This document shows positions 1-64,000 of a stretch of 64,000 bases of DNA, piece after piece. A model generated the notes under the pieces. That model did no database searches and had not been told where the DNA came from. It worked only from the letters and a program-made list of their open reading frames with translations. Each line of letters begins with the position of its first letter. Positions within the stretch are counted from its first letter, which is position 1. The translations under genes and the position numbers were made by a program. The stretch is from contig NC_092562.1 in the NCBI RefSeq assembly GCF_037975245.1, forward strand, positions 7,043,501-7,107,500, in the 5' to 3' direction. The stretch is from Apostichopus japonicus (taxonomy: Eukaryota; Echinodermata; Holothuroidea; Aspidochirotida; Stichopodidae).

Positions 1-2858
1 TGATGCCGATTACCGATTATTCCATAATTTTTGTGGAACTGGCCAACTGTATAATTTATTGTTATGCATGATTACCAACTTCTAGTCCAATACAATCAAA
101 GAAGTAAATGAATGACTTAATATTGTACAGTAAACATTAGTAGCGTTAATAAATAACACTGTAATACATACATGGGCCACTGTACATTTATAACGAGGAG
201 TCGCAATATTGCAATCACGCCAAAACACGGTTAATGACAGTGCTATACAGACTACAGAAGGGGGAAAATAGTAGCCATTGGCTACGAAATGCACAAAGAA
301 GAAGTTAGGGACAGCTTTTTACAACTGGTATCATAACCATTATCAGTGTTGCAACTCCAACGTAAATAAAGTGAAGTATATTGCACGGAAATAAAATATT
401 GGTTATTTCATTAGCTGATATCGAAAAATATAATCTGATATGAAACGTCAGGCCAACTTACCTTTACACATATTCTTACACAGGTTCATTAGTGGATAAG
501 CAGTGGGCTAACAGTTTTATTTTATAATGAAAAATAAAACAATCCCGAACATTTTGCCTCAAGTTTTCAATAATTACCATCTGCGAGGGAAAATTTCCGA
601 TCAAAGGTCGCTTCAAACGAATAATACACAGTAAGTCAATGGCGATTATCCATTAAATTAACTACATGTGGGGGAAATCACACTCAAGCCCCATTGATTT
701 TGTAGTGCGTGTCGCTGGAAATCAGACTTGCTTGAGTCGGTTGCGGGAAAAAGTTAGTTAATGCAAAGGGGTTATTTTAGCACGTATGGTACATTCGATC
801 AGGGGGAAAAAGGTTGCTTCAGGTTTTTTCACAAAAATATGCGTAAGAATGTTTGCCTAATCACAAAATAATGTAATGCAGTAGAACTACTGAGGACTGT
901 CACCAAACATTTTTAGGAGTATTTGGCGCCTTGATTTCATCATTTTATTTGTAAAATCTTGGGCGCATTTTCAAACTGAACAGAAGCTCAACCTCTAGCC
1001 AGAATAGCCTAATGTATGTAGAACTCACAATGAACAAAGCCTAATGTTATTGTTTTCACTTTCCAGTTTTCACCTACGGTGAAACGGCCAAAGTGGTTCA
1101 ATAGTACATTGATTTGGTTTATATTAAGTCGAGACAATTAATCTTTCTTATCAATCGTTAAACATGATAACAGGAGGTTTTGTTGGATGCAATAAGCGAA
1201 GTGAAAAACAAATAATTACGTCTTCCCCCTAAGCTTATCGCGGGTATACTGTATGATACTAACTGCCAAAACTGGCTAGTATGTCGAACAGCATTAGTAC
1301 AAACTCGCGTGAGGGACTTGGGATACCATTACACGAAGATTAGCGCACCTTCCCACTTGCTAGGAATAGCATTGAATCGAATGATCTACATTCTTCTCCT
1401 GTTGTGGTTGCGGCATATAAAAAGCGCAGAACAATACAATACTTTATGTGGAACGTAATTATCAGTTCCAATAATCAGTAGCGCAATGGATTGTGCCGAT
1501 GCCGATTACAGTATTTACTGATTGTCTGATAAACGTCCCGTACCGATTATCTAACCGATTATCGGTCGAACACGACACAAGATCAATATCTTTACCTCTA
1601 TTTTAGCACATTGTATAAAACAGTAGATACTAATGGGAACAAGAAAATTGTAATATCACAAGTTCCAACATTTTAGTTAACATAGGCCTAATCAGTTGAG
1701 CATAGACCTATCACAGTATCAACTGAGTTAATCTCTATTCTTGCTTGTCCGGAAGTCCTATCTTCCTATCCTACATCTCTTAAGTTTGCTGAAATATTTC
1801 TATTTCTACGGAAAAGGCTTCATAAATACATGCGATACAAAGTACACAGAACTACTGTAATGTGGGTCCCTGTGGAATTGGTGATGCTAATAGAGCCTAG
1901 TACTAGCCTAGTACAGCAGATGTACAGTACAAGTGTTTGTGTTATAGCCCTCACCTAGACATAGTCTCAGTTAGACCTGATATGTAGGCTTCAGTAACCT
2001 AGGCCTAGGTTAAGCTTCAACTTGATTCTGATGTTTATCATTCATCTCAAAGAGTTGCATACAGGGATATTATTGTTAATGGCAGCTGGTCACCAAAACA
2101 CCGGTTCAATAATAATGACAAGTTCTAACATATTATTAACCAGATCGTTGGTTGAATAAGTGATTCATTGATGATTATTTACCTGATCATCAGTTCAATA
2201 TGCAGATTCATTGATGCTTATTGGCATGATCAACAGTTTAGTAAGGGGTGCTTAGCTACCCAATTGTATGTTTAATATGCGTGATGTTTGACACTTATTT
2301 AGCAGACCGTCTGGAGATTTCCACAGGGTGGGGTATGCCTGCACCCTTCTTCTTTTCACCCCTTCCCGAACATTTATTCATTAAAAAATTAATATGTAAT
2401 TATTAGTCCAACCTTAGTTGCATGAAACCTAAATTTAAAACTAATTTCTAGCCTAAATATGCTTTGGAATGCACCATTTAGCATCTATTTTTTTATTAGG
2501 GGGACCCTATAATCACCTAGGCTAGGCCTTCACTGGAGTCGGCTTCAAGAACCTCAGGGCAGTGCCATCCCCCTCAAAGGGCATACAAGCATATTTGACA
2601 AAACATATTGAAATTTCTTTGGGTACGCAGCATGGTCTTTTATACACTTACAGTAAGATAGTATAATGCATTTGAACACTTTTTGGCTGTTAAGACAGAA
2701 TCATGAACACAAATTCCTTCCGCCCACTCCCAGTCTATCATGCTTGATAAGTCTCTCACTCACACTGACACAGTCACAGACTGTGATCAGGTGAATAAGC
2801 AAGCGGGCCAGGCTTACTCACCCAACGATCTGGTAATAAACCACAATCATTTTCTTAC
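1..2858 (-). other. STK11: STK11 intron 1 (partial, runs off the left edge)
   Basis: This is non-coding sequence lying 3' of the STK11 exon-1 donor on the minus strand. I found no exon resembling the next piece of the kinase domain, so exon 2 lies outside the window. It holds a retroelement-tail repeat at 440-527 and short repeated GCCGATTACCGATT-like words at 5-20 and 1500-1570. I recognise nothing else in it. Confidence 0.7.
440..527 (+). repeat. Retroelement-tail repeat, copy 1
   Basis: This segment begins with GAAACGTCAGGCCAACTTAC and runs through TAGTGGATAAGCAGT and GCTAACAGTTTTATTTTAT. It matches 43301-43384 over about 85 bp with scattered differences. Sequences ending in GAAACGTC are common at ends of Penelope-like and related retroelements, but the family assignment is inference. 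It sits in STK11 intron 1. Confidence 0.6.
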
Positions 2859-3256
2859 CTTTGCACATTTTGCTCTCCGTTTGGGATGCGTCTTAGCCTT
2901 TTTTTCTTCAATATTTTAACAGCTCTACGACAGAGTGTTTCTGAGTCTAGAACCTCTTTTACCTTGCCGTAGGATCCTTCACCTAAACACTCTCCCATCA
3001 AATACTTTCCTACTAATTTAGCTTTTCGAGTTCTTGGTGAGTAGATGATATCTTCAGAATTGACCCGATGAATAAACAGACTATCTCCATCATCTTCGTA
3101 AAAGAAATCGTACTGATGACGAAATTCATCTGGGTCCAAGAAGAGAGGACAGGTTGGAATAGGGTCGCCAGAAATGACAGTCAGTGGCCTACCACTAGTA
3201 CCACACTGTTCCGGGATAATTTTCTGCACTTTCTCCAACATGTCTACGTCGACCAT
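2859..3256 (-). CDS. STK11: Serine/threonine kinase STK11 (LKB1), first coding exon
   Basis: LKB1 is the master kinase that, with STRAD and MO25, phosphorylates the activation loop of AMPK-family kinases in the cytosol. This exon encodes the first 132 residues plus two bases. It contains a basic stretch [11 protein letters not shown], the glycine-rich ATP loop LGEGSYGKV (about residues 91-99) and the ATP-contacting lysine in RRAVKILKK (about residue 114). [15 protein letters not shown] and LRRIPNGE match the vertebrate protein almost exactly. I chose the ATG at 3256 because an in-frame TGA lies just upstream and only GTG codons separate them. The exon ends in CAAAG followed by GTAAGA. The break is phase 2, as at the known human exon 1 boundary (codon 97). 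The N-terminus before the kinase domain is some 36 residues longer than in human and unlike it. Only this exon is in the window. Confidence 0.95.
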
Positions 3257-5560
3257 CGTATGCCTGGTCACCACTCAAAAAACCTTGAATTTGTATATAA
3301 GTCTTTGTAAAAAGGATATATTTCTCTGATGTAAAAGCTACATTTTGCTTCCGGTCGGCTGTTAGCTAACGTTTGTAATGAAAAGTTCTAAACCCTGACA
3401 GTTGGCTAGTATTGGTAAACCCTTGTTTACACAACATGATACACTGCTTGTAAGTTGTAATGACAGTATGCAACGTTCAGTACGAGAGATTTTGCACGTC
3501 AAGGCTGGCACACAAAATTTCCGACTAGTCCTAGCCCGAAACAAGGTCACGTGGTATTGATCATAGAATTTCAGAAGGTCAGAATACAGGCTCGTACATT
3601 ATTATGAATGAACGTACTCATTATAATACCTACAAATATATTTGACTCCTTTTTGTACATATTGCGTTATTATTTAATACTAGTAAAGATCTTTTTTAAT
3701 ATGAATATAACATAACAGATTGCAAAATATGTGCTTAATTTAGAAATACTCTTTTTATATTATTTCTACTAATTATTCATGAGAAGAACGTAAACAAAGG
3801 TAACATGTGCGCTCTGACGCACGTGTTTACCCTTTGGCCGGGGTAATGTGATGCAAGATCGCAAGCATCAGTGACGGCGTTGTTGTGATAATAAAATTCC
3901 GGAGAGACAAAGAATCGGTTCGTCCAGTATGCAGGACGTATGGCGTTACAGATATACAAAGCAGTTACACATCGCCAAGTATGTTGTTTCTATTGTTATT
4001 TACTAACAACTTTCCAGGTTTATTAGAAGATGCTATTTTTGTATTACCAGGTATTCTCATTTGAACTTTTTGGCCATTTGGTTGTTAAAAGTCAAGCCAT
4101 TTATACTGAGTATTATTTTTGTCGCAGTATCGTGAAGTACTACTTATTTGGGCAATTCATGTTTGTTGGTGTGGCTCCATGAGAAAGGGATCTCAAAACT
4201 CCAAAAACTAACGAGTTCGTACTTTTTCCTTTACGGAGAAAATCCTGCCGCAATACAAATATAACAGTTTATAGCTAGTTGCAAATTCTGTCTGAAGTTA
4301 TTGGTCCATTAGCCATTGATTTTCAATTAACACTCATATTTGTAGGCTCATATTTTGTTATGTAGACTCATAATTTGTAAAACGCTCCATAATGTGTTAT
4401 CTTATATGCTTGCTAGCTATATATTGCGTGTGTCAGCGCCGTTAGTCGACCTTTCAAATCACCAATGTAGGCCTATAATCACTCTTTATACGCAATTGCT
4501 ATACCTTTTGGAACATTTGCTTACATTTAGCCTTAATTGGGTTTTGTAGGTAAATTAATATGCGCATACGTCGACTTTCCCAAGGGAGGGTTCAGATAAC
4601 ATCCAAGTCTGCTTAAGCAATTTCTCCAGGTCGATCATACTGTAGTATATCATGGATGCGCATCAACGACTAATACCTTCGTAATTATGATCAGAATGTT
4701 TATTTTTCAATATTAATATCTTACAGTATTCAGAGACAGTTGAAAACAATCACTGAGTTATTAGTGCAGCTATATACCATTTACTGAAGTTTAAGTTGCT
4801 AGGCAAATATGCTCAGTAAATAGTAATTGTGCAGTTTCAGCAAAACGGTTTAGTTTCCTGGTAAATAGGCCTACTACTCTGTGGTATACTGAACAACCTA
4901 CTAATAAGCCAGGCAGGCGGATTTTAGGACCCCATTCCCACCCCAACTTCGAGCCCTGTCATTATTTCATTGATGAACATGTTTGTTCGGAAGAAAACAT
5001 TAACAAGCAGGGAAATGGTATCACCCATCAATGAAATTTTGAAAGTTTATAAAGGGAAGGGGTGTAAATGTACCACCGTGCATTTGTGTTCCCGATAGCA
5101 GTGTCCCAAAATGGCCCCTCTCATTGTTTTTGTGTAGGTCAAAGGTTATTTGTTTTGTATACAATACAGTGGCACACTGATGCAGAGCTAGTCTGTGGTC
5201 TTGCTAAGGTTAGGGTTAACCCTACTGCACAGTGCACATTATAACATTTTAGCTTAATATTAAACATTAGTTTTATATGCTACTACAATAACTTTCTTAA
5301 AATAGCTTCAGAATATTAATTACTTGTAACAAATTACTAAGTTTTAATTGTAATTTACAAATGTTTCATTTGCTGTTACAACTTACACATGTGTTTTTAC
5401 AAATTGTTTCTTCGTTACAACAATTATTCATCTTTTTACAAATTGTTCATAATTTTTACCAAATTATTCATTTGTAAGTACATATTATCCAGTTGTTATT
5501 ACCAATTACTCATTTGTTTAGTACAAATATTCCATATTTTTTTACAAACAGAGCATTTTT
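3257..5560. other. STK11 5' flank / intergenic
   Basis: AT-rich sequence upstream of the STK11 start that should contain its 5' UTR and promoter. I cannot place a transcription start. No ORF here resembles a known protein. A T/A-rich run with repeated ACAAATTGTTCAT-like words lies at 5330-5530. Confidence 0.5.
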
Positions 5561-5640
5561 TCATTGATTCCTTGCCGAAGGCAAAAGGAATCTATGCCAG
5601 GGTGATGGTGTGTGTTTGTGCTCAGTGATGCGAACAAATT
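5560..5640 (+). repeat. Head of the AGGTCA-bearing dispersed repeat (fragment)
   Basis: It contains the hairpin GATTCCTTGCC-GAA-GGCAAAAGGAATC (5566-5592) followed by a GATGGTGTGTGTTTGTG stretch. The same head is recognisable near 16920 (plus strand) and, inverted, near 41140-41185. This is the 5' end of a family whose body carries AGGTCA direct repeats. Only the head is present here. Confidence 0.6.
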
Positions 5641-7650
5641 TCATATGCATAGGGGTGTACTTTAACATTTGTCCCCAACACTTTTGAAAAGCTATCTACG
5701 CCGGCAGCCTACACCCTAACGCAAAGGAATGTAAACTACCAAATCAAACAAAAGTGGACAGTAAATTCTCAAAATTTGACTGGTTGTGTCAAACTGGTTG
5801 TGAAAAACTAGCAATCCTGCTGTAGAATGTAAACATGAAACTGGCATCACATTGTGACACCTTTGTATTTTTTGTTTTGTATTTACTGGTTATTGCCACA
5901 GATTTGACTAGGCCACCTAGAATTAGCTTCTAAACAATATTATGCTAACCATATGCAGTATTTTGTACATTTTAATATAATTTTAACTTTGACAGCTCTG
6001 AAGCCACTTAAGTCCACCATATCGTATAGCTTCCAGGGGCTTCGCCCCTGTACCCCACCAGGGCCCAATAACGGGCCCCTGGGATCCAATGCAGATAGCG
6101 CCAAAGCATTCTTGTTGACAGGTCAATAAATTGAATCCGCCCCGTCCCCCCCCCCCTAAGATTAAATTCTGGCTATATGCGCTTGACTTCCTCTACACGG
6201 TATTAATTTCATATTTTCACTTGGTCTATCTCTCAATTTAGCAGATGGAACTCAGGAATAAATTGTTCAATTTGGGTAAAGCAACTTTCATAACCGTTAC
6301 CATGGTTTCAAGTGTTTGGGAATGGGGCATAGTGCAAAGTACCCCCCCCCCCCACTGAAGAAAAAGTCTTGTTAAGCTACTGTGGATCATGCAGTTTATT
6401 CGTATATTAAACTTGTATTCAGGTAACTTCCCCTCCTTTTTGATATAAAGACGATAACTGCCAAAGTCCAGACTGAAATTAGTCACAGTTGGTAACTCCA
6501 CCTTTTGAGTGCTTTTGAAATCCCTAGTATTTCTTGTAGAAGTCAATAGCTTACTTCTGCAGGGTCAATAGGATTCAGTGTATGAAAACCTCATAAATTA
6601 TTGAATTAAATTGAAGTGGTAAATAAACTTGATATGGATAGGGCCCAACTACTGCCCCATCAGTGGTGTGCGAAAACCACATGCTGTTGAATTTGATCAC
6701 ATGAAGGAAATATTCTTCAAAACTTATGTGAAATGTTACTATTGAATTATCCAACATATAATGTAAATTTGAAATATTCTTCAAAATCTTATGTGAAATG
6801 TTACTATTGAATTATCCAACATATAATGTAAATTTGACTTGGTCAGGCTATACTAACTGCAAAGCAAGAGAAACTCACTTCAGGAAGCGATTAGAAACGA
6901 TTTCCCTTGCTTTGCAAACCTCAATCCTTTCAAAAGTCCTGTACTATGGACCTCAATGTGCAGGTAGTCTGCAAACTATGCTGTCTTTTGCTGTGTTCTT
7001 ACCAGTACCATTGTGCTTTTCGTGTTGCATAAGCGAAGACATCAGCTTCTACAGGTCTCTCTCTGTCTGTCTCTCTCTCAGATTGGGATATTCGATTAAG
7101 GAATAAGATTTTTCTTTGTCCAGTAAGTCTCATGTATGTCACATTGCCAGTCATTTATAACACGATAGGTAAACATACATATTGAATAATTATGTGTTGC
7201 TTATCAAACTCTTGAGAAATGGTATGTGAGGAAGAGGCTCTGGAAATGTTCAAGTAGGCTTTCAAACCCATGATTAATCTCTGCATCATGAGCCAAAATC
7301 TTGTTTAAGCCAATGGTAAACATTCAGTTATTGTAACATACACTACATTCAGTTATTGTTACTGTAAATATACCAATTACAAACAAATATAATATTCATA
7401 GCGTAAACTTATGCCCTATATACAGTATTTCAATGCAACAGTGCATCCTGGTTAAGATGATTACGTAATCCCTAGTAGTCCATTTTAGTGCATTTCCTGG
7501 TACCTGTATATACATGCGTAATAAAATACAACAAGTCTGGTAGGAGAATGGGGGGAGCTAGGGGAAGAGCTCATTAAATGTGTATTAGAACTGAACAACA
7601 GAAGATTGCAACCTCTGAAATTATAAACAAATTTTCAAACAGCAAAGAAA
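5641..7650. other. Intergenic, no gene seen
   Basis: Apart from the 64-bp duplication, I see only low-complexity patches (polyC at 6145 and 6340, a TCTC run near 7060) and a GGGGCTTCGCCCCTG hairpin near 6038. The short ORFs here have no family resemblance. Confidence 0.5.
6707..6835. repeat. Two-copy tandem duplication, 64-65 bp unit
   Basis: The segment starting GAAATATTCTTCAAAA at 6707 is repeated almost base for base from 6771, differing by a one-base insertion. The near-identity implies a recent local duplication. There is no sign of coding function. Confidence 0.9.
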
Positions 7651-7812
7651 TTTAGGGTAGAACAGGATTCGAAATATTGATCTCAGATGGTCAAGTCCAT
7701 TGTTCTTTCTTAGCTCTTCCAAACTCTAGAATTTTTCTCTCTCGTTCTCAAAGTTCTTGTTAATCTGGAAATAATCCAGAGGTCACCGGTTCGAATCCCA
7801 TTCTAGCCATCA
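7650..7812. repeat. tRNA-like fragment with inverted partner
   Basis: CCGGTTCGAATCCC (about 7788-7801) matches a pol III B box, preceded by AATCCAGAGGTCA, as in the 3' half of a tRNA or tRNA-SINE. A degraded inverted relative with GGATTCGAAA lies at 7652-7700. No complete cloverleaf or A box is evident, so I call it a tRNA-derived fragment rather than a tRNA gene. Confidence 0.4.
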
Positions 7813-8299
7813 ATTTCTTTGCTCTTTTCCATTGTCCTCCATTTTCCAGTCAGTTTCATATGATTCAATTACTTACATATTAATCTGTGTACTAACGTGT
7901 GCAAACTATTACTTAAAAGTATATATTTACACTCATAGGTCAACCTAACCTTTAAAAATGAAAAGGACTGAATGTTATGATGCTCATAAGGCTTGAAATT
8001 GAAGAGTATACACTGATGGGATCATCATTGTTAGAAAATACACGCGCTAAATATGTTATGGTACGGTTGATTATTTCCTGCCGCTGACTTAAGGAATTTA
8101 TGCGATTTGTGTTTGTGTGTGTGCGTGTATGTATTTGTGTATATGCATGATACCATAATGTGATACTGTACGTGCAATGTGGATTTATCCTAGAGACTAC
8201 AGAACCCCATTGCATATTTATTGAGGTCAGAACAGAACTAATAGAGAAAAGTATAAAAAACGTATAGACAAGATAAAACCCTCAGTAAAGTTTGAAAGA

Positions 8300-8480
8300 A
8301 GTGATGAAAGCTCATTTAAGGTCACCAGAGGTCAAAGTCTGCAAACCTTGTACACACATAACTCCAAAAGTGAAAGAAGAACTACAAACCTAGTGTGAGA
8401 ATCCATCTGACTGAGAACAAGAACTCTGTGCGGGTCATTGTGGTCAGCAGAGGTCAAACTGAAAACTCTTTAATCACAGT
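8300..8480 (+). repeat. AGGTCA-bearing dispersed repeat, fragment
   Basis: It contains AGGTCACCAGAGGTCAAAG, then CAAACCTTGTACAC and ACTCCAAAAGTGAAAG, the same order of motifs as the long copy at 16905-17935. It is diverged and lacks both ends. Confidence 0.7.
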
Positions 8481-8654
8481 TATTGAAAAGTAATGTTGAT
8501 ACTTGGAATGTGAATGCACTTTATCGAAGTCCAGGATCCTGTTGTTTTCTGTGAAGGTCAAAGTTTTCATAAGTCATCAGATGAAAAAGTCTGAAGAATT
8601 TGTAAAAAAAATTTAGGGGGGATTGGGTTAAAATGTCACAACGGTTCTTATACT

Positions 8655-10470
8655 CAGTGGCGTAACCAGACTTTTTCATCCGAGGGGGGGGGGGAGGCTG
8701 GAGCAAACCTTTCGAGTGGGGGAAAGGTTCGCGTTCGTCCAGTTCGGCCATTTTAGGTACTTTTGCAATGGTCTAGCTTGTGCTCCCTCTCTCACTCTCT
8801 CTCTTTCCTTTGATTTTTTATTGGCTGAGCGCTTGGAGAAAGTCACTATACTCTTAGCTGATAACCCTGTGTGCTCTGTTCTCATACTGTTTACATTATA
8901 AACGTATCGTTCACACTTTGTCTACAAAAGTCTTTGCATTTCTTTATAACTAGATGATTCATTTTTTTTCAGTAAAATTTGTTATTTGCCAAAACAAGTT
9001 TAGAATTTGGATCAATTTAAAAGTCAAAAATGGTATAGCAATGGGATTTTGACAATTGGGTTCAAATGTTTTGTCTGAAGTTCTCATTTTGGTTTGGACT
9101 ATTCTTATTGTAAGGGAACCAAACACTAGGGTTCTTGTTAGTTTCTCAATAACCTTTGGTCTTTGGAAATCCTAATGCTCAGTATGAGGACTCCTGAGCA
9201 TTATCTTAGAGACACATATACAAAATAAATAAGTAACTGGACAACAGAGTGCAGGGACTTAAGTCGATATATATAATTTAATATAATATATTACTATATT
9301 AATATATTATAACCGATAAAAAAGTTATGAAATTATAGCCTGACCTTTGGGGCTCCTCCATCGAAAAACTTAACAATACAAATAAACAGTTCTGTGTAAA
9401 ATATGTTGCCGGGTGGTTCCTAGTTCTGTTCCTTTCTGGTGCCAATTGATATAGATCGGCTGGGGTGTCCATAGTAATGTAATAATAAGAAAATGTTCCC
9501 ATCCAGTGAAAAGGAGTAAAACTAGTTCTGCCACAGTTCCCACATGTAAATAGGATATAAACCCTTCCAGTTTCCTCCAAATAATATAAGCATAATAATT
9601 ATATACCTACACAACTTCAAAAGGTGGCCTTCACTGCTTGGTGGGTAGGGGTGCCCTGCTTATACATTTAACAGGAAGAATAATAGGGAGGACTAAAACA
9701 GAGGTACAGGGTAGCAACCAATCTGCCCAATCAGGAGATGGCAACGTCCTGTCTTAACTTAAATAAACTGTTGCCACTGGTCAACTAGCACTGCTATTAC
9801 ATAATATGTTGACACTGCACATATTCAGTAGCAAGTGCATACAGTATGTTGCCAGGGCTGGTGACTAATCTACTGATGAAAAAGAGAAACAATGTAGGGC
9901 TTGTTTTAGCACCAGAGTAATAATGAAAAAAAGGGGCCTTTTTCACCACACCTGCTGGGGGAGATAATCTTAATTAAAAACAGTGTCTATTTACTGTACA
10001 TTACAACAGTACAGTTTGAGCTATCTCATTGTCTATGATTTACTATAATAATGATTTATGCTGCAGCTTCCAAATAACAATGTCGGATTAACTTCGGACA
10101 GTTGATATAACGATACTTCAACCATACACATGATATAACAAGCATGGTACAGTAGCAGGTTATCTTGTTACTGTACGTAGCGTTAGTAGCAAAGGGAGGG
10201 TCGTGTGGGCCTCGTACCGATCACAGAAAGCAAAATGATTGGATATTATTTAACTTGAGACGCAATTGGCTGATACAGTAGTTCAGAATAGATGAGAATC
10301 TCGGTCAATACGGATTAAAGTCAACCGGGAACTGGTTAAAGTGAGCTTTTTAAGGAATTTTGTCCTATATGTCCAATATTTTTTTCGCCCACCAATGTCA
10401 TTGGGGGGGGAGTTGAGGGGGGCTAAACATTTGACTGGGGGCTCCTGCCCCCAGCTGGTTACGCCAACGA
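8655..10470 (-). mobile_element. Probable non-autonomous hAT element (family of 26779-28448, opposite orientation)
   Basis: The left end, CAGTGGCGTAACCAGACTTTTTC followed by a G run, matches the inverted right end of the element at 26779-28448. The right end, GACTGGGGGCTCCTGCCCCC then CTGGTTACGCCA, matches that element's inverted left end. No clear 8-bp target duplication remains (CTTATACT versus AATGGGCT), so the outer end may be damaged. No transposase is recognisable inside, and the interior is AT-rich with TA stretches near 9270-9310. Confidence 0.5.
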
Positions 10471-10975
10471 ATGGGCTTCATCTTGTTGTTTATGTTGTTT
10501 TAGCGAATGCTAAAGGGAGAGTGGATCTGCCAATCAATTAATATACACATGTATTACGTTTATTCCATAGCAGTGGATGCTTTCTGCCACCCACAGCAGA
10601 TTGATATTTATTTTTTGCTGGCTATTTGGGAAGTTTGTATTGTCGCATGTTTAAATTAACGTGGAAGATGTCACCACATTGTTGAAGAGATCATCAGTAT
10701 GAGATAAGAGCAGGGCTAAGCCCAAATTTTCTCTTTCAAAAGAAGGTTTTTCCTAGGCTTTGGTCTTACAATAGCTTTCTTTATTGATTTCTTTGCAGCG
10801 TGACAAGATCTTAGAACGAGGGCAGAGAAGGCACTGGTGTAATGATGCTGTTTCTTTGTGGCACCAGTATATCCCTTTGCATCACTTATACTCTATAGAA
10901 ATGTTCTTCAAGTTTAATTAACACTTCTTTTCTTGCCATCCATCTCATAGAAGTTTATTACATACATGTGCAATA
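10471..10975 (+). promoter_or_regulatory. 5' flank of the WD40/SOCS gene
   Basis: About 500 bp between the hAT-like end and the start codon. An in-frame TAA at 10919-10921 precedes the first ATG. A possible splice acceptor (CATCTCATAG at 10941-10950) could mark an upstream non-coding exon. I cannot identify a TATA box or transcription start with confidence. Confidence 0.35.
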
Positions 10976-11387
10976 ATGGGCAATACCAACAGTGTGCAAT
11001 TTTCTCGTGCAAAGTCTAATTATAGTTTCCCCCGATATAAATGGCGTCAAATGAAACCAACTCAAAACACCAAGGTGACCTCGTGGGGCTCCTCGTCATG
11101 TGACGTCGACTCACATGGGCAGTTAACTATGGTCATCGATCTGGCCAGAGCCTACGGAGTCAAGCGTCGTGACTTGCAATCTGTAAGTCTGACAACAGAC
11201 TGCGTATTCCCGCCATACGATGACAGTCGGCTGGTAACCTGTATCAGTATCCAGGGTGTAAGTCCCGCTGCGAGGCGGGTTTGGATTAGAAGTGCAGTAT
11301 TGTTGATGGAAGATGCCATTACCATATGGAATATGAATGGACATAAGAGGCCCACATGCGGAGGTCCCATAATCCACGACCAAAAAG
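10976..11387 (+). CDS. WD40/SOCS gene, coding exon 1
   Basis: It encodes residues 1-137 plus one base. The start is the first ATG after an in-frame stop, and the donor is AAAAAG|GTGAGT. MGNTNS fits the N-myristoyltransferase rule of Gly2 with Ser at position 6. The remainder is basic early, then a mixed region (about residues 50-115) with no family I recognise. Confidence 0.8.
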
Positions 11388-14139
11388 GTGAGTCACCACA
11401 ACATGCCACAGTAATTCTACTGTACATACAATCATTTCACCAACAAGTAAGTTATTCCGCTCGGTGTTGCTTCCTTGTCTATTATTGACAAACAATAAAT
11501 GCTGCCTGAAGAAAAATCAAATTGTTATGAGAGAGCGTCAGACAATTGACTACAGTAGTGACAGCCTATGATTACGCTCTGGCAATGGTTCAGGTGTGAC
11601 AACAAGGCTGAGAAGACTATCGAGGGTGTATTCTCAGTGGATCTTCTATAATAGGGAATTGAGAACCCCTCCCCCAGTATATTGTAAGAGACTGGAGGAA
11701 AATATATTGTTGACATATGACCCCTGAGAGTAAAAATTCTTAGATTGATACATGGATACATGTGTGCGAGATTAGTGATTTAAAATTGTGCAATTAGTAA
11801 GCATAGTATACATTTACTTGGTTACAAGCTATACTTTCAGTTAGTCGTCCATTGTTTTCATCACTAAAATATATATTTGTGTTATCTACTTTTCAGAGAA
11901 GTTTATTGCAATTGCTGTACATTATAGTATACACATTCATCCAAAGTTCATCTGTTATTGTGAAGCAGCTTATCAAACCCTAATTTCTCTTTCCGTTTAT
12001 CCTAATCCAATAACATGGATAATAAGCCATGTGCAACGTAGAGTGTAAGCGGCGAAATTGAAGTTACTTTTTTTTCAAGCCGGGTATACTATAATGGCAA
12101 AGCGATTGGTTACTATATAATACCCTGCAGGGCCTGTTCAACTCTAGTTTAGAACAAAGTCACTATGGAATGCCAAAAGGGTAAAATTCGTTAACAACGT
12201 CCTGATTTGTAGCAACAAAAATGTAATTGTGATTTGTATGAATAACCATGTGAACATTGTTAACAACATGATTTTCGGCAAACCAAACACCAAACTTTCT
12301 TATGTGAACATTCGTATATCATAACCATTGTAGACTACGCCTCCAAAAACTTTTTGAAGGGCACTGTTGTTGCAAATCACATTTTTAACGATATTTAAAT
12401 GTTTGTTGCCACAAATCACATTGTTGTTGTTAAAAATCCTTTTGTTTTACCTTTTCGCGTTGCATAAGTCAGGGGTAGATTCGACACTGTCACGTGGGTA
12501 CTACGATACGTCTAGTAGTTCCACACGGAAAACATTAACTGCGAGTGGCATGCGCAGGATTCAAAGGTGGGGGACCAAGTTTAGAATTTCCCATGACAGA
12601 TTTAGGGGGCCTGAACCTCAATGGAAGAACCAGATGCGAAACAAGGAGTGTGTAAAGGAGGGGTGCTGCTCTGGGGTCATTGAAGCCGACTCCCACGTAC
12701 GGGGGTCTGGGGCTTGTTGCCATAAAAAATATGAGACGTCACTTTTTTCACTCTCAGGCATATTTAGACTGTAAGTTAAATATATACATAAGTAGCTCTA
12801 AACACAAGATCGTGATAAAATGTACTTTGTGTGAGGTTTAAATGGAGGGGGGGACCCTCGGCATATGGTCTAATTCTTCCCCAGCTGAATACACAAAAAA
12901 TCCTCCGACTGAACCATTCCCCAGATTGGCGATGGGAGGTGTGGCAAGCCACTGGGAACAGCGTAGAGTTCTGCATGAATTTTGGAGATAGGGGGGAGGG
13001 AGAATGACCTGATACAATGGTACAAACCATCAGTAATAAATAGCTAACATTCAGTAATCTATCATTAATTGTGCCTCTGTGTTTTCTTTCTAGCTCTTTT
13101 GACCATAAGAAAACGAAATAACTGGCCAGTGGCAGCAAGCGTTCGGCCCTCGCAAGATGCTCGATTTCTCTGCTACCCAGACAGTAATCATCTTGAATTT
13201 CGCCATGTCAGGAATTCCAGCTATGTCTTCGTTCGTGACGCCATTTTTAAGCGTAGTAACTACTACAAATGTATATCCATATCTCCAGATGACACTAGAG
13301 CGGCAGGCATTATTGCTGTCAATGGTGATGCCAACCTCTTTGTGTGTTGCACAGACGTATTTTACCTCTACTGGACTCGTTCTTGCCTTAAACTCTTCCC
13401 ACGTCTTGCAGAACTCGGTTCATTGAACAACAATACGGACATGTCATGCGCTTTCTCACCGGACGGTGCCCTTATAGTGGTGACCACTGGCACGGGTGCC
13501 ATGTTTCTAGTCAGTAGGTACACATTACGGCTGGTGCTGGGTGTTCTACCTAGGAAGAAATCTGACCAGAACCTACTTTTGTGTTGCGCTTCGGCATTTG
13601 ATTTTCATCCCTTGGTGAGCGTCGGCTTAATAGCATGCTGTACAAGTGATAAGTCTCTAGCACTCTTCAGTGTGTCCTCTGACAGGTTTACAAGAATGGT
13701 TCCTTATGAAGACACAGTCGGATCGCCCACGATTGTGCGCTTTAATGCACTAGGTACCAAGGTGGCCGTGGCAGGCGACAACTCTCATATAGTCATTCAT
13801 GATGCCCAAAACTTGAGTGTCCAAATGGCAGTGGATACAACCATCCCTTGTCCACGATGCGCCATTAAGATACCCACACACAGCCCAGGTAACTCTAGCA
13901 GAAGGCAAACAACATTCCTCAGTGTTAGCTTTTCCCATGATTCCTTGCACATGGCGGCCTCCTCAACAGATGGCTTAGTACGAGTGTGGAAGCTACCGAC
14001 AGTTCAATCTTTACTTCAGTTGTGCAGATTGGCTATCATTAAAGTAACACCAATTCATAAGATCTACAAGCTACCGCTTCCTGATGTTTTAAAAGGTTTA
14101 ATTGTGTGCAAGCCCACAGAAAGAGCTTCACCAAATTAG
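10976..14139 (+). CDS. WD40-like/SOCS-box protein, WSB-like (two coding exons, 485 aa)
   Basis: Exons 10976-11387 and 13094-14139 join in phase 1 across a GTGAGT donor and a TTTCTTTCTAG acceptor, giving 485 residues. The C-terminus is a SOCS box: BC-box SLLQLCRLAI (about residues 442-452) and cullin-5 box LPLP (about 464-467). SOCS-box proteins recruit elongin B/C and CUL5-RBX2 to ubiquitinate a bound substrate. Ahead of it are WD40-like strands, for example CAFSPDGALIVV (about 256-267) and VSFSHDSLHMAASSTDGLVRVW (about 414-437, first and last parts typical of the family). The order WD repeats then SOCS box matches WSB1/WSB2. The N-terminal 138 residues are unlike WSB and start MGNTNS, a good N-myristoylation signal. 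Repeats are degenerate, so exact blade count and orthology are uncertain; the SOCS box is secure. Confidence 0.8.
11388..13093 (+). other. Intron of the WD40/SOCS gene
   Basis: GT-AG intron of about 1.7 kb. It contains a diverged repeat at 12655-12850 that resembles 19200-19365. The short ORFs in it are not conserved-looking. Confidence 0.75.
12655..12850 (+). repeat. Unclassified dispersed repeat, copy A
   Basis: GAGGGGTGCTGCTCTGG, GCCGACTCCCAC, AAAAAATATGAGACGTCA, AGGCATATTTA and TGTGTGAGGTTTAAA occur in the same order and spacing as in 19200-19365. No terminal repeats were found. Confidence 0.55.
13094..14139 (+). CDS. WD40/SOCS gene, coding exon 2 (terminal)
   Basis: It encodes residues 138-485 and the TAG stop at 14137-14139. 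The single long exon carries all WD-like strands and the SOCS box. A large intron-free C-terminal exon is unusual for WD40 genes and could reflect intron loss or partial retroposition; that is inference. Confidence 0.85.
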
Positions 14140-14285
14140 ACTGCAATTTTAATAAGACCGAAAGTCCAATATATAACTACTATAACTACTACTTTATACT
14201 GCAACTCAAGTTGTACGGTGGTAGTTCAATTTGTGTTGTCAGGCACAGAAACTTGTAGTCACAATTAAGAATAATTTCTCGACAG

Positions 14286-14391
14286 TGGGTGCATGTGTAC
14301 TATAGGGTAGCAAGTGTAAGGGGGTTTGTCCCTCCCCTCCCCTCTCTATTGGGAGGGGAGAGACAAATCCCCTCACTATATGTGCACCCTC
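14286..14391. repeat. Foldback/MITE-like inverted repeat in the probable 3' UTR
   Basis: Left arm GGGTGCATGTGTACTATAG...GGGGTTTGTCCCTCCCCTCCC pairs with right arm GGGAGGGGAGAGACAAATCCCC...TATATGTGCACCC. The inner 21 bp pair with only G-U wobbles in RNA around a short TCTCTATT loop. The shape suggests a small inserted foldback element. Confidence 0.75.
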
Positions 14392-15197
14392 AAAATATCC
14401 CTGATTTCCCCAACAAAATTTCAGATAATTTATCAATCACTGTGTAATTCTTGCCCAAACCTGTTATAGTTTAGTCTTTGACAGGGAAAGAACATCCAAC
14501 AAAAATATCATTTTTCCAAATGGATGTTAATGACTTAATGTTGAATCATTTTGGTAACTTAATGTAACAGGCTTAAGTACAACACATAGAAAGTACAACA
14601 GGTTATACCTGCAGTGGCACCAGTTTGCATGTTCCATGACAACATTTAAAAAGTCCTTTGTCTCTCTCCCAGTCAGAGGCAGCACTGCCCAAATCATGCA
14701 ATCTTCTGTGTATTATATTCAGGAAACTATTCTAGTTTGTAAACCATGTGGTCATTTCGTTATATATTGGCACAGTTTGAAGAAATTTTCTTGTTTTCTC
14801 TCATTTTAGTTGGTCTGTTTTTTGTATTAATTAGGTGCACAATAATATGTTTGTTTATAAACAAACGTGTCTTAAAGAATGGTTGAAAGCAAGAATACCT
14901 ATGTCTCGTTAAAGATTTAAGTCGGTTTTGCCCATTCAAGTTATCTAATCTTTAGCTTATCTTTTCACAAGCTTTGAATTTATTTATAATTAACTTTCTG
15001 TTTGCTTTGGTCACAATACCTGGGAATAGCTTAAACCGTACGTATCTTCAATCAGACATCTAGGTGTGTCCAATCGACCATTCTTTTCCATATGGGATTG
15101 ACTATAGTAAAGGGTTGGTATACATGTTTTGAGTTTAGTGTATTGTGTTGATTGTTGTCTCTTATAGTGATGGTAACAGGGGCTATTTAATTTACTG

Positions 15198-15203
15198 AAT
15201 AAA
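15198..15203 (+). terminator. Candidate poly(A) signal of the WD40/SOCS gene
   Basis: Canonical AATAAA about 1.06 kb after the stop codon, followed within 30 bases by GTGTTTCGT and further T/G-rich sequence. Other AATAAA-like words exist, so cDNA would be needed to be sure. Confidence 0.4.
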
Positions 15204-15409
15204 GTGTTTCGTCATCATTAGAGCATGTATGACTACTGTATATGTATATGGGAAGAGGGGGGGGGGGAGTAGTTATGACTCTTTCTGCTCTGAATGAGAT
15301 TAGCATTCAACGAATATAACATATATATTGTTAGAAATAAGCAGAGAAATAAGATATGATTCATAATTTGCAATAAAGAGTATTGTTCTAGAAAATATAG
15401 TGGAATTAA

Positions 15410-15782
<373 letters not shown>

Positions 15783-16904
15783 CCTGTATTATTTTCCTGT
15801 ATTATAATATTAACCGTCCAGCCTTTGAGAATCACATAGGACTACCGTGGCAATGGAAGTAATACTTATACTACAATCACTATAATGTAGGTATAATGTC
15901 TGAACGACTTGTGATTTACAATACTTTCCTTTGTCATTGACTTGGTTATTCACATGGTTACAGGCTTGATGTGACTTGTTTGATTGTCAAATCCCTTTTT
16001 GGATCTCTGTTATCTTAATCTCAAGCCTACACCAAGTCGCATAGTGTATACTTTGTTTATTTATGGATTTTATGTGTGTTTTGGATAAACAATGCAGAAT
16101 ATGAATTGCATTCTATAATCGGCCCCATAGGATTAACAAATTTCAGGATTGGCATGTATCCTGCTTTAAGCAGTCATTCACTCAGATCAGTTTCAGGATA
16201 AACTCCAATAGATATTACCTATATAGGGGAGATGAGCCAGACATTTTCCAGATTCGCAGCATATCTTGGGGTAGGGTTGACAAGGGTTAGATCCCCAAAG
16301 CGTCAAGCAATAGTTGTTTTATGCAGTTTGGTAGTACGCTGCATCATATGGGTGAACTAGAAAGACACTCACCACAGAGTTGTTATGGAAAACCTCCTTG
16401 CACTCACTGCCTTGATATAACATGAATTGTCCAAACAGAACATCTAATATATTGTTGAGGCTTACATCACTAAATATATGACTGGAACGGTATGTAAAGC
16501 TTATTACATTTTGTACTTGATATTATTACATCACGCTAACTTATGCTGCAATACTTTCCTTTAATTTATCCATTTTCTGCGTCAATTGTACATGTTTACT
16601 GCCTTGTAACAGTCTTATATTTTAACTCAGAAACAAATTTGGATTGCATTTTCTGCTCTATATAATGTGCAATGAAATATTGATGACTTTGACACAAATA
16701 TGCAAGCTTCGTTGTTATTTTTTCCTCTGAAGTACTTCCGAAGACAACAATTTGATTTCAGAAGAATGGTGCTGCTCGGATTACTGCCTGAAAGACCCAC
16801 ATTATTACTCTGACCACAGACTATTCCTAGTAGCAGATAAAGATGCTACAAGTCTTATTGAAAAAAAAGATCGAAAATGCTCAGTTTGCACAATGACATC
16901 TTTC
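15783..16904. other. Intergenic, nothing recognised
   Basis: AT-rich sequence without a convincing ORF, repeat boundary or RNA gene. Confidence 0.5.
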
Positions 16905-17935
16905 TAGTATTTCATTTGCGATTCCATGCCGAAGGCAAGATGAATATGTGCGATGGTGATAGCTTGTGTGTCTACATAGGTGCAGGCCTATGTGTGTTAC
17001 ACCTTTGGTTTATAAACGCTGACTTAAAACCATAGATGCTTGTTGAATCCACCTTAGTGATCATAAGAACCATATTTTTTTTTCATAGAGACCCAAATAT
17101 CATTTGAGTTTAAACTAAATAAAGGTCAAGATATAGAAACCCGGTAAACATGGTAGTCAAAGCTTGCATGAACTACATCCTTGTTATGTAGATCCAATTC
17201 ATCTGGAAAAGTTAATATAGAAGCCTCAAAATCCTGTAAACATTGCAACTCAAAAGTGAAGCTTGCATGAACTTTTGTGGAGATCAAAGGTCATTTGGGG
17301 TCACCAGGGAGTCAAAGTGTGTAAACCTCGTAAACATGATATCTCAAGAAGGAAAGCTTGGATCAATCTCGCATTTCGTGTGAAGGAGTACCACATTGAG
17401 TTTAAAATCCCTATTGTTTTTGGTGCAGGTCCAAGTCTATTTGGGGTCACTAGAGGTCAAATTGTGAAATCGTTGTAAACACGATAACTCAAGAAGGGAA
17501 GGATGGACGAATCTCATATTTAGTATGTAGTTGGTACACGTTCAGTACAAGATTTTATTGAGGTCAAAGGTCATTTGGAGTCACCAGACGCCAAATTGTT
17601 GAAACATTGTTTTATAAGCTACCGTATCTCCCACATACCAGCTGATACGAAACTATACGAATAGGAGGCTATTGTCAATTGGAAATGAGCTTATGGGCAT
17701 CCGTAGAATCTAAAACTGAAAAGAACCAACTCGCATTGTCTTCAAAAGCCTTATTTTGCGTGCAGAAAGGCGTACTTTGTAGTACAGCAGTTCTATTGGA
17801 CGTTTTCCGTCTATCGGGTTGGATGTAGTTTCGTTGTGACCAGGCAGCGTTAATGAAACTTAATAGTTCGTCTAGTTAGATTTTTTGCTATGACCATTCT
17901 CAATGCGAAATATTGGTTTGGCAGTGAGTTCACGA
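16905..17935 (+). repeat. AGGTCA-bearing dispersed repeat, longest copy
   Basis: It starts with the GATTCCATGCCGAAGGCA head and has internal near-duplicate modules built from GGTCA, GTAAACACGATAACTCAAGAAGG and TACCACATTGAGT. A perfect AGGTCAAAGGTCA lies at 17561-17573, followed by TTTGGAGTCACCAGACGCC, the uninterrupted version of the site into which the hAT element at 26779 inserted. The tail (GCTTATGGGCATCCGTAGAAT) aligns with 28520 onward. It has no coding capacity. Confidence 0.8.
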
Positions 17936-18135
17936 ACTTTTGTCTGCATCGGCTGTTGATCTCAATTTGTGTAATCTCTTCCACCAGTTTCAGCGTAACG
18001 TTCGACTTTCGTCACGTTTATGATTATGGGACAACTTGCATACTAACCTGGCTAGGCCCGTGAGCAATTTTATGTTGTCTAGGCCAGCGACGGTTGGGTA
18101 GAACAGGGTGCAACGTGAATAATACCAGCCAGAAT

Positions 18136-18517
18136 CAGTGGCGGAGATAGGGGGTATTGGTCAGGAGGGGCGAGAACGGTCTATGGGGGCGCTTTCGACA
18201 CTATCTAAGCGGAGCGCCACCACTGGTTGGGAAAGAGAAATTTTTTGAGTAAAGATACTCCCTAGATCGCCGGAAATTACCCTTTCCGGGCCTGGCTAAT
18301 TTGCGGCGATCAACGAAGAATAAATAGGTGTCATCGTCAAATTACATCAACAAAATGTGACAAATGTCAGTAAGTAGATGAGAGAGCAATAAAAAAGTCA
18401 ATAATCACGCATAAGTAAAAAGTGGTAAAGAGCTGAAAAGGGCGCCAGCAGTCCATTTGAGTCCGTCGGGGAGGGGGGGGGGCATCCGCCCCTGACTCTA
18501 TGGACGCTCCGCCACTG
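18136..18517 (+). mobile_element. Short non-autonomous hAT element (382 bp)
   Basis: Termini are CAGTGGCGGAG and CTCCGCCACTG, an 11-bp perfect inverted repeat. Flanks are GCCAGAAT (18128-18135) and GTCAGAAT (18518-18525), an 8-bp target duplication with one change, as expected for hAT. It carries the subterminal block ACTATCTAAGCGGAGCGCCA shared with 29531-30595 and 22335-22445. No transposase. Confidence 0.8.
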
Positions 18518-18834
18518 GTCAGAATACCAATACACTTAAGATGGCAAAACATCTCCTTAAATATTTCATTAAGGCATTTTCCTACTGGCTATCAGTCATA
18601 ATTCGCAAAGTATTGGACAATTTGAGGAGTTTTGAGACAAGCTTACGTAGCACCATGTATCTGCCGAACAGGCTTGTTCATAGAAAGTATTTATGTTGTA
18701 GATCTGTACTTCGGAGACTTAAACAACAATCATAGGCCTACTGGCAAGTGTAATTTGGCGAATAGATTTTTAGCCACGGTCGCCAAATAGTGAGTACTTT
18801 TAAAAATATGTGTCGAGGCCTGAAAACCTTCAAA

Positions 18835-19050
18835 ACATGAAGTAGAAATCATGGACACTTTTCATACATGGTATATGGATTTGCCATATTGAGTACAAGG
18901 ATCCTATTGCCTGTGAGGTCAATCTCCTACAGGTCACCAGAGGTCAACTCTGAAGAACCTTTTACATGATATCTAACGATGAAATCGTGGACCTCTAATA
19001 CTTGGTGTGTGGATTCATAACAATTTTTTTATTGTTTTTGGTGGAGGTGT
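18835..19050 (+). repeat. AGGTCA-bearing dispersed repeat, fragment
   Basis: AGGTCACCAGAGGTCAACTC, ACATGATATCTAACGATG and TTGGTGTGTGGATTCATAA follow the module order of the long copy, with strong divergence. Confidence 0.65.
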
Positions 19051-19199
19051 GTATAGCCACGTATACAGTCGACTGACCTGAGTTTATCATGCCATAACGG
19101 TATTGTAACAGCTAGTTCTGGTTATACTAACAAGCAGAAGTCTAGTGCATTGAAGTCATCGAAACCTCAATGCATTTTGCATTCTGGTCTATAAACGGA

Positions 19200-19365
19200 G
19201 AGGTGCTGTCCTGGAGGAATAAGGCCGACTTTTTTTACCCAAAAAAATATATGGACGTCAAATGGTGCATTCATAGGCATATTTAAACTAATTTAGGGCT
19301 AAACAAGTAGGTCAAACGTACGATTTTGCTAATAAATACTTGTGTGAGTTCTAAAAAATTGGAAG
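19200..19365 (+). repeat. Unclassified dispersed repeat, copy B
   Basis: Diverged match to 12655-12850 (GAGGTGCTGTCCTGG, GCCGACTTTTT, ATATATGGACGTCAAA, AGGCATATTTAAACTAA). Confidence 0.5.
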
Positions 19366-20548
19366 GGGTATGTGATGTCGAAAAAAAAGGAGGGATGTGT
19401 AACATACTTGAATAGGAGAATATGTATTGCTATGCACCCTCAACAGCTGATCGTTACATAAACCTCGTTTTGCTAATCCGCTATCTTGTGTGTAGGACCT
19501 CTTATTTCCAGACCCAATATATTACAGGATGTACACCCGTAGTAGTGGTCTTATCCTTTCCCGGCTAAATGGGCAACCCACTGCACTAATGTCAAGTTTT
19601 CATCCATCATACTATCTTAGTGTGGTGTTTAGTAAACACAAATGATCATGGATTGTTGGACTTTAGTAGCTTTGAAGATGATTCCTCTATGTCCTAGCCT
19701 CCTAGGTTCTCAAGCTTTTTCTATCCATGGACCCCTTGATATAAACTGAAATGTTTGGAGGACCCCCGGACAGTGACCGACGGCCTGGGGGAGGGGTATA
19801 CGGGGAGGGGGTTTCCCCCTCCCCTTTTTGAATTCTTTTCAATATTTGAGGGTTAGATGCGAAATGGTGCATTATTTTGTGACTTTTGAAGTAAATTTAT
19901 GTTCAAGAATTTATGTTTAGAAATGCATTTTTTCTGGGCATGGAATGCAGTTTTCCTAGGCCTGCAAGTATTGCTAGGCATAGGCCTACTTGCAAATTCT
20001 TACTTTCAAATTATATATTTCCCAATTAAATTTTAATTTGTTGTTGTCAGATACAAACTGGTTGATTCTGCATGAGGTCAGGAGAATTATTGGTTTCTTT
20101 GTCAGAGATAGCTGCAAATGGCACCGTTTTTTTTTTGTCAAATCCAAGTTAGTTATAACTTTTCCTCCACCAAATTTCAGCTCAGTCATCAATTATGTAC
20201 CACCAGTCTTTTTAACCATACTAGTCTTCCCCCTGGAACCAACCCGCCCATATAGTCCTGCGGGACTAGGTGGGCATAGGCAAAAATCTGATTTGATCTG
20301 TGCTACTGCCGTTCATCTTTGTTACATCGAAATGAAAAATTGTAAGTGTATATAGTCTTGGAAATTACCAAAGTGGGCTACTATTGAACTCCAGTCCTCG
20401 TTCAGTGCATTGCTCAATAGCTTCCTGGTGATTCTGTAATCAAAGTCTTTATTTTTGAGACTTAAAAACGCATAATGAATATAACAAACGGAACTATAAC
20501 AGGCGCGTATCCAGTGGGGGGTGTTGGGGGCGCGCGCCCCCCGGGTAA

Positions 20549-20708
20549 GAAAAAGAGGAGAGAAAAAAAAGAGAAGAAAAAAGGAAAAAAAGAGGGGAAA
20601 AAAGGAAAAAAGAGGGGAAAGAAGAGGAGGAGGAGCAGAGGAAGGAAGGGAAAAGAAAAAGAAGAAGGAGAGAAAAGAAAAGAAAAGAAAAGGAGGGAGT
20701 AGAAGATA
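20549..20708 (+). repeat. Homopurine tract, about 160 nt
   Basis: Almost uninterrupted A/G on the plus strand, with AAAAGAAAAGAAAAG repeats at the end. Lys/Glu/Arg-rich ORFs on one strand and Phe/Ser/Leu-rich ORFs on the other are composition artefacts. Such tracts can form triplex DNA. Confidence 0.9.
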
Positions 20709-21119
20709 AACGCCAAGACACCGGGAAGAGAAAGAGGAACAGTGACATCATTACAGCGCTTAACCCTATTATATACATATGACCGGGTAGCCAGTGACGG
20801 ATGGAGGATTTCGGAAGGGGCGTGCGCCTCACCCTACCCCTTACACCGACAACTCCATTTTTTACGTTTCCATTTTTCCTCTCTCACTAATGTATCTATA
20901 TATATACCATATATGGTATACCATAACGCGTGTGTGTGTATGGACGCCTTAAACAATTGTGCTATGAAACCAACTGTGGCTGGTCTCGAACTCGACCGAG
21001 TCGTCGGGGAACATGACGCATTTCGGGAATGGGGCGAGCGCCGCCCCCCCCCCCCCCGAGCATATTTTTTTTATGATATCGCTAGTAAATTCGAAATAGA
21101 AAATGCTTAGATGCAACTT

Positions 21120-21271
21120 ACAAGGCATGGGAAGTGTCATTTCCATCGATCTGGGAGGCATTTTCGGCCAAAATTTTCTTGTACGCTTCGTGCCAACTCG
21201 TGGTGGCGCTACGCTTAGATAGTTTGCCTGCAGGCTTCGCCCCTCCCTTGGCAAATTATTCACTACGCGTC
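21120..21271 (-). repeat. hAT subterminal block copy inside 20500-22490
   Basis: GGGAAGTGTCATTTCC, GATCTGGGAGG, GCCAACTCGTGGTGGCGCT and CTTAGATAGT match 22335-22445 in the same orientation and end in CACTACGCGTCTG. This looks like a nested or duplicated element end. Confidence 0.55.
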
Positions 21272-22571
21272 TGTTCGAATTTGTAAAGCAAACAGCAGAT
21301 ATCACATCATATCAGTGAGCATGAAAATGGCGTTCCAGGATGAACAGCCTCAAAACTGTCTATGTGTGTAGTCAAAGGCGAATGAGCCAAATTTGATTTG
21401 GGAGCTGTAACGACTTGCCCGAAAAATATAACCAACATTTTCGCGCGCTCCGGGCGCGTTCAACATGTTAATGTCAATATCATATATGCAAGCATCGGTT
21501 ATTACATCGCATGCCATCGTGTACCGTACGGTCACTGAAAGTTGCGCAGTATACCGCGAGATGCTCATATAAACAACGAATTGTCCTATGTAGATGGAGA
21601 AAGAGCATGGAGGTCCAATTATGTCAAAACTCTCTTTTACATTAGTAATGGTGAATTAGTCGGCCAAGCTTAGAACTTTATTTTAATTACCAAGGAGATA
21701 ATTTTTAAACTATTCATTTCCTTTAGCTACATCATTGCATTTTGTTTCTTTCAGTATAGGTGCCCGAAAAATTCTCAGCATATTGCCCGAATTTTCAGAA
21801 AGAAATATTTCGTTAGCCCCCCCCCCCGCCTCCTTGACCTATGAGTGTAGTGTTCGTTTTCGGAAATATCTGGTATATTTTTCATTTCCTTCAACGAAGT
21901 TTTATAATAGCCGTTATAGGAGGTTTCAATATTTGTACACCAATAAATTAACTGTGTCTGAATTTTCGAAAATTTCCTGACCAACATTCTTCATCATACT
22001 TCCCTCTACTCGTGCAATTTTGACCAGTCTGTTAGGGGTTCAAGGAGGTTTTTCTATATTGGTTGTCCATAGATGAAATTTTTTGCAACATTATGGGTAT
22101 GTTTTGAAGTGAGTTTAATCACGAGAAATGTGAATTTTGAAATTCTGCACAAAAAATGGGCTGTCGGGTATTGTGGGCCGCGACGTAGAATCACCTACAA
22201 AAAGCAATGATCCACAGGAGATGCGATGAGGTCGAACATGATGTGTGACTGGTGACAATCTTCAAAAAGGTTATGGATGGGAAAAAAACTATTGGGAAAT
22301 ACTTGGTTCTCAGGCAAAAGTGTACATCTGGTTGGTCATTTTCAAGCCCGAGAAGTGTCATTTCCGGTGATCTGGGGGGTATCAAAACCAGAAATTTTCT
22401 GGTACGCTGCGCGCCAACCGATGGTGGCGCTCCGCTTAGATAGTAATTCGCCCCCCCCCCCCGGGTTATAAAATCCTAGATACGCCCCTGTATAAGAAAA
22501 CATTGGAAAAAATAATATGGCCAACAAATGTAAGAAACCTAGCTCTTGGATTCCAGTCCTTATTCTGCTCA

Positions 22572-22901
22572 AGAGTCAGTGGCTCCTTGAGCCTGTACAT
22601 CAGAGACCAGTTTTTGTACGTTTGGTTTCACCTTTGTTACGGCCATCCGTAAGTCATTATGAATTGTGAGTTTGTTCCGGAACTTAGTTTTCATGTGCAC
22701 AACGGCACAGAAAGTAGATTCTGTCAAGTATGTAGTTGCGAAAAGGATTATTGCTTTCTCCAAAGCGATCTTCGTTAAATTTGGGGCAATCAATGCTCCT
22801 TCAGCAATCCAGAATTTAGCATAGCCATGCCTTTCCAAATATCTTCTTTTGACGATCGAGGATTGAATTTCGATGAGTTCCTCCGCATCAGGAACATCCA
22901 C
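22572..22901 (-). pseudogene. hAT transposase C-terminal remnant (ZBED5/GTF2IRD-like)
   Basis: A 110-codon open frame reads YLTESTFCAVVHMKTKFRNK, then NDLRMAVTKVKPNVQKLV. This resembles the C-terminal hAT dimerisation region of ZBED5/FAM200-type transposases (typical pattern: YLCE-GFS-L--MKTKYRS-L--E-DLR--L). The N-terminal zinc finger and catalytic core are absent. It lies in the old hAT element whose right end is near 23378. I infer a dead transposase fragment, not a host gene. Confidence 0.65.
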
Positions 22902-22954
22902 CCTTCTTTTTTACGGACCCCCTGCGGACCCCTTTGCCATCACGGACCCCCAAA

Positions 22955-23319
22955 CAGTGGCGTAGGAAGATACTTTTGAGTGAGGGGGCTGAAGACTGAT
23001 GGCCGGCCTGGGGGAGGGGTCTAAGGGGAGGGGTGTCCCCCTCCCCTTTGGAATTTTTTGGCATTTCCAGGTGGCCTCAGATGCAATTTGGTGCAATTTA
23101 GCACACTTCAACCCACCCACTCCATTTTGTATATAATTTTGCATTTTCACCTGGCCTTAGATGCAATTTGGTGCTCCAAATGAGCTTTTTCCTCATTTGG
23201 AAATGGAAAAGGGGTTTTCTGACTTGCGAAGCGGGGGGGGGGGGCGGAATGATACTTCCGCCGCTCCATATTTTTCACTGGGGGCTGGCGCCCCCCAGCC
23301 CCCGGTTCCTACGCCCTTG
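22955..23319 (+). mobile_element. Short hAT element (365 bp) with perfect 8-bp target duplication
   Basis: It begins CAGTGGCGTAGGAAG and ends TTCCTACGCCCTTG (inverted: CAAGGGCGTAGGAA). CCCCCAAA flanks both sides (22947-22954 and 23320-23327). The interior has the GGCCTGGGGGAGGGG block and a roughly 75-bp internal duplication beginning AGATGCAATTTGGTGC. A relative of the interior lies at 19770-19880. There is no coding sequence. Confidence 0.85.
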
Positions 23320-23587
23320 CCCCCAAATAAATTACACGGGCCCCCTAGGGGTCCTCGGACCCCAGTTTGAGTAACCTGGCTCTATGTGATGTATGAAAAC
23401 TTGCCGAAGTGTACAAAAGCTTTTACAAGAAGATGACTCTTGGCCAAAACCTGTACCCAGAGAAATTTAAATATTTAATATACATAGGCACGTTGCGACG
23501 AAATATCAGGTTGTGTTATGCGTGAACCAGGTTGCCTCATCTGTTCGCTAACGGCACGTTTCCGAAGCAAATCTTCCAAAAGTAAAG

Positions 23588-23632
23588 ATCGCTTCTCGGC
23601 CTTTTGGCTAAGATCATGTGTAGTATCTGTTC
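23588..23632 (+). ncRNA. U2 snRNA 5' domain fragment (chimeric)
   Basis: ATCGCTTCTCGGCCTTTTGG and the following CTAAGATCATGTGTAGTATC are the first ~45 nt of U2 snRNA, including the branch-point recognition sequence GTAGTA, with one difference from human (ATCATG for ATCAAG). After TGTTC the match stops: there is no Sm site and no stem-loops III or IV. The following 150 bases form short hairpins (TTCCC-TTTCG-AGGGGAA) but are unlike U2. A 19-bp sequence (TGTTCGCTAACGGCACGTT) occurs at 23542-23560 and again, one base different, at 23786-23804. This is a U2-headed SINE, a chimeric retrocopy or a truncated gene, not a normal U2 gene. Confidence 0.75.
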
Positions 23633-23805
23633 CCTTTCGAGGGGAATGGTGATGCACACTCGACGATGATCACACAGTCACAGTCCCGATGCAAGGGGCC
23701 TGGGGTTGAGAGCGGATCAGTCGTTCGGTAGTTTGGTTTTCGTGCCCAGGTTCTTTCCTAGGCGACTTTTTCTCAAAAAGTAATATGTTCGCTAACGGTA
23801 CGTTC

Positions 23806-25076
23806 TATAAGAGTGTGTTATTAAAACCTCATTCGCCCAAGATATATGAAGTTGTTCTTCGTCTTTGTCACTCCATTATGGCATCCGCCGCCGGATCAAT
23901 CTACAGTATGGTACATAAATGTCAGCTTGTCAGAAAATAGTTTGTTTTAGCATTTTCAGCATATTTCAGCAAGTAGCGTTTACCTCCGTAGAAGGCAAAG
24001 TGTAAATATTTGTCCTTATAACGTTTTCGCATTAATGTTGCAAGGTCCTTAGATGCTCCCAATTTGTAAAACATGTTCTTCGTCCAAAAAACAAAAACGA
24101 GACATGATAATGATGTCATTGTGTCATTTTTGTATTTCCTCAAAGTTTATAACATTAAAGTACCAAGCTATGAAGCCTGTTCTATGATTACACACAATTC
24201 TTTATATCCTCGTAGTTTATATCATATAAGTAGGGCCAAGCTTTGTTCTAAGTCGTAAAGATAAACAAATAATTCTAAGCAATAATGATGACGCCATCAG
24301 TCACCTGACTTACAAGAATTTTTCGTCACCTCAAACAGACAGGTACGGTACCAAATGAAACAAAAAAAAAATCCTTTTACTCTTAATCACAAATATACAC
24401 CAAAAAAAATCTAAGAAATAATGAAGATGTCACCCAGTCAGGTGGCTTAGATATGATGATCTATATGTTTATTTTCATATATAATACTGGTGCCAAACTT
24501 GACAAACAATAAATATTAACAAGGCATATCAATGACGCCACTGTGCGATTTAGGACGATTCTATTTTGGTTATCTCATATCCCTTCATGTAATATATAGG
24601 GAGATAAGATAATTTACTTCACCTAACATCATAAATGTCAGGAAGTATGTAAATGGGTCAGTGATTGCTTGAGTGTGTGTGTGAGCAAAGAAAGGGAGTC
24701 ATGCTGAAAAAAAAGTCCGATCAAGTTCAAACTGGTTGGGTAGGTGCCTGACTATGTAAGCTCGTGCTTGCGTTATTGATGACGTCATATGTCAGAGGTA
24801 AAAGTCACGAAACCTAAAACTTGGTTTTAGCTATATTCTGTTTGTCAACACGGAAGGAAAAAGTCATTCAATATGAGACGAATTTTAAAAAAAAGGACAT
24901 GTTTAGGGTCGGGGTCTAAGGTCAATTGAGGTGAAAGGGCAAATCGGTCCAACCTGTGCGAAAAGTGTGTCGCAGACCGTAAGTCCTGTTAAGTTCAATC
25001 TTCGTGCGTGACTTTTGCGAAAGATGGAAGGCTTTATTGCGCTCGCCGTTTTTTTTTTATTCCGGGGGAGCCCTGG
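23806..25076. other. Intergenic, nothing recognised
   Basis: AT-rich sequence with several GATGACG(TCA) words but no supported gene, RNA or repeat boundary. Confidence 0.5.
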
Positions 25077-25133
25077 AACCATTGTTCTAGGAGTTATTCT
25101 AGGAGGAGAACCATTGTTCTAGGAGCTAACCTA

Positions 25134-25365
25134 GGAGTGTTAGCTCAGTGGTTAACGCCGGTGCCTTTCTATCATAAGGTCCCGAGTTCAAGTCACTCCA
25201 AGATTAATGTATGTCGTCCAGTTACAGGGTTGTTGACAATTCACATTTTGGATGTTAATATGAATCTAAGAGACTGACTTCGGTCAGCTTGCGGCTTTGA
25301 TAAGCCAATGATGGCTTCTTCGCGAGTTCCTGCTTGCAGGAGGATTTAAAATACATACATTGTAG
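25134..25365 (+). mobile_element. tRNA-derived SINE
   Basis: The head (25134-25200) has pairing ends GGAGTG/CACTCC, an A box TAGCTCAGTGG (25141-25151) and a B box AGTTCAAGTCA (25185-25195). It is shorter than a tRNA, and the anticodon arm (GCCTT/AAGGT) has an 8-base loop. A non-tRNA body follows, with a UUCG-type hairpin CTGAC-TTCG-GTCAG (25274-25287), and then an AATACATACAT tail. Pol III would transcribe such an element; the reverse transcriptase would come from a partner LINE. Confidence 0.75.
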
Positions 25366-25569
25366 TCATTCATCTGTTGACCAAGTTTTGACCCCGACGG
25401 TGACCCCGACAGAGGTTTTTTCGAAGTACAACTTTGTCACAGACTTGGACCAGAGAAGACATTGCTGTGCGATTGATCGAAGGATTGTCAAGTATTTGAA
25501 CAAATTACTTCCTACGGCAAGTCTGTGCTTGTGCTGCCTGTTTGGAAAAGAGTATGCGCACGATTGTCT

Positions 25570-26390
25570 AACGTTTGTAGTAGAGTAACTTAGGCCTAGG
25601 CTAGTACCTGAAGCCTAGTAGTACGGCGTTAGCATTAACGTTGTAACCTGTAGATACTAAGCTCTAGGCGGAATCAGTCATTTAAATTCGTTTAGGGCCT
25701 CTAAGGCTGTAATATTGTGATGCCGTTGGTCATTATATTTGTCGCCCTCCATTTGTCGTAGGCTACATTACGTAATAATTACAGGTCACGTGATGTCTGC
25801 TCACCAGCTCAGCTGAAGCAGACCTCAAGACTTGTGACCAGTCTTCGCTCCCGATCTGAATCGTTTGGTTCGGCAGTAGCCCTGGCTCCGACCGTTGTGG
25901 TCGTACTTGTATCTGTCTTGTATTCGTCTTTTATACACTTTTGTACGTATCGTTATAGGACTCTACTTCGGTATGGAGACCTCGTTGGTGACCATTATCG
26001 TTAAGTGCATGTTTTCTACCTATTATTGAGGGCTTCGTGCCGATGTATTGTTTGTACCGTGGCTGGTTATAGTAATATATTGCGAAATCTACACAGCGCT
26101 TGTTCTTTACTCGTTTATCTATGTGTTATATTTTTTTGCATGTAATAGCGAGATTTAAGGCTCGTCGTTACTAACATACAACCATCCAAGTCGCATTTGT
26201 TTCCATACCACCACCAGTCCTCAGCAGGGAATATTTGGACGCCCCAGAATCTTAGACTGAGTTAGCGTTACAATATTAATACGTAAGCATTAATGTTATA
26301 GTAGTTGTACCAATATATTACTTGCAGTACCAATTTCTGTATTGAAAGTGCCACTGGGCTCGATAAAACTCTTTCTATCTATCTAGAAAG
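25570..26390 (+). other. Unclassified GC-shifted segment ending in a LINE-type tail
   Basis: No ORF. GGTCACGTGATG at 25784-25795 is an E-box close to the CLEAR palindrome. TCTTTTATACAC at 25926-25937 resembles a TATA region. GGGCTCGATAAAACTCTTTC followed by TATCTATCT (26352 onward) resembles a CR1/L2-type LINE 3' end with a short tetranucleotide tail. It may be an LTR or promoter remnant plus a LINE tail. Confidence 0.3.
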
Positions 26391-26439
26391 TATTTATAAC
26401 TTCCATTTTTGGTTTCGATGTAATCGTAACCTATGCAGT

Positions 26440-26770
26440 CATGCTGGCGGATGAGTGTGTGCGTGCGTGAGTGTGTGTGAGACGCCTTGCTTGTAAACAC
26501 TCAAGAAGGGAAGCTTGGACCAATATCATATTTGGTGAGTAGGTGTACCACATTAAGTAGAAGCAGGGAGGCTGGTAGAAGAACCATATTGCTTTTAGGG
26601 AAGGTCAAAGGTCATTTGGGGTCACTAGGGGTCAGATTGTGGAAATCTTATAAACATGATATCTCAAGAAGGGAAGCTTGGACCAATATCGTACTAACTA
26701 CTAAGTATGCAGTTGTGACACGTTCAGTACCAGAAGCATGTATAGTTTTTTAGAATGTCGAAGGTCATTT
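26440..26770 (+). repeat. AGGTCA-bearing dispersed repeat, left part
   Basis: It contains GTAAACACTCAAGAAGGGAAGC, a perfect AGGTCAAAGGTCA (26602-26614), TTTGGGGTCACTAGGGGTCAG and GATATCTCAAGAAGGGAAGC. It continues at 28457 beyond the inserted hAT element. Confidence 0.8.
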
Positions 26771-26778
26771 GGAGTCAC

Positions 26779-28448
26779 CCAGTGGCGTAGCCAGCGGGGG
26801 TGGGAGGGGGCGGGAGCCCCCCAGTTGAAATGCTCGCCCCCACTTGCCCCCCCCCCCAAATAGAATTATTGACTGAGAAAAAAAAACTTGAATGCACACT
26901 AAATATGTTGCTGGACCTATGTGCATATTACCATGGTTTTAATGCAATTGTTATTCTTTACCTTTTACCCAATTCTCTATCTGCGAAATTGGGTGGCCAA
27001 AATAAAAATCACTTCCATGGGAACATTGCCTTGAAAAAGAATTTGACCCAAGCAGCAGCGCAAAAAACGCCACTGTCTCTGTATTGTCAAATGTGGAACG
27101 GGTTGGCAATTTAATTAAACGGTCTCCGTGGCACTCACAAGCGGAGGCTACGTTCAGTTTTATGTTCACATGGTTATCCCTGATCCCTGGATTGTGTTCC
27201 GAAATGATTCACACGTGAGTGACGTGTATGGCAGAATGAATATCACAGTATTTAGAAACAATTTGCATTTTGACTGAAACTTACAACATGTTTTGCTACG
27301 CCTACGCGACCAATCGCGATGTGTTTCTTGGGTTAGGTACATTCAACACAGAACAGCCTAGTAGTCTATATACGTTTGTGTTTCCGTAGTGAGCTCAGAG
27401 GCCCGAGGTGACCAGACGTCCCCGATTTTCGGGGACAGTCCCCGATTACAGTGTGCTGTCCCCGATGAACAAGTGTCCCAGAAAATGTCCCCGATTCGTC
27501 AAAATGTTCAGGAATTTCGAAAATATCCCACATTATTAGTAAAATAATTGTAAAAACAAAATTTAGTCAAGTGTGCAGTCGCAGAACGGAACTTATAACC
27601 AGTATTTCAGGTGGGCCAGTGTAAAGTGGAAACACTGTTAAAAATATGCTAGATCGATCTAGCCTAGCACTCTTTCGACCGTATAAATGGCAACTACGGC
27701 GACACAACGACACTTAAAGTGTGAGCATGAGCAAATCACAAGCTCTCAAAGAACCACGTAAAGTAAGTGGATTTCATTTAAGAAAAAGCTACATTTTTGA
27801 AAATAAAATTGAATTAAAAAGTGCTTCAAAGTATCACCATTTTACATCTAAGCACCTTAGGCACTTGAAAATTTTCCCCTCCCCTTAAACCCCTCCCCCA
27901 TATCAGTCACACAATAAATGTTCCCGATTTCAGTCACGAAAATATGGTCACCTTAACTGTAATAGGGCGCGAAATTCGTCGATAAGTTCGCAGACAGTCA
28001 TCAGAATAGGCGAAATTAACCTTCGCTAGACTGTTTAAGTGAGCCCTAGAAAGTGCAAAAGAAGGGCCCGAAGGGGGAATGATAACACTTTTTGTTGATT
28101 GGGAGGGGGGGGTGGTTACACTCCCAGGCAAGTCAGATATCATGCTGATCATCTTTAAATACTGACAGAAAGAGCATAGTCTATTCAGATTTTTAAAGAG
28201 AATTATCAATGACTTTTTCAGTGATCTGTTTTATCGTTAATAATACCTATGTGGAAATAACATAAAACGTCAGCTAACTAGAGTGACCATCTGTACCCTA
28301 CATTGCTTACACAATACCCGATTTGCCACAGTTTGTCATGCAAACTGTTTGGTATGTCTTTTGTACTAGCTTAGTCTGCCCCACTAATCAGACCCTTCGC
28401 CCCCCCCCCTTTTGCCCCCTCAGATGGAAAAGTCTGGCTACGCCACTG
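26779..28448 (+). mobile_element. hAT element (1670 bp) with perfect termini and 8-bp target duplication
   Basis: Termini CAGTGGCGTAGCCAG and CTGGCTACGCCACTG are a perfect 15-bp inverted repeat. GAGTCACC flanks both sides (26771-26778 and 28449-28456). Removing the element restores TTTGGAGTCACC-AGACGCCAAATTG, the intact sequence at 17576-17600. There is no recognisable transposase. Inside lies another probable element (27396-27961). Mobilisation would need a transposase from elsewhere. Confidence 0.93.
27396..27961. mobile_element. Probable nested DNA element with GGTGACCA ends
   Basis: The left part reads AGGTGACCAGACGTCCCCGA, with repeated GTCCCCGAT words that fold on themselves. The right part is CGATTTCAGTCACG...ATGGTCACCTT. 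The inverted AGGTGACCA ends match for about 9 bp. No target duplication is visible, so the boundaries are approximate. Confidence 0.4.
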
Positions 28449-28835
28449 GAGTCACCAGACGCCAAATTGTGGAAACGTTGTCTCATAATATACCGTATTT
28501 ACCGTAAGTAGCTCATGGGCATCCGTAGAATCCGAAAGTAAACAAGTTGCCTATAGCTATACTGTGTCGTTCACTGCATACGTCGTTGCATTTCAAAGGT
28601 GTGCTATTTGTACATACGACGTTGCTATTGGAGTGAACGATACTAATTTGAATCATTGGGATTAGGCCTACGGTATATAGTTGCTTCCGTTGTTGAAGTT
28701 TTCTGTCGTATTTCGAATTGTCGAAATTCAGTCCAATTAAAAACTCAGGTTTGGAAGTAGTTACGTCGTTTACGAAAATTAACTGTCGCCAAGTTAGATT
28801 TTTATCAATGACTAATCTCAATGCGAATTAACTGT
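28449..28835 (+). repeat. AGGTCA-bearing dispersed repeat, right part
   Basis: Continuation of 26440-26770. ACCAGACGCCAAATTGTGGAAAC, then CTCATGGGCATCCGTAGAATC and TCTCAATGCGAA, align with 17580-17930. Confidence 0.75.
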
Positions 28836-29244
28836 GTAAAATGGTTCGCTATCTGCACGTGCATTATGTACGAGAAGTTTTCATGTGCGGAGATTGTTCG
28901 CAAACTTTACGGAACATTTATAAACACATAACGAGAGCGTCATTTAAAATCTAACATAACAATTTATTACAGGGAACGATTTAAGCTTACGAAGGACGTT
29001 ATGTTTTTTAAAGTATTCATAAATATGTTTTGTTCATATATTAATTTCTCAACCAAATAAAAAGTTTATTAAACAGTGATATCACGACGGCTTGGTTTTG
29101 CGCATGCAACCCCTTCAAAGAGTACAGTAGGCTACTAGCGACCCAGGTAGACTCCTAACAATAAACATGGGATATTCCCATCTGAAGTTTAGATATAAGA
29201 GCATTAAATTACTACAGCCTATAATAACAAACTTTTTACAAGTT

Positions 29245-29530
29245 GTAGGCACAAAGAAAATTACAAAAGAAATGGTGATTGATTTTAGGAAAGGAGATCA
29301 TGAACCTCCTCCTGTTGTTATCAAAGACCTGGCTGTAAACCGTGTCTCGTCCTATAAGTACCTTGGCGTAGTTTTGGATGATCAGCTGAATTGGCATGAC
29401 CACATTGATTATTTGGTAAGACGGATCAATCCAAGACTCTATTCCTTGCGGAAATTGAACACCTTCAACATCAGTAGAAACATTCTTTCTATTTTCTACA
29501 ATTCTGTGATTTTCAGTGTGTGGTCATATT
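29245..29530 (+). mobile_element. 5'-truncated LINE, reverse transcriptase C-terminal part (first half)
   Basis: The open frame reads KEMVIDFRKG, then RVSSYKYLGVVLDDQLNWHD and RRINPRLYSLRKL. This is the conserved region after the catalytic motif in reverse transcriptases of CR1/L2/jockey-type non-LTR retrotransposons. The catalytic YADD motif is not present, since the element is 5'-truncated near 29245. The frame is broken at 29531 by a DNA element and resumes in phase at 30601. Confidence 0.85.
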
Positions 29531-30595
29531 CAGGGGCGGGGGTCTGACTGGTCCAGCCGCGCCTGATCGAAAGACTATCTAAGCGGAGCGCCACCATCGG
29601 TTGGCGCGGAGCGTACCAGAAAATTTTTGGCTTTACAAACCCCCCCAGATGGCCGGAAACGGCACTTCCCGAGTATTCTAAGCTGCATGTACCTAGCCTG
29701 AAAATATGGATCTCATGTCTGCAATTTCTCAATTGATGAGAAAAAAACAATCTATGAAATATGGTAATACATATCAGATGAGTTGAGATGATACAAAAAT
29801 CATAATGCCTTTAGCCACCAATCCCTCTCCCGTTCCGTCACCACTGTTTGATGCAGGGCCGGATCCAGGATTCTGGAAGGGTGAGGGGTTTGGCCTCCAG
29901 TGATCCTAGGGTCTAAGGGGAGTGGGTTTCCCTCTATCCATTGTGAAATTCTTGGATATTTAAGTACAACAGGGAACCCCCTTCAATTTAGCCATTCAAA
30001 GCACCTACAAAAACTCACTCGAAATGTATCTGCATCAGTACGAGTTAGCTAGTTTTATTGATGATCTATTCATGGTAGATTGGAGAGAACAAACGCCGTG
30101 GATGTTTCTCAATGAACTTTCGGACCACTTCGTCAGTGTCGATATGAGTGTTATAATACGTGTGCATGAGAACAAGAGCTGTGAGACGTTCCTTGCCGAT
30201 TGTTGATCGGAGAACAGTTTTATGCCTTCTCACCGCAGAAAACGATCTCTCATGAAGAATTCGTCGGCGCATCCTATGCAGCCTACCGCTCTGCCACCTC
30301 ACCGCCCAAAACAATTCGAACACCACCTCAATTTTGAAACTTTTCGGTCTGAAAAATGAGATTTTTAGGCTTTTTTTGCACGTGTAGCACGCGTGCACAC
30401 TATAGTTCATTTGACGGAAAAGACACACCTGGCTGACTTGTAAGGATAACCGCCCTTCTGACGTCCTACATGTTTAAAATTGGCGTTTAATTTAATTATT
30501 TTTTCTCTCTCTTTTTTTTTCTCTTTTTTTTTCTCTTTTTTTGGCCAAGAGCAGGGGGGGTCCGGACCCCCTGGACCCCCCTGGATCCGCGCCTG
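29531..30595 (-). mobile_element. hAT element (1065 bp) inserted in a LINE, 5-bp target duplication
   Basis: Ends are CAGGGGCGG and CCGCGCCTG, flanked by ATATT on both sides (29526-29530 and 30596-30600). It shares the subterminal block ACTATCTAAGCGGAGCGCCA with the elements at 18136 and 20500. It includes a hAT transposase C-terminal fragment on the minus strand and a pyrimidine-rich patch at 30500-30545. Excision in silico restores the LINE frame. Confidence 0.85.
30069..30428 (-). pseudogene. hAT transposase C-terminal (dimerisation) fragment
   Basis: HERSFSAVRRHKTVLRSTIG, then KERLTALVLMHTYYNTHIDTDEVV, fits the hAT dimerisation motif (ERSFSALRR-KTYLRSTM--ERL-GLALL-IHRDI-VD-EEV) of ZMYM/TTF-type transposases. 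The N-terminal zinc finger and DDE core are missing. It belongs to the 29531-30595 insertion and reads toward that element's 29531 end. Confidence 0.8.
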
Positions 30596-31137
30596 ATATT
30601 GCCTTAATTGTTGGGGAGGTAATGTCAATGGTACCGACAGAAGACGGATAGATTCTATTATAAGCCAAGTCAGTCGCATCCTAGGCGAACGTCAGCAGTC
30701 AGTGAACACCTCATATCATCTTCACCTTCAAAGTAAACTTGCTGGGGTTCTCAACAACAGTAGCCACCCTCTACACATTAATTTGGAAAGTGCAATAATA
30801 CCCCGCAGTGGGCGGATGAGACTACCCCGTGCCGTTACGAATCGTTACAAATCCTCCTTTATCCCTCGTTGTATTAGACTTCATAATCAATCTTTTACTC
30901 GTTAGGTCAGTAATCTTGCTCATTGTGCAATCCAATGTTTCACAAGTATATCTGGTGCTGTTTTACTGTATTTTGTATTTTACCGTTTTTACGTATCTTG
31001 CCAGCTTTGTTTTAAGTCTTATGTCTTAGTATTTGAGAGTCTGATATATTTTGTGTGTATTTTATGTACTGTACGTATGTTTTATATTGTGAGCAATAAA
31101 TTGCCCAGCTTGGGATGCAATAAAGAGAATCTGAATC
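30596..31137 (+). mobile_element. LINE second half: ORF C-terminus and 3' UTR
   Basis: After the insertion, the frame continues CWGGNVNGTDRRRIDSII and on to NNSSHPLHINLESAIIPRSG and RLPRAVTNRYKSSFIPR, ending at TAG (30903-30905). This SSHPLH...IPRSGR...RTNRYKSSFIP tail is typical of these LINEs. The 3' UTR ends with GCAATAAAGAGAATCTGAATC near 31137. Confidence 0.85.
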
Positions 31138-31599
31138 AGGCCAACTGCTTTATTCCGAGTTTCGCGATATTAAAATTCATAAGTTAATGACACAAGACCC
31201 CTTTAGAGTTGATCTGCAGAATACAAATACATTATTATCTGTCAAGTTGGTAAAACATAGTATGTCTTTTTGTCTAGTGTGTCACATTCATATAAGATTA
31301 TTCATGTAGCATCATCGAAACCACACTGCAATTTTGCTGTCTGGTTGGTTCCCAAGTCATTCTAGGGTGTGCGTCTATTATCGTAGTTGTTTCACATGAA
31401 AACCATTATGTGGAAAGGAAAGCTGGTATGCGTCTCATGTTTGCTATCTATGCATTATTTATGAATACAAGAAGGCTATTCCGGTAAATCTGAATACCAT
31501 TTAGGGTGCAAATAAAGAAAAGGAAAACTATATTCAACAGGTTAGCTCAAGGAAAACCTTACACAATCCTTGATTTAGGATTGCTGGTATACAATTTTG

Positions 31600-31815
31600 A
31601 GTACACATCTAGTCAGTAGTAGCCAAATGGGGAAACTTTGTTGGCAAGATATCTCACGACGGAAGGCAAACCACATGGTTCACATGAAACTGACAGTTGT
31701 GGTTATGTACGGCACATGTGTGTATGTGTGCTTGGGACACCTAGCTTGTAAACAATAACTCAAGGAGGAAAGCTTGTACTTCATATAGCCTGAAGTGTTA
31801 TCTATTATGAGTAAA
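31600..31815 (+). repeat. AGGTCA-family repeat, diverged fragment without AGGTCA
   Basis: GTATGTGTGCTTGGGACACC, CTTGTAAACAATAACTCAAGG and GGAAAGCTTGTACTTCATA match the head-proximal module of the family. Confidence 0.55.
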
Positions 31816-31875
31816 AGATGTATAGCGCCACCACCAGGGGGATCAACGTGGCGGCATCCATGTCTGTACGATACT

Positions 31876-32967
31876 TACGGAAGCGTAGAAAGGACATTGC
31901 ATTGACGAGTTACCAACTTGACAAAACGACAATTATCTGCAAATTGACGAGTTGACGAGATGGTAACGTGACAAAATTCAGAAAATTGACGTTTTGACGA
32001 GATAACGGATCTCGTCAATGCAACAATTTTGTCATCTTGTCGAGATGGTATACGTAGTAAGTGTGCAACTCGTCGATTTGCAAAAATTTTTGAATTGACG
32101 AGATCCGTTATCTCGTCAACTCGTCAATTTTCTGAATTTTGTCATCTTGTCGAGATGGTAGTAAGTGTGCAACTCGTCAATTTGCAGAAAATTGTTGCAT
32201 TGACGAGATCCGTTATCTCGTCAAAACGTCAAGTTTCTGAATTTTGTCATCTTGTCGAGATGGTAGTAAGTGTGCAACTCGTCAATTTGCAGAAAATTGT
32301 TGCATTGACGAGATCCGTTATCTCGTCAAAACGTCAATTTTCTGAATTTTGTCATCTTGTCGAGATGGTAGTAAGTGTGCAACTCGTCAATTTGCAGAAA
32401 ATTGTTGCATTGACGAGATCCGTTATCTCGTCAAAACGTCAAGTTTCTGAATTTTGTCATCTTGTCGAGATGGTAGTAAGTGTGCAACTCGTCAATTTGC
32501 AGAAAATTGTTGCATTGACGAGATCCGTTATCTCGTCAAAACGTCAATTTTCTGAATTTTGTCATCTTGTCGAGATGGTAGTAAGTGTGCAACTCGTCAA
32601 TTTACAGAAAATTGTTGCATTGACGAGATCCGTTATCTCGTCAACTCGCCAATTTTCTGAATTTTGTCATCTTGTCGAGATGGTAGTAAGTGTGCAACTC
32701 GTCAATTTGCAGAAAATTGTTGCATTGACGAGATCCATTATCTCGTCAATGCATCAATTTTCTGAAGTTTGTCGAGATGGTAGTAAGTGTGCAACTCGTC
32801 AATTTGCAGAAAATTGATGCATTGACGAGATCCATTATCTCGTCAATGCATCAATTTTCTGAATTTTGTCGAGATGGTAGTAAGTGTGCAACTCGTCAAT
32901 TTGCAGATAATTGTCGTTTTGTCAAGTTGGTAACTCGTCAATGCAATGTCCCTTCTACGCTTCCGTA
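31876..32967. mobile_element. Foldback element with ~78-bp terminal inverted repeats and 105-bp internal tandem repeats
   Basis: Ends TACGGAAGCGTAG and CTACGCTTCCGTA continue inward as an inverted repeat of about 78 bp with one mismatch. GATACT flanks both sides (31870-31875 and 32968-32973). Between them about nine tandem units occur, exactly 105 bp apart at 32141, 32246, 32351, 32456, 32561 and 32666. Each unit has its own small inverted repeats (ACGAGAT-CCGTT-ATCTCGT). As 105 is a multiple of 3, one frame stays open for 262 codons; I regard that as an artefact. There is no transposase, so it must be non-autonomous. Confidence 0.9.
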
Positions 32968-33129
32968 GATACTTGTTAAACGTTTGTAAATAAAAGGCAC
33001 CGTTTGCTAATACAGGCTTACTGTCATCTTTCCAACAAACAGAGACAACTCTCAGAGGCAGTGAGGAAGCCATAATCCGACCTAGCCTAGTTGGCATATG
33101 GATGCACTATGCTTGGTAGCTGTGCTCTA

Positions 33130-33325
33130 CTGCTTTTAGTAGAGGTAATTTTTGATAGCAGATAAAAAGTCCAACAAACTTGTAAAGACTCTAACTCAAG
33201 TGGGGATGCTTCTACTTCATTTAGGCCTATCTGTATTCTATGTGAAAGTCACATGTGATTTGCATTCAACTGAGTGTCCATATGTCAAAAGTATGTAAAC
33301 ATGATATCTCAAGATTGAATTTAAG
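33130..33325 (+). repeat. AGGTCA-family repeat, diverged fragment
   Basis: CAACAAACTTGTAAAGACTC, AACTCAAGTGGGGATGC and GTAAACATGATATCTCAAGA follow the family's module order. Confidence 0.55.
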
Positions 33326-33329
33326 GGAG

Positions 33330-34050
33330 GGGTGAGGAATCCACAGCAAATAGTGTCGTCGACGGTGTTGCCAGAAGAAATTACAGCAACATTTGGGAGG
33401 CACAGAACGAGGGTAATGCAAACTGACGTCATATCTGCCAGTGCCAGGGCGAAGCCATATGTGGGGTCCACAGGTCTGCCATGGGATCCCTGAAAGAGGC
33501 TTCACCCCTGAACTTTTGTGGTCGTCATCATTTCCAGAACCTCTATCAGCTTCAAATCACCAGAAATTAGGAAGTAGAGACGTAATAAATATCATTTGGG
33601 TAGGAAGCGGGCATCACCATGGAACATTCTGGGGGACACTTGGCTACACCCCCCTCCCCCACCCTGGCAATGCTACAACTTTCTTTCATGTTAGTTCTCA
33701 AAATATACATGTCTGAAGACTGCTATTTGTACTTGGTTGGGAGATAAGTGGTTGTTACCTTCCATATATATATGATAAGGAAGACTGGGTTTGTATTATA
33801 TATTATTCTCCTTCCAAGCACCACCAGCCATCTATACACTTACCACATATTAGTTGCTGCAGCACCTCCCCAATCACATATTGTCATGCACCAATGTTAG
33901 TAATTTCTTAGCCTAACCACTCTGTCTCACTGAATGGCAGCACTTACACTAATATTTATTACTTATTTTGGAGACATGGGATTGATGAATACTTGTTTAG
34001 AAGCTGCTAAGATATATGAGTCAATACTTTACAGGAAATGCAGTACACAC
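33330..34050. other. Intergenic, no gene supported
   Basis: A moderately GC-rich patch (33320-33700) has overlapping short ORFs on both strands but no family resemblance. The rest is AT-rich with a short TATATATA run near 33765. Confidence 0.45.
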
Positions 34051-36262
34051 ACCATACAATAAACTTGTTTATTATTTCCTTTTACACATTCACCATAATG
34101 CTGCTGATAACATTATATACATATTCAATTAAATGAAAAGAAACAAAACAACATGAAATCCACAACTTCGAGGCAAGATAGAACACCAGCATTTAACATT
34201 TCATATCCATTGCCTGCAAGGCTGCATAGCATAAGCTACAATAGGTAACTGGTCTTAATTTTGACTTCTAAGCTAAGTGCATTTTGGGAAGTAATAATCA
34301 GGTTTGTTACAAGAGGGACACTTCTATGTATTTTGTAATATGCAAAGTAGTTCAATCAGTAATAACTGTCAACGATACCTTGGGCTAAGAGAGTCTATAT
34401 ATAATGGAACTGAAAAATTATTGATCATTCTGTTCGATTTTGTTGTTGTCAAGGTTGATGTTTACTTCACATTGCAATTAAACAATATGAGGGAAACCCT
34501 TCACACTGAACTTGGTACTGGTACCAAAACAAGACACAAATCATGATTTGCATGATTACCAATGGAAAGCCAAATTCCAAATCAAACCTTTACCCCTATC
34601 CAATCACAAGACTATAGTTAAGCAGATACATAATGGGGAAATATGTTAAAATACCAATGTATAACATACCAGCAATTTGTGGAAGCCCTCACAGAGCAGC
34701 TGCAGTTAAATTGCACATTTCTTAATTTCATCATAACGGTTTAAACAGAGATGTGGATAGACTAAACACAGATAGATTGAAATATGATAGCCTTTCACTG
34801 TACTATTGTGAAACCAGCTAGTACAGTTCCCACAAGACTGACTAATCAACTTTCAAATTACCCTGCAAGTTTCAGAGTCACAATTGAAGTATGCTTCTTT
34901 CATTGTTCCCAAATGTCCAAATGCAAGTTAGATTCAACACTGAGTATAAGAGAGCACTGAAGCAATTTAAAAAATGTTGAAAGGTATCCCAATTTCATGG
35001 AATGAATTAAATGCTGATCTACCTCTGGTCTTCCGGTTTCACCATTCTTTGCTTTCCCTATCTCTTCAACTACTGTAGCTTACATTACACATCTCAAATC
35101 ACTTTTTTTCTTTTTCAATCTGCAATGGGGAAAATAAAAAACCTCCACCAAGAGAGGATAATTTGAATTGCATGCATATAATCTCCTCATAGAAGGCAAC
35201 AATATACAACTGGGAGATGAAGAAAAGCATCAAGCCAACGATGGTCTTAGTTTTACACAAATAATCTGCACTTGACAATGTAACACTACACTGTGTCCTG
35301 TACAAATGTCAATGCTGGCATGTATCAACAATTAAACCTTTCTAGCTAACCAAGACCCTTTACAGTCCAGGTTTAAGCTGTGCTATTGCATAGATGTAGC
35401 ATATGCATGTTTCAGTCTGCCATAACAAACAAATCTATTTTGTTTATCCAACAGGATATGTTTGTCCTTGCACTTATGTTGGTTAGAATTCTATCTCAAG
35501 GTGCTTCATATCAAACATGAAGAGGTCTCCATGTTTTGACAGAGCAATACATGTTTCCAGTTTACAGCATTTAATATAGACAGCTGTTTGTAAGTTAGCA
35601 ACTCGTTAACCTCACCGTAATCACAAATATGTAATAGCTTCTTTGATAAACTCTGATGTCATTAACTATGTAGAATACATTCCAGCCAATTAACACTTGG
35701 AGCATAAAATATATTACTCAATATAAACATATTTAGGTTTTACTGTGAATTGAAGACATGAATAACTGTGAAGCAAGAAGAGATAAATAACCAAATGTAA
35801 GTTCATATTTGCATCATAAATTTCTTGCAGTTCTTGTTAAATCTTTGATAAAATGTGATAGATATCACTTTTCTCTAAGTTTTCATATGTTGTCTTAGTT
35901 TTCTGTATTTGGAATGAGACTATAACAAGTTGAGTGGCACACAGCTGTTGCAGTCTTACTGATGGAACAAATTCTGCATTCAGTATCTGGTAGGATTGAC
36001 ACAGAGAAGTCTCACATATCAATTGTGCGTATCATATCCTGTGATAAAACTAGCCTTTCTTTTCAATAAGTTTCTTAAATTTTATCACTAGACTTTACAA
36101 AAAACTGTCAAATCAGTTAATGCTGCATGGTTTCATTCTTGGACATACACAACGTGTTTACATCTGAGATTGGATTTCAGTCCAAAATCTGCTGCCTCAT
36201 TTATATTGGTTGACCAGTATATATGCTGCTATGATTGGCTCTTTCTGGAATGGATCCAATTT
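34050..36262 (-). other. Probable MFSD14 3' UTR
   Basis: This stretch is unique-looking, AT-rich and free of the dispersed repeats that crowd its surroundings, which fits a retained UTR. Its extent is inferred from the poly(A) signal at 34068-34073. Confidence 0.4.
34068..34073 (-). terminator. Candidate poly(A) signal of MFSD14
   Basis: TTTATT on the plus strand is AATAAA on the minus strand, about 2.2 kb past the MFSD14 stop. Human MFSD14A also has a long 3' UTR, but other sites are possible. Confidence 0.35.
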
Positions 36263-36493
36263 CTATGGATTCTCTATATCTTCTGGATGGGACTGTTGGC
36301 TGGATTCTTGTAAAAGGGGTACAACCAAATCAGATCCTGGAGGTAGCGGTTGTAATTGGAAAGAACGGGGAGCGGTCAATTGCTTAGGTAAGTCACGCTC
36401 ATCGTCTCTTGGTAAAAAGAACATGACCAGCTGGGACAAAAGAACTAGCACCGAACCAAAGACAAATGGAGGGCCAGCCATAATAATGTCATC
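36263..36493 (-). CDS. MFSD14A: MFSD14 coding exon 11 (terminal)
   Basis: Last helix (GPPFVFGSVLVLLSQLVMFF) and the tail to TAG at 36263-36265. The acceptor reads TTCTCAGCAG|GATGAC, two AGs three bases apart, so a one-residue (Gln) insertion isoform starting at 36496 is possible. Confidence 0.95.
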   Translation of the reverse strand, partial: DDIIMAGPPFVFGSVLVLLSQLVMFFLPRDDERDLPKQLTAPRSFQLQPLPPGSDLVVPLLQESSQQSHPEDIENP

Positions 36494-39400
36494 CTGCTGA
36501 GAAAAAGACATTTAAACCTGTCAGATGTAGACAATAAAGTAGATTTTATCTTTTAAAGAACTACATTGATAGTGGAAACCAGTGTCCCTGGGAGATGATC
36601 ATTTTTGGCAATAGCTTATACTCATCATCTACATAAAGCAGATAATGTTACTGTTCAAAATATAGAAATATTCAAGCTGAGCAGAGAAAGTGTTTTCTTG
36701 CCACAACATATTCTAAGAGAGCATCTATTATAGCATGCACAAAAACAAATTCAAGTTTTGACCCATTGTTGACAGCAATTGTTCTGGTATCAATGTACCT
36801 TTGCCAAGGAATCAATTCTGCAACATTCGTATTGCTAACATATGGTGGTACCATACTTCCAAAAGGAAGGGGTAAGGTACATGAAAACAAAAATTTGTAT
36901 TTACCTTTATACAAACTATTAACAAATTTAAAAAGCAGCAATACTGCACTGCGATGAAAAATATACTGATTGATATCATTGGGTTTGTATAAATCAAGCT
37001 GAAGGTTAATATGGTGGTGTATCTTCAATAGCAGAAGAAATTGGGAAGGTTGACTAACAGGATGATCCTCGCCACAAATAATGATATCTTACAAATAATT
37101 AGCTACAGTTAGTTTTACACAGAGCAGGATGGATATGTAGTATTTTCAATTACTATTTAATCCCTGTAAACCTTAAATTTATCTAACAAATTCCAAAATT
37201 TAATTAATCACTACAAAATCTTCAGTAACATTCAAGGTGCTTTAATATGGCCTGGAACTATCGCTAATACAAAACAGCTGAAGTTTTTGTAAGACATTTT
37301 GCAGATTTTTAGCTGGACCAAATTAGTTGCCCATTGAGATTGATGTATATAAAATGGATTTTCATTTGTTTTGTTTTCAATAAAATGGTAGACCCCTAAT
37401 GGTTAGTTTGGGTTAATCAGTTGCCATTACACAATACTTCAAAGGCAGCACTACAGAAGACTGGATTTCTTACCTTTCCATATGGCACTCTAGGTTTATC
37501 TTCACCTGTGTTTGTATCCACATTGTCCAGGTCTAGGTCAAAAAAATAGAATATGAAGCCATAGAGGGCTGGTCCAAGCCCATTGCACAGACTCCGTATA
37601 CCTGTAATCATACCCTGCAATACACCTACAAAGAGAAAGAGGTATCAAGCTCAATATTTGCCAGGATTAATTCACACATTGTAAAAATTCCATTACACAA
37701 GTAAAATTCATTAACCTGAGCAGAGAAGGGCTGACTTTTACATTAGAATACAATGTATTTAACTTTTTGTAGCCATCTATCTTGTCACAATTGACACACA
37801 ATCTACTTCACAATGCAGAGACTCATAACCATTTTATTTCACATAACTTCTTAGCAGGACCATTTATATCAGCCCCTTTTATTAATAAAATGTTCAGTTC
37901 AGCTTACCTTGTTTATCAGGAGGTGCGTTACGTGAGACCAAAGCACTGATAGCAGGGTAATTGATGCTACTGATAGCTACTAAGATTCCAGCTGCCCACA
38001 TCATCCATGGCTGAGTACCAAATCCATACCACATTTGCTCCAGCATCTCACATGTTAAACCTACCATGATGGTGTGCTTATGTCCAAAGTTTTGCGTCAA
38101 TACTCCAAGAATTGTGGTCTGAAAACAAATATGTTGACTGCATTGATAGAATTTTACTACTACTTAGTACATGTTAATCCCAGTACTCAATTACTAACAA
38201 AAACAGATGTATTTCCACTTCAGAATACATAATATTATATCAAATATAGTGTATCAACATTTCACTATTCAGACTTAATGGGTATCTTTTGTGAGTAAGG
38301 GTATATTTCCATGTGCTGTATGGATAAGATATATACAAGCACAAATTTTCTGAAAAGTTTGTAAACATCCTGCTAAACCTTGAGGAATTTCAAAGAGCAA
38401 CCAGAATGCAAAAATGCATTGTGGTTTGGATGATGTAACATGAGCATATTTCTTCATGAATGTGACGTAATGTATAGTGAGGGTGTACATGTTTACAAGG
38501 TTTTCACAATTTGACCCCTGGTGCCCCTAACTGACCTTTGACCTCCACCAAAAACATTAGGCTTCTTGTAATCAATGTGGTGCTTCTACACACTAAATAT
38601 GAAATTGATCTGACCTTCCCTTCTTGAGATATCGTGTTTACAAGCTGGGCATCACAAATTCACCAACACACATGTATACACACACATGCCATCATGAATG
38701 CGAAGGTTACAATTATCATCAAAACCAAAAAAGGTACTATCTTTCTATCACAATGAGAGTGATAGATGGACAGGTCACAAAAAGATACAGTAGGAGTGTG
38801 GATTGAATAATTCAGTCTGATTCTGTTCCATATTTCTTGTATGCTGATGCAAATTTGCCATTGATTCAGTCATATGTATTTGATACCAGAAAACATATTC
38901 ATGTTAATATTCATGAACTTGCACACCATCAAAATGAAGAGGATTATCTATTAACTAATGTGGCAACATAGAAAAGAAGGTACCAGGAATCAGTTATTGT
39001 GTTTACAAAGTCTATTAAGTGACAAAGTGTTAAACAGTTCCATGTATAACTATGAATGGGGTCAAATGTATCATGTATCTATATACTTACATCGTATAAA
39101 TCCAAGTACATGTACAATGCTAATTTCAGAGATATCTGATTAAGAATTTTATGTTCACTGATTAATATTCATGATATGCACATAAAAAACAACACAGTTG
39201 ATTGTATGAATGTAGTGGGACAAACCTAATATGCCAAGGATGGAAACCAACTTGTGCCTCTTGAGATATGTTTATAAGATTGACGTCACATACAAACACA
39301 CACACCAGCACATCTTAAACCAAATAGAAATAATGGAGATCATACCTGAGCAAAGACTGATAATATTCCAACAAAGGCAATGTAAGCAGGGACCTCTGGA

Positions 39401-42400
39401 GTACTGAAATTACCAACCTGAAAGGCAAGAAATTACCATCAAAGGTAAATTATTGAACAACTTGATAGGAGCAAAGACTAGAACTCCCACCATGCTATCA
39501 AATTCAGTTAATCTTTGTTACAAAAAGCAGGAGAGAGTAGGCATCCTCTTGAATTTTGGAGCATTACCTAATATAGCATCTTTCTTCCATTATGCTGTGA
39601 TATAATGTGCTCAACTGGGAGACTGCTTGAATGCAATTATTCATTTTAAGTAAGTGGAAGTTTAAAGTAATAACCAATCATGGCTACACATTGCACCATG
39701 TGTTCAGTGAGGATGAGATTATTGGACACGATCACTGATCACAACACTCATTAAGAATGAAATTTACAAGTACTTAATCTACAGTGAAGATTAACATCTT
39801 CCCTCAAAGACTACTAATTGAAATGAGGCCATCTACATTTTTATTGAAACAAAAGTAATTAAAATACATACCATTTTTAAGTACAAAAACATGCAAGAAT
39901 ACTGTCCTGCTTCTGGTAAGTATGACAAAAAGACTGCAACACATAGCATCAGGACTGTGTAGTCTTGACCAACTTTTCTTAACGTCTACAAAAGGGAAGA
40001 CAAACATGGCAGCTGTTTCACCATTAAGATGATAGACTTACATGTGTATGTTATGACATCAGAGGAAATATTACATCAGCAACCACTAAGAATGTAAACT
40101 AGCAAAATCAAGGAACTGTTCAAAATCATTTAGGGTCGAAAGAAGTGAAAAGTACACTCTGAAGGAACCAGAAATCCAGTTAGCTTTGTGATAACTTGCC
40201 ATACAATTTCCTCACAATTTAAAATAACTATCTGACTAATGTAGAGCAAGCTATGTGATATATAGACACATTTTACCAATTTTGAGCTAGCAATCCCTTT
40301 AATAATTGTTGAGAGTTACATGACATTGTTTATACACTGTGCAATATTTTTGAAAAATTGGCCTATTTTTTTCACCATTTGAGATAACCTGTTCACCCAT
40401 GGAGTCAGTTTGTGCCCAATTGAGATTACCTGTTGACCCCCTTGAGACTCAGAGGGGGGGGGGGACTGATAGGAGGTTTAAGTGCACATTTAAAGCAAGA
40501 CTATCAACTCTGAAGCAGATTTAATTCCATGTTTCGTTGAAGGCCTATAGAGCCCCTTTACAGAACTAAACTGAACTGAATTGACCAAACTATGTTCACC
40601 AAAAGAATATTCATAGCACTGGGGAATTCACAAATTGTAGTATTAAATTTGCAGTTATCATGTTTAAAAGTTTTCAGACTTTGATGCCTGTTAACCTCAT
40701 GTGACCATTGACCTCTACCACCAATTTCAATAGAATTCTTGCACTCACCAAGCTGGATCTACATACTAACTATTAAGTTCAAGGAAGATATACTTCTTGT
40801 GTTATCATGTATACAAAATTTTCAGACTTTCACTTAAATGTTGAATGCAAATGAGCTTTGGCATCAACCAATTTCTATAGTTCTTGTTCTCAACAATCTG
40901 AATCTACACAGTTTGTATGAAGTTCAACAAAGATGTGCTTTTTGAGTTTTCGTGTTCACTAAGTTTATAGACTTTGACCTCTGTTGACCCAAAATGATCA
41001 TTGAACTTCACAGAAAACAATAGGCTTCTTGTACTCAATAAGACCTATCCACACACCAAGTATGAAGTTAATCCAACCATTAACTTTTTGAGTTACTGTG
41101 TTTACAAGCAAGTGTCACATACATAAACACACACACACGCCCTCACCATCGCATAGATTGCTTTTGCCTCCGGCAAGGAATCAAACATTGGCTGAGTGAT
41201 GTCTTTCCCTCAGTTTCTATGATTCATCAATGAGAGTTAAGTCCATAAAGTATGTTCCTGCATAAAAAGAATCCTTTACAGACAAAACTTTACAAGGTTG
41301 GATTCCTTGTGTGGCAAACAGATGATTGACAGTCCCCTTCAGAGATCTACAGGGAATGATGTTGGATTCAAATATTTTGTATCAGTTTAAAAGGCTTTGA
41401 ACATTGGCTCCAATGAACTACTATGGTTCCTGTCTTCATAGATTGTTATACACCATTGCACTTGGAACAGCAATATTGCACAGTTTGCAAAGCATGTATT
41501 ACTCACATTAAACGGGTCGGCTTGTTCCCAAGATATTGCAGCACCCCATGAAACTGGCCGCACCTTCTCTGGTAAAGATTCAGGAACAGCCACTAAAACG
41601 AACAGAACATCACACAGAGCAACTGCTGTGGCTAGAAATATCACAAAGCTGTCACCATATATACCTCCAAGGTAGGCACCCAGGGCTGGACTTGTAATTA
41701 AACTAGCTGCAAATGTGGCAGAAACCTTGAAGAAAAACCAAAAAACATTGAATGATGTGCATAAAGTTTGACATTAGGTAGAATTTTAGTCTTGATTTGG
41801 TATAGGCCAACGAATATTTGAATGCTAGTAATAATTCTACATCTTTCCTGGTTTTCAAGGGATTCACCTCCAAAATATGCTAAATCTTTCTTCCTCCTTC
41901 AAGAATAAATTGATGAAGGCCTCAGCTTCTCGGTGCAGGTCTCAATATTAATGCATTGTGTTATATATTCTATTAACTTAACCAAAACATATTATTTTAA
42001 CTTCATATAAACAAACACAACACCTGGATGGATAACAATCAACATCATTCTTTGCTTGACAACTTTGTACTTTGTAAACATGTCAATTGAGGCCACAAAG
42101 GTCTTGTTTTTTCATTGATTTTGTGTTGCACCTGAGGAACTGACCCAATGGTCTGTGTATGAGCCCACATACTCTAGTCACTTTATCAACCTCAGCTATT
42201 TCAAGATTTTTTATCAAATATTGAAAGTGTTATAGAAATACAACCTGAACAGAAAGCAGTGGTATTTAACGGTCTACAACATATCAAAATTAATTTGTGG
42301 CTTCAAGTCATCCCCTAATATGAAGACACAGACAAGGTCATTTCAGCGCATCAAAGTCATCTCAGCTTTTACTGTTGCATGGAGGTGACAGTGGTCTGAT

Positions 42401-45400
42401 CTGGACAGAATTAGTGTGACACTTTCTTAAGGATGAATATCTGTTTTTTCTCTCATCTGTTAAGTTTGAAAAGTGTGTTTTCTCAGTGACAGTGATCCTG
42501 CATGTCTATTTAAACCTTTCCAAAAGCTTTCAAACCTGATTTTCCTTCACCCATTGTTGATTCCCCTCAGCATCTAGGTAAAAATGTGACAGGTTTGTCT
42601 TATTTTTGTGCCTTTGACTGTTTGGGTTAAAGTATACATCTCCCAAATACTCCACCTTACCAGTTCTAAACATTCTTGTACAAGTTAACCCTAAAATGTT
42701 TTTAAAGTGATTAACCAACATGTAAATTGCTTCAAATTTCTAAATACCAGAAAACGAAAACATTTAGTGGTTCCAATGCCAAACTATTCATAGAGTGGTA
42801 GGCCATACATGTTAATATTCATGAACTTGTGCAGACCAAAATGAAGAGGTATCGATTGACTAATGTGGAAACATAGAAAGGAAGGTACCATGAATCAGTT
42901 ATCATGTTAACAAAGTCTATTTAGAGACATAGTCTAACAACAGCCAAACAGGCACTATGGTTCCTTGCTAAATGGAATATTAAAGTTTTTTATATCATCA
43001 CCCAATATCATATTGGGTGCCCAATATTTATGACCACATAGAAAAGCTATTAAGCAACAACTGTATTCCAAGTTGTAATACAGTCCCTCCACTGTTAATC
43101 CCTCCACTGTTTATCTTTTACCTCTCCTCTTCCCCTGTTGCTTTCTTCTCTCCATCCCTTGTCTACTAATCCCCTTACATGTATCTCATTGTGTTCACCG
43201 TGCTCATTAACCTGTCTGTAACTCTGTATTCTGTGTGTGTTTTTGTCCCTTCTGTTACTGTTACTTGTCATTCAGCCTTTGAAGAAGATCCTGCTAGGAT
43301 TGAAACGTCAGGCCAGCTTACTTACACATTCTCTTATACAGGCTCTCTAGTGGATAAGCAGTTTGCTAACAGTTTTATTTTATTTCAAGTTGGATATAAT
43401 ATGATTAATGATTGTGGAGTTATTGCAATTTTAAAATTTTGGTCCTTCCCAAAGCAGTTGGGCCCAATAAATTTTGAGCATAAATGGTCCAACAAATATT
43501 TGGCACAAACAAAGTGGCTCGAAAATATATTTGCCCCAATAATTGAACTCCAAAAAATGTGGGTCAAAATGGTCCCAAATATATTGAACCCAAAGAATGT
43601 GTAACAAAATGCATTTTGAGGTGGAAAAAAAAAATTGGGCTCACCCATCCCAAAAATGGACCTGGACTTTGTTTGGGTCCAGATGCCCTACTTGTAACTC
43701 TATTAACCATCACTGTATACCAAGTTAGGCTATAATCCGACTAAAGGTTGCAAAAATATTGCAATGTTAAGGAAATGTGGGCCCAAATGGTCCCCAAACA
43801 TACTGGGCCCACAAATTTGAGCCAAAAGAATGTGTCCCAAAGGGCATTTGAGGTGGAAACTAGAGCAGCAATGCTGCAGTGGCTCAACCCATCATCTGTG
43901 AAAGGAAAACCAATTCAGTGGAGGCCATGTGTCTAAAGTAAAGTGTTATATGTACATGCACTGTTTAATTAACTAAACTATGCATACAACTCCATGGCCA
44001 ATGTGGTAAAACAATGGTAGCTCAAGAACACTAGGGAATCAGGTTTCACTGACTAGCAAATTCTGCCATGAAATCATTCTAGAAAATGATTTATGTCACC
44101 TCATCAAGCTTAGACTACATCCCTGCTTAGACTGAGATAAACTAGCATCAAATATTAATTGAGGGTAAGGGATGATTCACCTTCAAAATGCATTTGAGGT
44201 GGAAATAAACTTTGGACAAACCCAGCCCAAATATTAGCCCAGAATTTTTTGGGTCCAAAATGGTCCCAAAAAAATGAAGCATATATTTACCAGCTATTAA
44301 CCAACAACTGTATAGGAAGTTTGGTTACAATCGGACTTAAGGTTGCAGTTGAAGATTTTTACGTTTGACCCCATAACCTCATATTCATAACGTCCAAGCC
44401 AAAAACATTAGGGAACATCTTCTCACTAAAATGCATCTACATAGAAAGTATGACAAATATCCATTACTTCGTTGTTGAGTTATTTCGGACCCAAGCAAGT
44501 GTCACAGTTGCACATTCACATACACACGTCAACTTGACTACTGCATCTATAGGTTCCTTTGCTCCAGCAAGGAACCAAAACAGATACATGTATGAATTTT
44601 AATGATCTCATTAGCATGTATCTGTATACTTACATTGTATTGTGAAAGTACAGACATGTATCAAGGTAATTAGACATACTACATCCATATAGATATCTGA
44701 TTAAGAATTTTATGTTTACTGATTAAATTCATGATATGCAGACAAAACACACAGTTGATTGTGTGAATGTAGTGTGACATTATATAATATGCCAAGGATC
44801 ACACCATGGAACATTTGGTTCTTGTCTTGTGTTTAAAAACCATATCTTGTAATTTGAGAATAATAATGACATAAAGTTGGAGACAACATGAAAGTGTGCT
44901 TATTATCAATGATAATTATATTGATGTGGTAGAAGTTATTGTTGCAAAGAACATGTACTTACTATGTAGTTACATCACCATACCAAGTATATCTTAAATT
45001 GGACATATGGTTGAAGAGATTGACATATTAATCATTTTCAGCCCACTCATTAATATTCAAGAGACGAGAATGAAGACCCAATAGGGCACATCTACTCATC
45101 ATGGGGCATCCATCTATCATAGTATCACATTGATTCAACTTGTGGTTGTTGAGATATCATGTTTACAAGCTGGCTTTTGACAATTTCCCATTAAGCCCCA
45201 CTCACCATAAATATGAATAAGGTAAAATGTACTTATGTAGTTACATCACTATAACACCTATAAACTAAATCAGACATATAGCTGCAGAGATATTGACATC
45301 GTAAAATTTCATGTTTAGCCCCCCCCCCCCACTCATTAATATTCTTGAGATGGGAAATACAAACATAAGGGCACATGTACACATCATGGGACATCTACTT

Positions 45401-48400
45401 ACCAATCATTACATTAACTCAACTTGTGGTTGTTGAGATATCTTGTTTACATGATACATCCACACACACATGCCAGCACACTCAAAAGGTTAATGAGCTT
45501 TCAGCATCGTAACCAAAAATAAATTTCCATCATTCCATGCAAATGTTTACCTTACGGTCCTTACCATACAAAATTTAGATACTATTCATGATATTTCCCA
45601 TCATTGCACCCCATTTTTCCCACATGCACACTAGGAAATATCCAAAGGAAATGTTCTTATTTGTCAAGAATAGAGGTAGGGAATGCTTTTTGTGTTCATG
45701 GAAAGGCACTATCTGATATATCCTTAAATTTAAAGGAATTGTCTGGTGGAAGATTTTGATACATTGTCCTTGTAGTTATTATTTTTCTCTTTCTAACCAT
45801 GTAAAAATTGTCCCCATTCGACGTTTTCTTCTTGTAGAAATCTGGTTTTCAAATTCACCAGTTTCTCACCAAAAGTACCGTTTGTTCGAACGCTTCAATA
45901 TGGTGATTGACGTAGTGCTTGCAGATAGGCAAAACAGGCGACTTGAAGATAGCACTCCCATTTCCGCAACAAATACACTCTCACGTGTATGCACATTGGA
46001 TTGCCTAATATAACGTACATACTCGCGAACGTATATCCTACGATGCCCAGATGGTGCACTTGTATAGCGTAATAATACACTCACACTCAAACCACAGTTC
46101 ATAAACTGTTCTTCGAAATCGCTGAAATAAAATTCACGGATCAAATTAACAGTAAAAGGAAACTTAAAAAGTATTTGTTACACCGAAAGATGAAACTTGG
46201 CGGAATCGTTTTCAGAGCAGAATGTAGCAAGGAGAAGCTAACTAAGGCTTCGCAGAACTGTCCGGTTGTAAACGTTAGAGTAGCCTATACGCGCTAACAT
46301 TCTTCGCGCTGGAGCTGGATAGCGCGATGTATAAACAACGAAGAGTCTGCTGTTAAAACTTATCTTGTGTTACAGAAAGAACACGAAACCACTGATCTAC
46401 TACGTATATGGCGGCTTAAGGAGTTTTTTAAATCATATCTAATTTATAAAAAATGTCACCGGAAATTATGGAAGAAATTTATCGGAATCGTTGTCAGAGC
46501 AGAATATAGCGCGCCACTGAGAAGCTTAGGCTTCGCAGAACTGTCCGATTGTCAACGTTTGAGTATAGCCTACATGCGAACATTCTTCGCATTGGAGCTG
46601 GATAGCGCGATGTAAAGCCTAAACAACGAAGAGTCTGCTGTTAAATTTACATTGTGTTACACAAAGACCACCGAACCACCGATCTAGTACATGGCGGCTT
46701 AAGGAGTTTTTGAAAACATATCTAATTTCTAAGAAATTTCACCGGAAATTAAGGAAGAAATTTATCCGTATACAAACGCGGTTTTTGTTGTGATTACCGT
46801 ATAGGTACTGTGCGGAGGGTGGGTTATGACGCAATCTGCTATGGCAGAGCTGACGTCACGTATTGTACTGTTCAAATCATATTTGAAATGTCTATCCTTA
46901 ACGATTAAAAAATCGTTTCTCTGTCAAACGCAATATTAGCGTTCTCATACTTTGACAACATGTTTGGAAAATTATTTACTATTTTTTAAGGTAACTTCTT
47001 TGGGCCACCAGACAATCCTTTTAAGCCTAAGTGTGATAATAAGGTAATCATATTCATTGATGTTTTATGTGCCTGAAGAAAAAGGTATCCAATCTGAAAA
47101 GTGGCAGAAAAAAGGCCAAAATATCCAACTATGGATTCTTTCCACTCACTGCATGAAGTTTCAACCTTTTCTACCACGACAATCAATGTTTTCATGTTCA
47201 AATACGTACATGTAAGATAAGGTATAAAACCTTCTTTAATAATTTCTATTTGCTTTTGTTTCTTTCATTAACTTGTTAATAACTTCATATAATTAAATTA
47301 CTACTAATATCGCACTGCTTATGCTTGCTCTCCATGTCTATTGGATCAGACCGTATATAATAATATAGTAATATCCAATTTAGCTCTTAAACAGTTGTTA
47401 CTACTACTATCTATTATGCAGGCCCAGGGTTCGCATTAGCCGCGAGCTTGCGCGATCCGCGCAATTTGATCGCATATGGAATAAACGATTAGTAAAAAGC
47501 CACTTGCGATTATTATTTTATAGTTAATCCGTCTATAATCCGTAAACATCTCGTAAAATTCCTTGTCAGCCTTTCCTTCTATGAAATAAACGAATGAATA
47601 AATAATAATTTCTTCCACATGGTAGCCTAACACCACACTAAGTCAATGAGAAATCTAGCAAAGCCTAACCATCTGTTTATTCGCTGAAATTGTGACGCAG
47701 TTATAAGATATCCATGGAATACTTTCGTTATTGCTGTTATCTTCGACGACCACATGGTAGCCTAACACCACACTAAGTCAATGGGAAATCTGCCTAACCA
47801 TCGGTTTAAAAAAAAAAAGTCCCAGTTTGCTTAGGATTCGGGTAATAAATTAGGAACCGGGAAGTATCGCGCCGGGCGGGTACCTTCGTTATTGCTGTTA
47901 TCTTCGACCACATGGTAGTCTAACACCACACTAAGTCAATGGGATATCTGCCTAACCGTTGGTTTGCCCAACTTTTTTTTTTTAAATCACACTTTGCGTA
48001 GGATTCGGGTAATAAATTAGGAACCGGTTAGTATCCCGTCGGGCAGGTACCCGGATAACCCGTGCAAACACTAATGAATACAATATAGTACATAGAAATT
48101 GCTGGTAATTTTGATATAGACTGTGAAGCTTGCTGATCCACACACACAGACTTACCAGGCCATATGCTGAAGTTCTCTCTGATTCATCTGTTATATCAGC
48201 AACATATGCAAAAATGATGGAAAATGTGACAGAAAAGATACCAGAGACAGATATCATGGCAAAGAACCACCTGTAAAGATAAGAAGTTAAACACAGTAAT
48301 TTCATCAGTTACTTCAATAGTGCAGTGTTGCTTTTCAATTAGAATTTTATAATTACCTGATCCCAGTTTTCAAGAGTACTTACTGAAATGTGTGTAAGAC

Positions 48401-51400
48401 TTTATTAACATGATTCTTTCAAACCTATTGATGACATTCAGCTTCCACAAAGGCATAAAAGAACCTTTCATGTTTACTTCTTACTGTATAGTATGTGTGG
48501 TAAAGGCTGAACTTGTTTGAAATCAGCAATGAAGTCAGTAACAAAAACTAATTGCATGGTGAAATGTATAGATGTGAATCCAGAAATAAGAGAAGGCATA
48601 ATTACCATGGGCTTATTCTCATCAGTGGTATAGGCATACATGTAAAGAAAACCGTTAAAAGAAGGAAAGATTTGCGACCCCAGACATCTGACAGAGCTCC
48701 TACTAGGGGTGCACTCAGAAATGAAAGTATACCCTGGAAGATATATCAATGTATAAGAGAGTAACAAAATCAATTCATGAACAACAAAGAACTTCTTGTT
48801 ACAACTTCAACAAGTCTGTGGTTGAAAATTGTCAACTGATCAAAGTCTTAAACAACAATTACATTTGGACTTTAACATGTATGTTTTGTAGAAGTAAGCA
48901 TAACAGGATTGTAAAGACCATGCTGATTCATAAAAATGTACAGAAAATGTATATCTAGATAAAAAGAACTTGTAAATTGGGATAGTAACAAGTATATATA
49001 TGAGTTGCAACAAATCAATACAGCTTAGATACAAGATATAAAGAATTTTCAGCTCTATTTTTTAATTGTCTGTACTTAATACAACAAATGCATCTGGATT
49101 ACAACTAGTATGAATGTATTTATCACATCCTGTATCCCTGTAGGTATAGTTGTTGCATAATAACTAACAACCAGAGTTATATGAGTCAGTTATATGAGAA
49201 TCACATTGGACAAAATTCTTCTTCACTACAAGCAATTGCTACACACAGAGCTAGTGATCCGAGCAACCTTGTTTTACACAGAGATTCCATAGGTACTGTA
49301 ATTACCTTTACTCCTTGAACCAAGCCATTCATCAGAAATGTATAATCTGGGAATGTTTTGTTCAAAACCTGAAACAAAACCAAAGGTAAATAAATGAGAG
49401 ATGCTTATCGTATTTAAAATATTGAAAAAAGAGCATTACTATATAAAGCTTAAAGGGCATAGCTGGCAGTTTTTAATCCATTCAAGTTAATGTTACATGA
49501 ATATTACACTTGCACCTTTCCATTGATGGATAGCAAGAAGTAGTTGTCCTCTTACCATAATGTACAATGCCATTTGCTAAAATACTCTTCAATGTAATAC
49601 TAGGAGTGAAAAACCTTTGAAATATAAACCAATATCACCTCCAAAGCTATCAACGACAAGCATTTTCAATGATTCTTTCTCTGTGAATCATGGGTCAACT
49701 TTGGCTAAAAAAAGCAATCCTTCTTGATTATACTCACTGTCAACATAGGACTTGTCAAGAGTCCCCAGGCAAAGAACTCCAGGAAAATAACTATCAGTGC
49801 ATGATAAATACTTGGTTCTCCTATGCCCTGAAAGAGACAAGGGAAGGTTACATTAACTCTGCGTTCACATAGCACACTCATATTCAGGCATAGCTCTAAA
49901 TTGCAGGGAACATCATGGACTCTATTTTAACTCTTCAACACCATCAGTGAATGAAAGACAGAGTATGAAAGGTGTATACTGTGACAATCAATGGGTGTAA
50001 AATTGGCAAAGTTGACTTGCTTGATGATCCCCTTGCCCCTATAAAACAAGGGAATTAGCCCGGTGAAGGGGGTTGTGAAAAATTTCGTAAACACCCTCTT
50101 CATGTTGTATGAATTTGGGGGGCGACAGGATGTCACGTTTTCCCGTGGGGGTGGGGAATTTGTCAACCTCTCAGTGATCACGGACTTAGTGTTTTTATTA
50201 GAATCGTTTTACGTGCAGAGTCTATGAGAGATTTTGGACTTAGTCTAGATTTGTGTACTACTGCTTTAGAGTTAGCCTCTGTTAGCGCAATAGCCCCTAC
50301 TGGCATTACTGTATCTGTAACTCTTTTTACTGGGATATTAGCAGCTGGCAAAATACTTATGCTCTTTGCACTACACAAACTTCCAATATGGTATACAAGA
50401 TGCAAAGAGTAGCTCCACTGTGTGACACCCTGCTAACATGTACCATAACAATAGTGAGTCTACATGCATGCATACTACAAGTGCAAGGGCTCTTACTACA
50501 TATCCTGAAAAAGCTGATGAACAGCAGGTAGCATGGTGGGCTCATAATTGACGCACTTAAGGTATTGATCAACGATGTCCATCAAGGAAAAATCCAAATC
50601 ACTCAACTGTATGTGTTTTTCATATGTGTAGTTCCTCAAAAATGTTATGATCTCAAAATATTTAAGGTTCTGTGCTTATGCACCGTACAATTGAGCAGAA
50701 ATTGACCACAAAATGTCTGCGGTGTCAAGTTCTTTCATACCCCTAAATTGACACATTCCTCGATAAGCTAACTGTAGTGTAGGCATTAGTATACATCCAT
50801 TGACTTTGGATGATGTTTGCCATGCTCTGAGCCTTTGAACAAATATACTTCAAGTTCATGGGGAACACTTTGAAAACTGACAAAATATGCACAGATTTAA
50901 ATAGAATCACAGAAATTGCAGACAGAAATCTGCCAGTCTGTGTGAGAGGGTAATGAGTTCCCTATTGCAACTTGCAAGGCATACTGTGATGCCCGGTGGA
51001 GCGTCACGTAAACGCCTCCGTACATAGGTGGCATCACTGCTGGAGTACTTTTCCTGTTTGTGTGTATTGTTTTATTTTTTTCTGGGGGTCTTTTTTATGT
51101 AATATCTTTTTATATGTAAAGTGAATTGTTGTAGTTTTCACATGCTAATTTATACCTTTTGTTTCCGTCTCCCTTTCAGCTGTCCAGCTCTCGTGACAAT
51201 AGTCTGCTTCCTCCGTAGCTATGTGGAATGTTCGAGCCACGCAAAGTTCCAAGGTTTCGATTCAGTATTTGTGTTAGGTTAGGGCACTTGCCATTTTGGG
51301 TTCCAAGAGTGTGTTCTATTTTTCGTGTTTGCTGCTGCCTAGTGAGGTCCGTTGGTCAGTTTGTTAAGTAAGTTAAATGTTCTTTCATAGTTTAGGCAAG

Positions 51401-52369
51401 TCCGAGTCCTTTTTCTTATAATATTGTGGGCATATTTCCCCGTTTGTCAGAATCCCTTTAAATTATTACAACTAAAACTCATTAAAAGGTTGGGAACACG
51501 GTCGATAGTATTGCCGCACCCTGCGGGGTTATTCTTATATTTGTGGAGCGGGGGTGACTTTGATTCGGGTTGAGTTATCCCCGAGGCAACGCCTACGTAT
51601 TGTAGATTTAGGACTCGAAATTATACGTTTGGCCACGGACTTCGCAGGTACGGAGGTACGTATCGTTATTATTTATGTACATTATAAGCTGGGAATTATG
51701 TGGATTTATATGTTATTAATTAAATATTGGTCCTAATTTACTTATTTGCTACACTATTATTGGAGGTCACTGCGTTGACCTCATGTATTATTTAATTGGG
51801 TTTTATAGACACCTAAGTGGAGAAGGCAAAGGTATTGTATTAAATGTATTTGTAGTTCAAAAATCAATTTATTTGTTCATGTTTTATTGGTTCAGGTTGT
51901 CTTAACTTGTAGTTGCCCCACATTCATCCTGACATAGGGTGGCCGACAGCGGCACTATCGAACCAACGGCCGCTCGGCTAGTTAAAACCCCGTTGGGGGG
52001 CGCTACAATACAGACTGATGGGGTCAAAATTTTCAGGCAAGGCTTAGCCTAGTTTGATTGGTATTTGGTAACTGCTTCTCTGGAGGTGAGGCTTCAGATC
52101 GGCGGGGTATTATATACTTGTACCAGAATAACTTGCCTACTCCATGGTGTAACACACCCCGTAATGGTTGTTTAGCCTTTATATATTTATGACTAAACTT
52201 ATGGCCAGCTAACAATAGTCAATACAGCATGAGTACTACAGTACTACTAGTAGTAGACTAACGCTAGGCTAGCACTGTCCAGCCTAACATTAGGCCTGGG
52301 ACCTACCGTCGATTCAACTGTGTCTTTGTTTCCCTTCCTTCTAGTGACTACCTTCTTTCGTTTCTTCAT
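36263..52369 (-). CDS. MFSD14A: MFSD14 (HIAT1-like) major facilitator transporter, complete, 11 coding exons, 485 aa
   Basis: An orphan 12-helix major facilitator protein; mammalian MFSD14A is needed for sperm head formation and its substrate is not firmly known. Exons, in transcript order: 52307-52369, 49738-49827, 49306-49368, 48606-48733, 48156-48270, 41507-41725, 39872-39985, 39346-39417, 37908-38118, 37474-37625, 36263-36493. All junctions are GT-AG, and phases match to give 485 residues against 490 in human MFSD14A. Key motifs are the family loop GALSDVWGRK (residues 84-93), AYVADITDESER (exon 5), VAVPESLPEK (198-207), ISWEQADPF, SYLPEAGQYS, GLCNGLGPALYGFIF-like SLCNGLGPALYGFIF, and an acidic, Pro/Gln-rich C-tail. 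The start is the first ATG after an in-frame TAG. Whether it is the A or B paralogue, or pre-duplication, cannot be decided here. Confidence 0.95.
37474..37625 (-). CDS. MFSD14A: MFSD14 coding exon 10
   Basis: Completes the split Gly codon and encodes VLQGMITGIRSLCNGLGPAL, then YGFIFYFF and an acidic loop. It ends GGAAAG|GTAAGA. Confidence 0.95.
37908..38118 (-). CDS. MFSD14A: MFSD14 coding exon 9
   Basis: 70 codons plus one base. WYGFGTQPWMMWAAG and PAISALVSRNAPPDKQG are strongly conserved in HIAT1. Confidence 0.95.
38475..38700 (-). repeat. AGGTCA-bearing dispersed repeat in MFSD14 intron 8
   Basis: Read on the minus strand it carries GTAAACACGATATCTCAAGAAGG, ATTACAAGAAGCC and a perfect AGGTCAAAGGTCA (38532-38544). 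Confidence 0.8.
38905..39235. repeat. Intronic repeat, contiguous copy
   Basis: TTAATATTCATGAACTTGCA, ACATAGAAAAGAAGGTACCA and GATATCTGATTAAGAATTTT recur in the same order at 42810-42940 and 44620-44810. Confidence 0.75.
39346..39417 (-). CDS. MFSD14A: MFSD14 coding exon 8
   Basis: 24 codons, VGNFSTPEVPAYIAFVGILS then VFAQ. This is the least conserved of the helical exons. Confidence 0.9.
39872..39985 (-). CDS. MFSD14A: MFSD14 coding exon 7
   Basis: 38 codons, TLRKVGQDYT to SYLPEAGQYS and MFLYLKM, phase 0. Confidence 0.95.
40660..41195 (-). repeat. AGGTCA-bearing dispersed repeat in MFSD14 intron 6
   Basis: Several successive modules read inverted, with TGACCATTGACCTCTACC, TTTGACCTCTGTTGACC and GAGTTACTGTGTTTACAAGC. 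It ends in the head hairpin TTTTGCCTCCGGCAAGGAATC near 41163-41183. Confidence 0.8.
41507..41725 (-). CDS. MFSD14A: MFSD14 coding exon 6
   Basis: 73 codons, VSATFAASLITSPALGAYLG to ISWEQADPFN, phase 0 at both ends. It follows the largest intron (41726-48155). Confidence 0.95.
42810..42940. repeat. Intronic repeat, split copy, first part
   Basis: Matches 38905-39035. The rest of the unit appears only at 44620, so about 1.65 kb of other sequence separates the halves. Confidence 0.7.
43274..43384 (+). repeat. Retroelement-tail repeat, copy 2, with stem-loop
   Basis: TTTGAAGAAG, then the hairpin ATCCT-GCT-AGGAT, then TGAAACGTCAGGCCAGCTTA. From GAAACGTC it matches 440-527. The arrangement resembles the degraded hammerhead-like ends of Penelope-type elements, but the CUGAUGA core is not intact. 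Confidence 0.55.
44290..44580 (-). repeat. AGGTCA-family repeat in MFSD14 intron 5
   Basis: GTTTGACCCCATAACCTCAT, ATGCATCTACATAGAAAGTATGA and TTCCTTTGCTCCAGCAAGGAACC follow the family order in inverted orientation, strongly diverged. Confidence 0.6.
44620..44810. repeat. Intronic repeat, split copy, second part
   Basis: Matches 39085-39235 (GATATCTGATTAAGAATTTT, ACACAGTTGATTGT, AATATGCCAAGGAT). Confidence 0.7.
46201..46770. repeat. Two-copy tandem duplication, about 282-bp unit, in MFSD14 intron 5
   Basis: CGGAATCGTTTTCAGAGCAG at 46201 recurs as CGGAATCGTTGTCAGAGCAG at 46483. CTGGAGCTGGATAGCGCGATGT and GGCGGCTTAAGGAGTTTTT also appear twice in register. The copies have diverged noticeably. 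Confidence 0.9.
47610..48040. repeat. Tandem repeat, about 160-bp unit, in MFSD14 intron 5
   Basis: TTCGTTATTGCTGTTATCTTCG at 47724 and 47885, and CACATGGTAGCCTAACACCACA three times, define two full units and one partial. GGGTAATAAATTAGGAACCG recurs likewise. Confidence 0.85.
48156..48270 (-). CDS. MFSD14A: MFSD14 coding exon 5
   Basis: Completes the split Trp codon and encodes the helix MISVSGIFSVTFSIIF and AYVADITDESER. It ends CTG|GTAAGT. Confidence 0.95.
48606..48733 (-). CDS. MFSD14A: MFSD14 coding exon 4
   Basis: Carries the family signature loop GALSDVWGRKSFLLL. It ends in a split Trp codon (TG|G). Confidence 0.95.
49306..49368 (-). CDS. MFSD14A: MFSD14 coding exon 3
   Basis: 21 codons with FPDYTFLMNGLVQGVK, near-identical to vertebrate HIAT1. 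Phase 0 at both ends. Confidence 0.95.
49738..49827 (-). CDS. MFSD14A: MFSD14 coding exon 2
   Basis: 30 codons. GIGEPSIYHA leads into the first helix, IVIFLEFFAWGLL. Phase 0 at both ends. Confidence 0.95.
49828..50980 (-). other. MFSD14 intron 1, right-hand part
   Basis: No exon. A patch at 50165-50415 is open on both strands for about 75 codons and may be an old transposon fragment that I cannot assign. Confidence 0.45.
50985..52007 (+). mobile_element. Probable solo LTR (about 1.02 kb) in MFSD14 intron 1
   Basis: It starts TGTGATGCCCGGTGG and ends GGGCGCTACA (TG...CA), flanked by ATAC on both sides (50981-50984 and 52008-52011). There is no internal coding sequence, tRNA primer site or second LTR. 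GC-rich distal sequence and TG/CA ends fit a Gypsy-type LTR left by recombination. Orientation is assigned only from TG...CA reading on the plus strand and is uncertain. Confidence 0.6.
52307..52369 (-). CDS. MFSD14A: MFSD14 coding exon 1
   Basis: 21 codons, very basic (MKKRKKVVTRRKGNKD), forming the cytosolic N-tail. It ends ACG|GTAGGT, phase 0. An in-frame TAG lies upstream in the 5' leader. Confidence 0.85.
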
Positions 52370-53776
52370 CACTTGATCAGTTGTGGCCTAGATGTCACGT
52401 ATAAGAAGCCTAAGCTAAAATAAGAAATGACAGATCATCTATTGCGCTAATGAAACTCGGTGGAAATGACGAAGTAATAGGCTAGTAGTGAGACCGTAGA
52501 GCGATATGTAGGCCACCGTACGTGGAAATAGATACATAGGTATGTATGTGACAGGCATATGTCTACTGTACGTGTATTACATATAACGATCAGTGCAATC
52601 GGATTCTTTGATCATATGATGCTTGATGAATATACACTACATTGAATTTTATGGAACGCCATTAAATTTTACGGATGCAAACGTAATGTGTGAACAAATC
52701 TCTGTGGTGTGCACTTCTTTGTATTCTGACTGGGGATAACAAGGAATTTATAGTATCCCATTGTACATGCGAAGGTTAATGTCAATTCAATGTTTTCCAA
52801 TGGAGCACAAAATAACTTTTCACTTAATTTGACCTTTCTTTATGAGGGTCTGAGGGTTCCCATAATGGCACCTTCCTACCGTGGTTTGAAGCGTCTGCGT
52901 GACTACTGATGTCATAGGGTTAAAGGTCAGAAGTCAGAGGTCAAAGGTAAAAAGTGTTTTGGCCATTACCTGTAGGCCCTATACTAAAATAACAATATGG
53001 GCCAAACCTGCAAGCACAAGTACTACACAACACTACCACAGTATATGTATCTACCGTGTGTGAATTGTCATTTCTTCCATTTCAATGAATGAACAAGTTA
53101 TTTTAAACGTTTCCTCGGTGGAATTGTAAAAAAATGGACGATACGAATAGAACTGCTTTAAAAATCTTGATCGGGCCACATGTCTAGACTGTTTTGCTTA
53201 CATTTGTGTTATGAACTGCTGAATCTTCAAGATGTTGACATGGGCGGTCGCAGTGATTTTACGGTCGTTCGCGCTAGAAGGGCAACAGAAAATAAATTTC
53301 TTTCTTTCGATTGCAATAGCTTTTCTGCATTAAACCCACCTAGTCAGGGTGCATTAAGTATAAGAAATACTGAATCTACTTCGGAAATTTGTTTTCCGAA
53401 ATTCATCAGCAAACACACATTGATAATTTAAAAAGCAGGAAAAAACAAGGCAAACCATAACTGATGCACATAAAAAAAAAGTGAAGTGTAAATGTAAAGG
53501 GCTATTACGAAGGCATATAGACATATAGGAGCATTTTCTGGAGGAGTATATTGCTAAGTGTCTGAATGGCATTGATGTACTGAATAATAGAAATGAGGAG
53601 AGTGTAAGTAAAAGGACTCTGTGACTGAAAGTGGTGCAATGACTACCTCAACAGCCAAATATTTGTGAGTTCTGTGCTCCTTAATTGAGATACATAATTT
53701 TATACAAAGCTTCTTCTTTTATCTTTCTGCATTCAGCTGTAAGTATGCTTACAGATAGTTCATCATGAAATCATGA
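52370..53776 (-). promoter_or_regulatory. MFSD14 5' flank up to the satellite
   Basis: It must hold the MFSD14 5' leader and promoter. No TATA box is placed with confidence. AGGTCAGAAGTCAGAGGTCA (52926-52945) is a cluster of AGGTCA-like half sites. No other gene is supported. Confidence 0.4.
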
Positions 53777-54489
53777 AATCGAATGTGCGGTACCGATCAA
53801 AAGAATGTACGGTACCGATCAATCGAATGTGCGGTATCGATAAATCGAATGTGCGGTATCGATCAATCGAATGTGCGGTACCGATCATTCGAATGTGCGG
53901 TATCGATCAATCGAATGTGCAGTACCGATAAATAGAATGTGCGGTACCGATTAATCGATTGTGCGGTACCGATCATTCAAATGTTCGGTACCGATGAATC
54001 CAATGTGCGGTACCGAACAATCGAATGTGCGGTACCTATAAATCGAATGTGCGGTACCGATCAATCGATTGTGCGGTACCGATAAATCGAATGGGCGGTG
54101 CCGATAGGTCGAATGTGCGGTAGTGATCAATTGAATGTGCGGTACCGATAAATCGAATGTGCGGTACCGATCATTCGAATGTGCGGTACCGATAAATGGA
54201 ATGTGCGGTAGCGATCAATCGAATGTGCGGTACAGAACAATCGAATGTGCGGTACCGATAAATAAAATGTGCGGTACCGATCATTCGATGTGCGGTACCG
54301 ATCAATCGAATGTGCGGTACCGATAAATAGAATGTTCGGTACCGATTAATCGATTGTGCGGTACCGATAAATCGAATGTGCGGTACCGAACAATCGAATG
54401 TTCAGTACCGATAAATAGAATGTGCGGTACCGATCATTCGAATGTGCGGTACCATTCAATTGAATATGCGGTACCGATCAATCGAATGT

Positions 54490-57400
54490 GCGGTACCGAT
54501 CATTCGATTGTGCGGTACCGATCAATCGAATGTTCGGTGCCGATCAATCGAAATTGCGGTACCGATCAATCGATTGTGCGGAACCGATCAATCGAATGTG
54601 CGGTACCGATTAATCGATTGTGCGGTACCGATAATGTGCGGTACCGATAGGTCGAATGTGCGGTAGTGATCAATCGAATGTGCGGTACCGATAAATCGAA
54701 TGTGCGGTACCGATCATTCGAATGTGCGGTACCGATCATTCGAATGTGCGGTACCGATCAATCGAATGTGCGGTACCGATCAATCGATTGTGCGGTACCG
54801 ATAAATCGAAAGTGCGGTACCGATAAATGGAATGTACGGTACCGATCAATAGAATGTGCGGTACCGATCAATCGAATGTGCGGTACCGATCAATCGAATG
54901 TGCGGTACCCAACAATCGAATGTGCGGTATCGATAAATCGAATGCGCGGTACCGATCATTCGAATGTGCGGTACCGATCAATCGAATGTGCGGTACCGAT
55001 AAATAGAATGTGCGGTACCGATCAATCGAATGTTCGGTACCGATAAATAGAATGTGCGGTACCGATCATTCGAATGTGCGGTACCATTCAATTGAATATG
55101 CGGTACCGATAAATCGAATGTGCGGTACCGATCATTCGATTGTGCGGTACCGATCAATCGAATGTGCGGTACCGATAAATCGATTGTGCGGTACCGATAA
55201 ATCGAATGTGCGGTACCGATAAATGGAATGTACGGTACCGATCAATAAAATGTGCGGTACCAAACAATCGAATGTGCGGTACCGATAAATCGAATGTGCG
55301 GTACCGATCATTCGAATGTGCGGTACCGATCAATCGAATGTTCGGTGCCGATCAATCGAAATTGCGGTACCGATCAATCGATTGTGCGGTACCGATAAAT
55401 CGAATGTGCGGTACCGATAGGTCGAAGGTGCGTTAGTGATAAATAGAACGTGCGGTACCGATAGGTCGAATGTACGGTAGTGATCAATCGAATGTGCGGT
55501 ACCGATAAATCGAATGTGCGGTACCGATAAATCGAATGTGCGGTACCGATAGGTCGAATGTGCGGTAGTGATCAATCGAATGTGCGGTACCGATAAATCG
55601 AATGTGCGGTACCGATCATTCGAATGTGCGGTACCAATAAATGGAATGTGCGGTAGCGATCTATCGAATGTGCGGTACAGAACAATCGAATGTGCGGTAG
55701 CGATAAATCGAATGTGCGGTACCGATCATTCGAATGTGCGGTACCGATCAATCGAATGTGCGGTACCGATAAATAGAATGTGCGGTACCGATCAATCGAT
55801 TGTGCGGTACCGATAAATCGAATGTGCGGTACCGAACAATCGAATGTTCGGTACCGATAAATCGATTGTGCGGTACCGATAAATCGAAAGTGCGGTACCG
55901 ATAAATGGAATGTACGGTACCGATCAATAGAATGTGCGGTACCGATCAATCGAATGTGCGGTACCCAACAATCGAATGTGCGGTATCGATAAATCGAATG
56001 CGCGGTACCGATCAGTCGAATGTACGGTACCGATCAATCGAATGTGCGGTACCGATAAATAGAATGTGCGGTACCGATTAATAGATTGTGCGGTACCGAT
56101 GAATCGAATGTGCGGTATCGATAAATGGAATGTACGGTACCGATCAATCGAATGTGCGGTACCAAACAATCGAATGTGCGGTACCGATAAATCCAAACAA
56201 TCGGTATACCAAACAATCGAATGTTCGGTACCGATAAATAGAATGTGCGGTACCGATCATTCGAATGTGCGGTACCATTCAATTGAATATGCGGTACCGA
56301 TAAATCGATTGTGCGGTACCGATCAATCGAATGTTCGGTGCCGATCAATCGAAATTGCGGTACCGATCAATCGATTGTGCGGTACCGATCAATCGAATGT
56401 GCGGTACCGATCAATCGATTGTGCGGTACCGATCATTCGAATGTGCGGTACTGATCAATCGAATGTTCGGTGCCGATCAATCGAAATTGCGGTACCGATA
56501 AATCGAATGTGCGGTACCGATAGGTCGAATGTGCGGTAGTGATCAATCGAATGTGCGGTACCGATAAATCGAATGTGCGGTACCGATAAATCGAATGTGC
56601 GGTACCGATCAATCGAATGTGCGGTACCGATAAATGGAATGTGCGGTAGCGATCTATCGAATGTGCGGTACAGAAAAATCGAATGTCCGGTACCGATAAA
56701 TCGAATGTGCGGTACCGATCATTCGAATGTGCGGTACCGATCAATCGAATGTGCGGTACCGATAAATAGAATGTGCGGTACCGATCAATCGATTGAATAT
56801 GCGGTACCGATAAATCGAATGTGCGGTACCGAAAAATCGAATGTTCGGTACCGATAAATCGATTGTGCGGTACCGATAAATCGAAAGTGCGGTACCGATA
56901 AATCGAATGTACGGTACCGATCAATAGAATGTGCGGTACAGATCAATCGAATGTGCGGTACCGATCAATCGAATGTGCGGTACCCAACAATCGAATGTGC
57001 GGTATCGATAAATCGAATGCGCGGTACCGATCATTCGAATGTGCGGTACCGATCAATCGAATGTGCGGTACCGATAAATAGAATGTGCGGTACCCATTAA
57101 TAGATTGTGCGGTACCGATAAATCGAATGTGCGGTATCGATAAATGGAATGTACGGTACCGATCAATCGAATGTGCGGTACCAAACAATCGAATGTGCGG
57201 TACCGATAAATCGAATGTGCGGTACCGATCAATCGAATGTGCGGTACCGATAAATAGAATGTGCGGTACCGATCAATTGATTGTGCGGTACCGATAAATC
57301 GAATGTGCGGTACCGATAAATGGAATGTACGGTACCGATCAATCGAATGTGCGGTACCGATAAATCGAATGTGCGGTACCGAACAATCGAATGTGCGGTA

Positions 57401-57703
57401 CCGATCAATGGAATGTGCGGTACCAAACAATCGAATGTGCGGTACCGATCAATGGAATGTGCGGTACCAAACAATCGAATGTGCGGTACCGATAAATCGA
57501 ATGTGCGGTACCGATCATTCGAATGTGCGGTACCGATCAATCGAATGTGCGGTACCGATAAATCGAATGTGCGGTACCGATCATTCGAATGTGCGGTACT
57601 GATCAATCGAATGTTCGGTGCCGATCAATCGAAATTGCGGTACCGATCATTCGAACGTGCGGTACCGATAAATCGAATGTGCGGTACCGATCATTCGAAT
57701 GTG
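54490..57703. repeat. Satellite higher-order unit 1 (3213 bp)
   Basis: Relative to unit 2 it has five additional monomers (110 bp) near 55047-55160, containing the odd ACCATTCAATTGAATATG variant. Boundaries are arbitrary within the period. Confidence 0.85.
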
Positions 57704-60700
57704 CGGTACCGATCATTCGATTGTGCGGTACCGATCAATCGAATGTTCGGTGCCGATCAATCGAAATTGCGGTACCGATCAATCGATTGTGCGGAACCGA
57801 TCAATCGAATGTGCGGTACCGATTAATCGATTGTGCGGTACCGATAATGTGCGGTACCGATAGGTCGAATGTGCGGTAGTGATCAATCGAATGTGCGGTA
57901 CCGATAAATCGAATGTGCGGTACCGATCATTCGAATGTGCGGTACCGATCATTCGAATGTGCGGTACCGATCAATCGAATGTGCGGTACCGATCAATCGA
58001 TTGTGCGGTACCGATAAATCGAAAGTGCGGTACCGATAAATGGAATGTACGGTACCGATCAATAGAATGTGCGGTACCGATCAATCGAATGTGCGGTACC
58101 GATCAATCGAATGTGCGGTACCCAACAATCGAATGTGCGGTATCGATAAATCGAATGCGCGGTACCGATCATTCGAATGTGCGGTACCGATCAATCGAAT
58201 GTGCGGTACCGATAAATAGAATGTGCGGTACCGATCAATCGAATGTTCGGTACCGATAAATAGAATGTGCGGTACCGATAAATCGATTGTGCGGTACCGA
58301 TAAATCGAATGTGCGGTACCGATAAATGGAATGTACGGTACCGATCAATAAAATGTGCGGTACCAAACAATCGAATGTGCGGTACCGATAAATCGAATGT
58401 GCGGTACCGATCATTCGAATGTGCGGTACCGATCAATCGAATGTTCGGTGCCGATCAATCGAAATTGCGGTACCGATCAATCGATTGTGCGGTACCGATA
58501 AATCGAATGTGCGGTACCGATAGGTCGAAGGTGCGTTAGTGATAAATAGAACGTGCGGTACCGATAGGTCGAATGTACGGTAGTGATCAATCGAATGTGC
58601 GGTACCGATAAATCGAATGTGCGGAACCGATAAATCGAATGTGCGGTACCGATAGGTCGAATGTGCGGTAGTGATCAATCGAATGTGCGGTACCGATAAA
58701 TCGAATGTGCGGTACCGATCATTCGAATGTGCGGTACCAATAAATGGAATGTGCGGTAGCGATCTATCGAATGTGCGGTACAGAACAATCGAATGTGCGG
58801 TAGCGATAAATCGAATGTGCGGTACCGATCATTCGAATGTGCGGTACCGATCAATCGAATGTGCGGTACCGATAAATAGAATGTGCGGTACCGATCAATC
58901 GATTGTGCGGTACCGATAAATCGAATGTGCGGTACCGAACAATCGAATGTTCGGTACCGATAAATCGATTGTGCGGTACCGATAAATCGAAAGTGCGGTA
59001 CCGATAAATGGAATGTACGGTACCGATCAATAGAATGTGCGGTACCGATCAATCGAATGTGCGGTACCCAACAATCGAATGTGCGGTATCGATAAATCGA
59101 ATGCGCGGTACCGATCAGTCGAATGTGCGGTACCGATCAATCGAATGTGCGGTACCGATAAATAGAATGTGCGGTACCGATTAATAGATTGTGCGGTACC
59201 GATGAATCGAATGTGCGGTATCGATAAATGGAATGTACGGTACCGATCAATCGAATGTGCGGTACCAAACAATCGAATGTGCGGTACCGATAAATCCAAA
59301 CAATCGGTATACCAAACAATCGAATGTTCGGTACCGATAAATAGAATGTGCGGTACCGATCATTCGAATGTGCGGTACCATTCAATTGAATATGCGGTAC
59401 CGATAAATCGATTGTGCGGTACCGATCAATCGAATGTTCGGTGCCGATCAATCGAAATTGCGGTACCGATCAATCGATTGTGCGGTACCGATCAATCGAA
59501 TGTGCGGTACCGATCAATCGATTGTGCGGTACCGATCATTCGAATGTGCGGTACTGATCAATCGAATGTTCGGTGCCGATCAATCGAAATTGCGGTACCG
59601 ATAAATCGAATGTGCGGTACCGATAGGTCGAATGTGCGGTAGTGATCAATCGAATGTGCGGTACCGATAAATCGAATGTGCGGTACCGATAAATCGAATG
59701 TGCGGTACCGATCAATCGAATGTGCGGTACCGATAAATGGAATGTGCGGTAGCGATCTATCGAATGTGCGGTACAGAAAAATCGAATGTGCGGTACCGAT
59801 AAATCGAATGTGCGGTACCGATCATTCGAATGTGCGGTACCGATCAATCGAATGTGCGGTACCGATAAATAGAATGTGCGGTACCGATCAATCGATTGAA
59901 TATGCGGTACCGATAAATCGAATGTGCGGTACCGAACAATCGAATGTTCGGTACCGATAAATCGATTGTGCGGTACCGATAAATCGAAAGTGCGGTACCG
60001 ATAAATCGAATGTACGGTACCGATCAATAGAATGTGCGGTACAGATCAATCGAATGTGCGGTACCGATCAATCGAATGTGCGGTACCCAACAATCGAATG
60101 TGCGGTATCGATAAATCGAATGCGCGGTACCGATCATTCGAATGTGCGGTACCGATCAATCGAATGTGCGGTACCGATAAATAGAATGTGCGGTACCCAT
60201 TAAAAGATTGTGCGGTACCGATAAATCGAATGTGCGGTATCGATAAATGGAATGTACGGTACCGATCAATCGAATGTGCGGTACAGAACAATCGAATGTG
60301 CGGTACCGATAAATCGAATGTGCGGTACCGATCAATCGAATGTGCGGTACCGATAAATAGAATGTGCGGTACCGATCAATTGATTGTGCGGTACCGATAA
60401 ATCGAATGTGCGGTACCGATAAATGGAATGTACGGTACCGATCAATCGAATGTGCGGTACCGATAAATCGAATGTGCGGTACCGAACAATCGAATGTGCG
60501 GTACCGATCAATGGAATGTGCGGTACCAAACAATCGAATGTGCGGTACCGATCAATGGAATGTGCGGTACCAAACAATCGAATGTGCGGTACCGATAAAT
60601 CGAATGTGCGGTACCGATCATTCGAATGTGCGGTACCGATCAATCGAATGTGCGGTACCGATAAATCGAATGTGCGGTACCGATCATTCGAATGTGCGGT

Positions 60701-60806
60701 ACTGATCAATCGAATGTTCGGTGCCGATCAATCGAAATTGCGGTACCGATCATTCGAACGTGCGGTACCGATAAATCGAATGTGCGGTACCGATCATTCG
60801 AATGTG
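57704..60806. repeat. Satellite higher-order unit 2 (3103 bp)
   Basis: Near-identical to unit 1, aside from the missing five monomers and rare single-base changes. Confidence 0.85.
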
Positions 60807-63409
60807 CGGTACCGATCATTCGATTGTGCGGTACCGATCAATCGAATGTTCGGTGCCGATCAATCGAAATTGCGGTACCGATCAATCGATTGTGCGGAAC
60901 CGATCATTCGATTGTGCGGTACCGATCAATCGAATGTGCGGTACCGATAAATCGATTGTGTGGTACCGATAAATCGAATGTGCGGTACCGATAAATGGAA
61001 TGTACGGTACCGATCAATAAAATGTGCGGTACCAAACAATCGAATGTGCGGTACCGATAAATCGAATGTGTGGTACCGATCATTCGAATGTGCGGTACCG
61101 ATCAATCGAATGTGCGGTACCGATAAATCGAATGTGCGGTACCGATAGGTCGAAGGTGCGTTAGTGATAAATAGAACGTGCGGTACCGATAGGTCGAATG
61201 TACGGTAGTGATCAATCGAATGTGCGGTACCGATAAATCGAATGTGCGGTACCGATAAATCGAATGTGCGGTACCGATAGGTCGAATGTGCGGTAGTGAT
61301 CAATCGAATGTGCGGTACCGATAAATCGAATGTGCGGTACCGATCATTCGAATGTGCGGTACCGATCAATCGAATGTGCGGTACCAATAAATGGAATGTG
61401 CGGTAGCGATCTATCGAATGTGCGGTACAGAACAATCGAATGTGCGGTAGCGATAAATCGAATGTGCGGTACCGATCATTCGAATGTGCGGTACCGATCA
61501 ATCGAATGTGCGGTACCGATAAATAGAATGTGCGGTACCGATCATTCGAATGTGCGGTACCGATCAATCGAATGTGCGGTACCGATAAATCGAATGTTCG
61601 GTACCGATCATTCGAATGTGCGGTACTGATCAATCGAATGTTCGGTACCGATAAATCGAATGTGCGGTACCCAACAATCGAATGTGCGGTATCGATAAAT
61701 CGAATGCACGGTACCGATCAGTCGAATGTGCGGTACCGATCAATCGAATGTGCGGTACCGATAAATAGAATGTGCGGTACCGATTAATAGATTGTGCGGT
61801 ACCGATGAATCGAATGTGCGGTATCGATAAATGGAATGTACGGTACCGATCAATCGAATGTGCGGTACCAAACAATCGAATGTGCGGTACCGATAAATCC
61901 AAACAATCGGTATACCAAACAATCGAATGTTCGGTACCGATAAATAGAATGTGCGGTACCGATAGGTCGAATGTGCGGTACCATTCAATTGAATATGCGG
62001 TACCGATAAATCGATTGTGCGGTACCGATCAATCGAATGTTCGGTGCCGATCAATCGAAATTGCGGTACCGATCAATCGATTGTGCGGTACCGATCAATC
62101 GAATGTGCGGTACCGATCAATCGATTGTGCGGTACCGATCATTCGAATGTGCGGTACTGATCAATCGAATGTTCGGTGCCGATCAATCGAAATTGCGGTA
62201 CCGATAAATCGAATGTGCGGTACCGATAGGTCGAATGTGCGGTAGTGATCAATCGAATGTGCGGTACCGATAAATCGAATGTGCGGTACCGATAAATCGA
62301 ATGTGCGGTACCGATCAATCGAATGTGCGGTACCGATAAATGGAATGTGCGGTAGCGATCTATCGAATGTGCGGTACAGAAAAATCGAATGTGCGGTACC
62401 GATAAATCGAATGTGCGGTACCGATCATTCGAATGTGCGGTACCGATCAATCGAATGTGCGGTACCGATAAATAGAATGTGCGGTACCGATCAATCGATT
62501 GAATATGCGGTACCGATAAATCGAATGTGCGGTACCGAACAATCGAATGTTCGGTACCGATAAATCGATTGTGCGGTACCGATAAATCGAAAGTGCGGTA
62601 CCGATAAATCGAATGTACGGTACCGATCAATAGAATGTGCGGTACAGATCAATCGAATGTGCGGTACCGATCAATCGAATGTGCGGTACCCAACAATCGA
62701 ATGTGCGGTATCGATAAATCGAATGCGCGGTACCGATCATTCGAATGTGCGGTACCGATCAATCGAATGTGCGGTACCGATAAATAGAATGTGCGGTACC
62801 CATTAATAGATTGTGCGGTACCGATAAATCGAATGTGCGGTATCGATAAATGGAATGTACGGTACCGATCAATCGAATGTGCGGTACCAAACAATCGAAT
62901 GTGCGGTACCGATAAATCGAATGTGCGGTACCGATCAATCGAATGTGCGGTACCGATAAATAGAATGTGCGGTACCGATCAATTGATTGTGCGGTACCGA
63001 TAAATCGAATGTGCGGTACCGATAAATGGAATGTACGGTACCGATCAATCGAATGTGCGGTACCGATAAATCGAATGTGCGGTACCGAACAATCGAATGT
63101 GCGGTACCGATCAATGGAATGTGCGGTACCAAACAATCGAATGTGCGGTACCGATCAATGGAATGTGCGGTACCAAACAATCGAATGTGCGGTACCGATA
63201 AATCGAATGTGCGGTACCGATCATTCGAATGTGCGGTACCGATCAATCGAATGTGCGGTACCGATAAATCGAATGTGCGGTACCGATCATTCGAATGTGC
63301 GGTACTGATCAATCGAATGTTCGGTGCCGATCAATCGAAATTGCGGTACCGATCATTCGAACGTGCGGTACCGATAAATCGAATGTGCGGTACCGATCAT
63401 TCGAATGTG
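60807..63409. repeat. Satellite higher-order unit 3 (2603 bp) and start of a fourth
   Basis: Lacks about 500 bp relative to unit 2 and has the junction variant GTGCGGAACCGATCATTCG at 60894. The same junction recurs 2603 bp later (63497), so the shortened unit has itself been copied. Confidence 0.85.
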
Positions 63410-64000
63410 CGGTACCGATCATTCGATTGTGCGGTACCGATCAATCGAATGTTCGGTGCCGATCAATCGAAATTGCGGTACCGATCAATCGATTGTGCGG
63501 AACCGATCATTCGATTGTGCGGTACCGATCAATCGAATGTGCGGTACCGATAAATCGATTGTGTGGTACCGATAAATCGAATGTGCGGTACCGATAAATG
63601 GAATGTACGGTACCGATCAATAAAATGTGCGGTACCAAACAATCGAATGTGCGGTACCGATAAATCGAATGTGTGGTACCGATCATTCGAATGTGCGGTA
63701 CCGATCAATCGAATGTGCGGTACCGATAAATCGAATGTGCGGTACCGATAGGTCGAAGGTGCGTTAGTGATAAATAGAACGTGCGGTACCGATAGGTCGA
63801 ATGTACGGTAGTGATCAATCGAATGTGCGGTACCGATAAATCGAATGTGCGGTACCGATAAATCGAATGTGCGGTACCGATAGGTCGAATGTGCGGTAGT
63901 GATCAATCGAATGTGCGGTACCGATAAATCGAATGTGCGGTACCGATCATTCGAATGTGCGGTACCGATCAATCGAATGTGCGGTACCAATAAATGGAAT

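Follow-up and report, generated by a model that had tools for sequence, protein, structure and literature searches.

The window, by which we mean the whole stretch of 64,000 nucleotides of Apostichopus japonicus DNA analysed here, ends on its right side within a long tandem array of a 22-bp monomer (Table 1). Judging from predicted exons, the left side of this array is gene-bearing. Closest to the array lies a gene that looks like an ordinary transporter gene of the MFSD14 type. Its exon models are predicted: a tblastn search with an MFSD14-type protein placed exons from 37528 to 49797 on the minus strand (8 of 11 rows were used; three rows with E values of 0.64-4.8 elsewhere in the window were dropped as chance), and the model was then enlarged by an exon at 49736-49827. 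The splice donor and the phase of the first coding exon were read by eye. Pfam MFS_1 matched two of seven fragments of the predicted protein, both under the curated cut-off. The array begins 1408 bp upstream of the predicted start codon. One intron of the predicted gene holds 1.8 tandem copies of a 283-bp sequence (46245-46766, 85% matches), and the first intron includes a T-rich strand (51001-52000, AT skew -0.247) that is perhaps a transposon remnant.

Table 1. Predicted gene parts and repeat features of the window, numbered from its first nucleotide
Feature	Position	Strand	Remarks
MFSD14-type gene, remaining predicted exons	36266..49827	-	tblastn with MFSD14-type protein, extended
MFSD14-type gene, C-terminal part	near 36266-36511	-	read by eye
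MFSD14-type gene, predicted exons	37528-37626, 37906-38130, ~39869-39985, ~41507-41725	-	
MFSD14-type gene, predicted exons	48150-48269, 48605-48736, ~49306-49368, 49736-49827	-	
MFSD14-type MFS transporter gene, predicted first coding exon	52307..52369	-	63 nt, MKKRKKVVTRRKGNKDTVEST then GTAGGT; translation
Tandem array of 22-bp monomer AATCGAATGTGCGGTACCGAT(C/A)	53777..64000	.	465 copies, runs past window end
Left array edge	53777..54466	.	outside recent kilobase duplications; 12 of 27 monomer types recur in rest of array
Higher-order unit, copy 1	54467..57679	.	3213 bp, 146 monomers
Higher-order unit, copy 2	57680..60782	.	3103 bp, 141 monomers
Second unit type	59051..61653	.	118 monomers (2603 bp); recurs from 61654 up to window end
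Replacement block	60907..61653	.	747 bp, in place of ~1.25 kb of preceding unit

Further to the left, an STK11-like exon was found at 2855-3274 (E 2.2e-34), for which a Pfam search of the fragment returned no family. This match and the MFSD14-type gene both point to an animal host, and the look of the flanks would suit an echinoderm. An unbroken frame of 356 aa at 13069-14139, intronless over this length, carries WD40 and SOCS-box matches above the Pfam cut-offs; we take it to be WSB-like. A match to U2 snRNA at 23588-23675 (Rfam, 52.5 bits against a threshold of 46) is probably a truncated pseudogene, since it covers just 88 nt of a 192-position model. The frame at 29131-29544 presumably corresponds to the reverse transcriptase of a non-LTR retrotransposon, which it would resemble in the C-terminal part; Pfam gives only ALKBH8_N, under the cut-off. 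A second tandem array, with a 105-bp unit in 8.6 copies and 95% matches, occupies 32025-32914, and its unit holds inverted stretches around CTCGTCAA/TTGACGAG.

More than 10 kb of a ~22-bp monomer had been described in an earlier note on this DNA, and two analyses bear this out. TRF reports period 22 over 53777-64000 with 464.4 copies, 85% matches and 0% indels, and a wrap-around decomposition yields 465 monomers, the final one cut by the window end, of which 453 are of full length and free of indels. They fall into 76 distinct types if gapped types and the cut monomer are included. The consensus reads AATCGAATGTGCGGTACCGAT and ends in either C (262 of 464) or A (186 of 464). The palindrome CGGTACCG occurs 335 times and GGTACC 375 times in the array, CGGTACCG is absent from the first 53700 bases of the window, and positions 1-53776 contain no monomer-like 22-mer (at least 17 of 22 positions against the consensus, whatever the rotation or strand). 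The observed/expected ratio of CpG reaches 2.3 in the array as compared to 0.6 in positions 1-53776, in agreement with, and explained by, the three CpGs per monomer that the note had counted. Open reading frames of up to 175 aa (plus strand) and 235 aa (minus strand) span the array; as both strands are equally open, they were taken as chance and a coding array was rejected. The folding energy of a 396-nt stretch is -97.2 kcal/mol, and 100 shuffles average -53.0; no weight was given to this difference because a strong fold is expected of any tandem palindrome.

The array carries higher-order structure. At lag 3213 the best ungapped block copies 54467-55066 onto 57680-58279 (600 bp, 1 difference), at lag 3103 it copies 55160-57803 onto 58263-60906 (2644 bp, 7 differences), and at lag 2603 it copies 59051-61397 onto 61654-64000 (2347 bp with 7 differences, truncated where the window stops). 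Each of these units comprises a whole number of monomers (146, 141 and 118, respectively). Block copies are 99.7-99.8% identical and their edges are sharp, as compared to 86-88% between monomers elsewhere: monomer identity at the other spacings tried (1-15, 20, 30, 45-47, 50 and others) was 0.863-0.878, and at the unit spacings it was 0.908 (118), 0.918 (141), 0.881 (146) and 0.922 (259). With the real monomer order, 220-bp windows of at least 97% identity were found at 8787 positions over all lags, and none was found in eight shuffles of monomer order. The unit lengths and monomer numbers proposed earlier, the preserved order of monomer variants within the units and the 3.1/2.6-kb periodicity on which that proposal depended are hence all present, and the block identities and unit counts support recent amplification. 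Many regular tandem copies of a single unit are a mark of higher-order satellite DNA; in view here are two unit types in two to three copies, with each lag seen essentially once, one array edge visible and the window ending inside the array. A first pass with looser windows had given 97.4, 99.1 and 99.4% identity with 18, 25 and 15 differences for lags 3213, 3103 and 2603; 43 of these 58 differences come from ragged ends beyond the tight blocks, where different monomers are aligned with each other. Copies of ~95% identity, e.g. at lags 993 and 1019, also appeared in the looser scan.

From the coordinates, the array can be written as a succession of four parts, A (124 bp), B (476 bp), C (~2.5 kb, with a 17-bp overlap with B) and D (747 bp), in the order edge - A B (extra 110 bp) C - A B C - A D C* - A D..., where C* is C minus its first ~0.8 kb. 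Part D, the replacement block, matches other parts of the array at 92.7-98.2% in the six or so overlapping 220-bp pieces that were compared. This indicates that D is not foreign and that beneath the recent block copying lies an earlier layer whose copies have diverged further.

Each lag equals 22 times the monomer number (146, 141 or 118) plus the net indel. This sum must hold wherever two copies share phase, and the evidential weight therefore rests on the indels. Ten of the eleven indel-bearing monomers recur at the corresponding place of another unit, and the only one that does not (54283) lies in the left edge, so that none of the junctions introduced a new indel. As the register would usually be lost in random end-joining, pairing through the repeat is the natural reading. 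Two indel-bearing monomers (57825 and 57844) sit just past the block edge at 57803; as the same pair is found at 54612 and 54631, it looks older than this junction, where the exact join is uncertain. Eight distinct changes separate the block copies at lags 3103 and 2603. Six of them yield a monomer type seen nowhere else and are ordinary point changes, and the remaining two are adjacent multi-base changes (57182-57183 and 56258-56260) that suggest small conversions; for the doublet 57182-57183, both monomer types are also found elsewhere (5 and 2 in all, these copies counted).

Our preferred reading, to which we assign a probability of roughly 0.7, is that of a non-coding array of satellite or minisatellite type upstream of an MFSD14-type gene, the blocks of which were duplicated by misaligned homologous exchange. 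On a background of monomers that are ~86-88% alike, blocks of 118-146 monomers have been duplicated in tandem and in 22-bp register, presumably by break-repair within the array or by unequal exchange between sister chromatids, with perhaps an occasional short conversion between monomers. The likeliest function would be none beyond that of a recombination-prone spacer, and length variation between individuals is a prediction of this model. The earlier note had left the choice between unequal exchange and rolling-circle amplification open; the kept 22-bp register and the unequal unit sizes favour homologous unequal exchange, which they do not prove. One observation counts against a simple unequal-exchange model, which predicts decay at the array edge: the left edge shows no clear excess of divergence over the interior, the mean number of differences per monomer being 1.3, 1.4, 1.3 and 1.9 for the first four groups of ten and 1.1 for the next twenty, as compared to 1.27-1.28 inside.

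The divergence between copies bears on the rolling-circle alternative, in which an excised circle was amplified and then reinserted. Three copies share a stretch of 1856 bp, in which they carry 3, 3 and 4 private differences. The copies are therefore of similar age and almost equidistant; these differences are too few to order events, and such a star-like divergence suits a single burst, e.g. by rolling-circle amplification, equally well. A circle should, however, yield equal units, and the units found here differ both in length (3213, 3103 and 2603 bp) and in content, so that we consider this origin improbable. Marginally less probable still is an artefact of assembly, by which haplotypes or misjoined reads were set in tandem. 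The array is long relative to short reads, and allelic differences of 0.3%, the value found between the copies, are within range for many animals; yet an artefact fits poorly with the replacement of a whole block (747 bp for ~1.25 kb), with the change in length by 110 bp between unit copies and with joins that hold the 22-bp register. Among the alternatives, the one that we would rate highest, while still regarding it as unlikely, is that a large centromeric or pericentromeric satellite block starts beside the gene and that the visible array is its edge. The array is open at the window end, and higher-order structure is typical of centromeric satellites in the excerpted account of PMC5615363. 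Against this stand a predicted conserved gene at a distance of 1.4 kb, other gene exons within the same 54 kb and the absence of monomer-like 22-mers from the entire sequence to the left. Although genes can border such blocks and the window presents the left side only, the nearby predicted exons and the lack of monomer-like sequence elsewhere on this side do not indicate a centromere.

The KpnI-palindrome core emphasised by the earlier note is obvious in the consensus, but the pattern of conservation does not support a role for it. CGGTACCG is intact in 72.4% of the monomers (0.724) and ranks only fifth among the 22 circular 8-mers, which are led by GTGCGGTA with 77.1% (0.771). Within the core, columns 12-15 vary in 0.4-1.1% of the monomers and columns 17-19 in 7.8-9.7%. 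This difference indicates that the dyad is not kept as a dyad, and the palindrome was rejected as a constrained element. A further alternative is a regulatory or insulator array, in which a putative binding site in the monomers is under selection and acts on the neighbouring gene. The five adjacent columns with the least variation are 12-16 (CGGTA; permutation p 0.034 for the monomer types of one unit, 0.073 for the raw counts of that unit), and changes between block copies affect the quiet columns 3, 6 and 12-15 in 2 of 11 cases by bases and in 2 of 8 by events, as compared to 2 of 123 among the older differences between types (Fisher p 0.034 by bases, 0.019 by events); the array also sits 1.4 kb upstream of the gene. 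However, the three-copy stretch taken by itself gives 1 of 10 (p 0.21), the quiet columns were picked after the old data had been seen, the monomer types are not independent, and copying alone can keep columns constant. The signal of column constraint is weak, partly post hoc and drawn from dependent data, and we treat it as a lead and not as a result. A regulatory array is accordingly the least favoured of the readings weighed here and very improbable. Equally slender are the odds of a more specific gene-side platform, in which a host protein would bind an asymmetric conserved motif around GTGCGGTA in each monomer, in-register exchange would tune copy number, and the number of units would alter MFSD14-type expression between individuals.

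As a test for methylation-driven decay of CpG, transitions were counted over all 72 types of ungapped monomer in the array, which are not independent of each other. Of the 48 changes at the six CpG columns, 24 are transitions, as compared to 30 of 89 at the others without column 22 (34 of 124 with column 22). If column 4 (itself 4 of 20) is left out, the CpG columns give 20 of 28. A mild deamination signal at the CpG columns is possible, and no conclusion was drawn from it.

With misaligned homologous exchange as the preferred reading, the array represents a clean record of how a higher-order unit originates, namely by in-register duplication of blocks of 118-146 monomers. Its value is that of a worked example of early satellite growth, with just two or three copies beside a gene. 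It is a well-formed case of a known mode of repeat growth and not a new type of element. The sequence of the monomer itself appears to be undescribed in the literature searched, while the kind of element is already known. Five stretches of monomer letters, compared with full-text literature, gave one 13-base match, in a cancer promoter study, which was taken as chance; searches by topic gave nothing naming this repeat among the matches listed. Neither an exact 21-base match in prokaryotic contigs nor the two-monomer pattern in viral contigs was found, in collections that say little on animal repeats.

Several known systems share features with this array. The chicken XhoI family and the bovine 1.706 satellite are precedents on which we do not rely; literature searches for them returned nothing, or only the muntjac paper. 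Minisatellite loci are length-polymorphic, and in those with interspersed variant repeats, variant monomers serve as markers. Minisatellites have monomers of 10-100 bp and are euchromatic by convention, according to the excerpted part of PMC5615363. A monomer of 22 bp in 465 tandem copies lies within this size range, and predicted exons place the array beside a gene; unlike minisatellites, the array exceeds 10 kb and carries block duplication at the kilobase scale. In the same review excerpt, higher-order repeats are characterised by the contrast of monomers within a unit and between units, and complex ones are reported from several non-primate mammals and insects (PMC5615363). As in the higher-order repeats of primate alpha satellite described there, monomers within a unit are far more diverged than the corresponding monomers of different units. 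Alpha satellite differs by a monomer of ~170 bp as compared to 22 bp, by 2-34 monomers per unit as compared to 118-146 and by the centromeric location of its arrays.

The presence of satellite-type DNA beside a gene has a parallel in Tribolium TCAST, which flanks genes as short dispersed pieces (PMC3411249, PMC5844308, in the portions consulted). These euchromatic TCAST-like pieces are, unlike the present array, short, being single repeats or tandems up to tetramers, and for the 22-bp monomer no heterochromatic counterpart is known here. A similar unit structure is described for cervid satellite I and the bovine 1.715 satellite, with which the array was compared by description and not by letters. 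Here the monomer is 22 bp and not 31 bp long, the units are irregular (2.6-3.2 kb) and few in number, and they lie beside a gene. In cervid satellite I, a unit of about a kilobase consists of 31-bp subrepeats, and subrepeats at the same place are more alike across species than are the subrepeats within one unit (PMC2760882 and PMC7835801, as excerpted). As these excerpts already describe short subrepeats that build up units of roughly a kilobase, the higher-order structure, which the earlier note had called unusual, is only mildly so. As in cervid satellite I and the bovine 1.715 satellite, a unit on the kilobase scale has been assembled from a short and diverged subrepeat.
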